Assembly (NCBI RefSeq): GCF_028368935.1 | Contig: NZ_JAQNDK010000004.1 | Span: 620,001 to 684,000, forward strand | DNA from: Sorangium aterium | Lineage (GTDB): Bacteria > Myxococcota_A > Polyangia > Polyangiales > Polyangiaceae | DNA length: 64,000 nucleotides | Reading direction: 5' to 3' | Shown: one piece after another, positions 1 through 64,000 of the stretch | How positions within the stretch are numbered: position 1 is the first letter of the stretch | How the letters are laid out: each line of letters begins with the position of its first letter | Notes under the pieces: generated by a model | Told to the model about the DNA's origin: nothing | What the model saw: only the letters and a program-made list of their open reading frames with translations | Database searches by the model: none | Made by a program: the position numbers and the translations under genes

Positions 1-107
1 TCATCGGACGCGTGGAGAGGGCCGATTCCCCTCGACGGCCGTCTTGGATGCGCCACGTTCGTTCAGCCGACCCCGTCGGAGGGGGCCGGACGCGAAGGGG
101 GGACTCC

Positions 108-1547
108 ATGCAGCCGCAGATGACGCGCGTCTCGATGGACGCGCTGAAGGACCTTCCCACGCCCGTGCGCCGCCGCGTGGATGCCGCGGATGTCTGGGTC
201 CCGGAGGGCTACGAGGTGGAGCCCGTCGTGGCGGGGTTATCCTTCCCCTGTGCCCTCTGCTTCGACGAGGACGGCACGCTCTTCTTCGCCGAAGGCGGCA
301 GCACCTGGCCCACCCGACCTTATATGACACCGCGTATCTGGCGCATGGCCCCGGGACGGGCCCCGGAGGTCTTCGCGGTGGAGGACCTGGGCGGTCCCCG
401 CGGTATGGCGGTTCGGGGCGGCTATCTCTACGTCTCGCTCAAGGGCGGCTACAACATGCGGGTCACGCGCCATGACCTGCGGACCAGGGAGCGTATCGTC
501 CTCGTGGACGGGATCCCCTCGGGCGGCTGGCACGAGCCTGGGGGGCCGATCTTCGGGCCGCATGACGGGATGATGTATTTCGGCCAGGGCTCCGTGGGCT
601 TGCAGGGCGTCGTGGTGCCCGAGGGCTTCACCGTGGACCTCGCCAAGCACCCCCACGCGCACGACGTGCCGGGCCAGGACGTCACGCTCACCGGCAATAC
701 CGTATGGGCGCGCGATCCACGCCTGCCGTTCCCCTACTATGCCGAAACCGGACCCTTCCAGCCCTTCGGCACGCCCGTGACGAGGGGCCAGGTCGTCAAG
801 GGCGAGCTCAAGTGCAATTCGGCCGTCTGGCGCTCGCGGCCCGACGGGAGCGAGCTCGAGCTCCTCGCCTGGGGCATCCGCAACCCCTTTGGACTTGCCT
901 TCGGGGAAGACGGCCACCTCTACGCCACCGACAACGACTTCGAGGAGAAGGGCGAGCGCTCCATCGGCGAGGACCCGGACCGCATCTGGCGGATCAAGAA
1001 CGCTCGGGTGCCGCCCGGAGAGGTCAAGGAGCCCGAGTGGTTCGGTTATCCGGACCTCTGCGGCGACGGCCTCCCCGTCTGGCACGATCTCCACCGGCCG
1101 ATCCGGGGTAAAGCGGCCGAGCCCTTTCTTGAAAACCCGCCGCCTTGGGCCGGCCCCGCCGTCTTCCTGTTCCCGCCGCACACGGCGCTCGGCAAGCTCA
1201 CCTTCAGCCGCTCGGACGCGTTCGGCTTCCGCGGCCACGCGTTCGTCTGCCAGTTCGGCACCTATGCGCCGCTCAACACCAACCGCGAGGCTGCGCTGGG
1301 CCGGGGCTTCCAGGTCGTCCGCTGCGACATCGCGGCCGGCGCCGGTGAGCCCTTCCTGCGAAACCGAGCTCCCGGTCCCGCTTCCGGCACGCCGGGCAGC
1401 GGTGGAATCGAGCGGCCCGTGGATTGCGCGTTCAGCCCGGATGGCAAGAGCCTTTATGTGCTCGACTTCGGCAACAACACGGCAAACCGCAGCTACGTGG
1501 TCGCCTACGCCCATACGGGCGTCATCTGGCGCGTGACCAGGCGGTGA
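108..1547 (+). CDS. PQQ-dependent sugar dehydrogenase-like beta-propeller protein
   Basis: About 479 residues. The protein resembles soluble glucose/sorbosone dehydrogenase-like propellers (COG2133 type): repeated blade motifs such as LCFDEDGTLFFAE, GIRNPFGLAFGEDGHLYATD and CAFSPDGKSLYVLDFG are spread along the chain, and the WGIRNP..LAF signature is typical of that fold. No signal peptide is seen, so it is probably cytoplasmic unless the start is misplaced. The ATG at 108 was chosen because AAGGGGGGA lies just upstream (95-103). The reading frame stays open to base 12 but without a ribosome site. The next gene begins 15 bp downstream, so the two are probably co-transcribed. The substrate is unknown, and quinone binding is inferred from the family only. 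Confidence 0.7.
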   Translation: MQPQMTRVSMDALKDLPTPVRRRVDAADVWVPEGYEVEPVVAGLSFPCALCFDEDGTLFFAEGGSTWPTRPYMTPRIWRMAPGRAPEVFAVEDLGGPRGMAVRGGYLYVSLKGGYNMRVTRHDLRTRERIVLVDGIPSGGWHEPGGPIFGPHDGMMYFGQGSVGLQGVVVPEGFTVDLAKHPHAHDVPGQDVTLTGNTVWARDPRLPFPYYAETGPFQPFGTPVTRGQVVKGELKCNSAVWRSRPDGSELELLAWGIRNPFGLAFGEDGHLYATDNDFEEKGERSIGEDPDRIWRIKNARVPPGEVKEPEWFGYPDLCGDGLPVWHDLHRPIRGKAAEPFLENPPPWAGPAVFLFPPHTALGKLTFSRSDAFGFRGHAFVCQFGTYAPLNTNREAALGRGFQVVRCDIAAGAGEPFLRNRAPGPASGTPGSGGIERPVDCAFSPDGKSLYVLDFGNNTANRSYVVAYAHTGVIWRVTRR

Positions 1548-1561
1548 GGGAGGGAAATAGG

Positions 1562-2155
1562 ATGGATGGAATCGAAGCGGCCGATCCCGAGGGCCCCGGA
1601 CCCGCGGCGATCGAAGGCCCCTACCTCCTGAATCTCCACGGTGAGACCTGGGACGCGCACCTCGATCGTGCGGCCAGGTGGCTCGCCCATGTCATCACGG
1701 CGCAGACGGCCTTCCGCAACGCCCTGGAGATCGCCGTCCCCAAGGTGGAGGAGCCCAACATCCGCCAGTTCCTCTCGGAGATCCTCGACCGCGCGCGGAG
1801 GCACGAGGAGGTGGCCCACCGCCTTCCCCGCACCATCGGCCGCGAGGCGGCGGAGGGGACGCGAGGCCTCGCGGGCGTCGTGATGGACGTGGCGCGCAGG
1901 GCGCTCGACGCCGTCGAGGGGCTCGCAGGGGGTGCCAGGGGCAACTGGAAGGACCTCCACCACCTTCTCATGCTCAATCTCGACGCCATGGGCGCCTTCG
2001 CCATTGCCGAGCAGCTGGGCCTCGCCCTCGCCCATCACGAGCTGCGCGACCTCGCCTTCGATGTCGAGGCCGAGAAGTCCACCGACCAGCTCATCCTCAA
2101 GGAGCTGATGCTGGAGATGGCGGCGGTCTCGATTCTCTACGGCGAGCGGGTCTGA
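1562..2155 (+). CDS. Ferritin-like four-helix protein
   Basis: 197 residues, almost entirely predicted helix, with a layout typical of ferritin-like/DUF892-type bundles. Helix 2 carries Glu and His residues (RARRHEEVAHRL) and helix 3 has AEQLGLALAHHELRD. I do not see a complete pair of ExxH di-iron motifs, so metal binding is unproven. The ATG at 1562 follows GAGGGAGGGAAAT (1547-1559), a strong ribosome site. The gene lies 15 bp after the propeller gene and probably shares its transcript, which suggests that the two proteins act together, perhaps in an oxidative or metal-dependent step. The exact family is uncertain. Confidence 0.55.
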   Translation: MDGIEAADPEGPGPAAIEGPYLLNLHGETWDAHLDRAARWLAHVITAQTAFRNALEIAVPKVEEPNIRQFLSEILDRARRHEEVAHRLPRTIGREAAEGTRGLAGVVMDVARRALDAVEGLAGGARGNWKDLHHLLMLNLDAMGAFAIAEQLGLALAHHELRDLAFDVEAEKSTDQLILKELMLEMAAVSILYGERV

Positions 2156-2238
2156 GGGCACAGGTTCAGGGCCAAGCGGACCGCGCCGACGGGCTCGACG
2201 GTGGTCATCGACCCCGACCTGACGGCAGAATTCTAGCA

Positions 2239-2257
2239 CGGTGCATGTAGAGCACCG
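2239..2257. terminator. Possible small stem-loop between convergent genes
   Basis: CGGTGC and GCACCG form a 6-bp stem around a 7-base loop in the gap between the convergent ferritin-like and PAS/STAS genes. There is no T-run, so this is only a weak terminator candidate. Confidence 0.25.
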
Positions 2258-2388
2258 GGGTCGCGCGCCGGTGCACACGTGCTTGCCTCGTGGCGGAGAT
2301 CGATGGTGGTGAGCCGGGTCGTTCGCCGCGCAGGAGCTGCACGGCGTTCCCCGTCGCCTTCGCGGAGGAGGGGAGGCGCCGGCGGCGC

Positions 2389-3990
2389 TCAGCGCCGTGC
2401 GGACAGCGAGCGGAGACAGACCTCGATCCCGGCGCGCAGATTGCCGTGCGTGGTGACGCCGGAGAGGTCGACCCCGATGCCGCACATGGATTGGGCGACG
2501 GCGGGCCCGATGCCGGTGAGGACGCCGCTCGCGCCGAGCAGGCGGATCGCGCGGACGATGCGGACGAGGTGGTCGGCCGTCGCGGCGTCGACGCTCTCGA
2601 TGCCGGTGACGTCGATGATGGCGAAGCGAGCGCCAGTGCGCACGACCTCGTCGAGGAGCTTGCTGGTGACGTCGGACGCGCGGGCGTTGTCGAGCGCGCC
2701 GATGAGGGGCACGGCGAGCACGCCCTCGGCGACCTGGAGGATGGGCGTGGACAGGGCGCGGATGAGCGCCTGCTGGCGCTGGATGACCGCGAGCTGAGCG
2801 GCGATGGCCTGCTTCTGCCGCTCGAGCTCGGCGATGGTGGCGGTCATGTGCTCCTCGTGCTCCCGCTGCGCCGTGATGTCCGTTCCAATGGCGAGGATGT
2901 GCGTCGTGCCGTCCTGCTCGACGAGAGGCACCTTGACGACGGACATCCACCGCGCCTTGCTGTTCGGGCGCGTGACGGGGTGAACCCTCGAGACCGGCTG
3001 CATGCGCGAGAGCACCTCCCGGTCCATCTCGCCGATGACAGAGAGCTCGGCGTGGGAGCGCGGCAGATCGGTAACGGTCTTGCCCACCGCGGCGTCCACC
3101 GTGGTGTCGTACAGTTCAGCATAGCTCTTGCTGACGAGCTTCATCTTGCCGTCCCGATCCTTGACCGTGACGACGATCGGGATGGTGTCGAGCACGAGGC
3201 GGATGAACTGCCGCTCGCGTTCGAGGGCGAGCTCTGCCTCCTTGAGCGCGGTGGTGTCGATCCGCAGGCCGACGAAGCTGCCGTCGGCGAGGCGGCCGCT
3301 CTTGAGGGCGATCCAGCGGTCCCCGAACCGCCGCATGTAGACGTCCCCGGGGCTGCGATGCTCCGCGAGGCGAGCGGCGACCCACTCGTCTTCGCTGAGG
3401 CCGCTGTGGAGGTGAATCCCGTTCCGGCAGCCCTCGCGGACGACGTCTTCGAACGCATTGCCTATCTGCATGGCGGCGGCGCATTCGGGGTAGAGCGACT
3501 TGTACGCCGTGTTGAAGAAGCGGAGCCGATCCTCGGCATCGTAGATGACGAAGCCGACGTCGAGCGCCTCGATGGCGTCGTTGATGCGCGCTCCTCGATC
3601 GCGCGCCGCCAGCTCGGCCCGGCGCTGCTCGGTCACGCCGCGCAGCGCGAGGAGCACCCCGGCGCACGCGCCCGCGGGGTCGACGAGCGGGCTGAGGCTC
3701 CCCTCGGCGAGGACGACGCGCTCGTTCGCGAGGTGGAGGGTGAAGTCGGGCGGCAGGGCGCGCGGGGCGCGATCGCGGAGCACCTGCTCGAGCAGCGCGC
3801 CGAGGGGCGGATCGGGCCGAAGCGCCTCATCGACGGGCGCTCCGCGCGCCGTCGCCCCGGGCGTGGAGGACAGGCGCTCGGCGGCGGGGTTCAGCGCCAG
3901 GATCCGGCCGCTTTCGTCGAGCAAGAGCAGCGGATCGACGCTGCAGGTGAAGGCGAGCGAGTAGAGATCGACAGGAGCGTCGCTAGGCAT
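2389..3990 (-). CDS. PAS-PAS-PAS-STAS regulator, RsbR-like
   Basis: 533 residues. Three PAS-type segments can be read: about 10-125, 140-265 (GFVIYDAEDRLRFFNTAYKS) and 280-400 (LDTIPIVVTVKDRDGKMKLV). A short coiled coil (EEHMTATIAELERQKQAI) follows, and residues about 425-533 form a STAS domain with the IDVTGIESVDAATADHLVR segment typical of RsbR/stressosome proteins. There is no histidine-kinase or output enzyme domain, so it probably acts by protein-protein contact in a stressosome-like or anti-anti-sigma circuit. The start at 3990 (MPSDAP) was chosen because homology begins there; the frame extends upstream into sequence that does not look coding. No RsbS/RsbT partner lies nearby, so it is an orphan in this window. 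Confidence 0.75.
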   Translation of the reverse strand: MPSDAPVDLYSLAFTCSVDPLLLLDESGRILALNPAAERLSSTPGATARGAPVDEALRPDPPLGALLEQVLRDRAPRALPPDFTLHLANERVVLAEGSLSPLVDPAGACAGVLLALRGVTEQRRAELAARDRGARINDAIEALDVGFVIYDAEDRLRFFNTAYKSLYPECAAAMQIGNAFEDVVREGCRNGIHLHSGLSEDEWVAARLAEHRSPGDVYMRRFGDRWIALKSGRLADGSFVGLRIDTTALKEAELALERERQFIRLVLDTIPIVVTVKDRDGKMKLVSKSYAELYDTTVDAAVGKTVTDLPRSHAELSVIGEMDREVLSRMQPVSRVHPVTRPNSKARWMSVVKVPLVEQDGTTHILAIGTDITAQREHEEHMTATIAELERQKQAIAAQLAVIQRQQALIRALSTPILQVAEGVLAVPLIGALDNARASDVTSKLLDEVVRTGARFAIIDVTGIESVDAATADHLVRIVRAIRLLGASGVLTGIGPAVAQSMCGIGVDLSGVTTHGNLRAGIEVCLRSLSARR

Positions 3991-4349
3991 CGGGAGCAGC
4001 GTAGAGCAAGATCTCCTTACGGTGTTGGCCTCGGTGACCCCATGGCGCGTCCGCAGACAGCGGAGCTTCCGCCGAGCTCGGCGTGGCTCGAGCCTTGAAC
4101 CGCCGTACGATCGCGGCCGCCGACGCAGCGCCTCCTGGACGACCACGTGCCGTGGCACACCGGCAGCCGTCCTGGCATTGCCCGCCCATGCACCCACACG
4201 CTGCGTGATCCACCCTCCATTCCTTGCCTCTTCGCTGAGCTCCTTCGAGCGCCGAGCGATCCGGTTTACGAGGTGGACTCTGCACGTTCCATCTCGGCCC
4301 CTTCGCAGAGGCGGCCGCGGCCTCGGGCACATCGTGGCGGGGATCGAGG

Positions 4350-4439
4350 GCCCTCGGGGATGAGGTGGGGGCCCGGGTCGTTCACGAGGCGATCGGTCGG
4401 CTGCTCGGCCTGACGCCGGCACCGAACGGGCGAGCAAGG
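4350..4439 (+). repeat. Partial copy of the 399-bp repeat family
   Basis: This 90-bp segment matches the 3' part of the 49-codon ORF found in the copies at 6963-7361 and 10222-10620. It encodes the same LGDEV.ARVVHEAIGRLLGL stretch and then diverges after LLGL. The 5' half of the repeat is missing. Confidence 0.7.
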
Positions 4440-4742
4440 GCGCGTCGACAGTAGCAGGCCACGAAGACGAGGCGTCAGAGTGCGATAGACGTGGAGATCC
4501 CCGTAGGCCGAACCGCGTCGTCACGAGCCGCTTCGCCATGGATTTGGCACGACCCAGGGACCGCCAACCCCTGGGAGCGCGGCGGGCCGACGACGCGCCC
4601 GCTCCGATCAACGACCTGGCGAGTCCGAGCTGCCACGCGACCGGGAGAAGGCGGCCCCAACATCGCCGCCGCGGAGAGGCACAACGTGCTCTTGATGGGT
4701 GCACCGGGCTCCGGGGGAGCCGGCAACACGATCTGGCCACGC

Positions 4743-4955
4743 GTGGAGGCCAACGTCCGCACAGACATGGGCGGCGCGCAAGCGCGATTCTCCTAGAGCA
4801 CGGACGGCACCCGATTCACCAGCCTGGGCAACACGCTCAACATGAACAAGGATTAACAATACTTCCTGGGCTATCGCTCCGGCATCTTCAATCACGCCAC
4901 GCAGCCTTTAGGGGGCTCGGTGAACGTTGCTTCCTTCGAGGTAACCACGGCGTGA
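4743..4955 (+). pseudogene. Remnant of GH43-type glycoside hydrolase C-terminal domain
   Basis: One frame reads VEANVRTDMGGAQARFS-stop-STDGTRFTSLG, then NMNKD-stop-QYFLGYRSGIFNHA and GGSVNVASFEV, and ends at TGA 4953-4955. The STDG..F..LG, GYR.GIFN.AT and GG.V...F pattern is that of the concanavalin-like C-terminal domain of GH43 beta-xylosidase/arabinofuranosidase proteins. In-frame TAG (4794) and TAA (4854) codons sit where aromatic residues would be expected, so this is a nonsense-mutated fragment. The catalytic propeller is missing, although the frame upstream to about 4620 may be more of the same gene. Confidence 0.6.
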
Positions 4956-4970
4956 CATGCGGGCCGGCCC

Positions 4971-5100
4971 AAGGAGGCGGGCGCCTCCATCGATGCCATT
5001 GGCTGCCAGGCCCACGGCACGGGTGACCTGTCCGCCGCCACCGTGAAGCGGTTCATCGACGAGATCACCTCCGAGACCAGCTGTCTGGCGACACCTGACG
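4971..5100 (+). pseudogene. Remnant of GH10 endo-xylanase
   Basis: The frame reads KEAGASIDAIGCQAHGTGDL followed by SAATVKRFIDEITSET. In GH10 xylanases this segment (G..IDAIG.Q.H....) lies just before the strand bearing the catalytic nucleophile, which is absent here. Both ends are truncated and no start is visible. It lies 16 bp after the GH43 remnant, suggesting a former xylan-degradation locus next to the LacI regulator. Confidence 0.5.
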
Positions 5101-5135
5101 AAGCTTCGGGAGAGCGGCGAGGTCGAAGAATGGTC

Positions 5136-5390
5136 ATGAGCACAATATCGATCCAACGCAAGGTCCTCATCATGGCACCATCGCTCTGTGGTGCGACAGT
5201 GTTTCCGTCCGGCGCCATGGCCACGGGCGACGCTGGCGCCGCCCCTGCGGACAACGGCAGCGAGGACGAGGGCGGGCGCGCCTGCCGGGTCGAATCGGGG
5301 CCCAGCTCCCCGGCGGGCGCGGTCGCCGCCCTGGTCGCGCTGGGCGCGGTCGTGGCGCAGCGGCGTGCGCGAAAGGCAGGTGCGAGTTGA
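5136..5390 (+). CDS. Small secreted ORF with MYXO-CTERM-like tail (possibly a deletion remnant)
   Basis: 84 residues. The N-terminus looks like a signal peptide (basic QRK, then a hydrophobic run ending PSGAMA). About 25 acidic/Ala residues follow. The C-terminus has Cys, a short linker, a hydrophobic stretch (AGAVAALVALGAVVA) and a basic end (QRRARK), which is the layout of the MYXO-CTERM sorting tail of myxobacterial surface proteins. With almost nothing between signal and tail, it is probably what is left after an internal deletion of a larger surface protein. The frame continues upstream without a stop into the GH10 remnant. Confidence 0.4.
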   Translation: MSTISIQRKVLIMAPSLCGATVFPSGAMATGDAGAAPADNGSEDEGGRACRVESGPSSPAGAVAALVALGAVVAQRRARKAGAS

Positions 5391-5563
5391 ATCGCCGACG
5401 CGTGCGGGGGCTGAGCGTGTCCGGATCGAGGCGAGCGGCGCGACCACCGGCGGCTGACGACCCACTCAGGGCAAAGCCGGAGGACGAGGCCCGACGGGGG
5501 ACGTTCACGCCGATCCGCCCCTCCGCCGCCGAGATCGGGCCCGGCCAATGGCAGGGCTCCGCT

Positions 5564-5612
5564 CGCGCGGCGCATCAGGAGAGGCGGGCGCCGGGGTGCG
5601 GTCGTGGTGGAT
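5564..5612 (+). repeat. Partial duplicate of the lacI 5' coding end
   Basis: The sequence encodes RRIRRGGRRGAVVVDV, a near copy of GRIKRGGRRAAVMVDV at the start of the intact LacI gene about 120 bp downstream. It runs into unrelated sequence after the VDV codons, before any helix-turn-helix. Confidence 0.6.
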
Positions 5613-5653
5613 GTCGATACCATTCCCCCCGCGCGCGACTAAGCTTGGCCCCG

Positions 5654-6706
5654 ATGGACGACAACTCTCCTCCCGAGGGGCGCATCAAGAGAGGCGGGCG
5701 CCGGGCCGCGGTCATGGTCGATGTGGCCAAGCTCGCCGGCGTCTCGTACCAGACGGTCTCGCGGGTCCTGCACGACAGCCCCCACGTGCATCGGGACACG
5801 CGGGAGCGCGTGCTCGACGCGATCCGCCAGCTCGACTACCGCCCGAGCTCCGTGGCGCAGGCGCTCGTCACCGGGCGCTCGCGGACGCTCGGTGTGGTCA
5901 GCTTCGACACGACGCACTACGGCCCGGCGTCGACGCTCCACGGGCTCGAGACGGCGGCGCACGACGCCGGGTACGGCGTCAGCGTCGTCAGCCTGAAATC
6001 GCTCAGCCGCGCGCCGGTGGTGGATGCGGTGAAGAGGCTGTGCGATCAGGGCGCCGACGGCATCATGGTCATCGCCCCGCTGCGGTCGGCGGTGGACGCG
6101 CTCCGCCACGTCACCTCCGACGTGCCGGTGGTCGCCGTCGAGGGGGGGCCGGACGATTCGGTCCCGGTGGTCGCCGTCGACCAGCACGGCGGCGCGGCGG
6201 CCGCGACCCGCCATCTCCTCGACCTGGGTCACCGGACGGTGTGGCATATCGCCGGTTCGGTCGAGTCGCTCGAGGCCGAGCAGCGCATCGAGGGCTGGCG
6301 TTCGACGCTGGAGGCCGCGGGCGTCGAGCCGCCGCCTCTCCTGCGCGGCGACTGGAGCGCACGCTCGGGCTACGAGCTCGCCCCGCAGCTGGCGCGCACG
6401 CCAGGCGTCACCGCCGTGTTCGTGGCCAACGACCAGATGACCCTGGGCGTGCTCCGCTACCTCCACGAGAGCGGACGCGCGGTGCCGCGGGACATTAGCG
6501 TCGTCGGCTTCGACGACATCCCGGAGGCGGCCTACTTCACGCCTCCGCTCACCACCGTCCGCCAGGACTTCTCCGAGCTGGGGCGCAGGTGCCTCCACTT
6601 GCTGCTCGGGCAGATCGAGAGCGGCCGCCGCTCCTGCTCGCGCCTCGTGGTCGATGCCGAGCTGATCTTGCGCAAGAGCACCGCCGCGGTCCCCCGGAAC
6701 CGATGA
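5654..6706 (+). CDS. LacI-family transcriptional regulator
   Basis: 350 residues, the usual LacI/GalR length. The N-terminal helix-turn-helix and hinge (VMVDVAKLAGVSYQTVSRVL) lie at residues about 20-75. A periplasmic-binding-protein-like sugar-sensing core follows, with GIMVIAPL, DVPVVAVEG, TRHLLDLGHRTVWHIAGS and the late VVGFDDIPEAAYFTPPLTTV motif. The ATG at 5654 begins MDDNSPPEGRIKRGG; a basic leader before the HTH is unusual but is repeated in a pseudogene copy at 32650-33053, which supports the start. It is next to xylanase-type remnants, so it may once have controlled a xylan locus. The related pseudogene lies between LacI-type operators in the sugar-acid cluster. Confidence 0.9.
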   Translation: MDDNSPPEGRIKRGGRRAAVMVDVAKLAGVSYQTVSRVLHDSPHVHRDTRERVLDAIRQLDYRPSSVAQALVTGRSRTLGVVSFDTTHYGPASTLHGLETAAHDAGYGVSVVSLKSLSRAPVVDAVKRLCDQGADGIMVIAPLRSAVDALRHVTSDVPVVAVEGGPDDSVPVVAVDQHGGAAAATRHLLDLGHRTVWHIAGSVESLEAEQRIEGWRSTLEAAGVEPPPLLRGDWSARSGYELAPQLARTPGVTAVFVANDQMTLGVLRYLHESGRAVPRDISVVGFDDIPEAAYFTPPLTTVRQDFSELGRRCLHLLLGQIESGRRSCSRLVVDAELILRKSTAAVPRNR

Positions 6707-6872
6707 GCGCTCCAGCCTGCCAGCTTCGTCTGCACGCATCCGCTCACGGATCAGAAACCCGTGATAGATCCGATAAGGCAGTGGAATATCCACCGCAGCC
6801 ATGAGGCGCTTGTCCTCGTCGGGGTATAGAGGGCTTGGGGCCTTGTTGTTGTCCGCCTCGGGAACCCACCGC

Positions 6873-6950
6873 CCGGGCCGCCTCGCCATCCCCGAGGGCG
6901 ACGGCGCGGCTCAGGATGCCGGCGAGCGAGGCAACCACGGCGATCCGAGG
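6873..6950 (-). repeat. Inverted fragment of the 399-bp repeat
   Basis: Read on the minus strand it encodes SPRIAVVASLAGILSRAVAL, matching SPRATVIASLAGTLSRAVAL of the direct copy only 180 bp away. It diverges after LGDGEAARAV. The two together make a long imperfect inverted repeat. Confidence 0.7.
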
Positions 6951-6962
6951 GGAGGGAGAACC

Positions 6963-7361
6963 CTGGCGGGACTGTTCCGCGGCGCTGAACCGTCGCGATC
7001 CGTCGCTTCCCCGGGGATTTGGGGAGAGCGTGACGACGGATCGCACCCCCTCGGAACGCGTGGGCCCAACCCGGGCCCAAGCGTCAAGCCTCGGGTCCGG
7101 GGAGAGCGCCGTGATCGATCAGTCGCCTCGCGCCACCGTGATCGCCTCGCTCGCCGGCACACTGAGCCGCGCCGTCGCCCTCGGGGACGAGGTGGCGGCC
7201 CGGGTCGTTCACGAGACGATCGGTCGGCTGCTCGGGCTGCCGGTGGCACCGGAGGGGTGAGCAAGCTTGGGCCGAACGTCGATCCCGCCGCTCGCGTCGA
7301 CTCGCTGCCGGAGCCTTGCCGCTCGCCAGTGCCCGCAGGCTCTACTGGGATCGCCCGCGCG
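6963..7361 (+). repeat. 399-bp dispersed repeat, copy 1
   Basis: The segment from CTGGCGGGA to GATCGCCCGCGCG matches 10222-10620 along its whole length, and both copies are 399 bp. Conserved parts include a TGGGCCC..GGGCCCA hairpin (7061-7079), a ribosome site, a 49-codon ORF and about 100 bp of 3' sequence. The right edge is sharp: after 7361 the sequence is the stub of a minus-strand lactonase-like gene. Confidence 0.75.
7111..7260 (+). CDS. Small 49-residue protein carried by the repeat (copy 1)
   Basis: The frame starts at GTG after GGGGAGAGCGCC and ends at TGA 7258-7260. The protein is one predicted amphipathic helix (ASLAGTLSRAVALGDEVAAR) followed by VVHETIGRLLGLPVAPEG. It is conserved with the copy at 10370-10519 (same length, about 10 substitutions) and in two fragments. 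I recognise no family. It could be a real small protein or a byproduct of a non-coding repeat. Confidence 0.4.
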   Translation: MIDQSPRATVIASLAGTLSRAVALGDEVAARVVHETIGRLLGLPVAPEG

Positions 7362-7450
7362 GGCGCTCTGCGTTCTCGCGCGCCGACATATTTCCCGAGG
7401 ATCTCGTAGCCGCAGAGCAGGACGTAGAGCCTGGAGACCTCGGTGCTCAT
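7362..7450 (-). pseudogene. N-terminal stub resembling an AHL-lactonase-type MBL-fold protein
   Basis: From the ATG at 7450 the minus strand reads MSTEVSRLYVLLCGYEILGK. The LYVLLCGYEIL pattern is that of the first strand of N-acyl homoserine lactonase-family metallo-beta-lactamase-fold proteins. Homology stops after about 25 codons, near where repeat copy 1 begins. The HxHxDH metal motif is absent, so it cannot be active. The ATG overlaps the TGA of an upstream minus-strand frame ending ARLSPPLGS. Confidence 0.4.
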
Positions 7451-7567
7451 GACCCGAGCGGCGGCGAGAGGCGGGCGGCCTCGGGGGACAGATCGATGCT
7501 CACCATCATGTTCGGCTCAATCGTAGAAAAGATCGGGGAGGTGGTCGAATCTCCTCGAGGAGGTGGA

Positions 7568-7611
7568 GAGATGGCCGGACCTCCTCGGAGAGATGGCCGG
7601 ACCTCCTCGGG
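7568..7611. repeat. 22-bp tandem duplication
   Basis: Two exact copies of a 22-bp unit beginning AGAGATGGCCGG lie back to back, followed by a partial third unit. Confidence 0.85.
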
Positions 7612-7627
7612 GAGATGGCGGATTGGT

Positions 7628-7656
7628 CCGAGTCTGCTCAAGTTGAGCAGACTCGG
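7628..7656. promoter_or_regulatory. Perfect 29-nt palindrome
   Basis: CCGAGTCTGCTCAA, a single G, then its exact reverse complement TTGAGCAGACTCGG. The 14-bp arms have no mismatch. It lies 120 bp before the RCC1 lipoprotein gene and between that gene and the minus-strand lactonase stub. With a one-base centre it is more likely an operator or a recombination site than a terminator. Confidence 0.6.
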
Positions 7657-7776
7657 CGCAAGCAACACCTTGCTTGCCGGGCATTTTCCCCGGGATCTCA
7701 CGCCTGTCCAGGAAGCCTCGAGCGCTGGCTCCCATCTTGCTCTGTCCGCGCCCACCTGAACGGAGAGCGGAAATTC

Positions 7777-9768
7777 ATGCGAACGTTGAAGATCCCGGCG
7801 GTGATGCTCGGCACCTGGCTGGCCGCGGCCAGCGCGGGTTGCGAGAACAGCGCCGAGGAGCCGAAGCCGGGGCCCACGGGCTCCAGCACCACGACGAGCA
7901 GCGGCGGTCACGGCGGCGAGGGCCAGGGCGGCGACGGCGGGCAGGGCGGCGACGGCGGGCAGGGCGGCGACGGCGGGCAGGGCGGCGACGGCGGGCAGGG
8001 CGGCGACGGCGCCGGCGGGCAGGGCGGCGCGGGGGGGCAGGGCGGCGATGGGGCCGGCGGGCATGGCGGGGGAGAGCCCAGCACGTTCTGCCAGCCCGAC
8101 GCCCTGGCGTCTTGCTACACCGGCCCGGCCGGCACCCAGGGCGTGGGCGCCTGCGCGGCGGGCTTCATGATCTGCGACGCGCTGGGCTCGGGCTATGGCC
8201 CGTGCACCGGCGAGGTCCTGCCCTCGGCCGAGGCGTGCGGCACGATCACCGACGACGATTGCGACGGGCAGGTCAACGAGGAGGACGCGGGGTGCGCCTG
8301 CGTCCCGGGATCGGCGCAGCCTTGTTATGGCGGCCCCGCGGGCACCGAGGGCGTGGGCGCCTGCCACGCGGGCACGCAGACCTGCAACGCGCTGGGGACG
8401 GGCTACGAGGCCTGCACGGGCGAGGTGCTGCCCTCGGTCGAGACGTGCACGAGCGCCGCGGACGACGATTGCGACGGGCAGGCCAACGAGGAGGGCGCGG
8501 GGTGCGTCTGCGTCCCGGGGTCGACCGTGCCGTGCTACCAGGGCCCCGCGGGGACCGAGGGCGTGGGCGTCTGCCACGCGGGCGTGCGCACCTGCAACGC
8601 CCAGGGCACGGGCTATGGCTGGTGCACCGGCCAGAGGGTGCCCGACGAGGTGGAGTGGTGCGCGAGCCCCCAGGACGAGAACTGCGACGGGCTGGTGAAC
8701 CCCGCCTGCGCGCCGGTGACGCTGGCGGCGGGGAGCGCGCACTCGCTCGCGGTGCGCTCCGACGGCACGATCTGGGGCTGGGGCGACAACGGCGATTACC
8801 AGGTCAGCGTCTACCAGAACGCCGGGGTCTATGGAGATCCGTTCTTCGTCCAGGAGCTGAGCGGCGTGACCGACGCCGCCGCAGGTTACGGGCACTCGCT
8901 GGCCCTGCTCGCGGACGGCACCGTCCGGGCCTGGGGCACCAACTACGGCGGCCAGCTCGGGACCACCACGACCATCCCCGATCTCGTCGTGGTGCCCGGC
9001 CTCGACCAGGTGATCGACGTGGCGGCGGGGCGATATCACTCGATGGCGCTGCGGTCGGACGGCACGGTCTGGACCTGGGGCGATAGCTCCTCCGGCCAGC
9101 TCGGGGACGGCACCGTCGGCTGGCGCGCGACCCCGGCGCCCGTGCCCGGCCTGAGCAACGTCGTCGCCATCGCGGCGGGCGACATCCACGCGCTGGCCGT
9201 GCTCGCCGACGGCACGGTGTGGGCCTGGGGCGAGGGATCGCAGGGGCAGCTCGGCGACGGCGCGTCGGCCGACAGCGCGGTCCCGGTGCAGGTCTCGGGG
9301 CTCGACGGGGCGATCGCGGTGGCCGCGGGGACCTGGCACTCGCTGGCGCTGCGCTCGGACGGCACCGTGCGGGCCTGGGGCGAGGGGTCCGAGGGCCAGC
9401 TCGGGCAGGGCGTGGCGGCCGACAGCGCGGTGCCGGTGCCCGTCGCGGGGCTCGACGCGGTGACCGCGATCGCCGCGGGGATGGGGCACTCGCTGGCGCT
9501 GCGCTCGGACGGCACCGCCCGGGCCTGGGGGAGCAACGGCAGCGGGCAGCTCGGCAACCCGGGCTATTCGTGGTCGCAGCCGCATCCCACCCCGGTGCCC
9601 GTGCTCCTCGACCAGATCACCGCCATCGCCGCGGGCGACATGTACGCGCTGGCGCTGCGCGCCGACGGGACCCGCTGGGCCTGGGGCGACAACGACAGCG
9701 GGCAGCTCGGCTACCACGATGTAGGATCGTCCGTCGGGGTCCCGGTGGAGGTGTGGCCGCACTGGTGA
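7777..9768 (+). CDS. Surface lipoprotein with Gly-rich linker, MopE-like repeats and RCC1 propeller
   Basis: 663 residues. A lipoprotein-type signal ends at about residue 22 (LAAASAGC, the Cys being the probable lipidation site). Residues about 45-105 are a Gly/Asp/Gln linker made of GGQGGD repeats. Residues about 110-310 hold three MopE-like Cys-rich repeats (CYTGPAGTQGVGAC, and DDDCDGQVNEE, a likely Ca-binding turn). The rest has six to seven RCC1 blades with the recurrent HSLALRSDGTVRAWG and GQLG motifs. It is probably anchored to the outer membrane and exposed for binding; no enzyme residues are seen. The ATG at 7777 follows CGGAGAGCGG. Such linker-plus-repeat lipoproteins are typical of Sorangium-type genomes. 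The ligand is unknown. Confidence 0.85.
   Translation: MRTLKIPAVMLGTWLAAASAGCENSAEEPKPGPTGSSTTTSSGGHGGEGQGGDGGQGGDGGQGGDGGQGGDGGQGGDGAGGQGGAGGQGGDGAGGHGGGEPSTFCQPDALASCYTGPAGTQGVGACAAGFMICDALGSGYGPCTGEVLPSAEACGTITDDDCDGQVNEEDAGCACVPGSAQPCYGGPAGTEGVGACHAGTQTCNALGTGYEACTGEVLPSVETCTSAADDDCDGQANEEGAGCVCVPGSTVPCYQGPAGTEGVGVCHAGVRTCNAQGTGYGWCTGQRVPDEVEWCASPQDENCDGLVNPACAPVTLAAGSAHSLAVRSDGTIWGWGDNGDYQVSVYQNAGVYGDPFFVQELSGVTDAAAGYGHSLALLADGTVRAWGTNYGGQLGTTTTIPDLVVVPGLDQVIDVAAGRYHSMALRSDGTVWTWGDSSSGQLGDGTVGWRATPAPVPGLSNVVAIAAGDIHALAVLADGTVWAWGEGSQGQLGDGASADSAVPVQVSGLDGAIAVAAGTWHSLALRSDGTVRAWGEGSEGQLGQGVAADSAVPVPVAGLDAVTAIAAGMGHSLALRSDGTARAWGSNGSGQLGNPGYSWSQPHPTPVPVLLDQITAIAAGDMYALALRADGTRWAWGDNDSGQLGYHDVGSSVGVPVEVWPHW
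7926..8010 (+). repeat. 18-bp in-frame tandem repeat encoding the GGDGGQ linker
   Basis: An 18-bp unit (GGCGACGGCGGGCAGGGC) is repeated about four to five times almost without change, which implies recent expansion and possible length variation between strains. Confidence 0.8.
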
Positions 9769-10128
9769 GCGCGGTGTTGCCGAGCCAGCTCATTGATGGC
9801 CATGAAGACCGCTTGGATGATGGCCATCATTGCGCGGCTGCGCGCCCACCACGGACGCGATGGTGCGGGCGTACTCGGGCGCGTCAAGGGTGCGCTACCT
9901 GCCGGTCGCCGCTACGCGCCCTTGGTCCGCCCTGCGTGCGCCCGCTGGGTGGCGCCCCGGGTGATGGGCATACGGATGCCACCGGAGGGGGTTCCAGGCT
10001 CCGGATGGCAGCAAGAAGTCGGCTCACAAGGTGCCGCAAAAGGCCCATCTATGGGTTGCTGTACGGTGGGACCGGTGATGCCGCGAGCCCTTCACCGCGG
10101 GCGACGCGGCGGCGCAGAGCGCCCCGTT

Positions 10129-10235
10129 GGGCCACACCGGAGCCGCCCTCGGCGGCGAAGCAGGCGGAAACTACGAAAATCGCTGCTATTTCCAGCGACC
10201 GCTCGCTATCGACCGGTTTCTCTGGCGGGACGATT
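10129..10235. repeat. Dispersed repeat related to 29323-29430
   Basis: Starting at GTTGGGCCAC, this stretch aligns with 29323-29430 (shared blocks GTTGGGCCAC, CTCGGCGG, GGCGGAAA/GACGGAAA, CTGGCGGGA). At 29 kb the same segment overlaps the 5' end of a broken membrane-protein gene. Confidence 0.5.
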
Positions 10236-10620
10236 CCGCGGGGGCGAACCGTCGCGATTCGTCGGATCCCTGGGGATTTTGGGAGGGCGTGACGACGGAT
10301 CGCACCCCCCTGGAAGGCGTGGGCCCAACCCGGGCCCAAGAGTCAAGCCCCGGGCCTGGGGAGCTCGCCGTGACCGATCCGTCGCCTCGGGCGGCCGTGG
10401 TCGCCTCACTCGCCAGCACCCTGAGCCGCGCCGTCGCCCTCGGGGATGAGGTGGCGGTCCGGGTCGTTCACGAGGCGATCGGTCGGCTGCTCGGGCTGCC
10501 GGTGGCACCGGAGGGGTGAGCAAGCTTGGGCCGAACGTCGAGCTCGCCTCTCGCGTCGACTCGCTGCCGGAGCCTTGCCGCTCGCCAGTGCCCGCGGGCT
10601 CTACTGGGATCGCCCGCGCG
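10222..10620 (+). repeat. 399-bp dispersed repeat, copy 2
   Basis: It matches copy 1 (6963-7361) base for base over most of its length, with the same hairpin (10320-10338), start codon, stop codon and 3' end. It lies 74 bp upstream of the IS91-type transposase remnant, in the same orientation. Confidence 0.75.
10370..10519 (+). CDS. Small 49-residue protein carried by the repeat (copy 2)
   Basis: GTG start, TGA stop at 10517-10519, same length as copy 1. The protein reads SPRAAVVASLASTLSRAVAL and ends RLLGLPVAPEG. Its start is preceded by GGGGAGCTCGCC. The reading frame is kept in both full copies despite base changes, which weakly supports coding. No family is recognised. Confidence 0.4.
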   Translation: MTDPSPRAAVVASLASTLSRAVALGDEVAVRVVHEAIGRLLGLPVAPEG

Positions 10621-10694
10621 CAGTGGTTGCGTGCCGAAGCGCTCCTGACCGCGCCGCACGCCGAGGCGCGTGCGGCGCGGTCAAGAGCGGCGCG

Positions 10695-11345
10695 GTGACC
10701 GACGTGCAACGCACGTCCGGCGACATGCGGCTCAATCCGCATCTGCACGTGGTCTTCCTCGACGGGGCTTATCACGAAGACGGCACCGAGCTCGTGTGGA
10801 ACGAACTCGGTCACCTGCGAGCGCGAGGTCGGTCAGGTCCTAGAGCACGCCGTCGGGCGGATGCTCCGTTACCTCCGGCGGCACGGGCATCTCGAGCTCG
10901 AGCACGACGTCGAGGAGGATGACGAGCCCGAGGCAGCGCTCTGTGCCTCCGCCGTCTCGGGACGAGAGCCGCGCCACACGTCGTCGCCCCGCAATGGCTC
11001 CGCGGGCTCTCGCCGTATTGTCCGAGCGCGCTCGCGTACGACAAGCCGCTGTGCGCTGCGCTCGATGGCTTCACCTTGCACGCAGCGACGCGCGCCGGTG
11101 CGCACCATGCCGCGGCGAGGGAGGCGCTGCTGCGTTACGTGCTGCGACCCCCGAGCGCAAAGGAGCGCGTCGAGCCGCAGCAGGACGGCCTGGTGCGGCT
11201 GTCGCGGAGGCGCGCCTTCGCTGACGGGACTGCCCTTGTGGACATGGATCCGCTCTCGCTCTTGTGCCGCCTCGCAGCCAGCGTTCCGCCGCCGCGCTTT
11301 CACACCGTCAAGTACGCTGGCGTGCTCGCCTCGGCGAGTCGCCCA
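10695..11345 (+). mobile_element. Decayed IS91-family (IS801-like) transposase
   Basis: Three frames together give an IS91-type transposase: QRTSGDMRLNPHLHVVFLDG in the first, VGQVLEHAVGRMLRYLRRHG in the second, and LCAALDGFTLHAATRAGA, REALLRYVLRPP and PPPRFHTVKYAGVLA in the third. The LNPHLHV..LDG and LRYVLRPP motifs mark the Y2-transposase region. At least two frameshifts, and loss of the N-terminal zinc-finger part, make it inactive. IS91 elements move by rolling circle and can carry adjacent DNA, which may be how the neighbouring repeat spread. Confidence 0.75.
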
Positions 11346-11407
11346 CGTTGGCGCGCAAGCGCATCGGACCGCGCCCTGCGAAGCCAGAAGAGCCTACCAC
11401 TACTGTG

Positions 11408-12170
11408 TCAGCGCGGCGCGGACACGAACCAATGCGCGCTGCGGCGTAACGGCGGGCGGTGGCACGCAGGGCAACGAGGCAGCCACGCGATCAAGGCGCG
11501 AGCGATCGCGCGGCGAACGGTCGCGAGCGAGTCGGCGAAGTGACGCTCAGGCCGCGAAGCGGAGCGGGTGGGCGTGACCTTCGGCGTCTGCCGAGGGAAA
11601 AAAAGACCGATCACGCTCGGCCACGATGAAGGCGTAACAGCACAGGACGACGGAAACATGGTGGTGCCAGCCTCGGAATCGCCGCCCTTCGAAGTGATCG
11701 AGCCCCAGCTCGCCCTTCATCTCTTCGTAGGCCTGCTCAGTTCGGTAGCGCTCCTTGTACTGGCGTACGATCTGCTTCTTGGACATCTTGGTCCCCAGCG
11801 TCGTGACCGCGAACTTCGAGGGATCGCTTTCGCCGAACGGCCACTCGATGAGCAGCCACAGCGGTTCGTGCTCCTCGACCGGGATGCCATCGTCAATCGT
11901 CATTGGCGAGCCGAACGCGTCGCAAGGCGAACCGCGACGCGAGCTTCTTGCCCGTACCTTCGCGCCATGTGATCCGACGAAACGCCTTTTTGCCAAGCTT
12001 GCGCGCGAGCTCGTCGGCTGTCATGGGCGTCTTGTTCCAGCGCCCGCCGGGACCGAGGGCGACGACCATCGTCGTCGAGTCCACACCGACGGGGTAGTCG
12101 AAGCCGAGCAGGCGGATTCATGAAACCCGTACGATCGGCAATCGGGACATCGTCGATCACCACCTGATTA
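11408..12170 (-). mobile_element. Decayed IS701/IS4-type DDE transposase
   Basis: The minus strand read across frames gives VVIDDVPIADRTGF, then STTMVVALGPGGRWNKTPMT and ADELARKLGKKAFRRITWR, then after a frameshift near 11900 SKKQIVRQYKERYRTEQAYE, EMKGELGLDHFEGRRFRGWH and CCYAFIVAERDRSFF. After another frameshift near 11560 it ends with RHFADSLATVRRAIARALIA and WLPRCPACH. YKERY..EQ.YEEMK.ELGLDHFEGR is the conserved C1 region with the catalytic Glu of this transposase group. The N-terminal third is missing and no terminal inverted repeats could be identified. Confidence 0.7.
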
Positions 12171-12345
12171 CGAGTGCTCCCGACGCCTCGTTCGCGGCGG
12201 GCTCCGTCGCGGTGTGCGAGCCCGGCGCGGTCGTCGCGGGCCACGCGGGCCACGCGGGCCACGACTGCCGGCCGGGAGCGATCGCCTCATGACGCAGCGC
12301 CGCGACCACATGCCCCTTCACGCCGAAAAAAGCCGTACGTCCCGC

Positions 12346-12374
12346 TTGACCTTCATTCCGCGGTTGTGTGTAAT
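12346..12374 (+). promoter_or_regulatory. Candidate sigma70-type promoter for the NRPS-PKS operon
   Basis: TTGACC (12346-12351), a 17-bp spacer and TGTAAT (12369-12374) form a close match to the -35/-10 consensus in otherwise GC-rich DNA. It lies about 290 bp upstream of the NRPS start and points toward it. Confidence 0.45.
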
Positions 12375-12662
12375 CGGCTGCGCTGCGAATAGCCTTGAAT
12401 TGTGGACCGTCACCCTGCCACGGCGTCGATGGACTCGCCCATCGAAGCGTGAGTACCAGCGTGATGCAGCATGGTATCCGTGCCGACCGCGCCCCTGAAA
12501 CGTCGGGGGCGCGCCCGTGTCACCGGCTGCCGCCCTGGAGCTCACTCCGGTGCTCCTGGGACGGTTCTGAACGAGATGCGTGACGCCCTCGCGTCGCTGC
12601 TCGGGCTCGCACACGGCGGCTGATGTTCTGCCCCTGAAGAGACTCCTACCACCACACACGAG

Positions 12663-15600
12663 ATGACCTATCACGACTTCAGCTCCGAGGACGCCAGCAT
12701 TCACCGCTCGTTCGAGCTCCAGGCCGGGCGCACGCCCGGCGTCGTGGCCGCATCCTTCGGCCCTGACCGGCTCACCTATCAGGAGCTGAATCGCCGCGCG
12801 AACCAGCTCGCGCACCACCTGAGGAGCCTGGGCGTCGGCCGCGACGTCCTCGTCGCGCTCTGCGCCGAGCGCTCCCTGGAGGCGCTCATCGGGCTGCTCG
12901 CGGCGCTCAAGGCCGGCGGCGCCTATGTCCCTGTCGACCCCGCGTACCCGCGGGAGCGGGTCGCCTTCATGCTCGAGGACGCCGGGGCGCCCGTCCTGCT
13001 CACCCAGGCGCGGCTGCTCCCGTCGCTGCCGCGCCACGGGGCGCGCGTGGTCCTCCTGGACGGCGATCGCGATCTGACCGCGGGCTTCAGCGGCGAGGAC
13101 CCGCCGGACACCACGGGCCCCGACGACCTCGCCTACGTCATCTACACGTCGGGCTCGACCGGCAGGCCCAAGGGCACGCTGCTGACGCACCGCGGCCTCA
13201 CCAACCTCACCCGCGCGCTGGCCGAGCGATTCGACGTGGCGCCGGGCTGCCGCGTGCTCCAGTTCGCGTCCCTCAGCTTCGATGCGTCGGTCTGGGAGAT
13301 CGCGATGACGCTCGCCCGGGGAGGCACCCTGGTGATGGGGGCGCAGGCCGAGATGATCCCCGGGCCCGCGCTGCTCGATCGGATGCGCGCGGAGGAGGTG
13401 TCGATCGCGACCTTCCCCCCCTCCGCGCTCGCCGCCTTCCCCGAGGGCGCGGAGCGCTCGCTGCCCGCGCTCCGGACCCTCATCGTCGCCGGCGAGACCT
13501 GCCCGGCCGACCTCGCCGCGCGCTGGGCGCAGGGGCGCAGGTTCATCAACGCCTACGGTCCCACCGAGTTCACCGTGTGCGCCACGATGGCCGACGGGCT
13601 CGACCCGGTTCGGGACCCCGGCGAGCCCCTCTCCATCGGCCGGCCGATCAGGAACGCGCGCTGCTACGTGCTCGACCATGCCATGCGCCCGGTCCCGGAC
13701 GGCGAGGCCGGCGAGCTCTACCTCGGTGGACCCGGGCTGGCCCGGAGCTACCTGGGACGGCCCGAGCTCACGGCGGCGCGGTTCGTCCCCGATCCGTTCA
13801 GCTCCACCCCGGAGGCCCGGCTCTACCGCACGGGGGACGTGGTGCGCCGCCTGCCCGGCGGCGATCTCGCCTTCCTCGGGCGCGTCGACCAGCAGGTGAA
13901 GATCCGCGGCCACCGCGTCGAGCTCGGCGAGGTCGAGGCCGCGCTTGGGCGCCACCCCGCCGTCCGCGCGGCGGTGGCCGTCGCCAGCGAGGGCCGCCTC
14001 GTCGCCTACGTCGTCGCGCGCCCGGACGCGCCGGACGCGCCCCCGGCCGCCCCCCGGGCCGTCGTGCCCGCGCTGCGCAGCTTCCTCCGCGAGAGCCTCC
14101 CCGAGGTCATGATCCCGTCGACGTTCGTGCTGCTCGACGCGCTGCCGCTCGGCCCCAGCGGGAAGGTGGACCGCGCGGCCCTGCCGCCGCCGGACGCCGC
14201 CCGGCCCGATCGCGGCGACGGCGAGCCCCTCGCGCCGCGCAACCAGATCGAGGCGGCGATCGCCGCGGCGTGGGCCGAGGCGCTCGGGATCGAGCACCTC
14301 GGCGTCCACGACGACGTCTTCGACCTCGGGGCGCACTCGCTGCTCGCCGCGCGGGTGCTGTCGCGGCTGCGCCGCGCGCTCGGCGTCGAGCTCTCCCTGC
14401 AGAGCCTGTGCGACGCCCCCACGGTCGCCGCGCTGGCCGAGCTCGTGGAGTCGCTCCCCCGGCCGAAGCAGCGCCCGGCCGCCGCGGCCATCCGGCCTGC
14501 GCCGCGCGACCGGCCCATCCCCCTCTCGCACGGGCAGCGGCAGATCTGGCTCCACGCCTCGCTCCACCCGGGCGCGCTGTTCTACAACGAGCCGTTCTCC
14601 CTGCGCCTCCGCGGGCCCCTCGACGTCCCGGTCCTGGGGCGCGCCCTCGACGAGCTCCTCAGGCGCCACGAGATCCTGAGGAGCGTCGTCGCGGTCGTCG
14701 GCGGCGAGCCCGTGCAGCAGATCCTGCCCCCGGCGCCGCTCGATCTGCCGGTCGTCGAGCTGACCGCGCTGCCGGCCGAGGCGCGGTGGGGGCGCGCCGT
14801 CGCGCTCGCCACAGACGAGGCCCGGCGCCCGTTCGATCTCGCCCGCGGCCCGCTGTTCCGGGCCACGCTGGTCCGGCTCGACGAGGCCGACCACGTGCTG
14901 TTCGTGGTGGTGCACCACATCCTGATGGATGGAGTCTCCATCTTCGACGCGCTCCCGAGGGAGCTCCACGCGCTCTACCAGGCGTTCGCCGTGGGCAGGC
15001 CGTCGCCGCTGCCCGAGCGCGCGATCCACTACGCCGATTACGCGGTCTGGCAGCGGGAGCAGCAGCTGAGCGGCGCCCTCCAGCCGCAGCTCGATTACTG
15101 GAGGCGACAGCTCGCCGACCTGCCCACCCTGGAGCTGCCGATCGACAGGCCGCGCCCGGCCGCCCCGAGCCTCGCGGGGGCCCGCCACTGCGTCGCCCTG
15201 TCGCGGGAGCTCACGCTCCGGCTGAAGGCGCTGGCCAGGGAGCAGGGCGTCACGCTCTTCGTGGTCCTGCTCTCGGCCTTCAAGGCGATGCTCTACCGGT
15301 ACGCGCGGCAGGACGAGGTCGTCGTGGGCACGTCCGCGTCGTGCCGCCACCCGCCGGAGACCGAGGACCTCCTCGGCTTCTTCCTGAACACGCTCGTGCT
15401 GCGCACCGACCTGCGCGGCGACCCGACGTTCCGGCAGCTGCTCGGGCGCGTGCGGGCGGTGAGCCAGGCCGCGCTCTCGCACCAGGACGTGCCGTTCGCC
15501 AGCGTCGTGCAGGCGCTCCAGCCGAAGCGGGTCCCCGGCCAGAACCCGCTGTTCCAGGTCGCCTTCGTGCTGGAGCCGCCCGTGCCGGCGCTCGATCCGG

Positions 15601-17885
15601 GCTGGACCCTGAGCCAGCTCGACGTGGACACGGGCGCGTCCAAGTTCGACCTGATGCTGGAGCTCGACGAGCGCGAGGACGGCATCATCGGGCGCATCGA
15701 GTACAGCACCGCGCTGTTCGACGCCCGCACCATCGAGCGGATGGCGGGCCACTACGAGGCCCTGCTCGAGGGCGCGTCGCGCGACGTCGATCTGCGCCTC
15801 TCGGCGCTGCCGCTGCTCACGCCCGAGGAGCGGAGCGCGCTCCGCGCGTGGGGCACCGCCCCGGCCGGCCCCGGGTCGGACGCGTGCATTCACCGCCTCT
15901 TCGAGGCCCAGGTCGAGCGCTCTCCCGAGGCCGTCGCGGTCGTCTTCGACGACGGCGCGGGCAACGTCACGTCGCTCACCTACCGGGAGCTGAACCGGCG
16001 GGCCAACCAGCTCGCGCACACCCTGCTCGGCCTCCGCGCGCCGGGGGCGCCGGGGCCCGGGGCCGCGCCCGGCCCCGACGAGGGGGCCCTCGCGCGCACC
16101 GACGAGGGGGCCCTCGCGCCCGAAGACCGCGTGGCCGTGTGCATGTACCGGTCGATCGAGATGATCGTCGCGCTCCTCGGCGTGCTGAAGGCGGGCCTCG
16201 CCTTCGTGCCCCTGGATCCGACCTACCCCACCGAGCGCCTCGCGTTCATGCTGGAGCAGGCCCGGGTCCGCGTGATGCTCACCCAGGTGCGCGTCGGCGC
16301 GGTGCTGCCGGGGTGCCGCGCGCGCGTCCTCTGCCTGGACGCGGATCCCGAGGAGATCGGCCGGGCGCGCGACGACAACCCGACGGAGCTGGCGACGCCG
16401 GACCAACTCGCCTATGTCATGTACACGTCGGGCTCCACCGGCCGGCCCAAGGGCGTGGCCGTGCCGCACCGGGGCGTGGCTCGGCTCGTCAAGGGCACGA
16501 CGTACGCGCGCTTCGCGCCGGACGAGGTCTTCCTGCAGCTCGCGTCGATCTCCTTCGACACGTCGCAGTTCGAGATCTGGGGCGCGCTCCTCAACGGCGG
16601 CCGGCTGGTCGTCATGCCCCCCGCGCCCGCGTCGCTCGACGACCTGGATCGCGTGATCCGGCAGCACGGGGTGACCACGGTGTGGCTCACCGCCGGCGTC
16701 TTCCACCTCCTCGTGGACGAGCGGATCACGGCGCTGCGCGGCCTGCGCCAGATCGTGGCCGGGGGGGACGTCCTGTCCCCGCAGCACGTCAACCGGGTCC
16801 TCGCCGAGCTCCCGGGGTGCCGGATGATCAACGGCTACGGGCCCACGGAGGCCGCGACGTTCGCCTGCTGCGCCGCGGTGGAGCGCCCGGTCGGCCACAC
16901 GGTGCCCATCGGAAGCCCGATCCCCGGCACGAGGGTGCACGTGCTCGACCGGGATCTCAACGAGGTCCCGGCCGGCGTCCCCGGGGAGCTCTGCATCGGC
17001 GGAGAGGGCCTCGCGCGCGGCTACCTCGATCTGCCGGAGCTCACCGCGGAGCGGTTCATCCACGATCCCATCGGCGGCGAGCCGGGAGGGCGGCTGTACC
17101 GGACCGGCGATCGCGTCCGCCTGATGCCGGACGGGCAGCTCGAGTTCCTCGGCCGCATGGATCAGCAGGTCAAGGTCCGCGGTTACCGGATCGAGCTCGG
17201 CGAGATCGAGGTGGTCCTCGGCGAGCACCCGGCCGTGCGCGAGGTGGTCGTGGTGGCGCAGCCGGCGCGCTCGGGCGACCGGCGCCTCGTGGCGTACGTC
17301 GTCCCGCACGGCGGCAGGGCCGCGGCGCCGCCCGCGCAAGCCGGGGCCCGCGCGCGCCCGTTCATGGCGGATCCGACCGGCGGGCTCGAGCGTGCGATCC
17401 GCGATCACGCGCAGCGGCGGCTGCCCGACTACATGCACCCCTCGGCCATCGTGCTGCTCGACGCGCTGCCCCTCACGGGCAACGGCAAGGTGGACCGCCG
17501 CGCCCTGCCGGCCCCCGTCGAGCTCCGCCCCGAGAGCGCGCCCCTGGTGGCGCCGCGGAGCTCGCTCGAGGAGCGGCTCACCGCGATATGGCAGGACGTC
17601 CTCGGCATCGAGCGCGTGAGCGTGCAGGACAACTTCTTCGATCTGGGCGGCCACTCGCTGCTCCTGATGCGCCTCCACGAGCGCGTCCGGGAGTCGTTCG
17701 GCAGCGATCTCTCCATCGTCGATCTGTTCGCGCGCCCGACGGTCACCGATCTCGCCGCGTTCCTCGCGAGCGGCAGCGGCGGCGGGAGCGACCTCTCGGA
17801 GGCCGACGCCCGGGCGCTGAAGCAGCGAGAGATCCTGAAACGAAAGAAGCAGGCAGCCAAGAGCAGACAGAATGGATCCGCTTGA
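12663..17885 (+). CDS. Nonribosomal peptide synthetase, A-PCP-C-A-PCP
   Basis: 1740 residues. Domains: A1 (about 12-510; YTSGSTGRPKG, YRTGD), PCP1 (about 523-600; LGAHSL with Ser near 558), C (about 620-1060; HHILMDG near 751), A2 (about 1073-1620; YTSGSTGRPKG) and PCP2 (about 1626-1700; LGGHSL). The absence of an N-terminal C domain marks it as the loading plus first extension module. By alignment to GrsA, A1 reads D-A-W-T-I-A-A-V-C-K, a phenylalanine-type code. A2 reads D-T-F-W-I-A-G-T-F-K, close to the valine code DAFWIGGTFK. No epimerase or methyltransferase is present. A basic, Ser-rich docking-like tail precedes the stop. The gene overlaps the PKS gene by 14 bp, so the two are translationally coupled. 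Confidence 0.95.
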   Translation: MTYHDFSSEDASIHRSFELQAGRTPGVVAASFGPDRLTYQELNRRANQLAHHLRSLGVGRDVLVALCAERSLEALIGLLAALKAGGAYVPVDPAYPRERVAFMLEDAGAPVLLTQARLLPSLPRHGARVVLLDGDRDLTAGFSGEDPPDTTGPDDLAYVIYTSGSTGRPKGTLLTHRGLTNLTRALAERFDVAPGCRVLQFASLSFDASVWEIAMTLARGGTLVMGAQAEMIPGPALLDRMRAEEVSIATFPPSALAAFPEGAERSLPALRTLIVAGETCPADLAARWAQGRRFINAYGPTEFTVCATMADGLDPVRDPGEPLSIGRPIRNARCYVLDHAMRPVPDGEAGELYLGGPGLARSYLGRPELTAARFVPDPFSSTPEARLYRTGDVVRRLPGGDLAFLGRVDQQVKIRGHRVELGEVEAALGRHPAVRAAVAVASEGRLVAYVVARPDAPDAPPAAPRAVVPALRSFLRESLPEVMIPSTFVLLDALPLGPSGKVDRAALPPPDAARPDRGDGEPLAPRNQIEAAIAAAWAEALGIEHLGVHDDVFDLGAHSLLAARVLSRLRRALGVELSLQSLCDAPTVAALAELVESLPRPKQRPAAAAIRPAPRDRPIPLSHGQRQIWLHASLHPGALFYNEPFSLRLRGPLDVPVLGRALDELLRRHEILRSVVAVVGGEPVQQILPPAPLDLPVVELTALPAEARWGRAVALATDEARRPFDLARGPLFRATLVRLDEADHVLFVVVHHILMDGVSIFDALPRELHALYQAFAVGRPSPLPERAIHYADYAVWQREQQLSGALQPQLDYWRRQLADLPTLELPIDRPRPAAPSLAGARHCVALSRELTLRLKALAREQGVTLFVVLLSAFKAMLYRYARQDEVVVGTSASCRHPPETEDLLGFFLNTLVLRTDLRGDPTFRQLLGRVRAVSQAALSHQDVPFASVVQALQPKRVPGQNPLFQVAFVLEPPVPALDPGWTLSQLDVDTGASKFDLMLELDEREDGIIGRIEYSTALFDARTIERMAGHYEALLEGASRDVDLRLSALPLLTPEERSALRAWGTAPAGPGSDACIHRLFEAQVERSPEAVAVVFDDGAGNVTSLTYRELNRRANQLAHTLLGLRAPGAPGPGAAPGPDEGALARTDEGALAPEDRVAVCMYRSIEMIVALLGVLKAGLAFVPLDPTYPTERLAFMLEQARVRVMLTQVRVGAVLPGCRARVLCLDADPEEIGRARDDNPTELATPDQLAYVMYTSGSTGRPKGVAVPHRGVARLVKGTTYARFAPDEVFLQLASISFDTSQFEIWGALLNGGRLVVMPPAPASLDDLDRVIRQHGVTTVWLTAGVFHLLVDERITALRGLRQIVAGGDVLSPQHVNRVLAELPGCRMINGYGPTEAATFACCAAVERPVGHTVPIGSPIPGTRVHVLDRDLNEVPAGVPGELCIGGEGLARGYLDLPELTAERFIHDPIGGEPGGRLYRTGDRVRLMPDGQLEFLGRMDQQVKVRGYRIELGEIEVVLGEHPAVREVVVVAQPARSGDRRLVAYVVPHGGRAAAPPAQAGARARPFMADPTGGLERAIRDHAQRRLPDYMHPSAIVLLDALPLTGNGKVDRRALPAPVELRPESAPLVAPRSSLEERLTAIWQDVLGIERVSVQDNFFDLGGHSLLLMRLHERVRESFGSDLSIVDLFARPTVTDLAAFLASGSGGGSDLSEADARALKQREILKRKKQAAKSRQNGSA

Positions 17886-20800
17886 TCAACCCGTCCCGGA
17901 GGACCAAATCGCGATCATCGGGATGGCCGGCCGCTTCCCGGGCGCGAGGAGCGTCGACGCCTTCTGGCAGAACCTGCGCGATGGGGTCGAGTCGATCGCG
18001 GCGCTCTCGGATCAGGATCTCGCCGCGGCGGGCGTGCCCCCGGAGGTGGCCTCGGACCCGAGCTACGTCCGCGCGCGGGCCGTGCTCGACGAGGTGGAGT
18101 GGTTCGACGCGGCCTTCTTCGGGATGACCCCGCGAGAGGCCGAGATCCTGGATCCGCAGCACCGCTTCTTCCTGGAGTGCGCGTGGGAGGCGCTCGAGCA
18201 CGCCGGGTACAACCCCGAGGCGTTCAAGGGGACCATCGGCGTCTACGCGGGCGCGAGCGGCCACGACACGTATTTCCTGAGCAACCTTTACCCGAACCAC
18301 GAGCTCAGGAAGGCGATGGACTACCAAGTCTACGTCGCCAACGACAAGGACTTCCTGCCCACGCGGACCTCGTACAAGCTGAACCTCCGCGGGCCGAGCG
18401 TCGCGGTCCAGACCGCCTGTTCCACCTCGCTCGTGGCCGTCCACATGGCCTGCCAGGCGCTGCTCACCTACCAGTGCGACATGGCGCTGGCCGGCGGCGT
18501 GGCCATCAACGTCCCCACGCGGTCGGGTTACCTGTACCGGCACGGCATGATCCTCTCGCCCGACGGGCGCTGCCGCGCGTTCGACGCCGAGGCGCAGGGG
18601 ACGGTGGTCGGCAACGGCGCGGGCGTCATCGTGCTGCGCCGGCTCGAGGACGCCCTCGACAGCGGCGATCACATCGAGGCGGTGATCCGGGGCTCGGCCG
18701 TCAACAACGACGGCTCGGGCAAGATCGGGTTCACCGCGCCGGGCGTGGAGGGGCAGGCGCAGGTCATCGCGCAGGCCCTGGCGATGGCGAACACCGATCC
18801 CGAGACGATCAGCTACGTGGAGGCCCACGGCACCGGCACGCGCCTCGGGGATCCCATCGAGGTCGCGGCGCTCACCCGGGCGTTCCGCGCCCGGTCCCGC
18901 GGCCAGCGCAAGGGCTGGTGCGCGCTCGGCTCGGTCAAGCCGAACGTCGGGCACCTCGACGTCGCCGCCGGCATCACCGGCGTGATCAAGGTCGTGCAGG
19001 CGCTCCGCCACCGGCAGATCCCGGCCAGCCTGCACTTCAAGACGCCGAACCCGGAGATCGACTTCGCGAACAGCCCGTTCTACGTCAACGCGGCGCTCGC
19101 GGACTGGGAGCCCGGCGACGGGCCCCGCCGCGCCGGCGTGAGCTCGTTCGGCATCGGGGGCACCAACGCCCACGCCATCCTCGAGGAGGCGCCCCACGCG
19201 GCGGCGGCGCCCGGCGGGCGGTCCTGGCAGCTCCTCCTGCTCTCCGCCCGCACGAGGACCGCGCTCGACACGATCACCGAGAACCTCGTCGGGTACCTCA
19301 AGGCGCACCCGGACGTCAGCCTGCCGGACGTCGCGTTCACGCTCCAGGTCGGCCGCAAGACGTTCCCGCACCGGCGCATGCTCGTCTGCAACGACACAGA
19401 CGAGGCGGTGAGCCTGCTGTCGACGCTCGGGGAGCGGCGGGTCCTCGCGCACGTCGAGGAGGCCATCGATCGCCCGGTCGTCCTCATGTTCCCGGGGCAG
19501 GGCACGCAGTACGCCGGCATGGCGCGGGAGCTGTACGAGCGGGAGCCCACGTTCTGCGCCGGCGTCGATCTCTGCGCGGCCATGCTCCAGCCCGAGCTCG
19601 GGTTCGATCTCCGCGAGGTGATCTACCCGCCCCCGGGGCGGGAGGCGGCGGCCGCGGAGCTGCTCAAGCAGACGCGCTTCGCCCAGCCCGCGCTCTTCGT
19701 GATCGAGTACGCGCTCGCCACGCTCTGGATGGAGTGGGGCATCCGGCCCGCGGCGATGATCGGCCACAGCCTCGGCGAGTACGTCGCGGCCTGCCTCGCG
19801 GGCGTCTTCTCGCTGGAGGACGCGCTGAAGATCGTCGCCCGGCGGGGCAAGCTGATGCAGGAGATGCCGCCGGGCGCGATGCTCGCGGTCCCGCTGCCCG
19901 AGGCCGAGGTGCAGCCGCTGCTCGACGAGGGGGGCGGCGCGCTCTCGCTCGCGGCCGTCAACGGGCCGGCCGCCTGCGTCGTGGCCGGGCCCGAGGACGC
20001 CGTCGAGGCGCTCTCCGACCGGCTCTTCGCCGAGCGCGAGCTGGAGTGCACGCGCCTCCAGACGTCGCACGCGTTCCACTCCCGGATGATGGAGCCGATG
20101 CTCGCGTCGTTCACCGCGATCGTGGCCCGCGCGCGCCCGAGCGCCCCGAAGATCCCGATCGCGTCGAACGTCACCGGCACCTGGCTGTCCGCGGCCGACG
20201 CGCAGGACCCCGGGTACTGGGCGAGGCACGTGCGCGAGCCGGTGCGCTTCATGGCGGGGCTCGGCGAGGTGCTCGCCGATCCGACGCGCGCCCTGCTCGA
20301 GGTCGGCCCGGGCCGGGTGCTCGCGACCCTGGCCAAGCAGCACCCCGCGCGGGGCGCCCGCCGGGTGATGCTCTCGTCGATCCGGCACGTCCACCACCGC
20401 CAGTCCGACATCGGGTTCCTGCTGGAGACGCTGGGCCAGCTCTGGCTCTCCGGCGTCCGCGTCGACTGGTCGGGCTTCTACACCCACGAGCCCCGCCGGC
20501 GCGTGCCCCTGCCGACCTACCCGTTCGAGCGGAAGCGGTACTGGATCGACCCGCCCTCGAGCGCCGCGCGCCGGCCGGCGCGCAGCGCGCCGGAGCCGGC
20601 CGGCCTGATCCACCTCCTGGCCTGGAAGCGCTCGGTGCTGTCGGGGTCGATGAAGGCGTCGGCCCGGCCGGCCAGGGCGCAGTGCTGCGTCGTCTTCGCC
20701 GACAGCTACGGGCTGGGCGCCCGGATGGAGATGCGGCTCCGCCGGGACGGCTACAAGGTCATCACCGTGCGGCCGGGCGAGGGCTTCGCCGAGACGGGCG

Positions 20801-23301
20801 AGGGCGAGTTCACCGTCGCCCCCGCGAGCCGCGCGGACCACGCGTCCCTCTTCGGCGCGCTGCGCGCGGCGGGCGTGTCCCCCTCGCGCATCATGTTCCT
20901 GTGGGGCGTGACCAAGCCCGCGCGCGCGCCGCTCGACGCCGGCCGCCTCGCGGAGGCCCAGCGCCTCGGGTTCGCCAGCCTCGTCGCGCTGGCCCAGGGG
21001 ATCGGCGACGCGGGGATTCGCGACGAGGTGCGGCTCGGCGTCGTGACGAGCCACATGCAGAAGGTGACCGACGCGGCCGTGCTCTGCCCCGAGAAGGCCA
21101 CGCTGCTCGGCCCGTGCGAGGCCATCCCCAGGGCGTACCCGAACGTCTCGTGCATCAGCGTCGACATCGACCTGCCGGAGCCGCGGACGCTGCAGGAGGC
21201 GAGGCTCATCGACCAGCTCCTCGCCGAGGTCACGCTGGAGCAGACCGAGCCCGTCATCGCCTACCGGAACGGGGAGCGCTGGGTCCGGATCTTCGAGCCC
21301 GCGCGCATGGACCGCGCCGAGGGCCTGCCGCCGCGCCTCCGGGAGGGCGGCGTCTACCTGATCGCCGGCGGGCTCGGGGCCGTCGGCTCCGCCCTCGCGG
21401 AGCACCTCGCGAAGGTCGCGCGCGCGAAGCTCGTGCTCGCGGGCCGGACGGCGCTCCCGCCCCGGGAGGCCTGGGACGGCCTCGCCGGCGCGGGCGCCTT
21501 CGACGCGCTACGCCGCAAGATCGGCGCGGTGCTCGAGATGGAGCGGCTGGGCGCCGAGGTGCTGCTCGTGACGGCCGACGTCACGCGGCTCGACGACATG
21601 CAGCGCGCGGTGGCCGAGGGGCTCCAGCGCTTCGGGCGGATCGACGGCGTGATCCACGCGGCGGGCGCCCGCCGCGCCGTGCCCCTCCAGCGCATGACGC
21701 GCGAGGAGGGCGAGGCGCTCCTCGCCCCGAAGCTCGACGGCGCGCTCGTCCTCGACGAGTCGCTCCGGGGCCTCCGGCCCGATTTCGTCGCGCTGTGCGC
21801 CGCGCGGACCGCGGGCGCCCGCGGGGCGGGCCTCGCGGGCCAGTGCGCCGCGACCGCCTTCCTCGGCGCCTTCGCGCAGCGGCGGGCCGCCGGTGACGGC
21901 CCGCTCACGATCGCGATCGAGTGGGACCCGTGGCAGCGGCAGGACGCCTCGCGCGGCAAGGATCCCGAGCCCGCGGCCGACTCGAGCGAGGGCGGCGCGG
22001 CCGCCGCGGAGGAGGGGATCTCGCGCGACGAGGCGCTCGACGCCTGGATGCGCGTCCTCACGAGCCCCACGCCCCACGTCCTGGTCCTGAAGCGGGAAGC
22101 GCAGGCTAAGCAGCGCCCCTCGGCCAGCTCGATCGCGCCGCCCTCGCGGGACGTCGAGTCCGAGGGCATCCCGAGATCGGTCCACCCGCGGCCCGACCTC
22201 GGCACGGCCTACGTGGCGCCGCGCGATCCGCTGGAGCGCGCCGTCGCCGAGACGTGGGAGAAGCTGTTCGGCATCGAGCGGATCGGCGTCCACGACGACT
22301 TCTTCGCGCTCGGCGGCGACTCGCTGCTCGCCGTCCAGCTCATCTCCCGGCTGCGCAGCGTCGTGAACATGGATCTCCCCGGCCACAGCCTGCTCAACGC
22401 GCCGACCGTGGCGGCCCTGGCCGAGCTCATCGCGCAGTCCGACTCGCCCTCATCCACCTCGCTGTCGAGGCGCTCTCCCGCGCGCCTCTTGCCCGCGTCG
22501 CTCGTGCGGATCAAGCCCGGCACCGGGCGGCCGCTCTTCCTGATGCACCCGGTCGGAGGGCACGTTTACTTCTACCACGATCTCGCCACCTGCCTGGACC
22601 CGGCGCAGCCCGTGTACGGGCTGCAGGCGCAGGGCATCGAAGGCAAGGCGCCGCCCTTGACCCGCGTCGAGGAGATGGCCGCGCGCTACCTCGAGGCGGT
22701 ACGGCGGCACATCCAGCCGGAGGGCCCCTACGTGCTCGGCGGGTCGTCCTTCGGCGGGGTCGTCGCCTTCGAGATGGCGCACCAGCTCATCTCCGGGGGC
22801 GAGCGCGTCGCGCTTCTCATGATGATCGACACGCCCGCGCCCTCGGCGGTGTTCCCCGAGGATCTCGACACCCCCGAGCGCCTCGCCTACCTGATCAGCG
22901 GCGATGCGAGTCTCCCCGTCCCCGCGGAGGAGATCCGGCACCTCTCCCCGGACGAGCAGCTGCTCCACGTGCTCCAGCGCAAGAAGGGTGTCTCCCGGAT
23001 GTTCCCGAAGCTGGCGCTCCAGGAGCTCGCCACGTTCCGCAAGATCGTCACCGCCAACCTGCAGGCGATGCTGCGCTATGTCCCCCGCCCCTACCCGGGT
23101 GACGTGCTCTTCTTCGAGGCGAGCGAGCGCGACGCCATGACCGTGAACAACCCGGCGCGGGGATGGCTCGATTTGATCCAGGGCCAGCTAACTGTCCACG
23201 AGGTCCCTGGCAATCACATCACCATGAATTTGCCGCCGAACGTGCAAGTCATGGCCGATCATCTGCGCGCGGTCCTCGAGACGGCGGGACATCAGGGCTG
23301 A
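17872..23301 (+). CDS. Type I polyketide synthase, KS-AT-KR-ACP-TE, terminal module
   Basis: 1809 residues. KS (about 10-440) has its Cys in TACSTS and both His residues (EAHGTGT, KPNVGH). AT (about 536-840) has GHSLGEY and HAFHS, the latter typical of malonyl specificity. A structural region and KR follow (about 900-1340), then ACP (about 1450-1520; GGDSLL) and a thioesterase (about 1545-1805; GSSFGG, a distal His in GNH). The KR keeps its NADPH loop (GGLGAVGSALAEHL) but the catalytic area reads FVALCAARTAG and GQCAATAFLG, where active KRs have FSS and GQ.DY.AAN.F. The Ser and Tyr are gone, so a beta-keto group should persist. The product is predicted as Phe-Val-type dipeptide plus one malonate unit, released by TE. 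Confidence 0.95.
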   Translation: MDPLDQPVPEDQIAIIGMAGRFPGARSVDAFWQNLRDGVESIAALSDQDLAAAGVPPEVASDPSYVRARAVLDEVEWFDAAFFGMTPREAEILDPQHRFFLECAWEALEHAGYNPEAFKGTIGVYAGASGHDTYFLSNLYPNHELRKAMDYQVYVANDKDFLPTRTSYKLNLRGPSVAVQTACSTSLVAVHMACQALLTYQCDMALAGGVAINVPTRSGYLYRHGMILSPDGRCRAFDAEAQGTVVGNGAGVIVLRRLEDALDSGDHIEAVIRGSAVNNDGSGKIGFTAPGVEGQAQVIAQALAMANTDPETISYVEAHGTGTRLGDPIEVAALTRAFRARSRGQRKGWCALGSVKPNVGHLDVAAGITGVIKVVQALRHRQIPASLHFKTPNPEIDFANSPFYVNAALADWEPGDGPRRAGVSSFGIGGTNAHAILEEAPHAAAAPGGRSWQLLLLSARTRTALDTITENLVGYLKAHPDVSLPDVAFTLQVGRKTFPHRRMLVCNDTDEAVSLLSTLGERRVLAHVEEAIDRPVVLMFPGQGTQYAGMARELYEREPTFCAGVDLCAAMLQPELGFDLREVIYPPPGREAAAAELLKQTRFAQPALFVIEYALATLWMEWGIRPAAMIGHSLGEYVAACLAGVFSLEDALKIVARRGKLMQEMPPGAMLAVPLPEAEVQPLLDEGGGALSLAAVNGPAACVVAGPEDAVEALSDRLFAERELECTRLQTSHAFHSRMMEPMLASFTAIVARARPSAPKIPIASNVTGTWLSAADAQDPGYWARHVREPVRFMAGLGEVLADPTRALLEVGPGRVLATLAKQHPARGARRVMLSSIRHVHHRQSDIGFLLETLGQLWLSGVRVDWSGFYTHEPRRRVPLPTYPFERKRYWIDPPSSAARRPARSAPEPAGLIHLLAWKRSVLSGSMKASARPARAQCCVVFADSYGLGARMEMRLRRDGYKVITVRPGEGFAETGEGEFTVAPASRADHASLFGALRAAGVSPSRIMFLWGVTKPARAPLDAGRLAEAQRLGFASLVALAQGIGDAGIRDEVRLGVVTSHMQKVTDAAVLCPEKATLLGPCEAIPRAYPNVSCISVDIDLPEPRTLQEARLIDQLLAEVTLEQTEPVIAYRNGERWVRIFEPARMDRAEGLPPRLREGGVYLIAGGLGAVGSALAEHLAKVARAKLVLAGRTALPPREAWDGLAGAGAFDALRRKIGAVLEMERLGAEVLLVTADVTRLDDMQRAVAEGLQRFGRIDGVIHAAGARRAVPLQRMTREEGEALLAPKLDGALVLDESLRGLRPDFVALCAARTAGARGAGLAGQCAATAFLGAFAQRRAAGDGPLTIAIEWDPWQRQDASRGKDPEPAADSSEGGAAAAEEGISRDEALDAWMRVLTSPTPHVLVLKREAQAKQRPSASSIAPPSRDVESEGIPRSVHPRPDLGTAYVAPRDPLERAVAETWEKLFGIERIGVHDDFFALGGDSLLAVQLISRLRSVVNMDLPGHSLLNAPTVAALAELIAQSDSPSSTSLSRRSPARLLPASLVRIKPGTGRPLFLMHPVGGHVYFYHDLATCLDPAQPVYGLQAQGIEGKAPPLTRVEEMAARYLEAVRRHIQPEGPYVLGGSSFGGVVAFEMAHQLISGGERVALLMMIDTPAPSAVFPEDLDTPERLAYLISGDASLPVPAEEIRHLSPDEQLLHVLQRKKGVSRMFPKLALQELATFRKIVTANLQAMLRYVPRPYPGDVLFFEASERDAMTVNNPARGWLDLIQGQLTVHEVPGNHITMNLPPNVQVMADHLRAVLETAGHQG

Positions 23302-23407
23302 TGTTGACGCCCGGCCGGCGGGCTCTTTACCATGGGTGTGGAGCGGCGACGCCCCCGCGCGGTCGCGCGGGCTCGAGTGCGGCCAGGGCGCGCGGCGGAG
23401 GTGGAGA

Positions 23408-23806
23408 ATGTCGAAGATCACCGCGGAGCAGGCGAGAGAGGAGCACGTCGCGCTCCTCAAGGCGTGGACGAAGGCGGTGGGGGCCGTCAAGGACTACGGC
23501 TTCCTCGATCGCCACCTGGCCGAAGGCTGGCGGTACGTCGATTACAACGGAGTGCAGCGCGGCAAGGACGAGTACCTGAAGCTCGTCGACAGCATGTTGA
23601 CGTACACGCAGGAGCTCCGGCAGTGCGACGTGCGTATCGTCGGCGGGGACGTCGCTATCGTGAGCGGCGTCTACCGCTCGCGCGCCGAGCTCAAGGGCGG
23701 TGTCAAGCTCGATAACACCATCGCCTTCACCGCGGTCTGGGAGCTCAAGGGCGGTGAATGGAAAGCCCTCGTGCACCACACGACGAGGATCCCTGACGCG
23801 TCGTGA
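23408..23806 (+). CDS. NTF2-like (SnoaL/DUF4440-type) protein
   Basis: 132 residues with a compact alpha+beta layout typical of the NTF2-like superfamily: an N-terminal helix (EEHVALLKAWTKAVG), GWRYVDYNGVQRGKDEYL and strands ending in WKALVHHTTRI. GGAGGTGGAGA directly precedes ATG 23408. It begins 106 bp after the PKS stop on the same strand, so it could belong to the biosynthetic operon. Members of this fold include cyclases and isomerases as well as proteins without known activity. No catalytic residues can be assigned. Confidence 0.6.
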   Translation: MSKITAEQAREEHVALLKAWTKAVGAVKDYGFLDRHLAEGWRYVDYNGVQRGKDEYLKLVDSMLTYTQELRQCDVRIVGGDVAIVSGVYRSRAELKGGVKLDNTIAFTAVWELKGGEWKALVHHTTRIPDAS

Positions 23807-23849
23807 TCGACGTCCGCGCCGAGCGGGTCGAAGCGCTCCGGCGGCCGGC

Positions 23850-23865
23850 GCCTCGCCGGCGAGGC
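23850..23865. terminator. Perfect 16-bp GC palindrome
   Basis: GCCTCGCCGGCGAGGC is a perfect palindrome in the gap between the NTF2-like gene and the next gene. It may act as a short terminator or an operator. No T-run follows. Confidence 0.3.
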
Positions 23866-23943
23866 CGGAGGAAACGTTGACAGGGATCCTGCTTCGAGTA
23901 CCGTACACTCAGGATTGTCCTATCGACGATCACCAGGGCTCTC

Positions 23944-26900
23944 ATGGATCTTCGCCGGTTCCTCACGCACGCGGTGCAGATCGCATCTGCGCTGTCGAAA
24001 CTTCATAAGTCAGGCACCCTTCACCTGGACATCCGCCCCGCGAACCTCTCCGTGCACCCGGAGAGCGGGGAGGTGTCGCTCGACGGTGGGCTGGCCGTGG
24101 TGCGCGGCGATCTCGGCCTCTCCGACGAGACGAAGATCAACCCGGAGTCGCTGCCCTACATCGCGCCGGAGCGGACGGGCCGCGTCGACTGGCCGATCGA
24201 CGAGCGCGCCGATTTCTACTCGCTCGGCGTCACGCTGTACGAGCTGCTCTCCGGCAAGCTGCCGCTCGACGCCGAGGACGCGCCCGCGTGGGCGCACGCC
24301 CACATCGCGAGGGCCCCTGTGCCGCTCGCGGAGCTGGTGCATGACGTGCCCCGGATCGTCTCCGAGATCGTGATGAAGCTCCTCGCGAAGTCTCCGGAGG
24401 AGCGTTATCAGACCGCCCGCGGGCTCTGGTCGGATCTCCTCATGTGCCAGACCGAGCTGGAGGAGCTCGGGATGATCGACTCGTTCCCGCTCGGGACGGC
24501 CGACATCCCGGACCGGCTGCAGCTCCCGACGAAGATCTACGGCAGGAGGCGCGAGCGCGCGATCCTGCTCGAGGCGTTCGAGCGTGTGGTCGCCACGGGC
24601 ACGGCCGAGCTCGTGCTCGTCGCCGGGTACTCGGGCGTCGGGAAGACCTCGCTCGTGAAGGAGGTGCAGGCGCCCATCGTCCGCGAGCGCGGGGCGTTCA
24701 TCTCCGGGAAGTTCGATCAGCTCCAGCGCGACATCCCCTACCGCACGATCGCCCAGGCGTTCGGGGAGCTCGTCCGGCAGATCCTGACGGAGAGCCCGCA
24801 GTCGCTCGCGGGGTGGAAGCACCGGTTGAGCGACGCGCTCGGCGAGGAGGGGCGGGTCATCATCGACATCATCCCGCAGCTCTCGCTGATCCTCGGCGAG
24901 CAGCCGCCGGTGCCGCCGCTCGCGCCGAACGAGGCGCGCAGCCGCTTCGTCCGCGTGTTCCATGCGTTCCTCGGCGTGGTCGCGCGCAAGCGGCACCCGC
25001 TCGTGCTGTTCGTGGACGACCTGCAGTGGGCAGATCCCGCCAGCCTGAGGCTCATCCGCGACGTCGTCGCGGCGCCCGAGAAGCGGCACCTGCTCGTGAT
25101 CGGGGCGTACCGCGACAACGAGGTGACCCCGTCGCACCCGCTCATGGAGGTGCTCCGGCAGATCCACGCCACGGGCGCGCGCGTCTCGACGCTCAGCCTC
25201 GACCCGCTCCCGCACGAGAACGTCCTCGAGCTCGTCATGGACACCTTCCGCTGCGAGGACGAGCTGGGGGCTCAGCTCACCAGGCTCCTCGTCCAGAGGA
25301 CGGGCGGCAACCCGTTCTTCGTGGGCCAGTTCCTGACGGAGCTCTATCGCCAGAAGCTGGTCTGGGTCGATCCCGTGAGCGCCGTCTGGTGCTGGAACAT
25401 CGAGGCCATCGCCGCGCAGAACCTGACCGACAACGTCGTCGACCTGGTGCTGGGCCGCCTCAGGCGGCTGGACGGCGAGACGCAGCGGGTCCTCTCCCTC
25501 GCCGCGTGCCTCGGCGCCCGCTTCGACGCCGAGGTCCTCTCGGCCATGTACGGCGAGTCGACCGAGACGACGCACGCCGCCATCTCCCCGGCCATCCGCG
25601 AGGGGCTCGTGGCGCGCCGAGGCAGCACGTACAAGTTCCTCCACGACCGCGTGCAGCAGGCCGCGTACCTGCTCATCCGCGAGGGCAACCACGCCTCGAC
25701 GCACCTGCGCATCGGGCGCCTGCTGCTCGTCCAGACGCCGGAGGAGGCGCTGGAGGACCGGCTGTTCGAGATCACGAACCAGCTGAACATCGGCGCCTCC
25801 TTCATCACCGATCCGGGCGAGCGGCGCAGGACGGCCGAGCTGAACCTCCGCGCCGGCAGGAAGGCGAGGGCCTCCGGGGCCTACGGCTCCGCGGTGGCCT
25901 ACTTCGCCGCGGGCTGCGCGCTGATCGGGGAGGACGACTGGGCGGGAGCCGACGATCTGCTCGCCTTCGCGCTGCACCTCGATCTCGCCGAGAGCGCGTG
26001 CGTGAACGGGGAGTTCGATCGGTCCATCGACCTCTGCTCGGTGCTCCTCGAGCGCGCGCGCACGCAGCTCGACAAGGCGGCGGCCTACCGCGTCCTGATG
26101 CAGAACCACATGGCCCGGTCCGAGCACGACGCGTGCATCGGCGTCGGGCTGGAGTGCCTCGCGCTGCTCGGCATCAAGCTCGGGAGGCAGCCGGCCGACG
26201 AGGAGGTTGTCGCGGAGATCACGGCGCTGCGCGACGCGCTCCGCGATCGCACGGCCGACGAGATCCTCGGCCAGCCGAGGATGACGGCGCCGCCGATGCT
26301 CGCGGCGATGGGCGTGATGGCCGTGATGTACGCCTCGACCTTCTACACCGATCCGAACCTCAACGACCTCCTGGTCTGCCAGATGGTCCGGCTCAGCCTG
26401 CTCCACGGCAACGCGGAGCCGACCGGCATCGGGTACACGTGCCTCGGCAAGGCGCTCTGCCAGAAGCTCGGCGCGTACCAGGACGGCGACCGGATCGGCA
26501 GGGTGGGCTACGAGCTGACCGAGAAGATGAACGCGCTCGTCTACAAGCCCGAGGTGGCCAACCTCTATGGCTGTCTGATCTCGGTCTGGACGCGCCACAT
26601 CGACACCGGGATCGCCTGCCAGCGCGTGAGCATCCAGGCCGCGAACGAGGTCGGGAACCTGACGTGGGGGAGCTTCAGCAACATCCAGCTCACCCTGAAC
26701 GTGATCGTGCGGGGCGACCCGATCGAGGAGGCGTACAAGGTCGCGGTGAGCGCGCTCGACTACGCGACGAAGGCGAAGATCACGTTCGCCGCGGACGCCG
26801 TGACGAGCATGCTGCGCCTGGTCCAGGCGATGAGGGGCGCCACGCGCCACCTCGGCACGATGAGCGCGGACGACTTCGACGAGCAGGCGTTCGAGGACCG

Positions 26901-28134
26901 CCTCGAGAAGGAGAGCTTCCCGAGCGTGCGGCTCGTCCATTACGTGATGAAGACCGCGCAGCACCTCCTGGCCTCCAACCCCGACGAGGCGGCCCTGGCC
27001 GCGGAGAAGGCGGAGCGCAACATCTCGGGGGGCAACGGGATGTTGTTCTCGGCCGAGTACCACTACTTCGGCGCCCTCGCCCGGGCGGCCCGCTTCTCCG
27101 GGGCCCCGGCCGAGGAGCAGGCCGGGCTCCGGCGGTCGCTCGCCGGCCACGAGGAGCAGCTGCGCGTCTGGGCCGAGAGTTGCCCCGACAACTTCGCCGG
27201 CAAACACGCGCTCGTAGCGGCGGAGCGCGCGCGCGTCGACGGCAGGCACGACGAGGCCGCGGCGCTCTACGATAAGGCGATCGTGGCCTTCCGCGAGTCC
27301 CGGTTCATCCACCAGGAGGCGCTCGCGAGCGAGCTCGCCGCCCGGTTCTACCTGGATCGCGGCTACAGCGGCCTGCCGGGGCTCTACCTGCGGGAGGCGG
27401 TGGCGTCGTACTCGCGCTGGGGCGCGAGCGAGAAGGTGAGGCAGCTCGAGCAGCGGTATGCGCTCGTCCTGAACCAGGAGCAGCGCCGCGCGACGAGCAG
27501 CGGCGTCATGACGATGGCAGCGGAGGCCATCGACGCGCAGACCGCGGTGAAGGTCTCGCGGTCGCTCTCGAGCGACATGACGCCGAAGGAGATGATGGAG
27601 TCGCTCATGCGGCTCGTCGTCGAGCACGAGGGGGCGGAGCGGTGCTGTCTCCTGCTCACCGGGGACGGCCTGCGGCTCGCCGCCGAGGCCGTGGTGGACC
27701 GCGACGGCATCAGCATCCGCGTGTACGAGCGGAGCACGGCGCCGCTCGCGACCCGCGTCCCGGCGTCGATCGTCAACTATGTCGAGCGGACGCGGGAGCG
27801 GGTGGTGCTCAGCGACGTCGGGGCGAGCGGCGCCTTCGCCGGGGACGAGTACCTCGTGCGCGAGCGGCCGAAGTCGGTGCTGTGCATGCCGCTCATGAAG
27901 AACCCCGGCGAGGTGGGCGGCCTCCTCTACCTGGAGAACCGGCTGGTCCACGGCGCGTTCATCCTGCGCCGGCTGCCGCTCCTCGAGTTCCTGGCCGCGC
28001 TGTCGCTGCAGAACACCGTGCTCCGCGGCGAGCTGGAGCAGGAGGCGCTGAAGGTCCAGCGGACCGAGGAGGCGCTGCGCCGGAGCGAGAGGGCGCTCCG
28101 GGATCTGGCGGAGTCGAGCGACGTCCCCACGTGA
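23944..28134 (+). CDS. Truncated Ser/Thr kinase C-lobe / AAA ATPase / TPR-like / GAF sensor protein
   Basis: 1396 residues. It begins in the middle of a protein-kinase fold: residues 1-170 carry the catalytic loop (HLDIRPANL) and YSLGVTLYELLSG, but the Gly-rich loop, the Lys and the alpha-C Glu are absent, and an in-frame stop 66 bp upstream leaves no room for them. An AAA-type NTPase follows (Walker A GYSGVGKT near 228, Walker B LVLFVDDLQWAD near 352), then a long helical region (about 600-1180), a GAF domain (about 1205-1350) and a short coiled coil. Related proteins in myxobacteria continue into PAS and histidine-kinase domains. This one stops after RRSERALRDLAE, so both ends look truncated. 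It follows the NRPS-PKS region and could have been its regulator. Confidence 0.75.
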   Translation: MDLRRFLTHAVQIASALSKLHKSGTLHLDIRPANLSVHPESGEVSLDGGLAVVRGDLGLSDETKINPESLPYIAPERTGRVDWPIDERADFYSLGVTLYELLSGKLPLDAEDAPAWAHAHIARAPVPLAELVHDVPRIVSEIVMKLLAKSPEERYQTARGLWSDLLMCQTELEELGMIDSFPLGTADIPDRLQLPTKIYGRRRERAILLEAFERVVATGTAELVLVAGYSGVGKTSLVKEVQAPIVRERGAFISGKFDQLQRDIPYRTIAQAFGELVRQILTESPQSLAGWKHRLSDALGEEGRVIIDIIPQLSLILGEQPPVPPLAPNEARSRFVRVFHAFLGVVARKRHPLVLFVDDLQWADPASLRLIRDVVAAPEKRHLLVIGAYRDNEVTPSHPLMEVLRQIHATGARVSTLSLDPLPHENVLELVMDTFRCEDELGAQLTRLLVQRTGGNPFFVGQFLTELYRQKLVWVDPVSAVWCWNIEAIAAQNLTDNVVDLVLGRLRRLDGETQRVLSLAACLGARFDAEVLSAMYGESTETTHAAISPAIREGLVARRGSTYKFLHDRVQQAAYLLIREGNHASTHLRIGRLLLVQTPEEALEDRLFEITNQLNIGASFITDPGERRRTAELNLRAGRKARASGAYGSAVAYFAAGCALIGEDDWAGADDLLAFALHLDLAESACVNGEFDRSIDLCSVLLERARTQLDKAAAYRVLMQNHMARSEHDACIGVGLECLALLGIKLGRQPADEEVVAEITALRDALRDRTADEILGQPRMTAPPMLAAMGVMAVMYASTFYTDPNLNDLLVCQMVRLSLLHGNAEPTGIGYTCLGKALCQKLGAYQDGDRIGRVGYELTEKMNALVYKPEVANLYGCLISVWTRHIDTGIACQRVSIQAANEVGNLTWGSFSNIQLTLNVIVRGDPIEEAYKVAVSALDYATKAKITFAADAVTSMLRLVQAMRGATRHLGTMSADDFDEQAFEDRLEKESFPSVRLVHYVMKTAQHLLASNPDEAALAAEKAERNISGGNGMLFSAEYHYFGALARAARFSGAPAEEQAGLRRSLAGHEEQLRVWAESCPDNFAGKHALVAAERARVDGRHDEAAALYDKAIVAFRESRFIHQEALASELAARFYLDRGYSGLPGLYLREAVASYSRWGASEKVRQLEQRYALVLNQEQRRATSSGVMTMAAEAIDAQTAVKVSRSLSSDMTPKEMMESLMRLVVEHEGAERCCLLLTGDGLRLAAEAVVDRDGISIRVYERSTAPLATRVPASIVNYVERTRERVVLSDVGASGAFAGDEYLVRERPKSVLCMPLMKNPGEVGGLLYLENRLVHGAFILRRLPLLEFLAALSLQNTVLRGELEQEALKVQRTEEALRRSERALRDLAESSDVPT

Positions 28135-28141
28135 GGCGCGG

Positions 28142-28178
28142 GCCGCGCCGCCGCACCGGCGTGGTGTGGCGGCGCGGC
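28142..28178. terminator. Strong stem-loop between convergent genes
   Basis: GCCGCGCCGCC (28142-28152) pairs perfectly with GGCGGCGCGGC (28168-28178) around a 15-base loop. It lies just after the stop of the sensor gene and before the end of the convergent NTF2-like gene, so it could serve both. Confidence 0.6.
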
Positions 28179-28190
28179 GTTCAGGCGCTC

Positions 28191-28658
28191 TCAGGCGCTC
28201 TCGAGCACGTGGCCCACGCTGTCGAGGAACGGCCTGTCCGACACGGAGAGGTGGAGCTGCACGAACCGCCAGTGATCCCCGTGGCGCTCCACCGTGCAGG
28301 TCAGTCGGAGCGCGGGCAGGTCGAAGCGCACGCCGCCCATGGTGGCGTGGATACCGAAGCCGGCCGTCCCGGCGCAGGCGGCCGCTCCCCCGGCCAGCAG
28401 ACGCACCTGGACATCGCCGGTGATCCTGCACACGAGGTCCTTCAGGATCTCGCTCTGCCGCCGGAACGAGGCCTCGACCTCGGCCCAGCGCGTGAAGTGC
28501 AGCTTGTCGTGTGTGCCGTAGAAGATCAGGGCATCGTCACGTACGAACATGTCGCATAACGCGTCCACGTCGCCTCGCTCGAAGGCGCGCGCGAACTCGA
28601 CGAGCATCTGGCGAACCGAGTCTTCTGGACTTGCCGGCTTTCTCTCCGAGGACTCCAT
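28191..28658 (-). CDS. NTF2-like/DUF4440-type protein
   Basis: 155 residues starting MESSERKPASPEDSVRQMLV. The layout is an N-terminal helix (EFARAFERGDVDALCDMFV), a central HFTRWAEVEASFRRQSEIL and strands ending HWRFVQLHLSVSDRP, which matches SnoaL-like/DUF4440 proteins that predict polyketide-cyclase-like or ketosteroid-isomerase-like folds. The ATG at 28658 was chosen as the first Met in front of the conserved helix. It is convergent with the large sensor gene. Its role is unknown, and it is not obviously related to the other NTF2-like protein at 23408. Confidence 0.6.
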   Translation of the reverse strand: MESSERKPASPEDSVRQMLVEFARAFERGDVDALCDMFVRDDALIFYGTHDKLHFTRWAEVEASFRRQSEILKDLVCRITGDVQVRLLAGGAAACAGTAGFGIHATMGGVRFDLPALRLTCTVERHGDHWRFVQLHLSVSDRPFLDSVGHVLESA

Positions 28659-28739
28659 GCGCTCCGCTGCTCCCGTACCGATCCGAGCCTGATCTCGGCC
28701 GAGCATACAGCACCCCGGAGGCGACGCGCGACGCCCTGC

Positions 28740-29330
28740 GCGCGAAAGCGCTCGGAGCCCGGGCGGCTGCGCGCGACAAGGGTCGTCGCGGTCACGAACA
28801 CGTAACACCACACGACCCCGACCAGCGCCAGCCGACCAGGTGCCCCCTCGAACCCCGGAACCCAGCTGACCAGAAACCCCACGAGCAGGAACAGCAGCCC
28901 CACGCCCTGCAGCTGCGCGATCGACATCCGCTTCAGGAGGGCGCCGACCGAGAGCGAGGGCAGGTAAGTACAGCGCGCGGGCGCGCGCGTCCGGCGCGGC
29001 GGAGGCCTCGGCGGCGCGCGCCTCCTGCGGCCCGTACGCCGCGAACGAGAGCGCCGCCATGAGCTGGAGCGCCGCGAGCATCAGCAGGGCAGCGGGCATG
29101 TACCTGGACGTCCGCCCCTCCAGCAGGCCGAAGAGCGAGATGCCGGGGACGATGCCAGCGGCGCTGGCGAGCTGGATCATGGTCAGCAGGCCCGGCGCCC
29201 TTGCTGCTCGGCTGCCCCTCGAGGATCGCGAAGCGATACTGCTGCACGAACGCGCCTTGCAGACCGACGCCGCAGACCGCCGCGCAGAACAGCGGGAGAT
29301 CGGCGCGCTCCACCGCGACCGCCGCGTTGG
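28740..29330 (-). pseudogene. Frameshifted multi-pass membrane protein (MFS-like)
   Basis: The minus strand gives hydrophobic segments in three different frames: LPLFCAAVCGVGLQGAFVQQ, then after a shift IVPGISLFGLLEGRTSRYMP and ALLMLAALQLMAALSFAAYG, then GVGLLFLLVGFLVSWVPGF and LVGVVWCYVFVTATTLVA. Together these resemble part of an MFS-type transporter, with at least two frameshifts. The 5' end overlaps a dispersed repeat (29323-29430). Confidence 0.55.
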
Positions 29331-29430
29331 GCCACGGCCGAGCCCCGCTCGGCGGAAAGACAGACGGAAAGTGTTGGAAATGCCGAGCTATCTTCCGGCC
29401 CCTTCTCGCTGTCGCAGAAATCCTGGCGGG
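29323..29430. repeat. Dispersed repeat related to 10129-10235
   Basis: It shares the blocks GTTGGGCCAC, CTCGGCGG, GACGGAAA and CTGGCGGGA with the region just upstream of 399-bp repeat copy 2. Similarity is moderate, so this is an old duplication. Confidence 0.5.
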
Positions 29431-29447
29431 ATTCCTGGCACGCGGCG

Positions 29448-30080
29448 CTACACGGCCACGTGGAGCGGCTGTACCACCGCCGCGAATACCGGGAGCGCCT
29501 CGCAGCGCGCCGCGTGCGCGGCCAGCGCCGGCCGCTTCGCGGCGTCGGTGAGGGCCGGGTGCGCCTCGCCGACGAAGCGCAGCGCGCAGGCGACCGCGAT
29601 GTCGGCGTGGCTGAAGTCGCCCAGCCACCAGGTGTCGCCGCTCCGGGCGGCGCGCTCCCGCTCCAGCAGGTCGAGCGTCTCGCCGATCTGCGCGGTGCAG
29701 CGCTCCACCCAGACAGGGCTCCGGCGATCGCCTGTGCGCAGCACGTGCTCGTAGAGCAGGCTCACCGCCTTGTCCGCGAGCCCCGTGGCGAGCGCACAGA
29801 CCCGCAGCCCTGCGCGGCGCGCCTCGCCCGAGCGCGGCAGGAGCGCGCGCTCGGGCCCCACAAGGTCGTCGAGGGCGTCGAGGATCGCCGCGCTCTCCAC
29901 GAGCGGCTCCCCGCCGTCCGTCACGAGCACGGGGACCCGCCGAAGCGGGTTGTACCTCGCGATGGACTCCGCGTCGGCCCACACCGACCACGGGCGGTGC
30001 TCGTACGCGAGCCCGTAATGCTGGAGCGCCACGGCGACGCGGCGCACGAAGGGAGAGTCGTACTGGCCAATCAGGATCAT
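29448..30080 (-). CDS. Glutathione S-transferase family protein
   Basis: 210 residues. The N-terminal thioredoxin-fold half (MILIGQYDSPFVRRVAVALQ, RRVPVLVTDGGEPLVESAAI) contains the SPFVRRV active-site region and the PVL...ESAAI glutathione-binding motif. The C-terminal helical half contains GDFSHADIAVACALRF, the usual GST motif around the structural Asp. It is probably a cytoplasmic detoxification enzyme; the substrate is not predictable. The ATG at 30080 comes directly after a stem-loop that belonged to the peptidase remnant upstream, so its own promoter and ribosome site are poor (ACGAGCCGCC). Confidence 0.85.
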   Translation of the reverse strand: MILIGQYDSPFVRRVAVALQHYGLAYEHRPWSVWADAESIARYNPLRRVPVLVTDGGEPLVESAAILDALDDLVGPERALLPRSGEARRAGLRVCALATGLADKAVSLLYEHVLRTGDRRSPVWVERCTAQIGETLDLLERERAARSGDTWWLGDFSHADIAVACALRFVGEAHPALTDAAKRPALAAHAARCEALPVFAAVVQPLHVAV

Positions 30081-30083
30081 GGC

Positions 30084-30101
30084 GGCTCGTTTAACCGAGC
30101 C
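30084..30101. terminator. Stem-loop duplicated from the M13 peptidase 3' end
   Basis: GGCTCG / CGAGCC stem with a 6-base loop, matching the one at 47844-47861 downstream of the intact M13 peptidase. Confidence 0.5.
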
Positions 30102-30113
30102 TGCCCCGCGCGG

Positions 30114-30165
30114 CTACCAGGCCGTGCACACCCTGGCCGGCCGCGTCGAGGGCCCCGGCGACTCC
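30114..30165 (-). pseudogene. C-terminal remnant of an M13-type peptidase
   Basis: The minus strand ends RVCTAW-stop (TAG 30116-30114), paralleling the KTCAVW-stop end of the intact M13 peptidase at 47874, and the DNA on both sides of the stop aligns between the two loci. M13 peptidases characteristically end in CxxW. Only about 17 codons remain, so this is the tail of a lost paralog. Confidence 0.6.
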
Positions 30166-30226
30166 ATGTCGCGGCGGGCAGCTCCATCGAGGAGAGCTCC
30201 TGAGCGCTGCCCGCCGGAGCTGTTCT

Positions 30227-30898
30227 CTACGCCCGCGCGCCCTTCTTGAGCTCTGCACGCGCGGCGCCGACCACGGACATGAACTCACGCGCGCGCTCCG
30301 TGAGGACCTCGTCCCTGCCCGCCGCGAGCGCCGCGGCGTCCACGAGCTCGCCGCCGACCCCGAGCGCCACGGCGCCGGCCTCGATGAAATCCCTGGCTGT
30401 CGTCAGGTTGACCCCGCCGGTCGGCATCATCTTCACCTCCGGGAGCGGCGCGCGCAGGGCGCGCAGGTACTTCGCGCCCCCCATGGCGGAGCACGGGAAC
30501 AGCTTCACCGTGTCGGCGCCGGCGTTCCACGCGGTGATCACCTCGGTCGGCGTGAGCGCCCCCGGGAATACCGCCTTCCCGAGATCGTGCGCCGCGCGGA
30601 TGACCTCCAGGTCGAGCCCCGGGCTCACGATGAACTCGGCGCCGGCCTCGATGCACCGGCGGGCCGCGTCCGCGGTGAGCACGGTGCCCGCGCCGACGAG
30701 GACGTGGTCCCCCATCCGCGAGGCGATCTCGCGCATGACGGACAGGGCGTCGGGGACGGTCATCGTGATCTCGATGACCTCGATGCCCCCCGCGCACAGC
30801 GCGCGAGCGGCCCGCACGGCGAGCTCTCCGCGCGGCGCGCGCACGACGGGGACGACGCCGATCTCCTCGACGCGGCGGACGACTTGCTCCCTGTTCAT
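30227..30898 (-). CDS. eda: KDPG/KHG aldolase
   Basis: 223 residues, a TIM-barrel class I aldolase. VVPVVRA marks the N-terminal strand, EITMTVPDA carries the catalytic Glu, GAGTVL and FIVSPGLD are typical, and DTVKLFPCSAMGG contains the Schiff-base Lys. It cleaves 2-keto-3-deoxy-6-phosphogluconate into pyruvate and glyceraldehyde-3-phosphate. Its ATG overlaps the TGA of the upstream kinase gene by 4 bp, so the two are translationally coupled. It is the final step of the sugar-acid route encoded by the genes at 33-40 kb. Confidence 0.92.
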   Translation of the reverse strand: MNREQVVRRVEEIGVVPVVRAPRGELAVRAARALCAGGIEVIEITMTVPDALSVMREIASRMGDHVLVGAGTVLTADAARRCIEAGAEFIVSPGLDLEVIRAAHDLGKAVFPGALTPTEVITAWNAGADTVKLFPCSAMGGAKYLRALRAPLPEVKMMPTGGVNLTTARDFIEAGAVALGVGGELVDAAALAAGRDEVLTERAREFMSVVGAARAELKKGARA

Positions 30899-31983
30899 CG
30901 CTCGATCCTCGCGCCGGCCCCGCTCATGGCCCTCCGCACCTCGGCGAGCGACGCCATCGAGGTGTCCCCCGGGGTCGACATCGCCAGCGCGCCGTGCGCG
31001 ACGCCGCACTCGAGCGCCCAGCGCGGGCTCTGCTCGGTCAAGAGGCCATAGATGATCCCCGAAGCGAACGAGTCGCCGCCGCCCACGCGGTCCAGGATCT
31101 CGATGTCTCGCTGCGGGACCTCGTGGAGCTCGCCCTTGTAGTACAGGATACCACCCCAGCCGTTCACGCTGGCGGTCTTGGCGGTCCGGAGGCTCGTGGC
31201 GACGACCGAGATGTTGGGATACGCCGCGACGACCTCGGAGATCATCCGGCGGAAGCCGTTCGTGTCGAGCTGGCTGTAGCTGCTGTCCACGCCGGACACC
31301 TCGAAGCCGAGGCCCGCGACGAAGTCCTCCTCGTTGCCGAACACGCAGTCGACGTACGGCATGAGGGCGCGATTGACCTCGCGCGCCCGCCGCTGGCCGC
31401 CGAAGTTCTTCCACAGCGAGGGTCGGTAGTTGAGGTCGTAGGAGATCCGTACGTCATGCGCGCGCGCGACCTCCATGGCCTCGTGCGCCACGTCGGCCGT
31501 GGTCTCCGAGAGAGCGCAGAAGATGCCGCCTGTGTGCAACCAGCGCGCGCCGCGCTCGCCGAAGAGGGTCTCCCACGGCACGTCCCCGGGCCTGAGCTTG
31601 GACGCCGCGCTGTGGCCGCGGTCCGAGCAGCCGGCGGCGGCGCGGGGCCCGAACCCGCGCTCGGTGAAGTTGAGGCCGTTGCGCACGTCCCGGCCCACGC
31701 CGTCGTAGTCGACCCAGCGCAGGAAGGACGTGTCGACCCCGCCCTGGAGCATCAGGTCCTCGATGAGGCGCCCGACGGCGTTGTCCGCGAGCGCCGTGAC
31801 GATGGCGGTGCGGAGCCCGAAGCAGCGCCGGAGCCCCCGCGCCACGTTGTACTCTCCCCCGCCTTCGCCGACGTCGAACGTCCGCGCCGTGTGGACGCGG
31901 CGCTCACCCGGGTCGAGGCGCAGCATCACCTCGCCGAGGCTCACCTGGTCCCACTGGCAACCTTTTGCACTGCGAATCTGCAT
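30895..31983 (-). CDS. kdgK: 2-keto-3-deoxygluconate kinase (PfkB family)
   Basis: 362 residues, PfkB/ribokinase fold. The N-terminal GEVMLRLDPGERR and GGGEYNVARGL form the substrate site; DRVGGGDSFASGIIYGLL near residue 300 is the PfkB signature 2, with the catalytic Asp. It phosphorylates 2-keto-3-deoxygluconate to KDPG, feeding the aldolase that overlaps its 3' end by 4 bp. GAGGAG lies about 7 bp before ATG 31983. The stop of a kduD remnant lies 11 bp upstream, so it was once part of a kduD-kdgK-eda operon. Confidence 0.9.
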   Translation of the reverse strand: MQIRSAKGCQWDQVSLGEVMLRLDPGERRVHTARTFDVGEGGGEYNVARGLRRCFGLRTAIVTALADNAVGRLIEDLMLQGGVDTSFLRWVDYDGVGRDVRNGLNFTERGFGPRAAAGCSDRGHSAASKLRPGDVPWETLFGERGARWLHTGGIFCALSETTADVAHEAMEVARAHDVRISYDLNYRPSLWKNFGGQRRAREVNRALMPYVDCVFGNEEDFVAGLGFEVSGVDSSYSQLDTNGFRRMISEVVAAYPNISVVATSLRTAKTASVNGWGGILYYKGELHEVPQRDIEILDRVGGGDSFASGIIYGLLTEQSPRWALECGVAHGALAMSTPGDTSMASLAEVRRAMSGAGARIER

Positions 31984-31993
31984 CTTCTTCTCC

Positions 31994-32115
31994 TCAACGG
32001 CTCATCCAGCCGCCGTCGACGACCGGCCCGTGGCCGAGCGCTGGGCGGCCGACGACCTGCGGATCCGCCCCGCGTCGTTCACGAGGATGTCGAGGCGACC
32101 GAGCTCTGCCCCGCA
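31994..32115 (-). pseudogene. Remnant of kduD-type SDR dehydrogenase
   Basis: One frame reads LGRLDILVNDAGRIRRSSAA, which matches the central NNAG region of 2-keto-3-deoxygluconate 5-dehydrogenase (KduD: DILVNNAG.IRR). The adjoining frame gives GHGPVVDGGWMSR-stop, matching the KduD C-terminus (G...VDGGW..R). The intervening 130 or so codons and the N-terminus are deleted. The stop lies 11 bp before kdgK on the same strand, as expected for an operon neighbour. Confidence 0.6.
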
Positions 32116-32257
32116 GGCTGTGGAGTGAACGCGGCCGCTTCGATGCATGGACGAGTTGTTGAACCAGTCGACCGTTCGACAAGGCTCTCGACACGATCTC
32201 CGATGCCCCACGCCGTGCGCGTGGCAAGCGAGCCGGCAGCGTGCGGCGCTGCGCTGC

Positions 32258-32286
32258 GACTATGTTGGAAAATTGTTCGAATAGTC
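32258..32286. promoter_or_regulatory. Spaced inverted repeat upstream of the kduD-kdgK-eda unit
   Basis: GACTAT and ATAGTC flank an AT-rich 17-bp spacer (GTTGGAAAATTGTTCGA). It is a local AT-rich patch upstream of the minus-strand operon and could be a promoter or regulator site. Confidence 0.3.
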
Positions 32287-32613
32287 CTCTGGCGTCGCTT
32301 TTCCAGGGTTGGTGTCGGATCGCATAGGGAACCTTCTGTCAGCCGAGGTGAGCGTGGCGATTCGCCCTTGAACTCCTTGAATCGTTTTGCTTTCCCGTTC
32401 CCCACGGCTGAGATCCCCGGTGGACCGGTACGCGTGCGGGTCGCAGGTGAGACCTCGCACCCAGCGCGGGCGATGCCCCCGCGACCTCGCCGTTGCTCGC
32501 GCCCACGACAACCGGGCGAACGCAGTCGGTGCAGAAATCGAGCCCGATCTCAGGGACGAAGGGCCGCGCACGGCGGCCTGCTCAGGGGAGAGCGAAAGGA
32601 CACCCGACGACGA

Positions 32614-32631
32614 ATTGTGAGCGTTCACATT
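32614..32631. promoter_or_regulatory. LacI-type operator (one arm mismatch)
   Basis: ATTGTGAGCGTTCACATT is a near-palindrome centred on CG, resembling LacI-family operators. It differs only slightly from the perfect operator at 33098-33115. It lies just after the 3' end of the lacI pseudogene and upstream of the minus-strand operon. Confidence 0.6.
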
Positions 32632-32649
32632 ACGGGTGTCAACGAAAAT

Positions 32650-33053
32650 GGAAGGGCGCGACGCCATCCTCGATCCCGATGGGTGCGCAGCGGCGGTCGG
32701 CCGCGGCGCCCATGACCCAGGTCGAGGAGAGGGCGGGTGGCCGCCGCCCCGCCGTCGTGCTGGCCGACGGCGACCACTGAGACCGAGTCGCCCAGCTCAC
32801 CCGCGACAGCGACCACCGGAACGTCGGAGGTGACCCGCTGCTTCGAGCACGCGCTCCCGCGCGCATCGAGCGCTCCTCATTGGCAACCCATCCGGAGAGC
32901 GATGTAAGTCTCCCCAGAGCCCAGAGGGTCCCTGCTGGGATAGGTCCTCAGTCGGGGGCGAGCGGATTGGAAATTGGAAACCACATCGAACATAACCGCG
33001 GCCCGGTGCTCGCCTCTCTTGCCGCGCCGCTCCGGAAGAGAGTTGCCCGCCAC
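32650..33053 (-). pseudogene. Deleted lacI paralog of the 5654 gene
   Basis: From a GTG at 33053 the minus strand reads VAGNSLPERRGKRGEHRAAV, then MFDVV, closely matching the start of the intact LacI (MDDNSPPEGRIKRGGRRAAVMVDVA). After unrelated sequence it resumes with RERVLEA and SDVPVVAVAGELGDSVSVVA, then VGQHDGGAAATRPLLDLGHG, matching residues about 150-195 of the intact protein. Most of the DNA-binding domain and the whole C-terminal half are deleted. It lies between two LacI-type operators, as expected of a former local regulator. Confidence 0.8.
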
Positions 33054-33086
33054 CGAGTCCGAGCTTGGCCGCAGGGCGAATTGGTG

Positions 33087-33115
33087 TTGACATCGATAAT
33101 GTGAACGTTCACATT
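33087..33115 (+). promoter_or_regulatory. Promoter element with perfect LacI-type operator
   Basis: TTGACA (33087-33092) is followed by the perfect 18-bp palindrome AATGTGAACGTTCACATT (33098-33115). Its core TGTGAACGTTCACA has the central CG and TG..CA ends typical of LacI/GalR operators. The operator occupies the spacer and -10 position, as expected for repression. It lies about 100 bp upstream of the amidohydrolase gene. Confidence 0.7.
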
Positions 33116-33215
33116 GTGGCCTCCTTATTCGGCTTTGTCATGAGGGGGTCGTCATGCGCAGCGGCACCTTCGCTCTCGGGATCGAGTTCGGCACCGACTC
33201 CAAAAAGACTGCACC

Positions 33216-34247
33216 ATGAAAATACTCACGAGTATTCCGACGACTCTCGCCAAGCTGTGCCTGATGATGACGCTCTCGCCGCTCGCGGCGTGTGCATCCT
33301 CTTCCGCGACCACCGCGACGCCACCCGGGACGGCGGGCGACACGAGCAAAGCGGCGGCCCCGCTGGCCGTGCCGGCGGAAAAGCATGGTCCGATCCTCGA
33401 CACGCACATCCATCTCTACCAGGTCACGCGTCCGGGCGGCGTCGTTTGGCCGGAAGCCAAGCAGAAGCCGATCTACCGCGACGTGTTGCCCCCGGAGTAT
33501 GAAGCCATCGCGAAGCAGAATGGCGTCATCGGCACCGGCATCGTCGAAGCCAGCCCCGTCGTCGACGACAACTTCAAGGTCCTCGAGATGACGAAGGGCA
33601 ACGACTTCTTCAAGTTCCTCGTCGCGCAGCTCGAGATCGGCTCGCCGAGCTTCAGCGCCGATCTGGCGCGCCTCGCCGCGGACCCGCGCGTGGTCGGCAT
33701 TCGCGGCTTCCTCTGGAGCCCGAAGCTGACGCTCGACGCCAAGCAGCTCGCCTCGCTGGAGGAGCTCGCGGCCAAGGGCATGACGCTCGACATCATCAGC
33801 CGCGGCACCCTGAACCCGAAGGACAAGGTCGAGGCGCTCGCGACCGCGGTGCCCAAGCTCCGTATCATCATCGACCACCTGGCGGGCGCGAAAGGGCCGA
33901 CGCCGGATCCGGCCTGGGTCGACGCGGTTCAGCGGCTGGCCAAGCACCCGAACATCTACATCAAGTTCTCGTCGTTCTTTGACATGTACAACCCGGCCGC
34001 CACCGAGGACGATCCCTGGAAGGCGCCGACCGACCTCGCGGCGTACAAGGCGCACTTCGACGTGCTGATGAAGGCCTTCGGCGAAGACCGGCTGATCTGG
34101 GGCAGCAACTGGCCCGTCGTCGACATGGGCGGCAGCCTCGCGTCGGAGATCGAGGTCGCCGAGCTCTACCTCAAGGAGTTTGGTCAGGGAGCGCGTGACA
34201 AGGTCATGTACAAGAACGCGCAGAAGTTCTACGCGCGTCACCCCTGA
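33216..34247 (+). CDS. Lipoprotein amidohydrolase, candidate sugar lactonase (COG3618-like)
   Basis: 343 residues. A lipoprotein signal ends LSPLAAC (Cys at about 26). A TIM-barrel metal-dependent hydrolase follows, with DTHIHLYQ at the first strand (HxH metal site), VGIRGFLW, LRIIIDHLAG and the late LIWGSNWPVVD. Family members include L-fuconolactonase and L-rhamnonolactonase types. The usual late GSDWP has Asn for Asp here, which also occurs in some family members. Together with the downstream genes it most plausibly opens a sugar-acid lactone in the periplasm. It is the first gene of the operator-controlled plus-strand unit. Confidence 0.65.
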   Translation: MKILTSIPTTLAKLCLMMTLSPLAACASSSATTATPPGTAGDTSKAAAPLAVPAEKHGPILDTHIHLYQVTRPGGVVWPEAKQKPIYRDVLPPEYEAIAKQNGVIGTGIVEASPVVDDNFKVLEMTKGNDFFKFLVAQLEIGSPSFSADLARLAADPRVVGIRGFLWSPKLTLDAKQLASLEELAAKGMTLDIISRGTLNPKDKVEALATAVPKLRIIIDHLAGAKGPTPDPAWVDAVQRLAKHPNIYIKFSSFFDMYNPAATEDDPWKAPTDLAAYKAHFDVLMKAFGEDRLIWGSNWPVVDMGGSLASEIEVAELYLKEFGQGARDKVMYKNAQKFYARHP

Positions 34248-34442
34248 ACAGCGGCGTCCCGAGCGCCACGGCGAAGGCGGCGCCCGCCGCCCCGCTCACC
34301 GATCGTAAAGCAACGCCACGTCGCTTCGGCTTCGGCCATTCGACATGGAGCTCTGTTCTTTGGCAGGACGAAGCGGCCCCGGCTGCGGAGCGCGCCGTGA
34401 GAGCCGCGAGTGAACGAAGTCGCTCAGCGAGGCAATGACAGC

Positions 34443-35456
34443 ATGAAAGCCCTGACGATCACCGGTCCGTCGGTTGCACAGGTGAGCCAGATCCGCGAGC
34501 CCAAACCGGCGCACGATGAGGTGTTGATCCGCGTGCAACGGGTCGGTTTGTGCGGCTCCGACTTGAACACGTTCTTGGGCAAGAACCCGATGGTGACGTA
34601 CCCTCGGGTGCTGGGGCACGAGGTGGCCGGCACCATCGTGGAGCTCGGCTCGGGCGTCGAGGCGGACTGGCGCGTCGGTACCGACGTCACGTTCACGCCC
34701 TACACGGCGTGCGGCGGGTGTCCCTCGTGCCGCGCGGGACGGCGCAACGCCTGCCGCGACAACAAGACCATGGGCGTGCAGCGCGACGGCGCGCTGACCG
34801 AGCTCGTGGCCGTCCCGTACCAGAAGCTCTTCACGTCACGGAAGCTGAACCTCACGGAGCTCGCGCTCGTCGAGCCGTTCTCGGTAGGCTTTCACGCGGC
34901 CGCGCGAGGGCGCGTCGAGGCCGGCGAGACCGTGCTGGTGATGGGCTGTGGCGGCGTGGGGCTCGGGGCCATCGCCGGCGCGGTGAGCCGCGGCGCGCGC
35001 GTGATCGCGCTCGACACGCAGGACGAAAAGTTCGCGCTCGCCAGGGCGCTCGGCGCGCGGGAGGCGGTGCTCGGGGACGCCGATGCACGCCAACGCGTGA
35101 TGGACCTGACGAACGGCGACGGGCCGGATGTCGTCATCGAAGCCGTGGGCGCGACCGCGACTTACCGCAACGCCGTGGACTGGGTGAAATTTTGCGGCCG
35201 AGTCGTGTACATCGGGTACGGCAAAGAGCCGGTGAGCTACGAGACCAGGCTGTTCGTGATGAAGGAGCTCGACATCCTCGGCTCGCGCAACTGCCTGAAC
35301 GAGTTCTCGGACGTGATCGCCTTCTTCGAGCGACGCACGTTCGACCCGAACATCCTGATTTCGAGATCGATCCCCATCGAAGGCGCGCCAGAGGCGCTCG
35401 CCGACTGGGCAGCCCACCCCGGTCGAACGTCCAAGATCATGGTGAGCATGTCGTGA
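34443..35456 (+). CDS. Zinc alcohol dehydrogenase, candidate L-galactonate 5-dehydrogenase
   Basis: 337 residues, medium-chain dehydrogenase. Catalytic zinc ligands are in GLCGSDLN and LGHEVAG; four Cys of the structural zinc site are in CGGCPSCRAGRRNAC; the NAD-binding loop is MGCGGVGLGAIAGA. It resembles the YjjN/LgoD-type enzymes that oxidise L-galactonate to D-tagaturonate and related L-gulonate dehydrogenases (CG.D......YPRVLGHE pattern). The ATG at 34443 was preferred over an upstream in-frame GTG (34410) because homology starts there and GAGGC lies upstream. It lies between the lactonase-like gene and the UxaB-like reductase, which fits this step. Confidence 0.75.
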   Translation: MKALTITGPSVAQVSQIREPKPAHDEVLIRVQRVGLCGSDLNTFLGKNPMVTYPRVLGHEVAGTIVELGSGVEADWRVGTDVTFTPYTACGGCPSCRAGRRNACRDNKTMGVQRDGALTELVAVPYQKLFTSRKLNLTELALVEPFSVGFHAAARGRVEAGETVLVMGCGGVGLGAIAGAVSRGARVIALDTQDEKFALARALGAREAVLGDADARQRVMDLTNGDGPDVVIEAVGATATYRNAVDWVKFCGRVVYIGYGKEPVSYETRLFVMKELDILGSRNCLNEFSDVIAFFERRTFDPNILISRSIPIEGAPEALADWAAHPGRTSKIMVSMS

Positions 35457-35494
35457 GCGTGCGCGATTCAGCGCCTTCACTGAAGGGATTTCGG

Positions 35495-35608
35495 ATGAAG
35501 ACGATCCATCGGTTTCTGCAGCTGAAGAACCTGCTCTCGAAGCGCGACCCCGGGTCGACCGTGTTGCCGAGCGCGACCGGGATCCTCGTATGGGTACGCG
35601 CCTGCTGA
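35495..35608 (+). CDS. Small ORF between dehydrogenase and reductase genes
   Basis: 37 codons (MKTIHRFLQLKNLLSKRDPG and on), preceded by GAAGGGATTTCGG. It may be a short leader peptide or the stub of a permease gene. There is no firm homology. Confidence 0.25.
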   Translation: MKTIHRFLQLKNLLSKRDPGSTVLPSATGILVWVRAC

Positions 35609-35625
35609 GCCGCCGGAGCACTGAC

Positions 35626-36756
35626 ATGGGCAATCCGATTCTTCAGTTCGGCACGAGCCGGTTCCTGCAGGCTCACGCGGACTTTTTCATCTCGGAGGCG
35701 CTCGGCGCCGGCCGCGCGCTCGGGACCATCACCGTGGTGCAGACCACGTCGAACCCCGAGAGCCGCGCGCGCATCGACGCGCTGCGCGCGCAGGGGCGTT
35801 ACCCCGTGCGGATCCGCGGGCTGCGCCGCGAACAGGTCGTCGATACGACGATCGAATGCAGCTCGATCACGGAAGCGCTCGATGCGAACACCGACTGGCC
35901 GCTCGTGCGCGAGCGCTTCGCGAACGATGCGCGCGTCGTGATCTCGAACACGAGCGACAGCGGATACGCCTGCTTGCCCGAGGACACGGCGACATTGCTC
36001 GCGCCCGGCGCGGGCGTGCCGCGCGGGTTCGCCGCGAAGCTCGTCACCTTGCTGCTCGCACGCTTCGAGGCGGGCGCCGCGCCGCTCACGCTGCTGCCTT
36101 GCGAGCTCGTCTCGAACAACGGTGACACGCTGCGCGCGCTCGTCGCCGGCCTCGCGCGCCAATGGGGCGCCGATGCCGCCTTCCTGCGCTACATCGAGCA
36201 CACGTGCATCTGGGTGAACTCGCTGGTCGACCGGATCGTCTCCGAGCCGATCCGCCCCGTCGGCGCGATCGCCGAGCCCTACGCGCTCTGGGCGATCGAG
36301 CGGCGCGAGGGCATGGTGCTGCCGTGCCAGCATGAAGCGATGATCGTGACGGACGACCTGCTCCATTACGAACGCTTGAAGCTGCTGCTCCTGAACCTCG
36401 GGCACACCTACCTCGCCGAGCGCTGGCAGCTGGACGGGCGCCCCTCGGACGAGAACACGCTGCGCGCGATGCGCGATCCGGCCTTGCGCGCCGATCTCGA
36501 GGCGCTCTGGCGCGACGAGGTGGTCCCCGTCTTCGACGCGCTCGGCAAGGGCGCTGCCGCGCGCGCCTACCTCGACGAGGTGCGCCAGCGCTTCCAGAAC
36601 CCGTTCCTCGATCACCGGCTCTCCGACATCGCGCGCAACCATGGCGAAAAGAAGCGGCGCCGCTTCGGGCCCGTGATCGAGCTCGCGCGCGAGCTCGGCC
36701 TGAACCTCGATCAGCCCCGGCTGCACGCGGCGCTTCGCACGGCCGTGCCCGCATGA
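35626..36756 (+). CDS. uxaB: Tagaturonate/mannonate reductase-like, mannitol dehydrogenase family
   Basis: 376 residues, shorter than typical UxaB (about 480). Early ILQFGTSRFLQAHADFFISE gives the nucleotide-binding start, VVISNTSDSGY and LTLLPCELVSNNGD are the conserved middle motifs, and IWVNSLVDRIVSEPI carries the N..VDRI signature of this long-chain dehydrogenase family. It would reduce D-tagaturonate to D-altronate. The ATG at 35626 follows CCGGAG at a good distance; ATG 35590 is in frame but overlaps a small ORF. Fructuronate reductase activity is the main alternative. Confidence 0.75.
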   Translation: MGNPILQFGTSRFLQAHADFFISEALGAGRALGTITVVQTTSNPESRARIDALRAQGRYPVRIRGLRREQVVDTTIECSSITEALDANTDWPLVRERFANDARVVISNTSDSGYACLPEDTATLLAPGAGVPRGFAAKLVTLLLARFEAGAAPLTLLPCELVSNNGDTLRALVAGLARQWGADAAFLRYIEHTCIWVNSLVDRIVSEPIRPVGAIAEPYALWAIERREGMVLPCQHEAMIVTDDLLHYERLKLLLLNLGHTYLAERWQLDGRPSDENTLRAMRDPALRADLEALWRDEVVPVFDALGKGAAARAYLDEVRQRFQNPFLDHRLSDIARNHGEKKRRRFGPVIELARELGLNLDQPRLHAALRTAVPA

Positions 36757-36787
36757 GCATGTGAGGCTGCCCAAAGGAGACATGTAG

Positions 36788-38101
36788 ATGAGAAAGATGC
36801 GTTGGGTCGTGCTCTTCCTGTGCTTTCTCGCGGTCGCCGTCAACTACATCGATCGCGCCAATCTGGCGGTCGCGGCGCCCCAGATCGAGAAGGAGCTCGG
36901 GATCGGCCCCGCCCAGATGGGGTTCATCATGAGCGGCTTTTTCTGGACCTACGCGCTCATGCAGATGCCGTTCGGCTGGTTCGTCGACCGTGTGGGCGCG
37001 CGCATCGCGCTGCCGATCGCCGTCGGCTGGTGGTCGCTGTTCACCGCGGCGACCGCCGGCGTATCGAGCGTCGCGGCCATGTTCGGCTGCCGATTGCTGC
37101 TCGGCGTGGGCGAAGCCGGCGCCTACCCGGCCTGCGCCAAGCTCGTGAGCCAATGGTTCAAGCCGCGCGAGCGCGCGCTCGCGACGGGCATCTTCGACAG
37201 CGGTGCGCGCGTCGGCTCGGCGCTGTCGATTCCCCTCGTCGCGCTCATCATCGACTCGTTCGGATGGAAGGCGGCCTTCATCATCACGGGCCTGTTCGGC
37301 GCGGTGTGGATCCTCGGCTGGGTCGTCATCTACCGCAGCCCCGCGCACGGCGACATGACGGGCGCGCAGGACGTCGTCCACGCAGCGCCCGCCGAGGACG
37401 CGCAGAACAGCGTGACGTGGGCGTCGCTCTTCCGCCACCGCACGCTCTGGGGCATGATGCTCGGCTTCTTCTGCCTCAATTTCACCAATTACTTCTTCAT
37501 CACGTGGTTCCCGAGCTACCTCGTGCAGACGCGCGGCTTCTCGCTCAAGTCGCTCGGCACGTTCGGCATGATCCCCGCGCTGATGGCGATTCCGGGCGGC
37601 TGGATCGGCGGCTTCGTCTCCGACGCGCTCTATCGCCGTGGCTGGAGCCTCACCGCCGCGCGCAAGACCTGCATGGTCGGCGGCATGCTGGTGTCGTCGA
37701 CGATCACGCTGTCGGCGTTGACCTCCAACATCTATCTGATGCTCGCCTGCTTCGGCATATCCTACGCGAGCCTTGCGTTCGCCGGCGCCAGCGTCTGGTC
37801 CCTTCCCGGCGACGTCGCGCCCACGCCGCGCCACGTGGCTTCGATCAGCGGCATCCAGAACTTTGCGTCGAACCTGGCCGGCATCGTCATCACGACGTTC
37901 ACCGGCGTGATGGTCTCGCTGACCCAAGGATCGTTCACGATCCCGCTCGTCGTGGCGGGCGGCTTCTGCCTGCTCGGCGCGTTCAGCTACCTCGTCATCG
38001 TCGGCAAGATCGAGCCGCTCCAGGTCAGGTCGGCGCCGATCGCCGCGAGGTACCCCAGCCTGGATATTGACCGAGATAGCTCGCCTACGAGCGCAGGATG
38101 A
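36788..38101 (+). CDS. MFS sugar-acid transporter (anion:cation symporter type)
   Basis: 437 residues, about 12 membrane segments. The N-terminus has the NYIDRANLAVAAPQI motif of the hexuronate/galactonate symporter family (ExuT, GudP, LgoT), and WFVDRVGARIALP and GVGEAGAYPACAKLVSQWF are also typical. AAAGGAGACATGTAG precedes the ATG, a strong ribosome site. It lies 31 bp after the reductase gene and probably shares its transcript, importing the substrate of this pathway. The wording of the N-terminus is like proteobacterial transporters, which is compatible with transfer. Confidence 0.85.
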   Translation: MRKMRWVVLFLCFLAVAVNYIDRANLAVAAPQIEKELGIGPAQMGFIMSGFFWTYALMQMPFGWFVDRVGARIALPIAVGWWSLFTAATAGVSSVAAMFGCRLLLGVGEAGAYPACAKLVSQWFKPRERALATGIFDSGARVGSALSIPLVALIIDSFGWKAAFIITGLFGAVWILGWVVIYRSPAHGDMTGAQDVVHAAPAEDAQNSVTWASLFRHRTLWGMMLGFFCLNFTNYFFITWFPSYLVQTRGFSLKSLGTFGMIPALMAIPGGWIGGFVSDALYRRGWSLTAARKTCMVGGMLVSSTITLSALTSNIYLMLACFGISYASLAFAGASVWSLPGDVAPTPRHVASISGIQNFASNLAGIVITTFTGVMVSLTQGSFTIPLVVAGGFCLLGAFSYLVIVGKIEPLQVRSAPIAARYPSLDIDRDSSPTSAG

Positions 38102-38181
38102 GGTCGTCCATCCGGTTCGGTAACCGGAGGAGGCTAGAGCGACAAGCGGGTTGAATCCGCACGCAGACAGCGAGAAATCGA

Positions 38182-38232
38182 GACGCCAAAAGACGCCAAG
38201 GTTTTCTTGTTTTCTTGGCGCCTCTTGGCGTC
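38182..38232. terminator. Bidirectional stem-loop between transporter and uxaA
   Basis: GACGCCAAAAGACGCCAAG (38182-38200) pairs with CTTGGCGCCTCTTGGCGTC (38214-38232) with two mismatches, and the loop is T-rich (TTTTCTTGTTTT). It lies between two convergent genes. Confidence 0.75.
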
Positions 38233-38337
38233 TTGGCGGCTCATTCCTCTGGTTTTCAAGCTGATCGGTTTTCTAGGCGGGCCGTTCGACGTGCGGCGGA
38301 ACGAGGCCGAGCCTGGCCTCCGACAGGCGTCGTAGGC

Positions 38338-39825
38338 TCAAAGGGTGACGCCCCGCTTCCAAAGTGCGATCTCGCGCTCGCCGTTCTCCTCGGCGCGGGT
38401 TGGACGGCCGGAGGCGGTGGCCAACACCAGGTCCATCAGGGCGTCGGCGGCCGCGTCCATGGATTCGCCCGAGGCGATGCGGCCGGCGTCGAAGTCGATC
38501 CAGCGCTGCTTGCGCTGGGCCAGGCTGGAGTTGGTGGCGAGCTTGAGGGTCGGCGCGGGGAAACCGAGGGGCGTGCCCCGGCCGGTGGTGAAGAGGATGA
38601 CCGTCGCGCCGGCGGCTGCGAGCGCTGTGGACGAGACCGCGTCGTTGCCGGGGGCCTCCAGCAGAGCCACGCCAGGCGTGCCGCGGATCTGCCCGCCGTA
38701 GTGGACCACCTCGGTCACCGGGGCGCGGCCGGCCTTCTGCACCGCGCCCAGGGACTTTTCCTCCAGCGTCGTGATGCCGCCGGCGATGTTGCCGGGCGAG
38801 GGGTTCTCCGACACCGGCTCGCCGTGGGCGATGAAGTAGCTCTTGAAGTTGTTCACCACGCCGACGATGCCCTCATAGACCGCCTCGCTCTCGGCGCGGG
38901 TCATGAGCAGGCGCTCGGCGCCGAAGATCTCCGGGATCTCGGTCAGGATGGCCGAGCCACCGGCGGCGCAGACCTTGTCGGCGATGCGACCCACAAGCGG
39001 GTTGGCGGTCAGCCCCGAGAAGCCGTCCGAGCCGCCGCACTTGAGGCCGATCACCAGGTCGGAGACGGGGCAGGGCTCGCGGCGGTCCCGCTCGACGATC
39101 CTCACCAGTTCCTCGACGGCCTCGAGGCCCGCCTCGAGCTCGTCCTCGGCCGTCTGGGCGGTGAAGGACCGCAGGCGATCGGGATCGAGGTGCGGGGCGC
39201 TCTCGAGGAGCGGGCCGAGCTGGTTGTTCTCGCAGCCCAGGCCGATGATCAGCACTCCGCCCGCGTTCGGGTGGCCGGCCAGGGCAACGGTCATCCGGCG
39301 GGTGGCATCGAGGTCGCCCCCCAGCTGGGAGCAACCGAAGGGGTGGGTGAGGGCGTAGACTCCGTCCACCCGGCCCTTGAAGCGTCTGTCCGCCTCGGCG
39401 GCCACCTTCTGGGCGGTGCGCGCGACGCAGCCCACCGTCGATAGGATCCAGATCTCGTTGCGGGTCCCCACCCGCCCGTCCTTCCGCCGGTAGCCCATGA
39501 AGGTGCGGTCTTCGGTGGCGGGAAGGGGATCAGGGGTCGTGGGCTCGTAGGTGTAGGTGTCGAGGCCGGAGAGCGCGGTGGCCAGGTTGTGCGTGTGCAC
39601 GTGATCGCCCGGCTTTATGTCCACTGTCGCCCGCCCGATTGGCCAGCCGTACTTCCGCACCAGCTCGCCAGCGGCCATCGCGCGCAGCGCCACCTTGTGT
39701 CCGGCCGGGATGTCGACGCGGGCGGTGATCGCGTCGGCCACCGAATCGCCGGCGGCCAGGCCGCGCACGGCGACGGCCACATCATCTCGGGGATCGATCT
39801 GCAACAGGGAGGCTGCCACGCTCAT
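38338..39825 (-). CDS. uxaA: Altronate dehydratase
   Basis: 495 residues, the expected length. An N-terminal SAF domain (about 5-95, ending HVHTHNLATAL) is followed by the dehydratase body: GYRRKDGRVGTRNEIWIL, TVGCVARTAQ, THPFGCSQLGGD and LKCGGSDGFSGLTANP, all signatures of the altronate/galactarate dehydratase family. It converts D-altronate to 2-keto-3-deoxygluconate. The start at 39825 (MSVAAS) gives a full-length SAF domain. It faces the transporter gene across a strong bidirectional terminator, and its product is the substrate of KdgK at 30895. Confidence 0.93.
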   Translation of the reverse strand: MSVAASLLQIDPRDDVAVAVRGLAAGDSVADAITARVDIPAGHKVALRAMAAGELVRKYGWPIGRATVDIKPGDHVHTHNLATALSGLDTYTYEPTTPDPLPATEDRTFMGYRRKDGRVGTRNEIWILSTVGCVARTAQKVAAEADRRFKGRVDGVYALTHPFGCSQLGGDLDATRRMTVALAGHPNAGGVLIIGLGCENNQLGPLLESAPHLDPDRLRSFTAQTAEDELEAGLEAVEELVRIVERDRREPCPVSDLVIGLKCGGSDGFSGLTANPLVGRIADKVCAAGGSAILTEIPEIFGAERLLMTRAESEAVYEGIVGVVNNFKSYFIAHGEPVSENPSPGNIAGGITTLEEKSLGAVQKAGRAPVTEVVHYGGQIRGTPGVALLEAPGNDAVSSTALAAAGATVILFTTGRGTPLGFPAPTLKLATNSSLAQRKQRWIDFDAGRIASGESMDAAADALMDLVLATASGRPTRAEENGEREIALWKRGVTL

Positions 39826-39850
39826 TTCATCGATGGTAACCGGCGTCGTT

Positions 39851-40012
39851 TGGCGCGGCAAGTTGGAGGGCAACCTCAGGTCGCTGCTCGAACGCGCGGA
39901 GCCCGGCACGTACCGCGCGCCGCCCGTGCGGCGGGTCCACATCCCGAAGGGGACCGACAGGGATATACGCGCAGTAGCGCGGATCCTCGGCGCGATCTAC
40001 GAGCAGGACTTC
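39851..40012 (+). pseudogene. Fragment of a group II intron reverse transcriptase
   Basis: The plus strand reads NLRSLLERAEPGTYRAPPVR, RVHIPKGT, then after an apparent deletion ARILGAIYEQDF. This is the pattern of group II intron reverse transcriptases (L...L..G.Y...PVRRV.IPKG, then Q.A....L..IYE..F). The RPIGIP segment between them is missing and nothing of the YADD domain remains. It fills the whole gap between uxaA and the Cip1-like gene. Confidence 0.65.
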
Positions 40013-41039
40013 ACTCCTCGCAGCCGATCCGCTCGTCGTCCAGCGCGACGTCATCGATCCACGCGGTGAACCCCGGCGGCGCGCTCTGGTAGTTGTTCCA
40101 CCCGACCCGGACCTCGCTGAACGCGTCCGGGATCTCCGAGCCCGAGTAGTTGCCCGGCCCGTTCGCGATGCTGATCTGGTCGAGGAGCTCGCCGTCCAGG
40201 TAGAAGTCGTAGCGCTGCGTTGGACCGTCGATGTGCCACTCGACGCAGTGCCACTGGTCCTCATAGTACCAGCGGTACGCGCTCCCCTTGCCGAACTCCG
40301 CCCCCGCGGGCTGCACGTTGTAGAGGTACTGGATGTGCGACCCGTTGCCGTCATTGTCCCAGCCGTCCTTGTCTTCCTTCACCGTGTCCACGACGCGGAC
40401 CTCCTGGGCGCCCGTCGTGGGGCCGTTGCCGTACAGCGCAACGAGCGTCGAATGGACGAACGCGTCAGGCACCGGCCGCTGCACCCGGTAGCGGATACGG
40501 CCCCAGTGCCCGCTCCCGAGCTGAGAAGCGTCGTGATAGATGCGCCGCTCCCCGTTCGCGACGGGGCCCATCTTCAGCGCGTGCTTGCCGTGCGCGGCCT
40601 GATCGTCGGCGACCGCGACCGGCTCACCATGCTTGGTCCAGCCCTGCGGAACGCCGCCCACGTCGGTGTCCTCGAAATCTTCGCAGAGGATGTACCTGCC
40701 GGACGCGCAGCCCGTCAGGGAGGTCTCGCCGCCGCCCGAGCCGGCTTGCCCGTCACCGCCCGAGCCCGTTTGCCCGCCGCCGCCCGAGCCGGTTTGCCCG
40801 GCGCCGCCCGAGCCGGTTTGCCCGGCGCCGCCCGAGCCGGTTTGCCCGCCGCCGCTCGACGAGCTGCTCGTGAGGCCCCCGCCGTCGCCGCCAGCCCCGC
40901 CGCTGCCGGTCGTACCGGTGCTGGTCGCGCCACCGCTTCCGTCGCCTCCACCGGAGCTCGAGTCCGAGGAGGTTGAATTGCAGCCCACGTGGAATGCAAT
41001 GAGGGCCAAGGTAAGGCTCACAGCGTGAACACGATGCAT
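40011..41039 (-). CDS. Secreted Cip1-like polysaccharide-associated protein with repetitive linker
   Basis: 342 residues. The N-terminal signal ends in FHVGC, a poor lipobox, so lipidation is uncertain. Residues about 25-108 are a Ser/Gly linker including four GAGQTGSG-type repeats. The C-terminal ~230 residues (from GCASGRYILCEDFEDTDVGG) form a beta-jelly-roll domain resembling the Cip1 core (DWHCVEW-type EDQWHCVEWHIDG, RYDFYLDGELLDQI, FTAWIDDVALDDERIGC). Cip1 is a fungal cellulose-associated protein, and bacterial relatives are common in cellulose degraders. GGAGGTCC precedes the ATG. It is probably surface-exposed and acts on or binds plant polysaccharide. Confidence 0.7.
   Translation of the reverse strand: MHRVHAVSLTLALIAFHVGCNSTSSDSSSGGGDGSGGATSTGTTGSGGAGGDGGGLTSSSSSGGGQTGSGGAGQTGSGGAGQTGSGGGGQTGSGGDGQAGSGGGETSLTGCASGRYILCEDFEDTDVGGVPQGWTKHGEPVAVADDQAAHGKHALKMGPVANGERRIYHDASQLGSGHWGRIRYRVQRPVPDAFVHSTLVALYGNGPTTGAQEVRVVDTVKEDKDGWDNDGNGSHIQYLYNVQPAGAEFGKGSAYRWYYEDQWHCVEWHIDGPTQRYDFYLDGELLDQISIANGPGNYSGSEIPDAFSEVRVGWNNYQSAPPGFTAWIDDVALDDERIGCEE
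40775..40850. repeat. 24-bp in-frame tandem repeat encoding the linker
   Basis: Three to four copies of a 24-bp unit containing CCCGAGCCGGTTTGCCCG lie within the Cip1-like gene and encode QTGSGGAG. They are nearly identical. Confidence 0.8.
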
Positions 41040-41374
41040 GGTGGACCTCCGGCTCTCCGAGAGCCAAGCAAGCGGACCAACCTTGATACGTTTGTCATGG
41101 GGGTGATGTCAAGACCCCCTCGGCGCGCGCAGAGCGCTCGATAAGGATGTTCTGTCAGCCCAGGGCAGTTCCCGCAGTTGGGTCGTGAGAGCAGCGTGGA
41201 CTCAATGACCACAAGCGCGGGCGCCGTGCTTTTTCTCGATGAATTTGAAATTTCGCCATGCACGAGGGCGCGGAGCTGTAGACAGGCCACGCCTGGTCGC
41301 CCGGCTCGGGCGCTCCGCTCTCGGGAGCACCGGTGTACGACCCGAGCGAATCGCCCCGGAGGTTCGCTTGTCGG
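41040..41374. other. 335-bp intergenic region
   Basis: It holds the promoter candidate for the Cip1-like gene (41082-41111). In 41112-41374 I see nothing. Confidence 0.5.
41082..41111 (-). promoter_or_regulatory. Candidate sigma70-type promoter for the Cip1-like gene
   Basis: On the minus strand TTGACA (41111-41106), an 18-bp spacer and TATCAA (41087-41082) lie 43 bp before the start codon. Confidence 0.5.
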
Positions 41375-42676
41375 TCAAGCCTTCAAGAACGCGTCGCAGT
41401 CTCCGCCGTACCCCTCGCCGACGCTGCTCACCGGGACGTCCATCGCGTGGCAGAGCGTGGCGAGCAGCTTGTTGTGCGGCATGCTCCCCAGCTTGACCTT
41501 CCGCCCGGTCTTGAAGAACCCCCCGCAGCTCCCGACGAGCAGGAACGGGATGTTGTCTACGGCGTGGTAGTTCCCCTCGTTCATGTCGTTGGCGACGACG
41601 ACGACGCTGTTGTCGAGCGCGCTCCCGTCCCCCTCGGAGGAGTCGGCGAGCTGCGCCACGAGCGTGGCGACCTGCTCGTAGAACCACCGATCGATCGCCG
41701 TCTTCTGGGTCGCGTTGTTCGCGCCCTCGTGGGCGATGGCGTGGTAGTCGGGGCTGCCGATGCCGAGCCACGGGAACGTGAGGCTGTTGCCCCCGCCGTC
41801 GTCGATGAGATCGAGGGTGACCGTCCGGGCCAGGTCGCACTTCACGGCTGCCGCGGCCAGCTTCATCATCAGGTCGACGTGCTTCGGATAGTCGTTGATG
41901 TTATTGTAGTTGATCCCCCCCTCGCCGATCGCGGGCGGCGTGCACGCGCGCTGCGAGGCCGCCGCCTCGAGGTCCAGCTCCAGCGCGCGGATCGAGTCCA
42001 GGTGCGCCTGCACCTTCAGCCGGTCCTCCGTCCCGAGGCGCTGGCCGAAGCGCTCGAGGTCGGTCCCCACCAGATCGAGGACGCTCTGCCTGCGCTTGCG
42101 CAGCTTGTCGATCTGGGCTGCCGGCAGGCTCGCCCCTCCGAAGAGCCTGTTGAAGAGGCGGTAGGGATCCGTCTCGGCGTTGTTCTTCTGATTCCGCCCC
42201 GCCCAGCTCGTCGAGAAGCCATAGGGGCGGCAGCCGAGGTTGAGCTGCGGCGAACTCACCCCCTTGCTCCTGAGATCGTCTCCGATGATCTGATCGATCG
42301 ACGGCGCGACGCCGTCGCTGACCCCGGGGGCGGGGCTCACGCCGGTGAAGAGCGCGCCATAGCTGAAGTGCCCGTCGTACGTCCGGTTCGCGTCCAGCAT
42401 CACCTTCAGGTCGACCCCCTGGGGGATCAGCACCTTGGACTTCCAGCTCTCGAGCGGCTCCAGGATGGTCGGGAGGCGCGCCGCGTTCAGGTCGTCGTTG
42501 CCCGGCAGCCAGTTCTGCTGGAAGATGCCGTTGGTCCAGGTCACAGCGATCATGCGCTTCGGGAACGCGCTCGGCGCCGCCGTGGCCGCGCGCTCGGCGT
42601 GCAGCAGCGGCAGCATGGCCGCCCCCACGCCCAGCGCCTGGAGCAGTGCTCGTCGTGAGAATCGCGCCTGGTTCAT
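41375..42676 (-). CDS. DUF1552 family exported protein
   Basis: 433 residues. The N-terminus MNQARFSRRALLQALGVGAA has a twin-arginine-like SRRALL motif and a hydrophobic core, so export by Tat is likely. The body matches DUF1552: KRMIAVTWTNGIFQQNWLPG, GHFSYGALFTG, PSIDQIIGDDL, then RTVTLDLIDDGG and VVVVANDMNEGNYHAVDNIP near the end. DUF1552 proteins resemble the sulfatase/DUF1501 fold and always travel with DUF1592 partners; their biochemical role is not established. Its ATG overlaps the stop of the DUF1592 gene by 4 bp. Confidence 0.85.
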   Translation of the reverse strand: MNQARFSRRALLQALGVGAAMLPLLHAERAATAAPSAFPKRMIAVTWTNGIFQQNWLPGNDDLNAARLPTILEPLESWKSKVLIPQGVDLKVMLDANRTYDGHFSYGALFTGVSPAPGVSDGVAPSIDQIIGDDLRSKGVSSPQLNLGCRPYGFSTSWAGRNQKNNAETDPYRLFNRLFGGASLPAAQIDKLRKRRQSVLDLVGTDLERFGQRLGTEDRLKVQAHLDSIRALELDLEAAASQRACTPPAIGEGGINYNNINDYPKHVDLMMKLAAAAVKCDLARTVTLDLIDDGGGNSLTFPWLGIGSPDYHAIAHEGANNATQKTAIDRWFYEQVATLVAQLADSSEGDGSALDNSVVVVANDMNEGNYHAVDNIPFLLVGSCGGFFKTGRKVKLGSMPHNKLLATLCHAMDVPVSSVGEGYGGDCDAFLKA

Positions 42677-44388
42677 TGCAGCACCTCTCCTTCCATGATC
42701 GCTCGGAAGCGGAACGTACGTGAGCTCACCAGCGCCACCATCAGCTCGCGGATGTCCTGATCAGCGCCCTCGAAGGCATCCACCACCGACTCGAACGAGG
42801 CCTTGTCGTCCCCCGTCTCGCCTCGACCGAGCGCATAGCGCAGCCATTGCTTGGCGAAGCAGCTGTGGACCGTCTCGCTCGAGGCGAGCACCTGGCTGAG
42901 CCCGCGCGCGTCGGCCACGGCGTGGACCTGGCCGTCCAGCTCGACGGTGCTCGTCGCGTCGACCGGCTCTCCGTTGTCCATGGTCCGGAAGCGTCCGATG
43001 CCGTCGTAGTTCTCGAACGGGAAGCCGAGCGGATCCAGGCGCGCATGGCAGCCCTTCGCGCACGCCAGCTGGGAGTGCTCCGCGAAGCGCTCTCGCGTGG
43101 TACCTCCCTCATCTGGCTTCTTCGGCTCCGGGATGTCGTTCGGCGGCGGCGGGAGCGTCTGACACAGGATCTGGTTAAGGATGGCTTTCCCTCGCCTGAC
43201 CGGGTGCGAGCCGTCGGCCGCGCCGGTCACGGTCAGGAACGCAGGCGAGGTCAAGATGCCTGACCGCTGGGCCGGGTCGAGCGACACGGGCTGCATCTCC
43301 TCGCCCTTCGGCCCGCTCACTCCATAAACCGCGGCGAGCGGCTCGTTCGCGAACGAGCTCGTCCCGGTCAGCACCTCCTCGAAGCGCCCGGTGCCATCAA
43401 GGACGACCCCGGCGACGAAGCGCCGCACCTCCTCCGACATCGCCCGCTTCAGCGCATCGTCGAACTCGGGGTAGACGTCGGCGTCCTTCGGCTTGCGAGC
43501 GGCCGCCGAGAGGTCGAGCCAGTCCTCGAAGAAGTCGGCCACGGCGTCGCGCGATCTCGGATCGCCTAGCATCCGGCGCGCCTCTCGGGCCACGTCCTCC
43601 GTGCTCGCCAGCCGATCCGCGGCCGCGGCGTCGAACAGCGCCTGGTCAGGCATCGTCCCCCAGAGGAAGTACGAGAGGCGGCTGGCGAGCGCATAGCCGT
43701 CCAGCTTCACCGTCTTCCCCTCGACGATCGCTGGCTCCTGTCCGTTCTCCCAGTGGTACAGGAACCCCCGCGACTGCAGCATCGCCTCGACGAGGAGGAT
43801 GATCGCGCCGTTGAAGTCGAGCTCGATCTCCGTTCGCCCGGTCTGATAGAGGCGCATCAGCCCGTCCACCTCGTCGGCGGAGAGGGGGCGCCGGTACGCC
43901 TTCAGGCCGAACTCCGTCACGAACTGCCGGGCACATGCTTCTTCTCCGGCGCTTTGCGCGTCGCACGGCACGAGCGCGCTCAGGCGTGATGCCGCGTTCG
44001 CGGCGAGCTTCTCGGCTGCGTCGCGGAACAGCTCGGCGTTCAGCTTGTCGACCGGGCCGGGCAGATGGTAGCCGAGGACCGGATCGTCATTCTCCATGGG
44101 CACATCGTTGAGGTGCAGCGTGGTGTCTCCGAGCAGATCCCGGACGGTGTTGAGGTACTCGCGCCCGCTGAGCCGGCGGAGCACCTTGACGCCCGCCGAG
44201 GTGGGATCCGCCGGGGTCCCGTCGAAGCTCGGGTCAGGAGCCACGGAGCCGCCAGGCCGCTCCTCGGCGTCGCCCGGGCCGCCAGGCCGCTCCTCGGCGT
44301 CGCCCGGGCCGCCGAGCACCCCGGTGCATGAGGCGGCTGCGAGCGCGCAAAGGACGAGCCCTGCGCAAGTCCGCAAGATAAGTCTCAT
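42673..44388 (-). CDS. DUF1592-type multi-domain lipoprotein (DUF1587/1592/1588/1585)
   Basis: 571 residues. A lipoprotein signal ends ALAAASC. Motifs in order: LRRLSGREYLNTVRDLLGD (DUF1587), AYRRPLSADEVDGLMRLY (DUF1595), ALASRLSYFLWGTMPD (DUF1592), RRGKAILNQILCQTLPPPP (DUF1588) with the CAKGCHARLDPLGFPFENYD segment, and LRYALGRGETG near the end (DUF1585). CAKGCH is a CxxCH heme-type motif, and CQTLPPPP is conserved in the family. The ATG at 44388 was chosen because GAGGAG lies 9 bp upstream; another ATG (44397) touches that site directly. The protein is the operon partner of the DUF1552 gene and is probably anchored outside. Confidence 0.85.
   Translation of the reverse strand: MRLILRTCAGLVLCALAAASCTGVLGGPGDAEERPGGPGDAEERPGGSVAPDPSFDGTPADPTSAGVKVLRRLSGREYLNTVRDLLGDTTLHLNDVPMENDDPVLGYHLPGPVDKLNAELFRDAAEKLAANAASRLSALVPCDAQSAGEEACARQFVTEFGLKAYRRPLSADEVDGLMRLYQTGRTEIELDFNGAIILLVEAMLQSRGFLYHWENGQEPAIVEGKTVKLDGYALASRLSYFLWGTMPDQALFDAAAADRLASTEDVAREARRMLGDPRSRDAVADFFEDWLDLSAAARKPKDADVYPEFDDALKRAMSEEVRRFVAGVVLDGTGRFEEVLTGTSSFANEPLAAVYGVSGPKGEEMQPVSLDPAQRSGILTSPAFLTVTGAADGSHPVRRGKAILNQILCQTLPPPPNDIPEPKKPDEGGTTRERFAEHSQLACAKGCHARLDPLGFPFENYDGIGRFRTMDNGEPVDATSTVELDGQVHAVADARGLSQVLASSETVHSCFAKQWLRYALGRGETGDDKASFESVVDAFEGADQDIRELMVALVSSRTFRFRAIMEGEVLQ
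44251..44310. repeat. 30-bp exact tandem duplication inside the DUF1592 gene
   Basis: 44251-44280 and 44281-44310 are identical and encode GGPGDAEERP twice, just after the lipidation Cys. Confidence 0.95.
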
Positions 44389-44811
44389 CGTGTTCATCTC
44401 CTCGTGTCGTGTGAACGCATCCGCTCCGCGAACGCACCCCTGCAACGACGCGGGCGCCTCGAGAGAGAAAGACGCAGGTTCGACGTCTCGCGACGGCAGC
44501 GTCGCGGAGATGGTCAGGCGACCAGCAGGTCGGCCGTCGCAGGGAGCATCTGGCAGTAGCGGCTCGCCCCCGAAGCGGCTCACCCTCCAGTCGATTCGCA
44601 CTCCATGACAAATTTCTGGTCAAACGCGCGCTGCGAGGCGACGCAGGAAGATCGGATATGCTGCAGCGCAGCACGCTGCGCCGCGTCACCGCCGGGTGCC
44701 TCAGGACACCGAAGCTCGGAACCGGGGATTGGCCGGGATCGGGACAGGACCGGCGGGCCCGCCGTGCCCCTCGGCGCCGCTTCTCTGTCCTGCTACGGAG
44801 AGGGCCTGACC
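44389..44811. other. 0.42-kb region between divergent genes
   Basis: It separates the minus-strand DUF1592/DUF1552 operon from the plus-strand LamG-like gene. I see no clear promoter or structure in it. Confidence 0.4.
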
Positions 44812-45636
44812 ATGAAGCGGTCGAACACGCTGCCCCCGCACCGGGTTACCACCGCGATGCCGGCTTCTGCCGCGAGGCCCCCCGGCCGCGCGGCGCCCCG
44901 CCGCCTGGCTGCCCTCGCGCTGCTGGGGCTCGCGGCCTGCGAGGCAGGGCCGCTCGACGCCATCGAGCTGGCCCCCACGACGCTGACCCAGGGCATGGTC
45001 GCGCACTGGACGTTCGACGAGGGAGAGGGCACGGTCGTGCGCGATTCCTCTGGCAACATGCGCGACGGAGCGCTGACCGGAGGAACGTGGGTGCAAGACG
45101 GTCGGTTCGGCAAGGCGATGCACCTCGGCGAGGGCGAGTTCATGGCGGTCGACAGCTTCCCGAACGCCACCGCGAGCTGGAGCGTCTCGGCGTGGGTGCG
45201 CCTGACGAGCGACGAGCCCGCGCCCGAGGTCCTGGCGACCGTGGTCAGCACGGAGGACACCGGCGGATGGGAGATCAACATCGACTACGCGCAGTCGCCG
45301 CCGGGCATGCACTTCGGGTTCTGGAAAGGGCCGGAGAACGGCGATTATCAATTCCTCATCTGCTTCTGCATGGAGCCTCGCCGGTGGACGCACGCCGCCG
45401 CGGTCGTCGACGGCGAGGCGCTCACCATGTCCCTCTACCTCGACGGGCGGCTCGACCAGGCGGCGCCGATCGACGTGACGATAGCGCCCGGCTCCAACAC
45501 CCTTTATGTCGGTCGATGGGTGGGCGCGGGTCGGTTCCTCTTTGCGGACGTCGATGACATCGTCATCTACAGCCGGGCGCTCGCCCCGGCAGAGGTCGCC
45601 GAGCTCTCGCAGCGCTCTCCGCCGGATCCCCGATGA
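44812..45636 (+). CDS. LamG/concanavalin-like domain lipoprotein
   Basis: 274 residues. A basic N-terminus and hydrophobic stretch end at LALLGLAAC (lipobox, Cys at about 43). The rest is a LamG-type jelly roll: MVAHWTFDEGEGTVVRDSSG, MRDGALTGG, FGKAMHLGEGEFMAVD, SWSVSAWVRL, TMSLYLDGRLD and FADVDDIVIYSRALAPAEV, all classic LamG markers. It probably binds carbohydrate at the cell surface. GGAGAGGGCC precedes ATG 44812. It is divergent from the DUF1592 operon. Confidence 0.85.
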   Translation: MKRSNTLPPHRVTTAMPASAARPPGRAAPRRLAALALLGLAACEAGPLDAIELAPTTLTQGMVAHWTFDEGEGTVVRDSSGNMRDGALTGGTWVQDGRFGKAMHLGEGEFMAVDSFPNATASWSVSAWVRLTSDEPAPEVLATVVSTEDTGGWEINIDYAQSPPGMHFGFWKGPENGDYQFLICFCMEPRRWTHAAAVVDGEALTMSLYLDGRLDQAAPIDVTIAPGSNTLYVGRWVGAGRFLFADVDDIVIYSRALAPAEVAELSQRSPPDPR

Positions 45637-46341
45637 GCAGGCTCGCCTGCGGCGCTCCTCTCCTCACGGATAGATGTCGAGCCCCCGCACGAGCTCGATC
45701 TCGGCGCCCAGACCGGCGTCCGCCGAGAACGCCCACCGGGCGCTGTGGACACCCCGGTACGGCCACGCCGCCTCGCCGTCGACCGACACGTGCAGCGCCC
45801 CCGCGCCGGCCGAGAGCATCGGGCGAACGCGCAGTTCGGGCTCGCGAGGAGCGCGCCCCCCAGCTCGACCCCCGGGCCCGACCGGCGAGCCTTGATCCTG
45901 GGAAGCCGGTACGTGACCGAGGGCATCGTCCACATCGCGTTCACCTCGCGCCGCGGCTTACCGCCCGCGGTCCGGGCGCCGATCGAGCACCTCGCGAGCC
46001 ACATCCATGACGACGTGATGAAGCGAACCACGGTCTTCGCTCGACAGATGCCTCAGAAGGTGGGCATCACGTGGCCCGGCACGCCCGAGATCCCCGAGGA
46101 GCCTGCATAACGTGCCAATCCCTTTTCAGCGGCAACTCATCTCCCCAAATGAAGGCGCGAGCTCCCACCGAATCAACCCACCTCGACGCAGCGCGGCCGC
46201 GGCGGCGGTAGCGTAAGCGGGAACGGGCGCGGGAATGCTTGGGCCCTGAAAACATCGGGGCTCTGCGTGTGGCTGCGTCTTGCCTGCCGGCCTTGAAAAC
46301 CAATTGACGCACGACAAGCTCGGGAGTACGGCAACCCCACC
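45637..46341. other. 0.7-kb region without an intact gene
   Basis: It contains one likely broken gene on the minus strand (about 45664-45990). A plus-strand frame ending at 46110 (VHIAFTSRRGLPPAVRAP, then HIHDDVMKRTTVFARQ) has no start and no family I recognise. 46111-46341 shows nothing beyond a weak TTGACG near 46303. Confidence 0.4.
45664..45990 (-). pseudogene. Frameshifted fragment, possibly of an outer-membrane beta-barrel protein
   Basis: Two minus-strand frames join to give GPGVELGGALLASP and ELRVRPMLSAGAGALHVSVD, GEAAWPYRGVHSARWAFSAD, AGLGAEIELVRGLDIYP. The alternating polar/hydrophobic strands look like a beta-barrel. The family is not identified. Confidence 0.3.
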
Positions 46342-46620
46342 ATGCCGTCTGTCCACCTGACGCGCCATCTCTACACCTTCTTCCCGCACCTCGAAGGCCA
46401 ACACCTCGTCGTCGAGGCGTCGACAGCAGGTGAGGTCGTGGCGGCCCTGGAGAGGCTCGCGCCCGGCATCGGCTTCTACATCTGCGACGAGCGCGGCCGC
46501 TTGCGGACGCACGTCAACATCTTCGTCGGCAAGCAGATGATCCGCGACCGTAAGGGACTCACCGACGCGGTCGCTGCCGACGACGAGGTCCACATTCTGC
46601 AAGCGTTGAGCGGAGGGTAA
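46342..46620 (+). CDS. MoaD/ThiS-like sulfur-carrier family protein
   Basis: 92 residues with a beta-grasp layout, ending in LQALSGG, so the C-terminal Gly-Gly used for adenylation and thiocarboxylation is present. Inner motifs HLVVEASTAGEVVAALERL and LRTHVNIFVGKQMIRD and DDEVHILQAL match MoaD/ThiS-like proteins. It stops 1 bp before the BNR-propeller gene and is surely co-transcribed with it. No molybdopterin or thiamine synthesis genes are nearby, so it probably serves another process together with its partner. Confidence 0.8.
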   Translation: MPSVHLTRHLYTFFPHLEGQHLVVEASTAGEVVAALERLAPGIGFYICDERGRLRTHVNIFVGKQMIRDRKGLTDAVAADDEVHILQALSGG

Positions 46621-46621
46621 A

Positions 46622-47797
46622 ATGGCAAGCCGTATTCTGGTAGGCACGCGAAAAGGCACGTTCATCGTCGAAAAGCAGAACGACTCGTGGAAGCCGCGCC
46701 TCGCGGGCCACGCCGGCGGCGGCGTCAACTATGTCGCGCGCGATCCCTACACGGGCAAGCTCTGGGCGCTGCTCGGCTTCGGCCATTGGGGAGCCAAGCT
46801 GTCCGTCTCGACGGATGAGGGCGAGACCTGGAATGACAACCCCGCCCAGATCAAATATCCCGAGGGCGCTCGCTACATCGGCCAGGACATGTACGAAGAC
46901 GCCGGCAGCGAGTTCGGCGTCGGCATGAAGATCGTCACGCGCCCGGCCACGATACAGAAGCTCTGGATCATCGGCTTCGGCCCGGGTGGCGCGGTCTACG
47001 TGGGCACCATTCCGGGTGGCTTGTTCGTCAGCCGCGACGGCGGCGGCTCCTTCGAGCTCAACCGGCCGCTCTGGAACCACGAATCACGCGGCGGCGACCT
47101 GTTCACAGGCGAGGGCAAAGGCGAGACGAAATGGTTTGGCACACCGGCCTCCGAGGGGGGCGAGTTCGCCCCGGGCATTCACTCCATCGTGGTGGACCCG
47201 CGTAACCCGAAGCGAATCCTCGTCGCCGTGTCCACGGCGGGCGTCATCGAAACAGCGGACGGTGGAGAGACCTGGCAACCGCGCAACAGCGGCATGCGGC
47301 TCGATCACACGCCCGAGCCAGACGCCGAGTGGGGCCACGATACGCATTACATCGAGCAATGCGAGGGCGATCCCGACCATATCTGGCAGCAGAATCACGT
47401 TGGGATCTACTACAGCAGTGACGGCGCAAAGAGCTGGCGCAAGGTGAGCCGTCCAGAGCAAGGCGTGCATTTCGGCTTTCCCATTACAGCGGACGCGAGG
47501 GACGGACGCACGGCGTGGGTCGTCCCCGGCAAGTCGGACATGCAGCGAATCACCGTCGACGGCGCGCTCTTCGTGGCTCGCACGAAGGACGGCGGTGAGA
47601 CCTGGGAGCAGCTCCGCCGGGGTTTGCCCCAGGAGCAAGCCTACGACGTCATCTACCGCCACGCGCTCGCCAACAAGGACGGCGCTGTGGCATTCGGCAC
47701 CACCACGGGCAATCTCTACGTGAGCGATGACGGCGGAGAGGGTTGGACGACCGTCGCCAATAACCTGCCGCCGATCTATTCAGTACGCATGGCGTGA
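46622..47797 (+). CDS. BNR/Asp-box beta-propeller protein (exo-sialidase-like fold)
   Basis: 391 residues. It begins SRILVGTRKGTFIVEKQNDS and carries several Asp-box/BNR signatures: STDEGETWNDN, SRDGGGSF, TADGGETWQPRNSG, SSDGAKSWRKV, TKDGGETWEQL and SDDGGEGWTTV. No signal peptide is present, so it is cytoplasmic. True sialidase residues (the Arg triad) cannot be identified from this, so the fold is known but not the activity. It begins 1 bp after the MoaD-like gene, which makes it a two-gene unit. Confidence 0.8.
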   Translation: MASRILVGTRKGTFIVEKQNDSWKPRLAGHAGGGVNYVARDPYTGKLWALLGFGHWGAKLSVSTDEGETWNDNPAQIKYPEGARYIGQDMYEDAGSEFGVGMKIVTRPATIQKLWIIGFGPGGAVYVGTIPGGLFVSRDGGGSFELNRPLWNHESRGGDLFTGEGKGETKWFGTPASEGGEFAPGIHSIVVDPRNPKRILVAVSTAGVIETADGGETWQPRNSGMRLDHTPEPDAEWGHDTHYIEQCEGDPDHIWQQNHVGIYYSSDGAKSWRKVSRPEQGVHFGFPITADARDGRTAWVVPGKSDMQRITVDGALFVARTKDGGETWEQLRRGLPQEQAYDVIYRHALANKDGAVAFGTTTGNLYVSDDGGEGWTTVANNLPPIYSVRMA

Positions 47798-47843
47798 TAG
47801 GTCGGTTGGCCGGGATAATCGGTATACAAATCAGGATCGCGGC

Positions 47844-47861
47844 GGCTCGTTCAACCGAGCC
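47844..47861. terminator. Stem-loop downstream of the M13 peptidase
   Basis: GGCTCG / CGAGCC with a 6-base loop, between the convergent BNR and M13 genes. A near-identical copy occurs at 30084-30101. Confidence 0.5.
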
Positions 47862-47873
47862 TGCCGCGCGCGG

Positions 47874-49988
47874 CTACCAGACAGCGCACGTCTTGGTCGG
47901 CCGCATCGGCGTGCCCGGCGCGCACTTGAAGGCGTCGCCGAACTCCGGGAGGTTCGCGAGCGGCCCGTTCACGCGGAACCGCGGCGGGGAGTGCGGGTTC
48001 ACCTGGACCATCAGCCGGAGCGCCTCGTCGCGCAGCTTGCCGCACCAGGACTGCCCGTGCGCCAGGAAGAACTGCTGATCTTCCGTGAAGCCGCTCGCGA
48101 CCGTCTGCTCCGCCGCGCCCTTGCGCATCGCGCGGTACGCCATGAAGGCGAGCTTCACGCCGCCGAGATCCGCGATGTTCTCGCCCAGCGTCAGCTTGCC
48201 GTTCAGCTTCAGCCCCGGCAGCGCCTCGAAGGCCGAGTACTGCGCCTCGACGCAGGCGGTCTTCTCCCTGAACGCCACCCCCACCTCCTTCGACCACCAG
48301 TCCTCCAGGTTGCCCTTCTGGTCGAACTGGGAGCCCTCGTCGTCGAACCCGTGCGTGAGCTCGTGCCCGACCACCATGCCGATGCCGCCGAGGTTCACCG
48401 CCGCGGCCGAGCTCACGCTGTAGAACGGCGGCTGCAGGATGCCGGCCGGGAAGACCATGTGGTTGCGCTGCGGGTCGTAATAGGCGTTCACGGTCGGCGG
48501 GCTCATCTGCCACTCGTCGCGATCGAGCGGCTTGTCGATCTTCCCGAGGTCCCACTGCGTGTGGAAGGCGCGCGCGGCGAGCGCGTTCTTCGCGTACGAT
48601 CTCGGATCGACCTCGAAATCGTAGGTCCTCCACTTGTCGGGATAGCCGATGAGGTACGCCATCGCGGAGAGCTTGGCGAGCGCGCGCTGCCGCGTGCCCT
48701 CATCCATCCAGTCGAGCGCCCGGACGTTGCGCGCGAACGCGTCGCTGATCTGGTGCACCATCGCCTCGGCCGCAGGCTTGCTGGCGCCGGGGAAGCTCGT
48801 CTTGACGAACGGCTGCGCGAGCAGCTCGCCGAGCGCGTTGTCGGTCGCGTCCACGCAGCGCTTCCAGCGCGGCCGCACCTCCTTCTGCCCGGTGAGCGCG
48901 GCCTGCAGCGTGAAGCTCTCGTCGACGAACGCCTTGGGCAGCGCGGGCGCCATGGAGCGCACGATGTGCCACGAAAGGTAGCTCTGCCACGCGGCGGGCT
49001 TCACCGACGTGAGCAGCCGGGAGAGCCCCTCGAAGAACCGGACGGAGGTCACGTTGACCTCCTTGACGTCCTGGAGGCCGAGCCCCTGGAAATACGCGTC
49101 CCACGAGAACGCCGGCGCGGCCTTCGCGAGCGCCGCCCGGTCGAGCTTGTTGTAGAGGCCCGTCGGGTCCCGCCGCTCGACCCGCGTCTTCGAGATCTTC
49201 GCGAGCTCTGTCTCGATCTGCATCACGTCGAGCGCCGCCGCCTTCGCCGCCGCCTCCTGCGCGCCGGCGAGCCGCATCATCCGCGCGACGTGCTCCTCGT
49301 AGGTCTTGCGGAGCGCCTTCGATTTGTCGTCCTCGCCCAGGTAGTAGTCGCGGTCTGGCAGGCCGAGCCCGTTCTGGTCGAGCTGCGCGATGACGCGCGT
49401 CGCGTCCTTCATGTCCTGCGCGGATTCGATGTCGAACAGCGCCCAGATGCGGCGGCGGTGGAGCTCGGTGACGAGCGCCCCGAGGCCCTTCGGGTCGCGC
49501 ACCCGCCGCGCCTTCGCGAGCAGGTCTGCGATGGGCTTCGCGCCGGCGGCCTCGACCGCGGGCTCGTCCATGCACGCGCCGTAGTAGGCGCCTATCTTCT
49601 TGGTCACCGGATCCCGGTCGCCGGCGCTCGCGGCGTCCTCGAGGATGCGCCGGAGCTCTGCCTCGTTGCGCTTCTCGATCTCGTTGAAGCTCCGCATCCA
49701 GGAGGCCTCGTCCCCCGGGATCTCGGTCTTCGCGAGCCATCCGCCGCACGCGAACTGATAGAAGTCCTCGCAGGGGTTCGCCGATCGGTCGAGCGCGGCC
49801 TCGTCGAGCCCGACGCTCTCGAGCTTCGTCTCGACGACGGGGAGGCCCTGCGGCGCCGGCGGCATCAGCGCCTTCACGGTGGGGGGCGGGGGCGCCGGCG
49901 GCGGGCTCGCGGCGGGTCCGCAGGCCGCCAGCGCGGAGAGGGCCACGGTGAGCGCGAGGGGAGCGGCAGGCTGTCGGTGCGTGCGCAT
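47874..49988 (-). CDS. M13 family zinc metallopeptidase lipoprotein (neprilysin/PepO-like)
   Basis: 704 residues. The N-terminal signal ends LSALAACG (lipobox) and a Pro-rich linker follows. The M13 signatures are all present: CEDFYQFACGGWL near the start, VNAYYDP, VVGHELTHGFDDEGSQFD (HExxH zinc site), LTLGENIADLGG (third ligand Glu and Asp), and the C-terminal CAVW. It is an outer-membrane or periplasmic endopeptidase acting on peptides. ATG 49988 was chosen over an in-frame GTG at 50003, as it gives a standard signal peptide; neither has a strong ribosome site. A fragment of a paralog lies at 30114-30165. Confidence 0.95.
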   Translation of the reverse strand: MRTHRQPAAPLALTVALSALAACGPAASPPPAPPPPTVKALMPPAPQGLPVVETKLESVGLDEAALDRSANPCEDFYQFACGGWLAKTEIPGDEASWMRSFNEIEKRNEAELRRILEDAASAGDRDPVTKKIGAYYGACMDEPAVEAAGAKPIADLLAKARRVRDPKGLGALVTELHRRRIWALFDIESAQDMKDATRVIAQLDQNGLGLPDRDYYLGEDDKSKALRKTYEEHVARMMRLAGAQEAAAKAAALDVMQIETELAKISKTRVERRDPTGLYNKLDRAALAKAAPAFSWDAYFQGLGLQDVKEVNVTSVRFFEGLSRLLTSVKPAAWQSYLSWHIVRSMAPALPKAFVDESFTLQAALTGQKEVRPRWKRCVDATDNALGELLAQPFVKTSFPGASKPAAEAMVHQISDAFARNVRALDWMDEGTRQRALAKLSAMAYLIGYPDKWRTYDFEVDPRSYAKNALAARAFHTQWDLGKIDKPLDRDEWQMSPPTVNAYYDPQRNHMVFPAGILQPPFYSVSSAAAVNLGGIGMVVGHELTHGFDDEGSQFDQKGNLEDWWSKEVGVAFREKTACVEAQYSAFEALPGLKLNGKLTLGENIADLGGVKLAFMAYRAMRKGAAEQTVASGFTEDQQFFLAHGQSWCGKLRDEALRLMVQVNPHSPPRFRVNGPLANLPEFGDAFKCAPGTPMRPTKTCAVW

Positions 49989-50079
49989 ACAGCGCTCTAC
50001 CACAGACCCGCCGGGCGCGGACCGGCCGCAGCGGGATCCCGCGCGGTCTCGCCCGCATCCGCCCGGAGCGGGGCCGGCC

Positions 50080-51552
50080 TCACTCCCGGTCGAGCTTGCC
50101 CATCAGGCTCAGGGTGAAATAGGCCCCCATGTACTTGAGGTGCGGGCGCACCTCGAGGTGGACCCGGTACCAACCTGCGCTCCCCTCGACCTCGGTCACC
50201 GTGGTGCGCCCCTTGCGGAGCGGCCTGCGCGAGCGCACGGCGGGCGACACGACATCCATGTCCGCGACATACTGGCTGAGCCAGCCGTTCAGCTCGCGCT
50301 CGAGGTCGCCGCGCTCCTTCCAGGTGCCGATCTGCTCGCGCTGCATGACCTTGAGGTAGTGGGCGAGCCGGCTGACGAGGAAGACATAAGGCAGCTGTGT
50401 GCCGAGCCGGTAGTTGACCTCGGCGGCGCGCCCCTCCTCGCTCTGGCCGAAGTACTTGGGCTTTTGCGCCGAGTTCGCGGAGAAGAAGCAGGCGTTGTCC
50501 GTGTCCTTGCGGAACGTGAGCCCGATGAAGCCCTCCTCGCTGAGCTCGAACTCGCGGCGCTCGGTCAGCATGATCTCGGTCGGGATCTTCGTCTGGATGG
50601 CGCCGAGCGCCTCGTACTCGTGGAGCGTGAGCCCCTCGACCGTGCCGCCTGATTGCGGCCCGATGATGTGCAGGCACCAGCGGTGGCGCGCGAAGCTCTC
50701 GGCGAGCCGCGTCGCCATCGCGTAGGTGGGCGCCCCCCAGCAGTACGCCCCGTGGTTGCCGACGACGTCCTCCTCGTAGGAGAACGCCCGGATGGGGGCG
50801 GTGCTCGCCCCGTAGGGCAGGCGCAGGAGGAAGCGGGGGAGGAGCAGGCCGACGTAGCGCGCGTCCTCGGACTCGCGGAACGCTGTGTACTTCACGTACT
50901 GCGGCCCCTCGAAGAGCGCCTTGATGTCGCCGAGGTGCGGCACCTTCCGGTAGTCCTTGAGCCCGAAGAACTGCGGGCCCGCGACGGCCAGGAAGGGCGC
51001 GTGCGCCATCGTCGCCACCGCGGCGCATTTCTGGAGGAGCGCGATGTCCTGGGGCACGGGGCCGAACTCGTAGTTCGAGATGACGGCGCCGAACGGCTTG
51101 CCGCCGAAATTGCCGAACTCCGACGAATAGACGATCTTGTAGAGGCCGCTCCTCACGACCTCGGACGAGTCCTCGAAATCGGCGAGCAGGTCGTCCTTCG
51201 AACAGTTGAGGATCTCGACACGGATGTTCTCCCGGAAGTCGATGTGATCGATGGCGAACTTCAGGCCGCGCCACGCGGCCTCGAGGCGCTGGAACACCGG
51301 GTGATGCAGGATCTCGTCGATCTGCCGCGACAGCCGCTGGTCGATCTCCGCGATCCACAGGTCGATGAGGGCGCTGTCCAGCGCCGCGCCGGCCTCCGGG
51401 CGGCGCGCCACCTTGCCGACGACCGCCTCCACGCCCCGCTTCACATCGTGGTAGGCGCCGCTCGTGGGGCCGACCCCCGTCTCCGCCAGGAGCTCCGCGA
51501 GGAGAGAGCCATTGCTCCCCGTCACCGGCTCTTCGTGCTGCCCCGCTTGCAT
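50080..51552 (-). CDS. tssC: Type VI secretion sheath protein TssC (orphan)
   Basis: 490 residues, the normal length for TssC/VipB. Recognisable parts are the N-terminal helix region (IDLWIAEIDQRLSRQIDEIL, then HPVFQRLEAAWRGLKFAIDH), the central FGAVISNYEFGPVPQDIALL, and RFLLRLPYG, AYCWGAPTYAMATRLAESFA, LPYVFLVSRLAHYLKVMQRE and FTLSLMGKLDRE near the C-terminus. TssC assembles with TssB into the contractile sheath. No tssB, tssE, hcp, vgrG, tssK-M or clpV gene lies in the window, so it is either a remote part of a scattered system or has another role. The start (MQAGQHEEP) has no clear ribosome site. Confidence 0.9.
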   Translation of the reverse strand: MQAGQHEEPVTGSNGSLLAELLAETGVGPTSGAYHDVKRGVEAVVGKVARRPEAGAALDSALIDLWIAEIDQRLSRQIDEILHHPVFQRLEAAWRGLKFAIDHIDFRENIRVEILNCSKDDLLADFEDSSEVVRSGLYKIVYSSEFGNFGGKPFGAVISNYEFGPVPQDIALLQKCAAVATMAHAPFLAVAGPQFFGLKDYRKVPHLGDIKALFEGPQYVKYTAFRESEDARYVGLLLPRFLLRLPYGASTAPIRAFSYEEDVVGNHGAYCWGAPTYAMATRLAESFARHRWCLHIIGPQSGGTVEGLTLHEYEALGAIQTKIPTEIMLTERREFELSEEGFIGLTFRKDTDNACFFSANSAQKPKYFGQSEEGRAAEVNYRLGTQLPYVFLVSRLAHYLKVMQREQIGTWKERGDLERELNGWLSQYVADMDVVSPAVRSRRPLRKGRTTVTEVEGSAGWYRVHLEVRPHLKYMGAYFTLSLMGKLDRE

Positions 51553-52135
51553 GTCCAGAAATTTACCACGGTCGCTCGTCGGCTGGAAGCGACGGACACG
51601 CCGGCGTCCGCGCGCCGCGCCGCGCCGGGCCCCTCCTGGGCGCGGCGGGGCGGCCTGGGGCGGCGCGGCGCGGTCACGAAATGCGCGCGCTCGGCGCGCC
51701 TCGGACGCCCGCGCGGAACGCTCCCTCAGCACGCGAGTCAGGTGTCGACCGGACATGAAAAGCGCATGGCGGTCGCGCGACTGCAGTGTTACAAATCACA
51801 TGTGGGTGCACCCACGGAAGCCGGAGAAACAAGGGCTTTTCGTTCGAGTCTGCCCTCTCGCACTCCGGATCGGGCGCCGACGCCCCCGCGGCGACGCCCG
51901 TCCTGGTTGTAGCCGCGCGGTGCCAGCGCCCTGAACGGCTCGGGACCGAGTGAAATGGGCAGTGCGAGCACGAAGGGACAGCGGACATCGCGTGTCTCTA
52001 TCTGTGTCTCCGTGTGCCCCGTGTCTGTGTGGGTCCAGATTCTCTGTCTTTACATCCGGCGCGCGTCTGTGCGTCGTCGGCGTTCGGCGCGCCTTCGCTC
52101 GCCGTAGGTCGTGGATTTCGAGGAGAGGAGTGGGG
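51553..52135. other. 0.58-kb region upstream of the metal-transport module
   Basis: It contains the perfect palindrome at 51802-51815 and a GT-rich stretch (about 51990-52040). No gene is recognised. Confidence 0.5.
51802..51815. promoter_or_regulatory. Perfect 14-bp palindrome, candidate operator
   Basis: GTGGGTGCACCCAC is a perfect palindrome about 320 bp upstream of the DUF5132 gene. A near-identical GTGGGCGCACCCAC occurs at about 53024-53037, just before the P-type ATPase start. This suggests a shared regulator site. Confidence 0.4.
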
Positions 52136-52396
52136 ATGGAACGGCTCGGGCTCGGCATCATCATCGGTATAGGGCTCGCCAGCTTGACGAGGATCACCCG
52201 TCCGACCGTCAAGAGGGCCATGGCGCTCGGCTTCGTCGCCGCGGACAAGATCAGGGGCGCGCTCGGCGAGGGCAGGGAGAGGGTCGCCGACCTCGTCGCC
52301 GAGGTGAGGGAGGAGATGGCACGCCAGGAGCAGCGCGCCGGCTCGGGCGGCGCGCAAGGGTGGTCGCGCGCGGAGATGGAGCCGCCCGGGAGCTGA
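52136..52396 (+). CDS. DUF5132-like small membrane protein
   Basis: 86 residues. The N-terminus RLGLGIIIGIGLASLTRIT is a membrane segment; the rest is a charged amphipathic helix (VKRAMALGFVAADKIRGALG, ERVADLVAEVREEMARQEQ). This matches DUF5132-type proteins found next to HMA-domain and P-type ATPase genes. AGGAGAGGAG lies just before ATG 52136. It is the first gene of a three-gene unit with the HMA protein and the ATPase, suggesting a membrane accessory role in metal transport. Confidence 0.65.
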   Translation: MERLGLGIIIGIGLASLTRITRPTVKRAMALGFVAADKIRGALGEGRERVADLVAEVREEMARQEQRAGSGGAQGWSRAEMEPPGS

Positions 52397-52444
52397 CGCG
52401 TGGGGTGTTCTGGTGACCCGGCCTCGCAGGCCGGGAGGTGAGCC

Positions 52445-53053
52445 ATGCCGAGCGATCGAGGGGTCGTCATCATCCACTGGGTTCCAGGGCGCGTGCGCCT
52501 CGCCGTCCCAGCGCTGCGCAGGGACCCGGCGAGGGCGGAGGAGATCGCGGAGCTGGCGCGCGCCTGCCCCAGCGTCGTCGACGCGCGGGCGAGCGCGTGG
52601 GCCGCGAGCCTCACGATCGAGCACGAGCCCGACGTCCCGCTCGAGGACGTCTTCTCCGAGCTCGCGCACATCCCCGAGCTCTCGGGCTGTAGCTGCCGCC
52701 CGATCGATGAGCTCACGCCCTCGCCCTGCGCCCAGCCCATCGAGCCGCCGAGCCCTGGCCGGACGGCGCGCTTCGTCGTCCAGGCCGCGGACAGGCTGAA
52801 CGCGGCGTCCCAGGCCGTCCCGCCGGCGCACGTCGACCTCAAGCTCCTGCTCCCGGCGCTGCTGGTCGGGTCCGGGCTGCTCCAGGTGCTGACGCGGCGC
52901 TCCCCGGGCATGCCCCACTGGATCACGCTCGTGAAGTACGGGGTCGACTTCTTCGTGGTGCTGAACCACGGCCGCATTCAGAGCTTCTTCGCGAGCGTGG
53001 GCGCGAGCGGGAGCGCGAGCGTGGGCGCACCCACGGGCGGCGAGGCGGGGTGA
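52445..53053 (+). CDS. HMA-like domain protein with a membrane segment
   Basis: 202 residues. Residues about 5-75 form a ferredoxin-like HMA domain (IIHWVPGRVRLAVPAL) without the usual CxxC; a GCSC motif follows near residue 82. A transmembrane segment LLLPALLVGSGLLQVL lies near residue 135. The C-terminus is Ser/Gly-rich. The stop overlaps the start region of the ATPase gene, so the two are coupled. Its N-terminal motif PGRVRL recurs in the ATPase. It probably hands metal to, or scaffolds, the ATPase. Confidence 0.7.
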   Translation: MPSDRGVVIIHWVPGRVRLAVPALRRDPARAEEIAELARACPSVVDARASAWAASLTIEHEPDVPLEDVFSELAHIPELSGCSCRPIDELTPSPCAQPIEPPSPGRTARFVVQAADRLNAASQAVPPAHVDLKLLLPALLVGSGLLQVLTRRSPGMPHWITLVKYGVDFFVVLNHGRIQSFFASVGASGSASVGAPTGGEAG

Positions 53054-53055
53054 CG

Positions 53056-55209
53056 ATGGAAGCGCTCCTGTCGACCGGGACCGAGCCGGTCTCGGTGGTC
53101 CACGCGATCCCGGGCAGGGTCCGCCTGCGGCTCCCCCGCCTCGGGAAGGACGCGGCCTTCGGCCCGCTGCTCGAGGCGGGGCTCACCGCCCTGCCGGGGG
53201 TCCTTTCCGTGCGTATCGCCGAGGGCACGTCGAGCGCCGTCGTCGAGCACGACCCGCGGCACGTCGACCTCGACGTCATCGTGCGCGCCGCCGCCTCGGC
53301 CTCCGCCGCGCCGGCCCCGCGGGGGGCGCTGCGCGCCGCGCGCGCCGCCCGGGAGGCGCGCCGCGCGGCCGCCCTCGCGAAGCGCCCGCTCTACCTGTCG
53401 AGCGTCGGCATGGTCCTCTCGCTCGGCGGCTTCGTCTCGCCGCTGCTCGCGTACCCGTTCATCGCCGCGACGTCCGCGCCCATCCTCAAGAGGGCGTGGC
53501 ACTCGGTGGTGCGGGACCGCAAGCTCAACGTCGACCTGCTCGACAGCCTGGCGATCGCCTCGGCCGTGGCGACGGGAAACGCCATCAACGCGGCCGGCAT
53601 CATCTGGCTGGTCACGCTCGGCGACCACATCCGCGATCGCACCCAGGCGCGCGCCCGGCGCGCGATCCGCGGCCTGCTCGAGTACCAGCGGGACCTCGCG
53701 TGGGTGGTCCGCGGCGACGCGAAGGTGCAGATCCCGGTGGCCGATCTCGTCGCCGGAGACCTCCTCGTCGTCTATACCGGATCGGTCATCCCGGTCGACG
53801 GGACGGTCACGGACGGCGAGGGGCTCGTCGATCAGCAGACGCTGACCGGCGAGTCGATGCCCGTGCTCAAGGGCCCCGGCGACCGCTGCTTCGCGGCGAC
53901 CGTCATCAAGGACGGCAAGCTGTACATCCGCGCCGAGCGGGTCGGCGGTGACACGACCGCCGCGAGCACGGCGCGGCTCATCGAGAACGCGCCCGCCCTG
54001 GAGACGCGCGCGCAGAACTACGCGGAGCTCGTGGCGAACCGGCTCGTCCCGCCGGCCCTCGCCTGCTCGGCGGTCGTGCTCGCCGCGACGAGGGACCTCG
54101 GCCGCGTGTCCGCGATCCTGACGATCGACTTCGGCACCGGCCCGCGGGTCTCGGCCCCGACGACGGTGCTCGCCTCGATGAACGCGGCGGCGCGCCGCGG
54201 GATCCTCATCAAGGGCGGCGCCTACATCGAGAAGCTCGCGAAGGTGTCGACCGTGGTGTTCGACAAGACGGGCACGCTGACCTCCGGCATCCCCGAGGTG
54301 ACGGACCTCCTCGTCCACGACGCCCTGCCCGAGCGCGAGGCGGCGACGCTCGCCGCGGCGGTGTCCGCGCGGCAGACCCACCCCGTGTCGCAGGCCGTGC
54401 TCCGGCTCGCCGAGGCGTGGTGTCTGACGATCCCGGACCGGGAGGAGTCCCGCTACCTCGTCGGCCGGGGCGTGCAGGCCAGGGTCTGCGGCAAGGTCGT
54501 GCAGCTCGGCAGCCCCCGCTTCCTCGACGAGCTCGGCGTCGCCTGCCGCGCCGAGCCCGGCGCGAGGAGGGCGCTCGAGGCGGCGGCGAAATCGCTCCTC
54601 TTCCTCGCCGTCGACGGCCGGCACGTCGCCACGCTCGCCTGCCGCGACGCCATCCGGGCCGAGAGCCGCGCGACGATCCGCAGCCTGCGCGCGCGCGGGA
54701 TCGAGGACATCGTCATGCTGACGGGCGACAGCCGCGAGGTGGCCAGGCAGGTCGCGCTCGAGCTCGGCATCACCCGTTACTTCGCGGAGATGCTGCCCGA
54801 GGACAAGGCGGAGATCACGCGCCGGCTGACGCAGGAGGGCCGCACGGTCGCGGTCGTCGGGGACGGCATCAACGACTCCCCGGCGCTGTCGTACGCGGAC
54901 ATCGGCATCAGCGTGTCCGCGGGCGCGGAGATCGCCAGGGAGACGGCGGGCGTCGTCCTCGTGGAGGACGACCTGTCGAAGCTCATCGAGGCGATCGACG
55001 TCTCGCGCGCCGCGATGCGCCTCATCCACCAGAACTTCTCGATGATCCTCGGCGTGAACGCGGTCGCGTACGCGCTGTCGATTCCTGGGCTCCTCAACCC
55101 GGTCGCGGCGACGCTCATGAACAACGGCTCCGCGGTCCTCGCCTGCGTGAACGGACTCCGTCCGCTCATGGCCGCGCCGCGGAGGAAGGCCCGCGTCGGC
55201 GGCCGCTAG
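53056..55209 (+). CDS. P1B-like heavy-metal P-type ATPase without membrane Cys motif
   Basis: 717 residues. An N-terminal HMA-like domain (about 15-75, IPGRVRLRLP) lacks CxxC. The catalytic parts are intact: TGES (near 265), DKTGT (Asp near 403), the HMA-type HP motif (QTHPVSQA), GDGINDSPALSYADIG and the late LMNNGSAVLACVNGLRPL. Where P1B ATPases carry CPC/SPC in the sixth membrane segment, this one reads LTIDFGTGPRVSAPTTVLAS with no cysteine, so its metal choice cannot be read from the usual rules. Membrane helices: two in about 115-150, two in about 165-200, two in about 335-380 and two near the C-terminus. The ATG at 53056 is 3 bp after the stop of the HMA gene (an in-frame GTG also lies at 53050). 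Confidence 0.85.
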   Translation: MEALLSTGTEPVSVVHAIPGRVRLRLPRLGKDAAFGPLLEAGLTALPGVLSVRIAEGTSSAVVEHDPRHVDLDVIVRAAASASAAPAPRGALRAARAAREARRAAALAKRPLYLSSVGMVLSLGGFVSPLLAYPFIAATSAPILKRAWHSVVRDRKLNVDLLDSLAIASAVATGNAINAAGIIWLVTLGDHIRDRTQARARRAIRGLLEYQRDLAWVVRGDAKVQIPVADLVAGDLLVVYTGSVIPVDGTVTDGEGLVDQQTLTGESMPVLKGPGDRCFAATVIKDGKLYIRAERVGGDTTAASTARLIENAPALETRAQNYAELVANRLVPPALACSAVVLAATRDLGRVSAILTIDFGTGPRVSAPTTVLASMNAAARRGILIKGGAYIEKLAKVSTVVFDKTGTLTSGIPEVTDLLVHDALPEREAATLAAAVSARQTHPVSQAVLRLAEAWCLTIPDREESRYLVGRGVQARVCGKVVQLGSPRFLDELGVACRAEPGARRALEAAAKSLLFLAVDGRHVATLACRDAIRAESRATIRSLRARGIEDIVMLTGDSREVARQVALELGITRYFAEMLPEDKAEITRRLTQEGRTVAVVGDGINDSPALSYADIGISVSAGAEIARETAGVVLVEDDLSKLIEAIDVSRAAMRLIHQNFSMILGVNAVAYALSIPGLLNPVAATLMNNGSAVLACVNGLRPLMAAPRRKARVGGR

Positions 55210-55263
55210 CGCGCTCGTGCGCGCCGCGCCGCAGCCCGGCACGCGCGCTGCACGAGGGGTGGA

Positions 55264-55842
55264 ATGGTTGGAATGCAGAGCGAAACGCGCGCCGGATCGA
55301 GATCGTCCGCCGCGGGCTGGGCGCGCGCGGTGCGCCGGACTGTGCAGTGGCTGCCCGGCGCGGTGCTCCTGGTGTCGATCGGCTGTGCAGCCGTGGCACG
55401 GGTGCCTGCATCGCCGCGCGTCACGGCGGGGAGCCCGGAGGAAGCCGGCCGGTACCTGATCCTCGTGGGCGGATGCAACGACTGCCATACGCCTGGCTGG
55501 GACAGATCGAGCGGCAGGCTCCCGACCTCGGAGTGGCTGACGGGCAGCGACGTCGGCTACCGAGGTCCGTGGGGGACGAGCTATGCGGCGAATCTCCGGA
55601 TCTCCACCCAGAACCTCAGCGAGGAGGCCTGGGTGCGGATGTTCCGCGAGGCCGCCGGCCGGCCGCCGATGCCATGGCTCAACTACGTGACCCTGCACGA
55701 GGGCGACCTCGTCGCGATGTACCGCTTCATCCGGAGCCTCGGGGAGAAGGGCGTCCCCGCGCCCCGCGCGGTGTCGCCGGGGGAGGAGCCCGCGACGCCG
55801 TACATCCTCATGATCCCGCAGCAGCCGAAGGGCAGGCCGTAG
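55264..55842 (+). CDS. Secreted cytochrome c family protein
   Basis: 192 residues. A long basic N-terminus leads to a hydrophobic stretch (LPGAVLLVSIGCAAVARVPA), either a signal anchor or a lipoprotein signal with Cys at about 40. CNDCH near residue 75 is a c-type heme site, and PPMPWLNY near 140 provides the Met-containing region for the second axial ligand. The layout (GRYLILVGGCNDCHTPGW) is typical of small cytochromes that accompany alcohol or gluconate dehydrogenases. It lies 54 bp after the ATPase gene on the same strand but is probably functionally separate. Confidence 0.75.
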   Translation: MVGMQSETRAGSRSSAAGWARAVRRTVQWLPGAVLLVSIGCAAVARVPASPRVTAGSPEEAGRYLILVGGCNDCHTPGWDRSSGRLPTSEWLTGSDVGYRGPWGTSYAANLRISTQNLSEEAWVRMFREAAGRPPMPWLNYVTLHEGDLVAMYRFIRSLGEKGVPAPRAVSPGEEPATPYILMIPQQPKGRP

Positions 55843-55865
55843 TCGTCGGTTCGCGCCGGCTCGCG

Positions 55866-58800
55866 TCAGGCGTGCAGGCCGCCGAGCCTCGCCGACGCCG
55901 CGTGGCTCGCCGCCGGCCGCTCGCAGGGCAGCTCCACCGTGAACCGCGCCCCCTCGTCCGGCCGGCTGACCACGCGCACCGCGCCGCCGAGCGCCTCGAC
56001 GATGCTCTTCACGACGTGGAGCCCGAGCCCGAGCCCGCCGAAATGGCGGCTCGACACCGCGCGCTCGAACCTGTCGAACACATGCGGGAGCCGCCCCGTC
56101 GGGATCCCGATGCCCTGATCCTGCACAACGAGCTCCGCCGTGCCGTCCTTCCGCGCGACCGAGACGTCGATCGGCTTGCCGCCGCCGAACTTGAGGGCGT
56201 TGTCGAGCAGGTTCGAGACCACCTGCTCCAGCCTGCTCCTGTCCCACGACCCCACGACGGACGGCTCGGCGCGCACGCTCACGGGCGAGCCGGACTGCGC
56301 GATGCGCTCGGTGAGCCGCTCCACGACGTCGTCCACGACCTCCGCGAGATCGACCTGCTCGACGTGCAGCTCCAGCCGGCCGGTGTGGAGCTGCGACACG
56401 TCCAGCACGTCGTCGATGAGCCGGACGAGCCGGTGCACCTGCCGATCCATCCTTTGCAGGGCGCGCGCGACGCGCTCGTCGGACGCGTGGTCTCCCCGGC
56501 GGAGCAACGCCTGGAGGCCGAGGCGCAGGGAGGTGACGGGCGTCCTGAGCTCGTGCGACGCGACGCTGAGGAACTCGTCGCGGACGCGCACCGCGTGCTG
56601 CGCCTCGCGGTAGAGGCGGGCGTTCTCGAGGGCGATCGCGATCTGGTCGGAGAGCAGCTCCAGCACGTGGACGCGAGCGCGCGTGAAGGCGTACGTGGTG
56701 AGGTTGTTCTCGAGGTAGACCACCCCGAGCCGCGCCTCGTTCCGCTGGATGGGCAGGACCAGGACCGACCGCGAGCCGCCCTCGGCGAAGTGAGGATCGC
56801 GCTCGCGCTCCGGCTGGCTGTCCGCGTCGTCGAGCACGACGATCTCGCCCGCGCCGTGCGCGTGCTCGACGATCTGCCGGGGGACCTCGCATGACCGGGA
56901 GAGCGGCGTGCGCTCGATGGAGACCGGAGCGGCGACGGATCCCTGGGCCCGCACGAAGAGCTCCCCCTCTTCCTCGAGCACGAGCGCCCCGCACTGCGCG
57001 CCGGCGGCCTCCAGGCAGACGCCCAGGAGCTTCTCGAGCAGCCGATCGAGCACGATCTCGCCCGAGAGGGTCTCCGCGGCCTTGAGCAGGCTGAGCGCGT
57101 CGAGGGCGACCGCCGGGAGCCGCTCCTCCGCGAGCTCGGGCTCGTCGCCGGACCCGCCGAGCCCGAACTCCTCCGCGAGCGCGCGGGCCTTCTCCGACGC
57201 CCCCCAGCAGGCGAACCCCTGGTGCGCGGCGCGCAGGTACATGGCCGCGATCCGGGCCCGCCCGAGCCCGTGGTAGAAGCGCCCAGCCAGCTCGTTGCCG
57301 AGCGCCGCGATGTGGAGGAACCCCCCGCGCGTCGCCGCCTCGATCGCCTCGTCGTACCGCGCGCCGGCGAGCTCGAACCTGCGCTCGACGCGGGCGATCT
57401 CCGCGTCGACGAGGAGGCGGCGCGGGAGGAAGTTCTCCGCGCAGCCCGACTCCCACCCTCGCAGGACGCGCTGCAGGTCCGTCGCGCGCGCGAGCAGCGC
57501 GGCCCTCTCCCGCTCGTCGGCCTCATCGCACCGCCACAGCAGCGTGAGCGCGGCGTACAGCGCGTACTGGCACTCCGGGATGTAGCCGCCGAGGAAGTGG
57601 ATGGACGTGACCGCCGCGTCGGCGTGCGCGGTGGCCTGGGCCAGGTCCCGGAACAGGTACGAGGCCTGGAGCCGCAGGATGTGATACACGCACTTCGCCG
57701 GCGGCTCCCGCTGCATCGCTTCGAGGAAGGCCCGCTCGTCGAACTCGGCGTCTTCGGGCACGTTCCGGCCCCTCGTCAGCCCCTTGAGGCACCGGATCAT
57801 CTGCCGGTAGGAGACCTGGTAGAAGAGCGTCGACTTGTTGCCGGTCTGCTGGCTGAACGCGAACCCGTCGTTCAGGTCGACGAGCACGAGATCGAGCTCC
57901 ACCCCTGCGGCGAACGAGTGCTCCACGAGCCCCGTGCGCGCGTAAGACGAGAAGCGGAGCTCGCCGGACGACAGGCCCAGGGCGACGATCTCGCGGAACG
58001 CCGCCCCGCCCGACGCGAGCGGCGCGATCCACGGGTGAACGAACTCGTTGACCATGTACCGGGCGATCGTCTCCTGGGCGCGATCCTCGAACCTCCGCGC
58101 GAGCTCCACGGCGAGCTGGCCGAAGCCCTGGGCGCTCGAGAGCTCGCCCTCCGCCGCCAGCAGCATCGCGTGCCCTGCGTAGGAGAGGATCGACTCGCTC
58201 GCGTTGCCGTGCTCCAGCGCGAAGCGGACGCCGAGGGAGGTGAGGAGCACGAGCTGCTTCCGATCCGCGAACCAGGCGGGGGCCACCATCTCGGCGAGGA
58301 GCCTCATGCGGGCCCGCTCTTCCGGGCTCGTCACGCGGGGGAGATCGACGAGCGACTCGGGCGAGCGCTCCGCCAGCTGGCCGGCGATGGCCCGCCGCTG
58401 GGCCGCGATCTCCGCGTCGAGATCCGCCGCCGACAGCTCGGCCCCGAAGTGCGCGCGCAGCGCGTCGCGCCCCCAGCTGAGCGCCAGATCGTGCTCGCCG
58501 GTGATCGTCGCGCTCATGATCCGGAGCGCCTCCAGGTCGACCTTCTCCGGGATCGACGCCGCGTGGCGGAGCCCCTCCTCCACGAGCGCGCGGGCCGCCG
58601 CGTGCTGATCGGTCAGCGCGGCGCACTCCGCCGCGTCGCGGTGGAGGGAGAACCAGAGCTCGTAGCGCGAGCGGAAGGCGCCCTCCGGCAGCAGGCGGAG
58701 GCCGCTGCGGAAATACGCGAGCGCCGGGCCGAAGGCGGCGGCGCGGCGCGCCTTCACGCCGGCGCGGAGGTTGAGCTGCGCGAGGTGGTCCCGCTGCTCC

Positions 58801-60950
58801 GCGTCGAGCAGCGCGGCGCCGAGGTTCAGCTGGTCCGCGGCGTCGAACAGCGCCGCGTCCGTCCCGTTGGTGCAGGTGGCCTCGAGGAAGCGGCCGATCT
58901 GCAGGTGCAGCTGCATCCGCAGCTGCTCCGGCCCGAGCTCGTAGGCCGTCTGCTGGACCCGGTCGTGGACGAACCGGATCGCGAGCCCCGCCTCGCGCTC
59001 GCACGTGCCGTCGGGCACGACGAGCCCCTCGCGGAGCGGCTGGACGAGCGCCCCAGTCGTCTCGTCGACGGATCGGCCGAGCACCGCCGCGATGAGCCTG
59101 AGCTCCGCGCGCCTGCCGATGCACGCGGCGACCTGCAGCAGCTCCTGCGCCGCCTGGGGCAGCCTGCGGACGGACTCCGACATCAGCTGGACCACGTTGT
59201 CGGTGACCCCGACCCGCTCGATCCGGCCGAGATCCCACGTCCATGTCGAGCGGATCGCGTCGAAGAGGAGCAGGCCTTTCTCCTGGAGGGACCGGAGGAG
59301 CTGGCGGATGAAGAACGGATTGCCCGCCGTCTTGGCGAGGAAGAGCTCTGCGAGAGGGCGCGCCCGCTCCGGCTCGCAGCGGAGCGCCTCTGCGAGCAGC
59401 GCGACGACCGGCTCGACGCCGAGCGGGCCGAGCGAGAGGTGCGTCATCGGAGGGACCTGCGCGCCGCGGATCTCCTCGATGGTCTGGTGGAGCGGGTGCG
59501 CGGCGCCGACTTCCCTCGACCGGTACGCGCCGAGCAGGAGCACGTGCTTGCTGCGCGGATCCGCGGCGAGGGCGCGGAGGACGCGGAGCGACGCGGCGTC
59601 CGTCCACTGCAGGTCGTCGAGGAAGATCGCGAGCGGCGGCCGCTGGGTGGCCACAGCGCGCACGAAGTCCTGGATCGCGAGCAGGAAGCAGTTCTCCGCG
59701 CGCATCGGATCCGCGGCCGGCAGCGCGGGCGCGTCCCCGAGGAGCTCGGTGAGCTCCGGGCAGAGCTCGCCGAGGGCGCGGCTCCGCTCGCTGACCGCCT
59801 CCCTGAGCTGCGCGCGGCTGTCCTCCGGCTCGGCGCGGAGCGCGGCAGCGAGGGCGCGGAGCGCCTCTGCCAGGGACGCATAGGGCACGTTCGCGGCGCG
59901 CAGGTCGAACTTGCCCGCGATGAACCGCCCGCCCCGCTCGGCGACGGCGGCCTGCAGCGCCTCGACGAGGGCGGTCTTCCCGACGCCTGCCTCCCCGGTC
60001 ACCAAGACGAGCTCCGTCCCGCCGTTCGACGCGCGGGCGAGCGCGCCGCCCAGCACGGCGAGCTCACGCTCGCGGTCGATCAGGCGCTCGGGCAGCGGGA
60101 GGCGCCGCGCGAGGTCCATGCGGCCGAGCTCGAACGGCGCGATGGTGCCCGTGGCGCGCCATCGCCTCCGCGCCTCGTGGAGGTCCTGGGCGAGGCACTC
60201 GGCGCTCTGGTATCGCAGGTCCGGCATCTTCGCGAGGAGCCGCTGTACGAGCTCCGAGAGGGACGCCGGGACACCGGGGCTCACGACGTGCGCGGGCACG
60301 GGGCTCCTCGCCATGTGGGCGTGCACGAGCGCGAGCGGATCGAGGTCCTTGAAGGGCGGCGCGCCGGTGAGCATGGCGTAGAAGGTCGCTCCCAGCGCGT
60401 ACAGGTCCGATCGCGCGTCGATGAACCAGCAGGTGCGCCCGAGCTGCTCGGGGGACAGAAAGGGGAGCGCGTCGAGCTTCTCGAGCTCCACGGCTCGGGG
60501 CATGCTCGTCAGCTCGGCCGCGTCCGAGAAGTGGACCAGGGTGACCTGCCCGTCCTCGCCGAGGACGACGCGGCTCGGGGCGATCGCGCGATGGACGACG
60601 CCGCTCCCGTGAATGCGCGCGCACGTCTCGGCGAGCGCGATGGCGATATCGAAGAACGCGTCCAGCGCGAGCGGCCCTCGCGCGAGCCGGCGCTCGAGGT
60701 CCTCGGGACCTGCGTCCTCGAGGAGCAGCGCCGGCGTGCCCTCCGGGCCGTCCAGCGCCAGCGGCCGCACGACCCCCGGCACGTCGAGCCGGCGCAGGAA
60801 GGCGTGCTCGCGCAGAAGGAGGGCCGCCGCGCCCGGGGCTGGATGACGCCCCCGAACGGTTTTCTGAACCACCATCCTCCCGGCAAACCTCTGTCTGCGG
60901 AGCAGAAATCGGCTGCAGCGGTGGACGTCAGTCGCTTCCGCCCGAGTCAT
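55866..60950 (-). CDS. Pseudokinase / AAA ATPase / TPR-like / GAF / histidine kinase giant sensor
   Basis: 1694 residues. Domains: a Ser/Thr kinase fold (about 15-280), AAA NTPase (Walker A GEAGVGKT near 316-323, LAIFLDDLQWTD as Walker B), a long helical repeat region (about 650-1250), GAF (about 1300-1440) and a histidine kinase (H-box FLSVASHELRTPV near 1461; N-box LEQVVSNLLDNALKFGG; DQGIGIP; GLGLGLHVVKSI). In the kinase domain the catalytic loop reads HRAIAPSRV where HRDxxPxN is expected, and the DFG Asp is missing (VHFSDA), so this part should not phosphorylate. The histidine-kinase half looks intact. No response regulator is adjacent. A TATATT box at about 60980-60985 could be its -10. 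Confidence 0.9.
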   Translation of the reverse strand: MTRAEATDVHRCSRFLLRRQRFAGRMVVQKTVRGRHPAPGAAALLLREHAFLRRLDVPGVVRPLALDGPEGTPALLLEDAGPEDLERRLARGPLALDAFFDIAIALAETCARIHGSGVVHRAIAPSRVVLGEDGQVTLVHFSDAAELTSMPRAVELEKLDALPFLSPEQLGRTCWFIDARSDLYALGATFYAMLTGAPPFKDLDPLALVHAHMARSPVPAHVVSPGVPASLSELVQRLLAKMPDLRYQSAECLAQDLHEARRRWRATGTIAPFELGRMDLARRLPLPERLIDRERELAVLGGALARASNGGTELVLVTGEAGVGKTALVEALQAAVAERGGRFIAGKFDLRAANVPYASLAEALRALAAALRAEPEDSRAQLREAVSERSRALGELCPELTELLGDAPALPAADPMRAENCFLLAIQDFVRAVATQRPPLAIFLDDLQWTDAASLRVLRALAADPRSKHVLLLGAYRSREVGAAHPLHQTIEEIRGAQVPPMTHLSLGPLGVEPVVALLAEALRCEPERARPLAELFLAKTAGNPFFIRQLLRSLQEKGLLLFDAIRSTWTWDLGRIERVGVTDNVVQLMSESVRRLPQAAQELLQVAACIGRRAELRLIAAVLGRSVDETTGALVQPLREGLVVPDGTCEREAGLAIRFVHDRVQQTAYELGPEQLRMQLHLQIGRFLEATCTNGTDAALFDAADQLNLGAALLDAEQRDHLAQLNLRAGVKARRAAAFGPALAYFRSGLRLLPEGAFRSRYELWFSLHRDAAECAALTDQHAAARALVEEGLRHAASIPEKVDLEALRIMSATITGEHDLALSWGRDALRAHFGAELSAADLDAEIAAQRRAIAGQLAERSPESLVDLPRVTSPEERARMRLLAEMVAPAWFADRKQLVLLTSLGVRFALEHGNASESILSYAGHAMLLAAEGELSSAQGFGQLAVELARRFEDRAQETIARYMVNEFVHPWIAPLASGGAAFREIVALGLSSGELRFSSYARTGLVEHSFAAGVELDLVLVDLNDGFAFSQQTGNKSTLFYQVSYRQMIRCLKGLTRGRNVPEDAEFDERAFLEAMQREPPAKCVYHILRLQASYLFRDLAQATAHADAAVTSIHFLGGYIPECQYALYAALTLLWRCDEADERERAALLARATDLQRVLRGWESGCAENFLPRRLLVDAEIARVERRFELAGARYDEAIEAATRGGFLHIAALGNELAGRFYHGLGRARIAAMYLRAAHQGFACWGASEKARALAEEFGLGGSGDEPELAEERLPAVALDALSLLKAAETLSGEIVLDRLLEKLLGVCLEAAGAQCGALVLEEEGELFVRAQGSVAAPVSIERTPLSRSCEVPRQIVEHAHGAGEIVVLDDADSQPERERDPHFAEGGSRSVLVLPIQRNEARLGVVYLENNLTTYAFTRARVHVLELLSDQIAIALENARLYREAQHAVRVRDEFLSVASHELRTPVTSLRLGLQALLRRGDHASDERVARALQRMDRQVHRLVRLIDDVLDVSQLHTGRLELHVEQVDLAEVVDDVVERLTERIAQSGSPVSVRAEPSVVGSWDRSRLEQVVSNLLDNALKFGGGKPIDVSVARKDGTAELVVQDQGIGIPTGRLPHVFDRFERAVSSRHFGGLGLGLHVVKSIVEALGGAVRVVSRPDEGARFTVELPCERPAASHAASARLGGLHA

Positions 60951-61385
60951 ACGCGTTCCCCCTCGCGCGTTGCCGCGAGAATATAAAGCAGGATGTGTGC
61001 TGGTGCGAGCCGGGAAGTCCCGGGTCTCGTGATATGGGAGAGACGTCGGGTTGTGCGCTTCGCGCTATCGCGCGGCGCCATCACCTCCTCCTCTCGACGC
61101 GACGACGCGACGACGCGACGACGCGACGACGCGACGACGCGACGGCGCGCGCGCTGCGCGGCCTCCCCCTCGCCGCGAGGGCGCCCTCCAGCTGCCATTT
61201 GCCTGGCCGTCTGGCTGCGCGGGAAGGGGTGAATGGGGCGTGAAAGGGGCAGCACGGCGCTGGCCTCGAGCTCCGGCGACGACCGGCGACCGCCAATCCG
61301 GCGAGCGAAGGTGCTAGGATGAATCTGCGCATGTACGGGGGGCGGCCGGCTGCCCCCGCGCCGGTGCGCGCTGCGGGGAGCTTTG
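60951..61385. other. 0.43-kb divergent intergenic region with a microsatellite
   Basis: It separates the giant sensor gene (minus) from the small pseudokinase gene (plus). It contains an AT-rich -10-like patch for the sensor gene (60978-60990) and an 8-bp tandem repeat (61095-61148). No gene is seen. Confidence 0.6.
61095..61148. repeat. 8-bp tandem repeat (GACGACGC)n
   Basis: Five perfect GACGACGC units (61101-61140) with imperfect units on each side. Such repeats can gain or lose units by slippage. Confidence 0.9.
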
Positions 61386-62507
61386 ATGAACGCACCTGTC
61401 GTCGCAGGGGACGTGATCGCCGAGAAGTACCGGGTCGACCGGATCTTGGGCAGCGGCGAGCTGGGGACGGTGGCCTTCGCGAGCCACCTCGTGCTTCCTC
61501 AGCGGGTCGCGATCGAGCTCCTGCTCGCCGACGGCAGCCCGGAGCGCGTGGAGCGCTCGCTCCGGGAGGCGCGCGCGGCGGTGGCGCTCAAGGGGGATCA
61601 CGTCGCGCGGGTGCTCGACGTCGGTCAGCTCGCCTCGGGTGTCCCGTACATCGTCACGGAGCACCTCGACGGACAGGACCTCTCCGAGCTGCTGCGCGGC
61701 CGCGGCCGGATCGAGCTCTCGGAGGCCATCGATTGGGTGCTGCAGGCCTGCGTGGCGGTGGCCGAGGCGCACGCCGCGGGGATCGTGCACCGCGACCTCG
61801 AGCCGGCGCGCCTGTTCCTCGCGACGACCCCCGGCGGCGCGACGCTCCTCAAGGTGCTCGGCTTCGGCGCGTCCAGGGAGCTGCCCTGCGCGAGCGACGG
61901 CGGCGCGCCGGCGCCGACGGGGGAGGAGCTCGGCGCGCCGCTCTACATGTCGCCGGAGCGGATGCGGTCGTCGGTCGCCGTCGACGCGCGCGCCGACGTC
62001 TGGTCGCTCGGCGCGATCCTGTACCGGCTCCTGACCGGGCGGCCGCCGTTCGAGGCGAGCTCGCTCGCCGATCTCGCGCCGCGCGTCGCGAGCGCGGCGC
62101 CGGTGCTCCCGAGCGCGCTGCGGTCCGACATTCCCCCCGGCGTCGACCGCGTGCTCCTCTGCTGCCTCGAGAAGGACCCAGCGCGGCGGCCCGCGAGCGT
62201 GGCCGAGCTGGCGATCGCGCTCGCCCCTCATGCGTCGGCGGAGGGCCAGGATCACGTGGAGCGGGCCGCGCGGCTCCTCGGCGCGACGCTCCCGTCGCGC
62301 CCCCGCGCCTCGCTCCCGACGATCGGGCTCGGGCTCAGCGCGAGGCCGCGCCCGCCCGAGAGCGCTGGACCGAGCTCGGAGGCGGCCCCGGAGACCTTGC
62401 GGCACGGCGCGCAGGACACGGGGCGCCACAGGGCGCGCATCGCGCTGATCGCCGCCGTCGCGTCGCTGCTCGCGATCCTCGGCGTGGCCGCGACGCAGCT
62501 CAGGTGA
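61386..62507 (+). CDS. Membrane-anchored Ser/Thr pseudokinase
   Basis: 373 residues. The kinase fold spans about 10-285: a Gly loop (ILGSGELGTVAFA), HRDLEPARLFL, APLYMSPERM, DVWSLGAILYRLLTGRPPFE. The ATP-anchoring Lys is Glu (RVAIELL, near residue 43), the catalytic-loop Asn is Arg (HRDLEPAR, near 135), and DFG has become GFG (LKVLGFGASRE, near 157). All three changes together predict no kinase activity, leaving a scaffold or sensor role. A low-complexity linker leads to one C-terminal membrane segment (IALIAAVASLLAILGVAA). GGGAG precedes ATG 61386. Confidence 0.85.
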   Translation: MNAPVVAGDVIAEKYRVDRILGSGELGTVAFASHLVLPQRVAIELLLADGSPERVERSLREARAAVALKGDHVARVLDVGQLASGVPYIVTEHLDGQDLSELLRGRGRIELSEAIDWVLQACVAVAEAHAAGIVHRDLEPARLFLATTPGGATLLKVLGFGASRELPCASDGGAPAPTGEELGAPLYMSPERMRSSVAVDARADVWSLGAILYRLLTGRPPFEASSLADLAPRVASAAPVLPSALRSDIPPGVDRVLLCCLEKDPARRPASVAELAIALAPHASAEGQDHVERAARLLGATLPSRPRASLPTIGLGLSARPRPPESAGPSSEAAPETLRHGAQDTGRHRARIALIAAVASLLAILGVAATQLR

Positions 62508-62702
62508 GCCGGCGCCGGCCGAGCCGCCGCGGGCGCAGGAGCACCGCCTCCGGCCCTCGCCGGAGAAGCGTCGTCACCGCGAGCGCGGCAGGATGGGAGA
62601 AGCCGGAGAGCCGTCCTGTCTCTCACGGATGGGGCGCGGATCCTCGCGGCTGCGCCGAGAAACGTGACATCCGCGTAGACCGGCTGTCGTAGTATCCGCC
62701 GC

Positions 62703-63818
62703 ATGCCGCATTCTCTCCCAAATTCCGGGGGTGGTCTCGCTCCGCCCGCGCGCATCGGCAAGGTCGCGTTCCTCGGGTATGGCCGCTTCGGTGCGGCGCT
62801 CGGGTCGCTGCTCCGCGACGCGGGGATCTCGGTGCGCGCGTTCGACCCTTCTGCGGAGATCCGCGGCGCCGCGCGGGCCGCCTCGCTCCCGGAGCTCGTG
62901 GACGGCGCGGACCTCGTCATCGTCGCCGTCCCGGTGCCAGCGGCGCGCGAGGCCCTCCTGTCGCTGCGGCCGCACCTCGCGCCGGGGCAGATCGTGGCCG
63001 ACGTGGGCAGCGTGAAGAGCGTGCCGGCGAGCGCCATGGCCGAGGTGCTCGGCGAGAGCCGGCCCTGGGTGGCGACGCACCCGCTGTTCGGTCCGGCGAG
63101 CCTCGCCCGCGGCGAGCGCCCGCTGCGCGTCGTCGTCTGCCCGAACCCTGCGCACCCGGACGCGGTGCGCCGCGTCGTCGCGCTGTTCGAGCGGATCGGC
63201 TGTCAGGTGCTGGAGCAGGCCCCGGAGGACCACGACCGCGTGATGGCCTTCACGCACGCGCTCGCGTTCTTCATCGCGAAGGGCATGATGGACGCGGGCG
63301 TGCCCGCCGGCGCGCCCTACGCGCCGCCCTCGTTCCAGGGGATCGCTCACACGATCGAGACGGTGCGCGTGGACGCGGGGCACCTGTTCGCCGCGCTGCA
63401 CCGCGAGAACCCCTTCGCGAGCGAGGCGCGCCGCCGCCTCATCGACGCGCTCGTCGCCGTCGATCGAAGCCTCGACGTGCCGACCAAGGACGCCGCGCCC
63501 GAGGACCTCGCCGCGCTCGCGATCCCCGATCTCGGCGCGCTCTCTCCCGAGCTCCGCGAGACGCGGGAGCTCATCGACGACCTGGATCTGGAGCTCGTCG
63601 GCCTGCTCGCGCGGAGGGCCGAGCTCGTCCAGCGCGCCGGGCGCGCCAAGGCCACGATCGGGGCGGCGGTCCGGGATCCGGTGCGCGAGGCGCGGCTGAT
63701 GGAGTCGCGCCGCCGCTGCGCCCAGGAGCTCGGCCTCGACCCCGACGGCGTCGCCGAGGTCTTCGAGGTGATCCTCCGGCACTCGCGCTCGCTCCAGGAG
63801 CGGCGCTCCGCCGTCTAG
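62703..63818 (+). CDS. tyrA: Prephenate dehydrogenase with C-terminal chorismate mutase
   Basis: 371 residues. The N-terminal dehydrogenase (about 20-275) has the NAD loop FLGYGRFGAALGSLLRDAG, DVGSVKS, THPLFGP, and the ALAFFIAKG helix. The C-terminal ~85 residues (LRETRELIDDLDLELVGLLA, RRAELVQRAGRAK) form an AroQ-type chorismate mutase. In E. coli TyrA the mutase is N-terminal, so the order is reversed here. It makes 4-hydroxyphenylpyruvate from chorismate via prephenate for tyrosine. The ATG at 62703 begins MPHSLPNSGG; a short leader before the NAD domain is plausible. It stands alone on the plus strand. Confidence 0.9.
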   Translation: MPHSLPNSGGGLAPPARIGKVAFLGYGRFGAALGSLLRDAGISVRAFDPSAEIRGAARAASLPELVDGADLVIVAVPVPAAREALLSLRPHLAPGQIVADVGSVKSVPASAMAEVLGESRPWVATHPLFGPASLARGERPLRVVVCPNPAHPDAVRRVVALFERIGCQVLEQAPEDHDRVMAFTHALAFFIAKGMMDAGVPAGAPYAPPSFQGIAHTIETVRVDAGHLFAALHRENPFASEARRRLIDALVAVDRSLDVPTKDAAPEDLAALAIPDLGALSPELRETRELIDDLDLELVGLLARRAELVQRAGRAKATIGAAVRDPVREARLMESRRRCAQELGLDPDGVAEVFEVILRHSRSLQERRSAV

Positions 63819-63830
63819 CGCGCGGAGCGC
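63803..63830 (+). terminator. Stem-loop overlapping the tyrA stop codon
   Basis: GCGCTCCG (63803-63810) and CGGAGCGC (63823-63830) form an 8-bp stem around a 12-base loop spanning the TAG stop. There is no T-run. Confidence 0.35.
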
Positions 63831-64000
63831 GGCGCAGGCGGCGGACTTTTCACCATCGGAACACTCGGCGCTCCGAGTGCGTCGAGCGGGTATCGCCAGA
63901 GGGTCGGGAGAGCGTCGCCACACCGCCCTCCGCGTCGCTCGCGTCGGCTTTCTTCGTCATCTCTCCGATTCTCGCGCTCTCTCTCGGCCTCTTCGAGGGA

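Follow-up and report, generated by a model that had tools for sequence, protein, structure and literature searches.

A Sorangium NRPS-PKS line whose ketoreductase lacks its catalytic residues is a probable 5-methylpyrazinone synthase

Introduction

The closest described counterpart of the locus treated here is CorA of Corallococcus exiguus SDU70, the coralinone synthase, a single protein of the layout A-T-C-A-T-KS-AT-ACP-TE that alone makes 5-methylpyrazinones (Zhu et al., 2024; PMC10979478). In the model put forward for it, a dipeptidyl beta-keto acid undergoes decarboxylation and then cyclisation, and reconstitution in E. coli and in vitro is reported to give a 5-methylpyrazinone from Phe and Val (PMC10979478). 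The same paper describes 110 cor-like clusters, chosen by domain content from 253 RefSeq genomes with Sorangium included, under a definition that admits up to three adjacent NRPS/PKS genes with two A domains, at most one C domain and one each of KS, AT and TE, a KR or MT being optional; clade II of these clusters is said to include KR-bearing members (PMC10979478).

Other pyrazinones offer partial parallels. AusA, the NRPS behind aureusimine and phevalin, shares with the present locus the logic of a dipeptide pyrazinone, and its NCBIfam model is among the best matches of the NRPS described below, although under the model's cut-off. AusA-type enzymes are described as freeing an aldehyde through a reductase domain (PMC10979478); AusA has no PKS module and hence gives no 5-methyl group, whereas the present locus does have such a module. 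Sorazinone B is a myxobacterial 5-methylpyrazinone whose source is given as Sorangium cellulosum So ce895 in one paper (PMC10634498) and as Nannocystis pusilla in others (PMC6950740, PMC10979478); it has the 5-methylpyrazinone core in common with the product predicted here, and its link to a locus of this type is a lead only. Hyalanones A-C of Hyalangium ruber are reported as 3,5,6-trisubstituted pyrazinones with a methyl group, for which a PKS-NRPS region is among the candidate clusters; their side chains differ from those predicted here, and the cluster is a candidate only (PMC10959286).

The window analysed here is a stretch of 64,000 nucleotides (G000:C4:620001-684000) from the 13.47 Mb genome of Sorangium aterium.

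Architecture and distribution of the synthase

The original prediction placed an A-PCP-C-A-PCP line followed by KS-AT-KR-ACP-TE at 12663-23301, and the open reading frames, Pfam matches and domain order bear this out. Two plus-strand genes overlapping by 14 bp, with a GC content at third codon positions of 0.96 and 0.97, make up the line. The first, P0001, is an NRPS of 1740 aa (12663..17885) with A1 (12711..14186) and A2 (15900..17510) delimited by code extraction, PCP1 (14238..14462) by Pfam and domain order, a C domain (14517..15848) by Pfam and its motif HHILMDG, and PCP2 (17571..17765) by Pfam. The second, P0002, is a PKS of 1809 aa (17872..23301) in which Pfam and motifs identify a KS (17902..19191; QTACSTS with Cys183, and HGTGT), an AT (19483..20361; GHSLGE and HAFHS, the latter of which we take to be the malonyl-type motif) and a TE (22528..23250; GSSFGG with Ser1626, and GNHITM with His1782). 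The KR didomain, with its structural and catalytic halves, is delimited by Pfam and predicted fold (20584..21951), and the ACP by Pfam (22240..22431; Ser1484). The catalytic motifs of KS, AT, C and TE are thus all present, and P0001 carries no condensation domain upstream of A1, which should leave the first amino acid with a free amine.

The same architecture occurs in five more loci, belonging to four named S. cellulosum strains and to G455, a genome of another genus of the same family (locus L153), and the reading frames are intact in all six loci across the two genera. These relatives come from the best 80 of 166 matches (74 loci) with the best six or five candidates scored per genome, so that member counts are lower bounds. 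The two proteins share 99.4-99.8% identity with their counterparts in So0157-2 and So0008-312, and 83-91% with the counterparts in So ce26 and So ceGT47. Five of the six Sorangium genomes examined, the present one included, have the line; the sixth is a 7.3 Mb assembly that is 89% complete. In So ce26 the C-terminal end of the NRPS is altered and its coding sequence runs 256 bp into the PKS gene (L011:10393-10648), which may disturb NRPS-PKS docking.

The domain set had at first been thought to match no recognised cluster. It falls within the published cor-like definition, and the clusters gathered under that definition include KR-bearing and Sorangium ones (PMC10979478), so this view no longer holds. 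A search of open-licence PubMed Central papers found no account of a pyrazinone cluster with an inactive KR, or of a signalling neighbour of the kind described below.

A ketoreductase without catalytic residues

The KR was compared with 137 near-full-length matches, drawn from 143 stretches in the loci collected, in an alignment of 138 domains in which the Tyr column is conserved in 131, each of the two Ser columns in 130, Asn in 117 and Lys in 106. Taken in the order Lys, Ser, Ser, Tyr, Asn, these columns read K-A-A-Q-T in the window KR. Lys1287 and the nucleotide loop GGLGAVG (from 21367) are intact, and the catalytic Ser site is taken by Ala1311 (21802..21804), 13 residues ahead of the Tyr site at Gln1324 (21841..21843), with Thr1328 (21853..21855) at the Asn site, all on the plus strand. 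The original prediction of a KR that keeps its NADPH loop and has lost its catalytic residues is therefore upheld, and no Ser/Tyr/Asn triad emerges in register; the alignment shows no indel there. Its account of the register was right in that Tyr and Asn are missing and wrong in its anchor, since the GQ it named lies three residues past the true motif and it is GLAGQ that aligns under GQ..Y. The solved KRs of MlnE (5d2e) and PksJ (4j1q) align without gaps across the active site with the same residue differences, and 5ktk has a two-residue insertion before the active site relative to the window.

Only seven of the 138 KRs lack the Tyr: the window, L009-L012 and L153, all with Gln, and a Thermoflexales domain (L077). 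Both Tyr and Asn are missing in all six loci of the window architecture, the five Sorangium loci having Thr at the Asn column and L153 having Ser. At the catalytic Ser column the five Sorangium loci have Ala and L153 retains Ser, which speaks against the pyrazinone reading though the Tyr of L153 is gone. In a 40-row KR tree, rooted for drawing only, the six loci form one clade (100/100) amid Tyr-keeping KRs, and the loss is read, from these sequences, as shared and derived.

The predicted fold is that of a KR didomain with its nucleotide loop (mean pLDDT 84.2; in the loop preceding the active site a few residues fall below 50, and the geometry of this loop was not relied upon), and the 50 PDB matches listed for it all contain assembly-line KRs. 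Taken together, the residues suggest that the KR of this clade is very probably non-functional, and, judged by KR sequence, the beta-ketone would be left unreduced in all six loci.

Three more distant loci of the same class with other layouts have an intact KR triad: L154 (C-A-PCP-KS-AT-KR-ACP-TE), L155 (A-PCP-C-A-PCP / KS-AT-KR-DH / ER-ACP-TE, the ER assigned by eye) and L156, where the synthase is cut by a contig end. With a triad-intact KR and a separate ER-ACP-TE gene, L155/L193 (genome G397) and L156 (G398) constitute a reducing variant, a DH being found in L155; in G397 the TE gene is followed by a SnoaL-like gene dissimilar to that of the window.

Relationship to CorA

CorA and the window line have in common two A domains, one each of C, KS, AT and TE, a free N-terminus and, on the window side as a prediction, the dipeptidyl beta-keto acid and the 5-methylpyrazinone. 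CorA is one gene without a KR, whereas the window line has two genes and a KR without catalytic residues. CorA-type loci for comparison were chosen by architecture and size rather than by CorA sequence; KR-less A-PCP-C-A-PCP-KS-AT-ACP-TE genes were found in at least six of 16 Corallococcus genomes as single reading frames of 2868-2931 aa (stop to stop).

A tree constraint placing the six dead-KR KS domains and six CorA-type rows in a single clade was rejected (p-AU 0.00076, an optimistic value since the grouping was named after the first tree had been seen); one long row (L182) was omitted from the KS analyses. Common descent of the synthase with CorA was accordingly not recovered, and CorA as the direct ancestor of the window line is ruled out by this topology test. 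The TE motifs differ as well, GSSFGG or GASFGG with GNHITM in the dead-KR loci against GHSSGG in the CorA type, while the TE tree gives a poorly resolved placement. The window KS and TE thus stem from another lineage than the CorA-type ones. Since the KS domains do not group, the two lineages seem to have arrived at this chemistry separately, from different synthase ancestry, here by KR decay.

The gene corB is described as most regular in Corallococcus (PMC10979478). No corB-like trypsin/PDZ protease was found by Pfam in 32 window ORFs, a set that leaves out four short ORFs chosen by composition, and the five ORFs scanned beside two CorA-type loci did not yield one either; corB could therefore not be validated as a marker. 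Overall, the 5-methylpyrazinone chemistry and the design of the line are already known, and the present line differs by lineage and by its dead KR.

Substrates and predicted product

The A-domain codes were read at positions set by motif anchors, which we take to follow GrsA numbering. The A1 code, DAWTIAAVCK, is one residue off the GrsA Phe code DAWTIAAICK (PMC4831472). The Val-like A2 code, DTFWVGGTFK, differs at two positions from that of the So ce26 ortholog, DAFWLGGTFK, which is the Val code of MlcM (PMC9113097). By these codes A1 would load Phe and A2 Val, the A2 assignment being the less sure.

The C domain would then couple Phe to Val with the Phe amine left free, and the KS-AT pair would extend the dipeptide with malonate. 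With the KR dead there would be no reduction, and a beta-keto thioester would move to the ACP and the TE, as the original prediction supposed and as the loss of KR residues supports. Hydrolysis by the TE would yield a beta-keto acid and, after loss of CO2, a methyl ketone. This outcome, one of those first proposed, finds support in what CorA is reported to do in vitro (PMC10979478), TE hydrolysis being proposed by analogy, given that neither the KS nor the TE of the window line closely resembles its CorA-type counterpart. The earlier reading stopped at the ketone. In a further step, again modelled on CorA, the Phe amine would condense with the methyl ketone and oxidation would give the 5-methylpyrazinone, while the KR would persist as a scaffold. 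A dead KR makes the line functionally equal to the CorA domain set, from which a pyrazinone is predicted, namely 3-benzyl-6-isopropyl-5-methylpyrazin-2(1H)-one ([M+H]+ 243.1492). We thus consider it probable that the line is a Phe-Val 5-methylpyrazinone synthase that works like CorA, with the dead KR as a scaffold. The literature covered contains no pyrazinone or other product from the window locus.

Beta-keto aminoacyl thioesters are chemically able to give tetramic acids, and this was the second outcome offered at the start. The amide nitrogen could attack the thioester, in the TE or spontaneously, to give an N-(Phe)-5-isopropyl tetramic acid (m/z 289.155), and the window TE is no close relative of the CorA-type one, so that the CorA outcome need not hold. 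However, the same domain set without a KR is reported to yield the pyrazinone in vitro (PMC10979478); the analyses made here brought no support for the tetramic acid branch, and we regard it as unlikely, and as less likely than the pyrazinone.

Constraint on the synthase and the fate of the ketone

Pairwise dN/dS values, obtained with a custom counting script for the window against So ce26 and So ceGT47 respectively, are 0.54 and 0.64 for the KR catalytic half, 0.12 and 0.16 for the KS, 0.48 and 0.28 for the AT, and 0.19 and 0.17 for the TE. The KR catalytic half is highest among the folded PKS domains, below 1 and in one pair barely above the AT (0.48); across genera its value is 0.25, and the KR-ACP linker is near 1. 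By this measure, constraint on the KR is relaxed yet not lost, and we infer that the domain is kept for structure rather than for catalysis.

These values, together with the altered So ce26 NRPS end, could also fit a cluster that is decaying and makes no product, the dead KR being one symptom. Against this, the remaining catalytic motifs sought in the window are all present, the KS and TE are under strong constraint, and the reading frames are open in six loci of two genera, which makes decay of the whole cluster quite improbable.

A reductase from elsewhere could reduce the ketone, in which case the TE would free a statine-like beta-hydroxy acid (m/z 309.181). Reduction is what Zhu et al. expect of KR-bearing cor-like clusters, an expectation that runs against the ketone reading (PMC10979478). 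The intact triads of L154, L155 and L156 point the same way, and the genome holds 95 KR-family matches. However, the unit conserved between Sorangium and G455 contains no reductase, and none of the 14 synthases linked to the sensor described below has an active KR; the beta-hydroxy acid is thus very unlikely, and the pyrazinone remains the preferred product.

An epoxyketone route, prompted by a paralog in the same genome with KS-AT-cMT-ACP-TE, is set aside because the window PKS has no methyltransferase, and Pfam found no acyl-CoA dehydrogenase family member in the 32 window ORFs examined, which also counts against it. A C2-type epimerising KR is likewise dismissed, since a malonyl unit offers no alpha-methyl group to epimerise.

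A conserved signalling neighbour

Beginning 106 bp after the PKS lies a gene for an NTF2-like (DUF4440/SnoaL) protein of 132 aa (23408..23806, plus strand), and beyond it one for a signalling protein of 1396 aa (23944..28134, plus strand) in which Pfam finds a kinase C-lobe, AAA_16 and GAF; the protein has no kinase N-lobe and ends after the GAF domain. Such neighbours are unlike those of the CorA cluster. G455 and the four named Sorangium loci share the order PKS, NTF2-like gene, signalling gene, with NTF2-like orthologs that are 48% and 73-100% identical, respectively.

Further features of the surroundings were noted. An RCC1 gene lies 2.9 kb upstream of the NRPS; for four of the five other loci, 5-6 kb of upstream flank contain no match to it, the fifth flank being too short, and the LacI gene of the window lies beyond the reach of the flanks compared. 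A SnoaL_3-domain protein follows the signalling gene on the minus strand (28191-29180); each of the four named Sorangium loci has a match to it, encoded on the opposite strand in So ce26. Some 27 kb from the PKS, a VipB/EvpB-like contractile sheath protein is encoded at 50080-51756, beside an M13 peptidase gene (47874-50003).

Residues 401-800 of the signalling protein were searched in 317 genomes of the class, with the best five or six candidates scored per genome. Matches of 62-100% occur in only the six genomes with the dead-KR synthase, and each adjoins that synthase. The next-best match (45%) lies in the same genome as the window, immediately after a second synthase, A-nMT-PCP-C-A-PCP-C-A-PCP / KS-AT-cMT-ACP-TE (L125, G000:C4:1538001-1558000, and L191); this synthase, perhaps a line of the epoxyketone or C-methylated ketone type, is followed by a kinase-like-AAA-GAF-PAS-STAS protein of 1663 aa. 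A second synthase of G455, A-PCP-C-A-PCP / KS-AT-cMT-ACP-TE, also adjoins a sensor. Five genomes of g216, a different genus in this family, contain six more loci in which a sensor adjoins a synthase, the synthase being A-PCP-C-A-PCP-KS-AT-cMT-ACP-TE in one, C-A-PCP-KS-AT-cMT-ACP-TE in four and C-A-PCP-KS-AT-ACP-TE in one.

All 14 sampled members of this sensor clade thus adjoin NRPS-KS-AT-X-ACP-TE genes; the six loci of g216 are near relatives, as are the five of Sorangium, so the 14 do not count as independent events. Synthase adjacency was found in none of 41 other sensor relatives examined (28 plus 13), several of which lie near contig or stretch ends (flanks of 0 to about 16 kb) where a neighbour could be missed. 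The 13 were picked by frame length after the pattern had been seen, in search of counter-examples; none is linked and none falls in the clade. A first tree puts the linked proteins on one side of a branch (100/99; 13 linked against 15 non-linked, partial matches dropped), as does a second, by a quick method (SH-aLRT 98; 14 against 40 rows), in which linkage meant a synthase-domain ORF within 2 kb. The window, L191, L192 and L195 were labelled by hand there, the last three since their stretches held the TE end only, adjacency being known from other analyses.

For the KS domains of the linked synthases a single clade is rejected (p-AU 0.0037, for a group again named after the first tree). The second G455 sensor clusters with those of g216 (100/100), and the KS of its synthase falls weakly with the window lineage (80/90). 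Within about 15 kb either side of two CorA-type loci, the only sensor match was one of 35 bits. A missing kinase N-lobe was dropped as a mark of the linked clade, the non-linked L202, L239 and L246 being equally short before the C-lobe. Two longer linked relatives tested have a C-terminal PAS-STAS region, as in part (STAS) does the non-linked L204. L202 (G282:C1:11317000-11336999), with little before its kinase C-lobe, has histidine kinase domains; no NRPS/PKS match was found in the stretches examined around it (L202, L220, L221).

The kinase-like-AAA-GAF protein is a candidate receptor or cluster regulator, its link to the product being suggested by position. It might belong to a receptor family dedicated to what ketone-releasing NRPS-PKS lines of the Polyangiaceae make, whether aminoketones or pyrazinones, a proposal that we hold as tentative and rather doubtful: for five of the six g216 lines, which open with a condensation domain, the product would be something other than a pyrazinone, and a sensor would need either to see aminoketones in general or to act as a plain cluster regulator. 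Zhu et al. regard the coralinone receptor as currently arduous to identify, and the words kinase and GAF are absent from the main text of their paper (PMC10979478).

Implications

New here are the loss of catalytic KR residues throughout the dead-KR clade, the separation of its KS from the CorA-type KS, and the tie between one sensor clade and synthases that have no active KR and belong to separate KS lineages. Counting domains may exaggerate how much reduction takes place in KR-bearing pyrazinone clusters, and three KR residues would tell probable pyrazinone makers from probable hydroxy-acid makers. Moreover, the same signal chemistry has seemingly been reached by separate synthase lineages, in Sorangium and its relative through KR decay.

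Finally, the conserved signalling gene offers a testable receptor candidate where the coralinone receptor is hard to find. If the receptor proposal were true, synthase and sensor would form a pair with a logic like that of LuxI/LuxR and would supply the missing receptor for myxobacterial pyrazinones, one sensor clade having kept, or been newly paired with, synthases whose KS domains belong to separate lineages.
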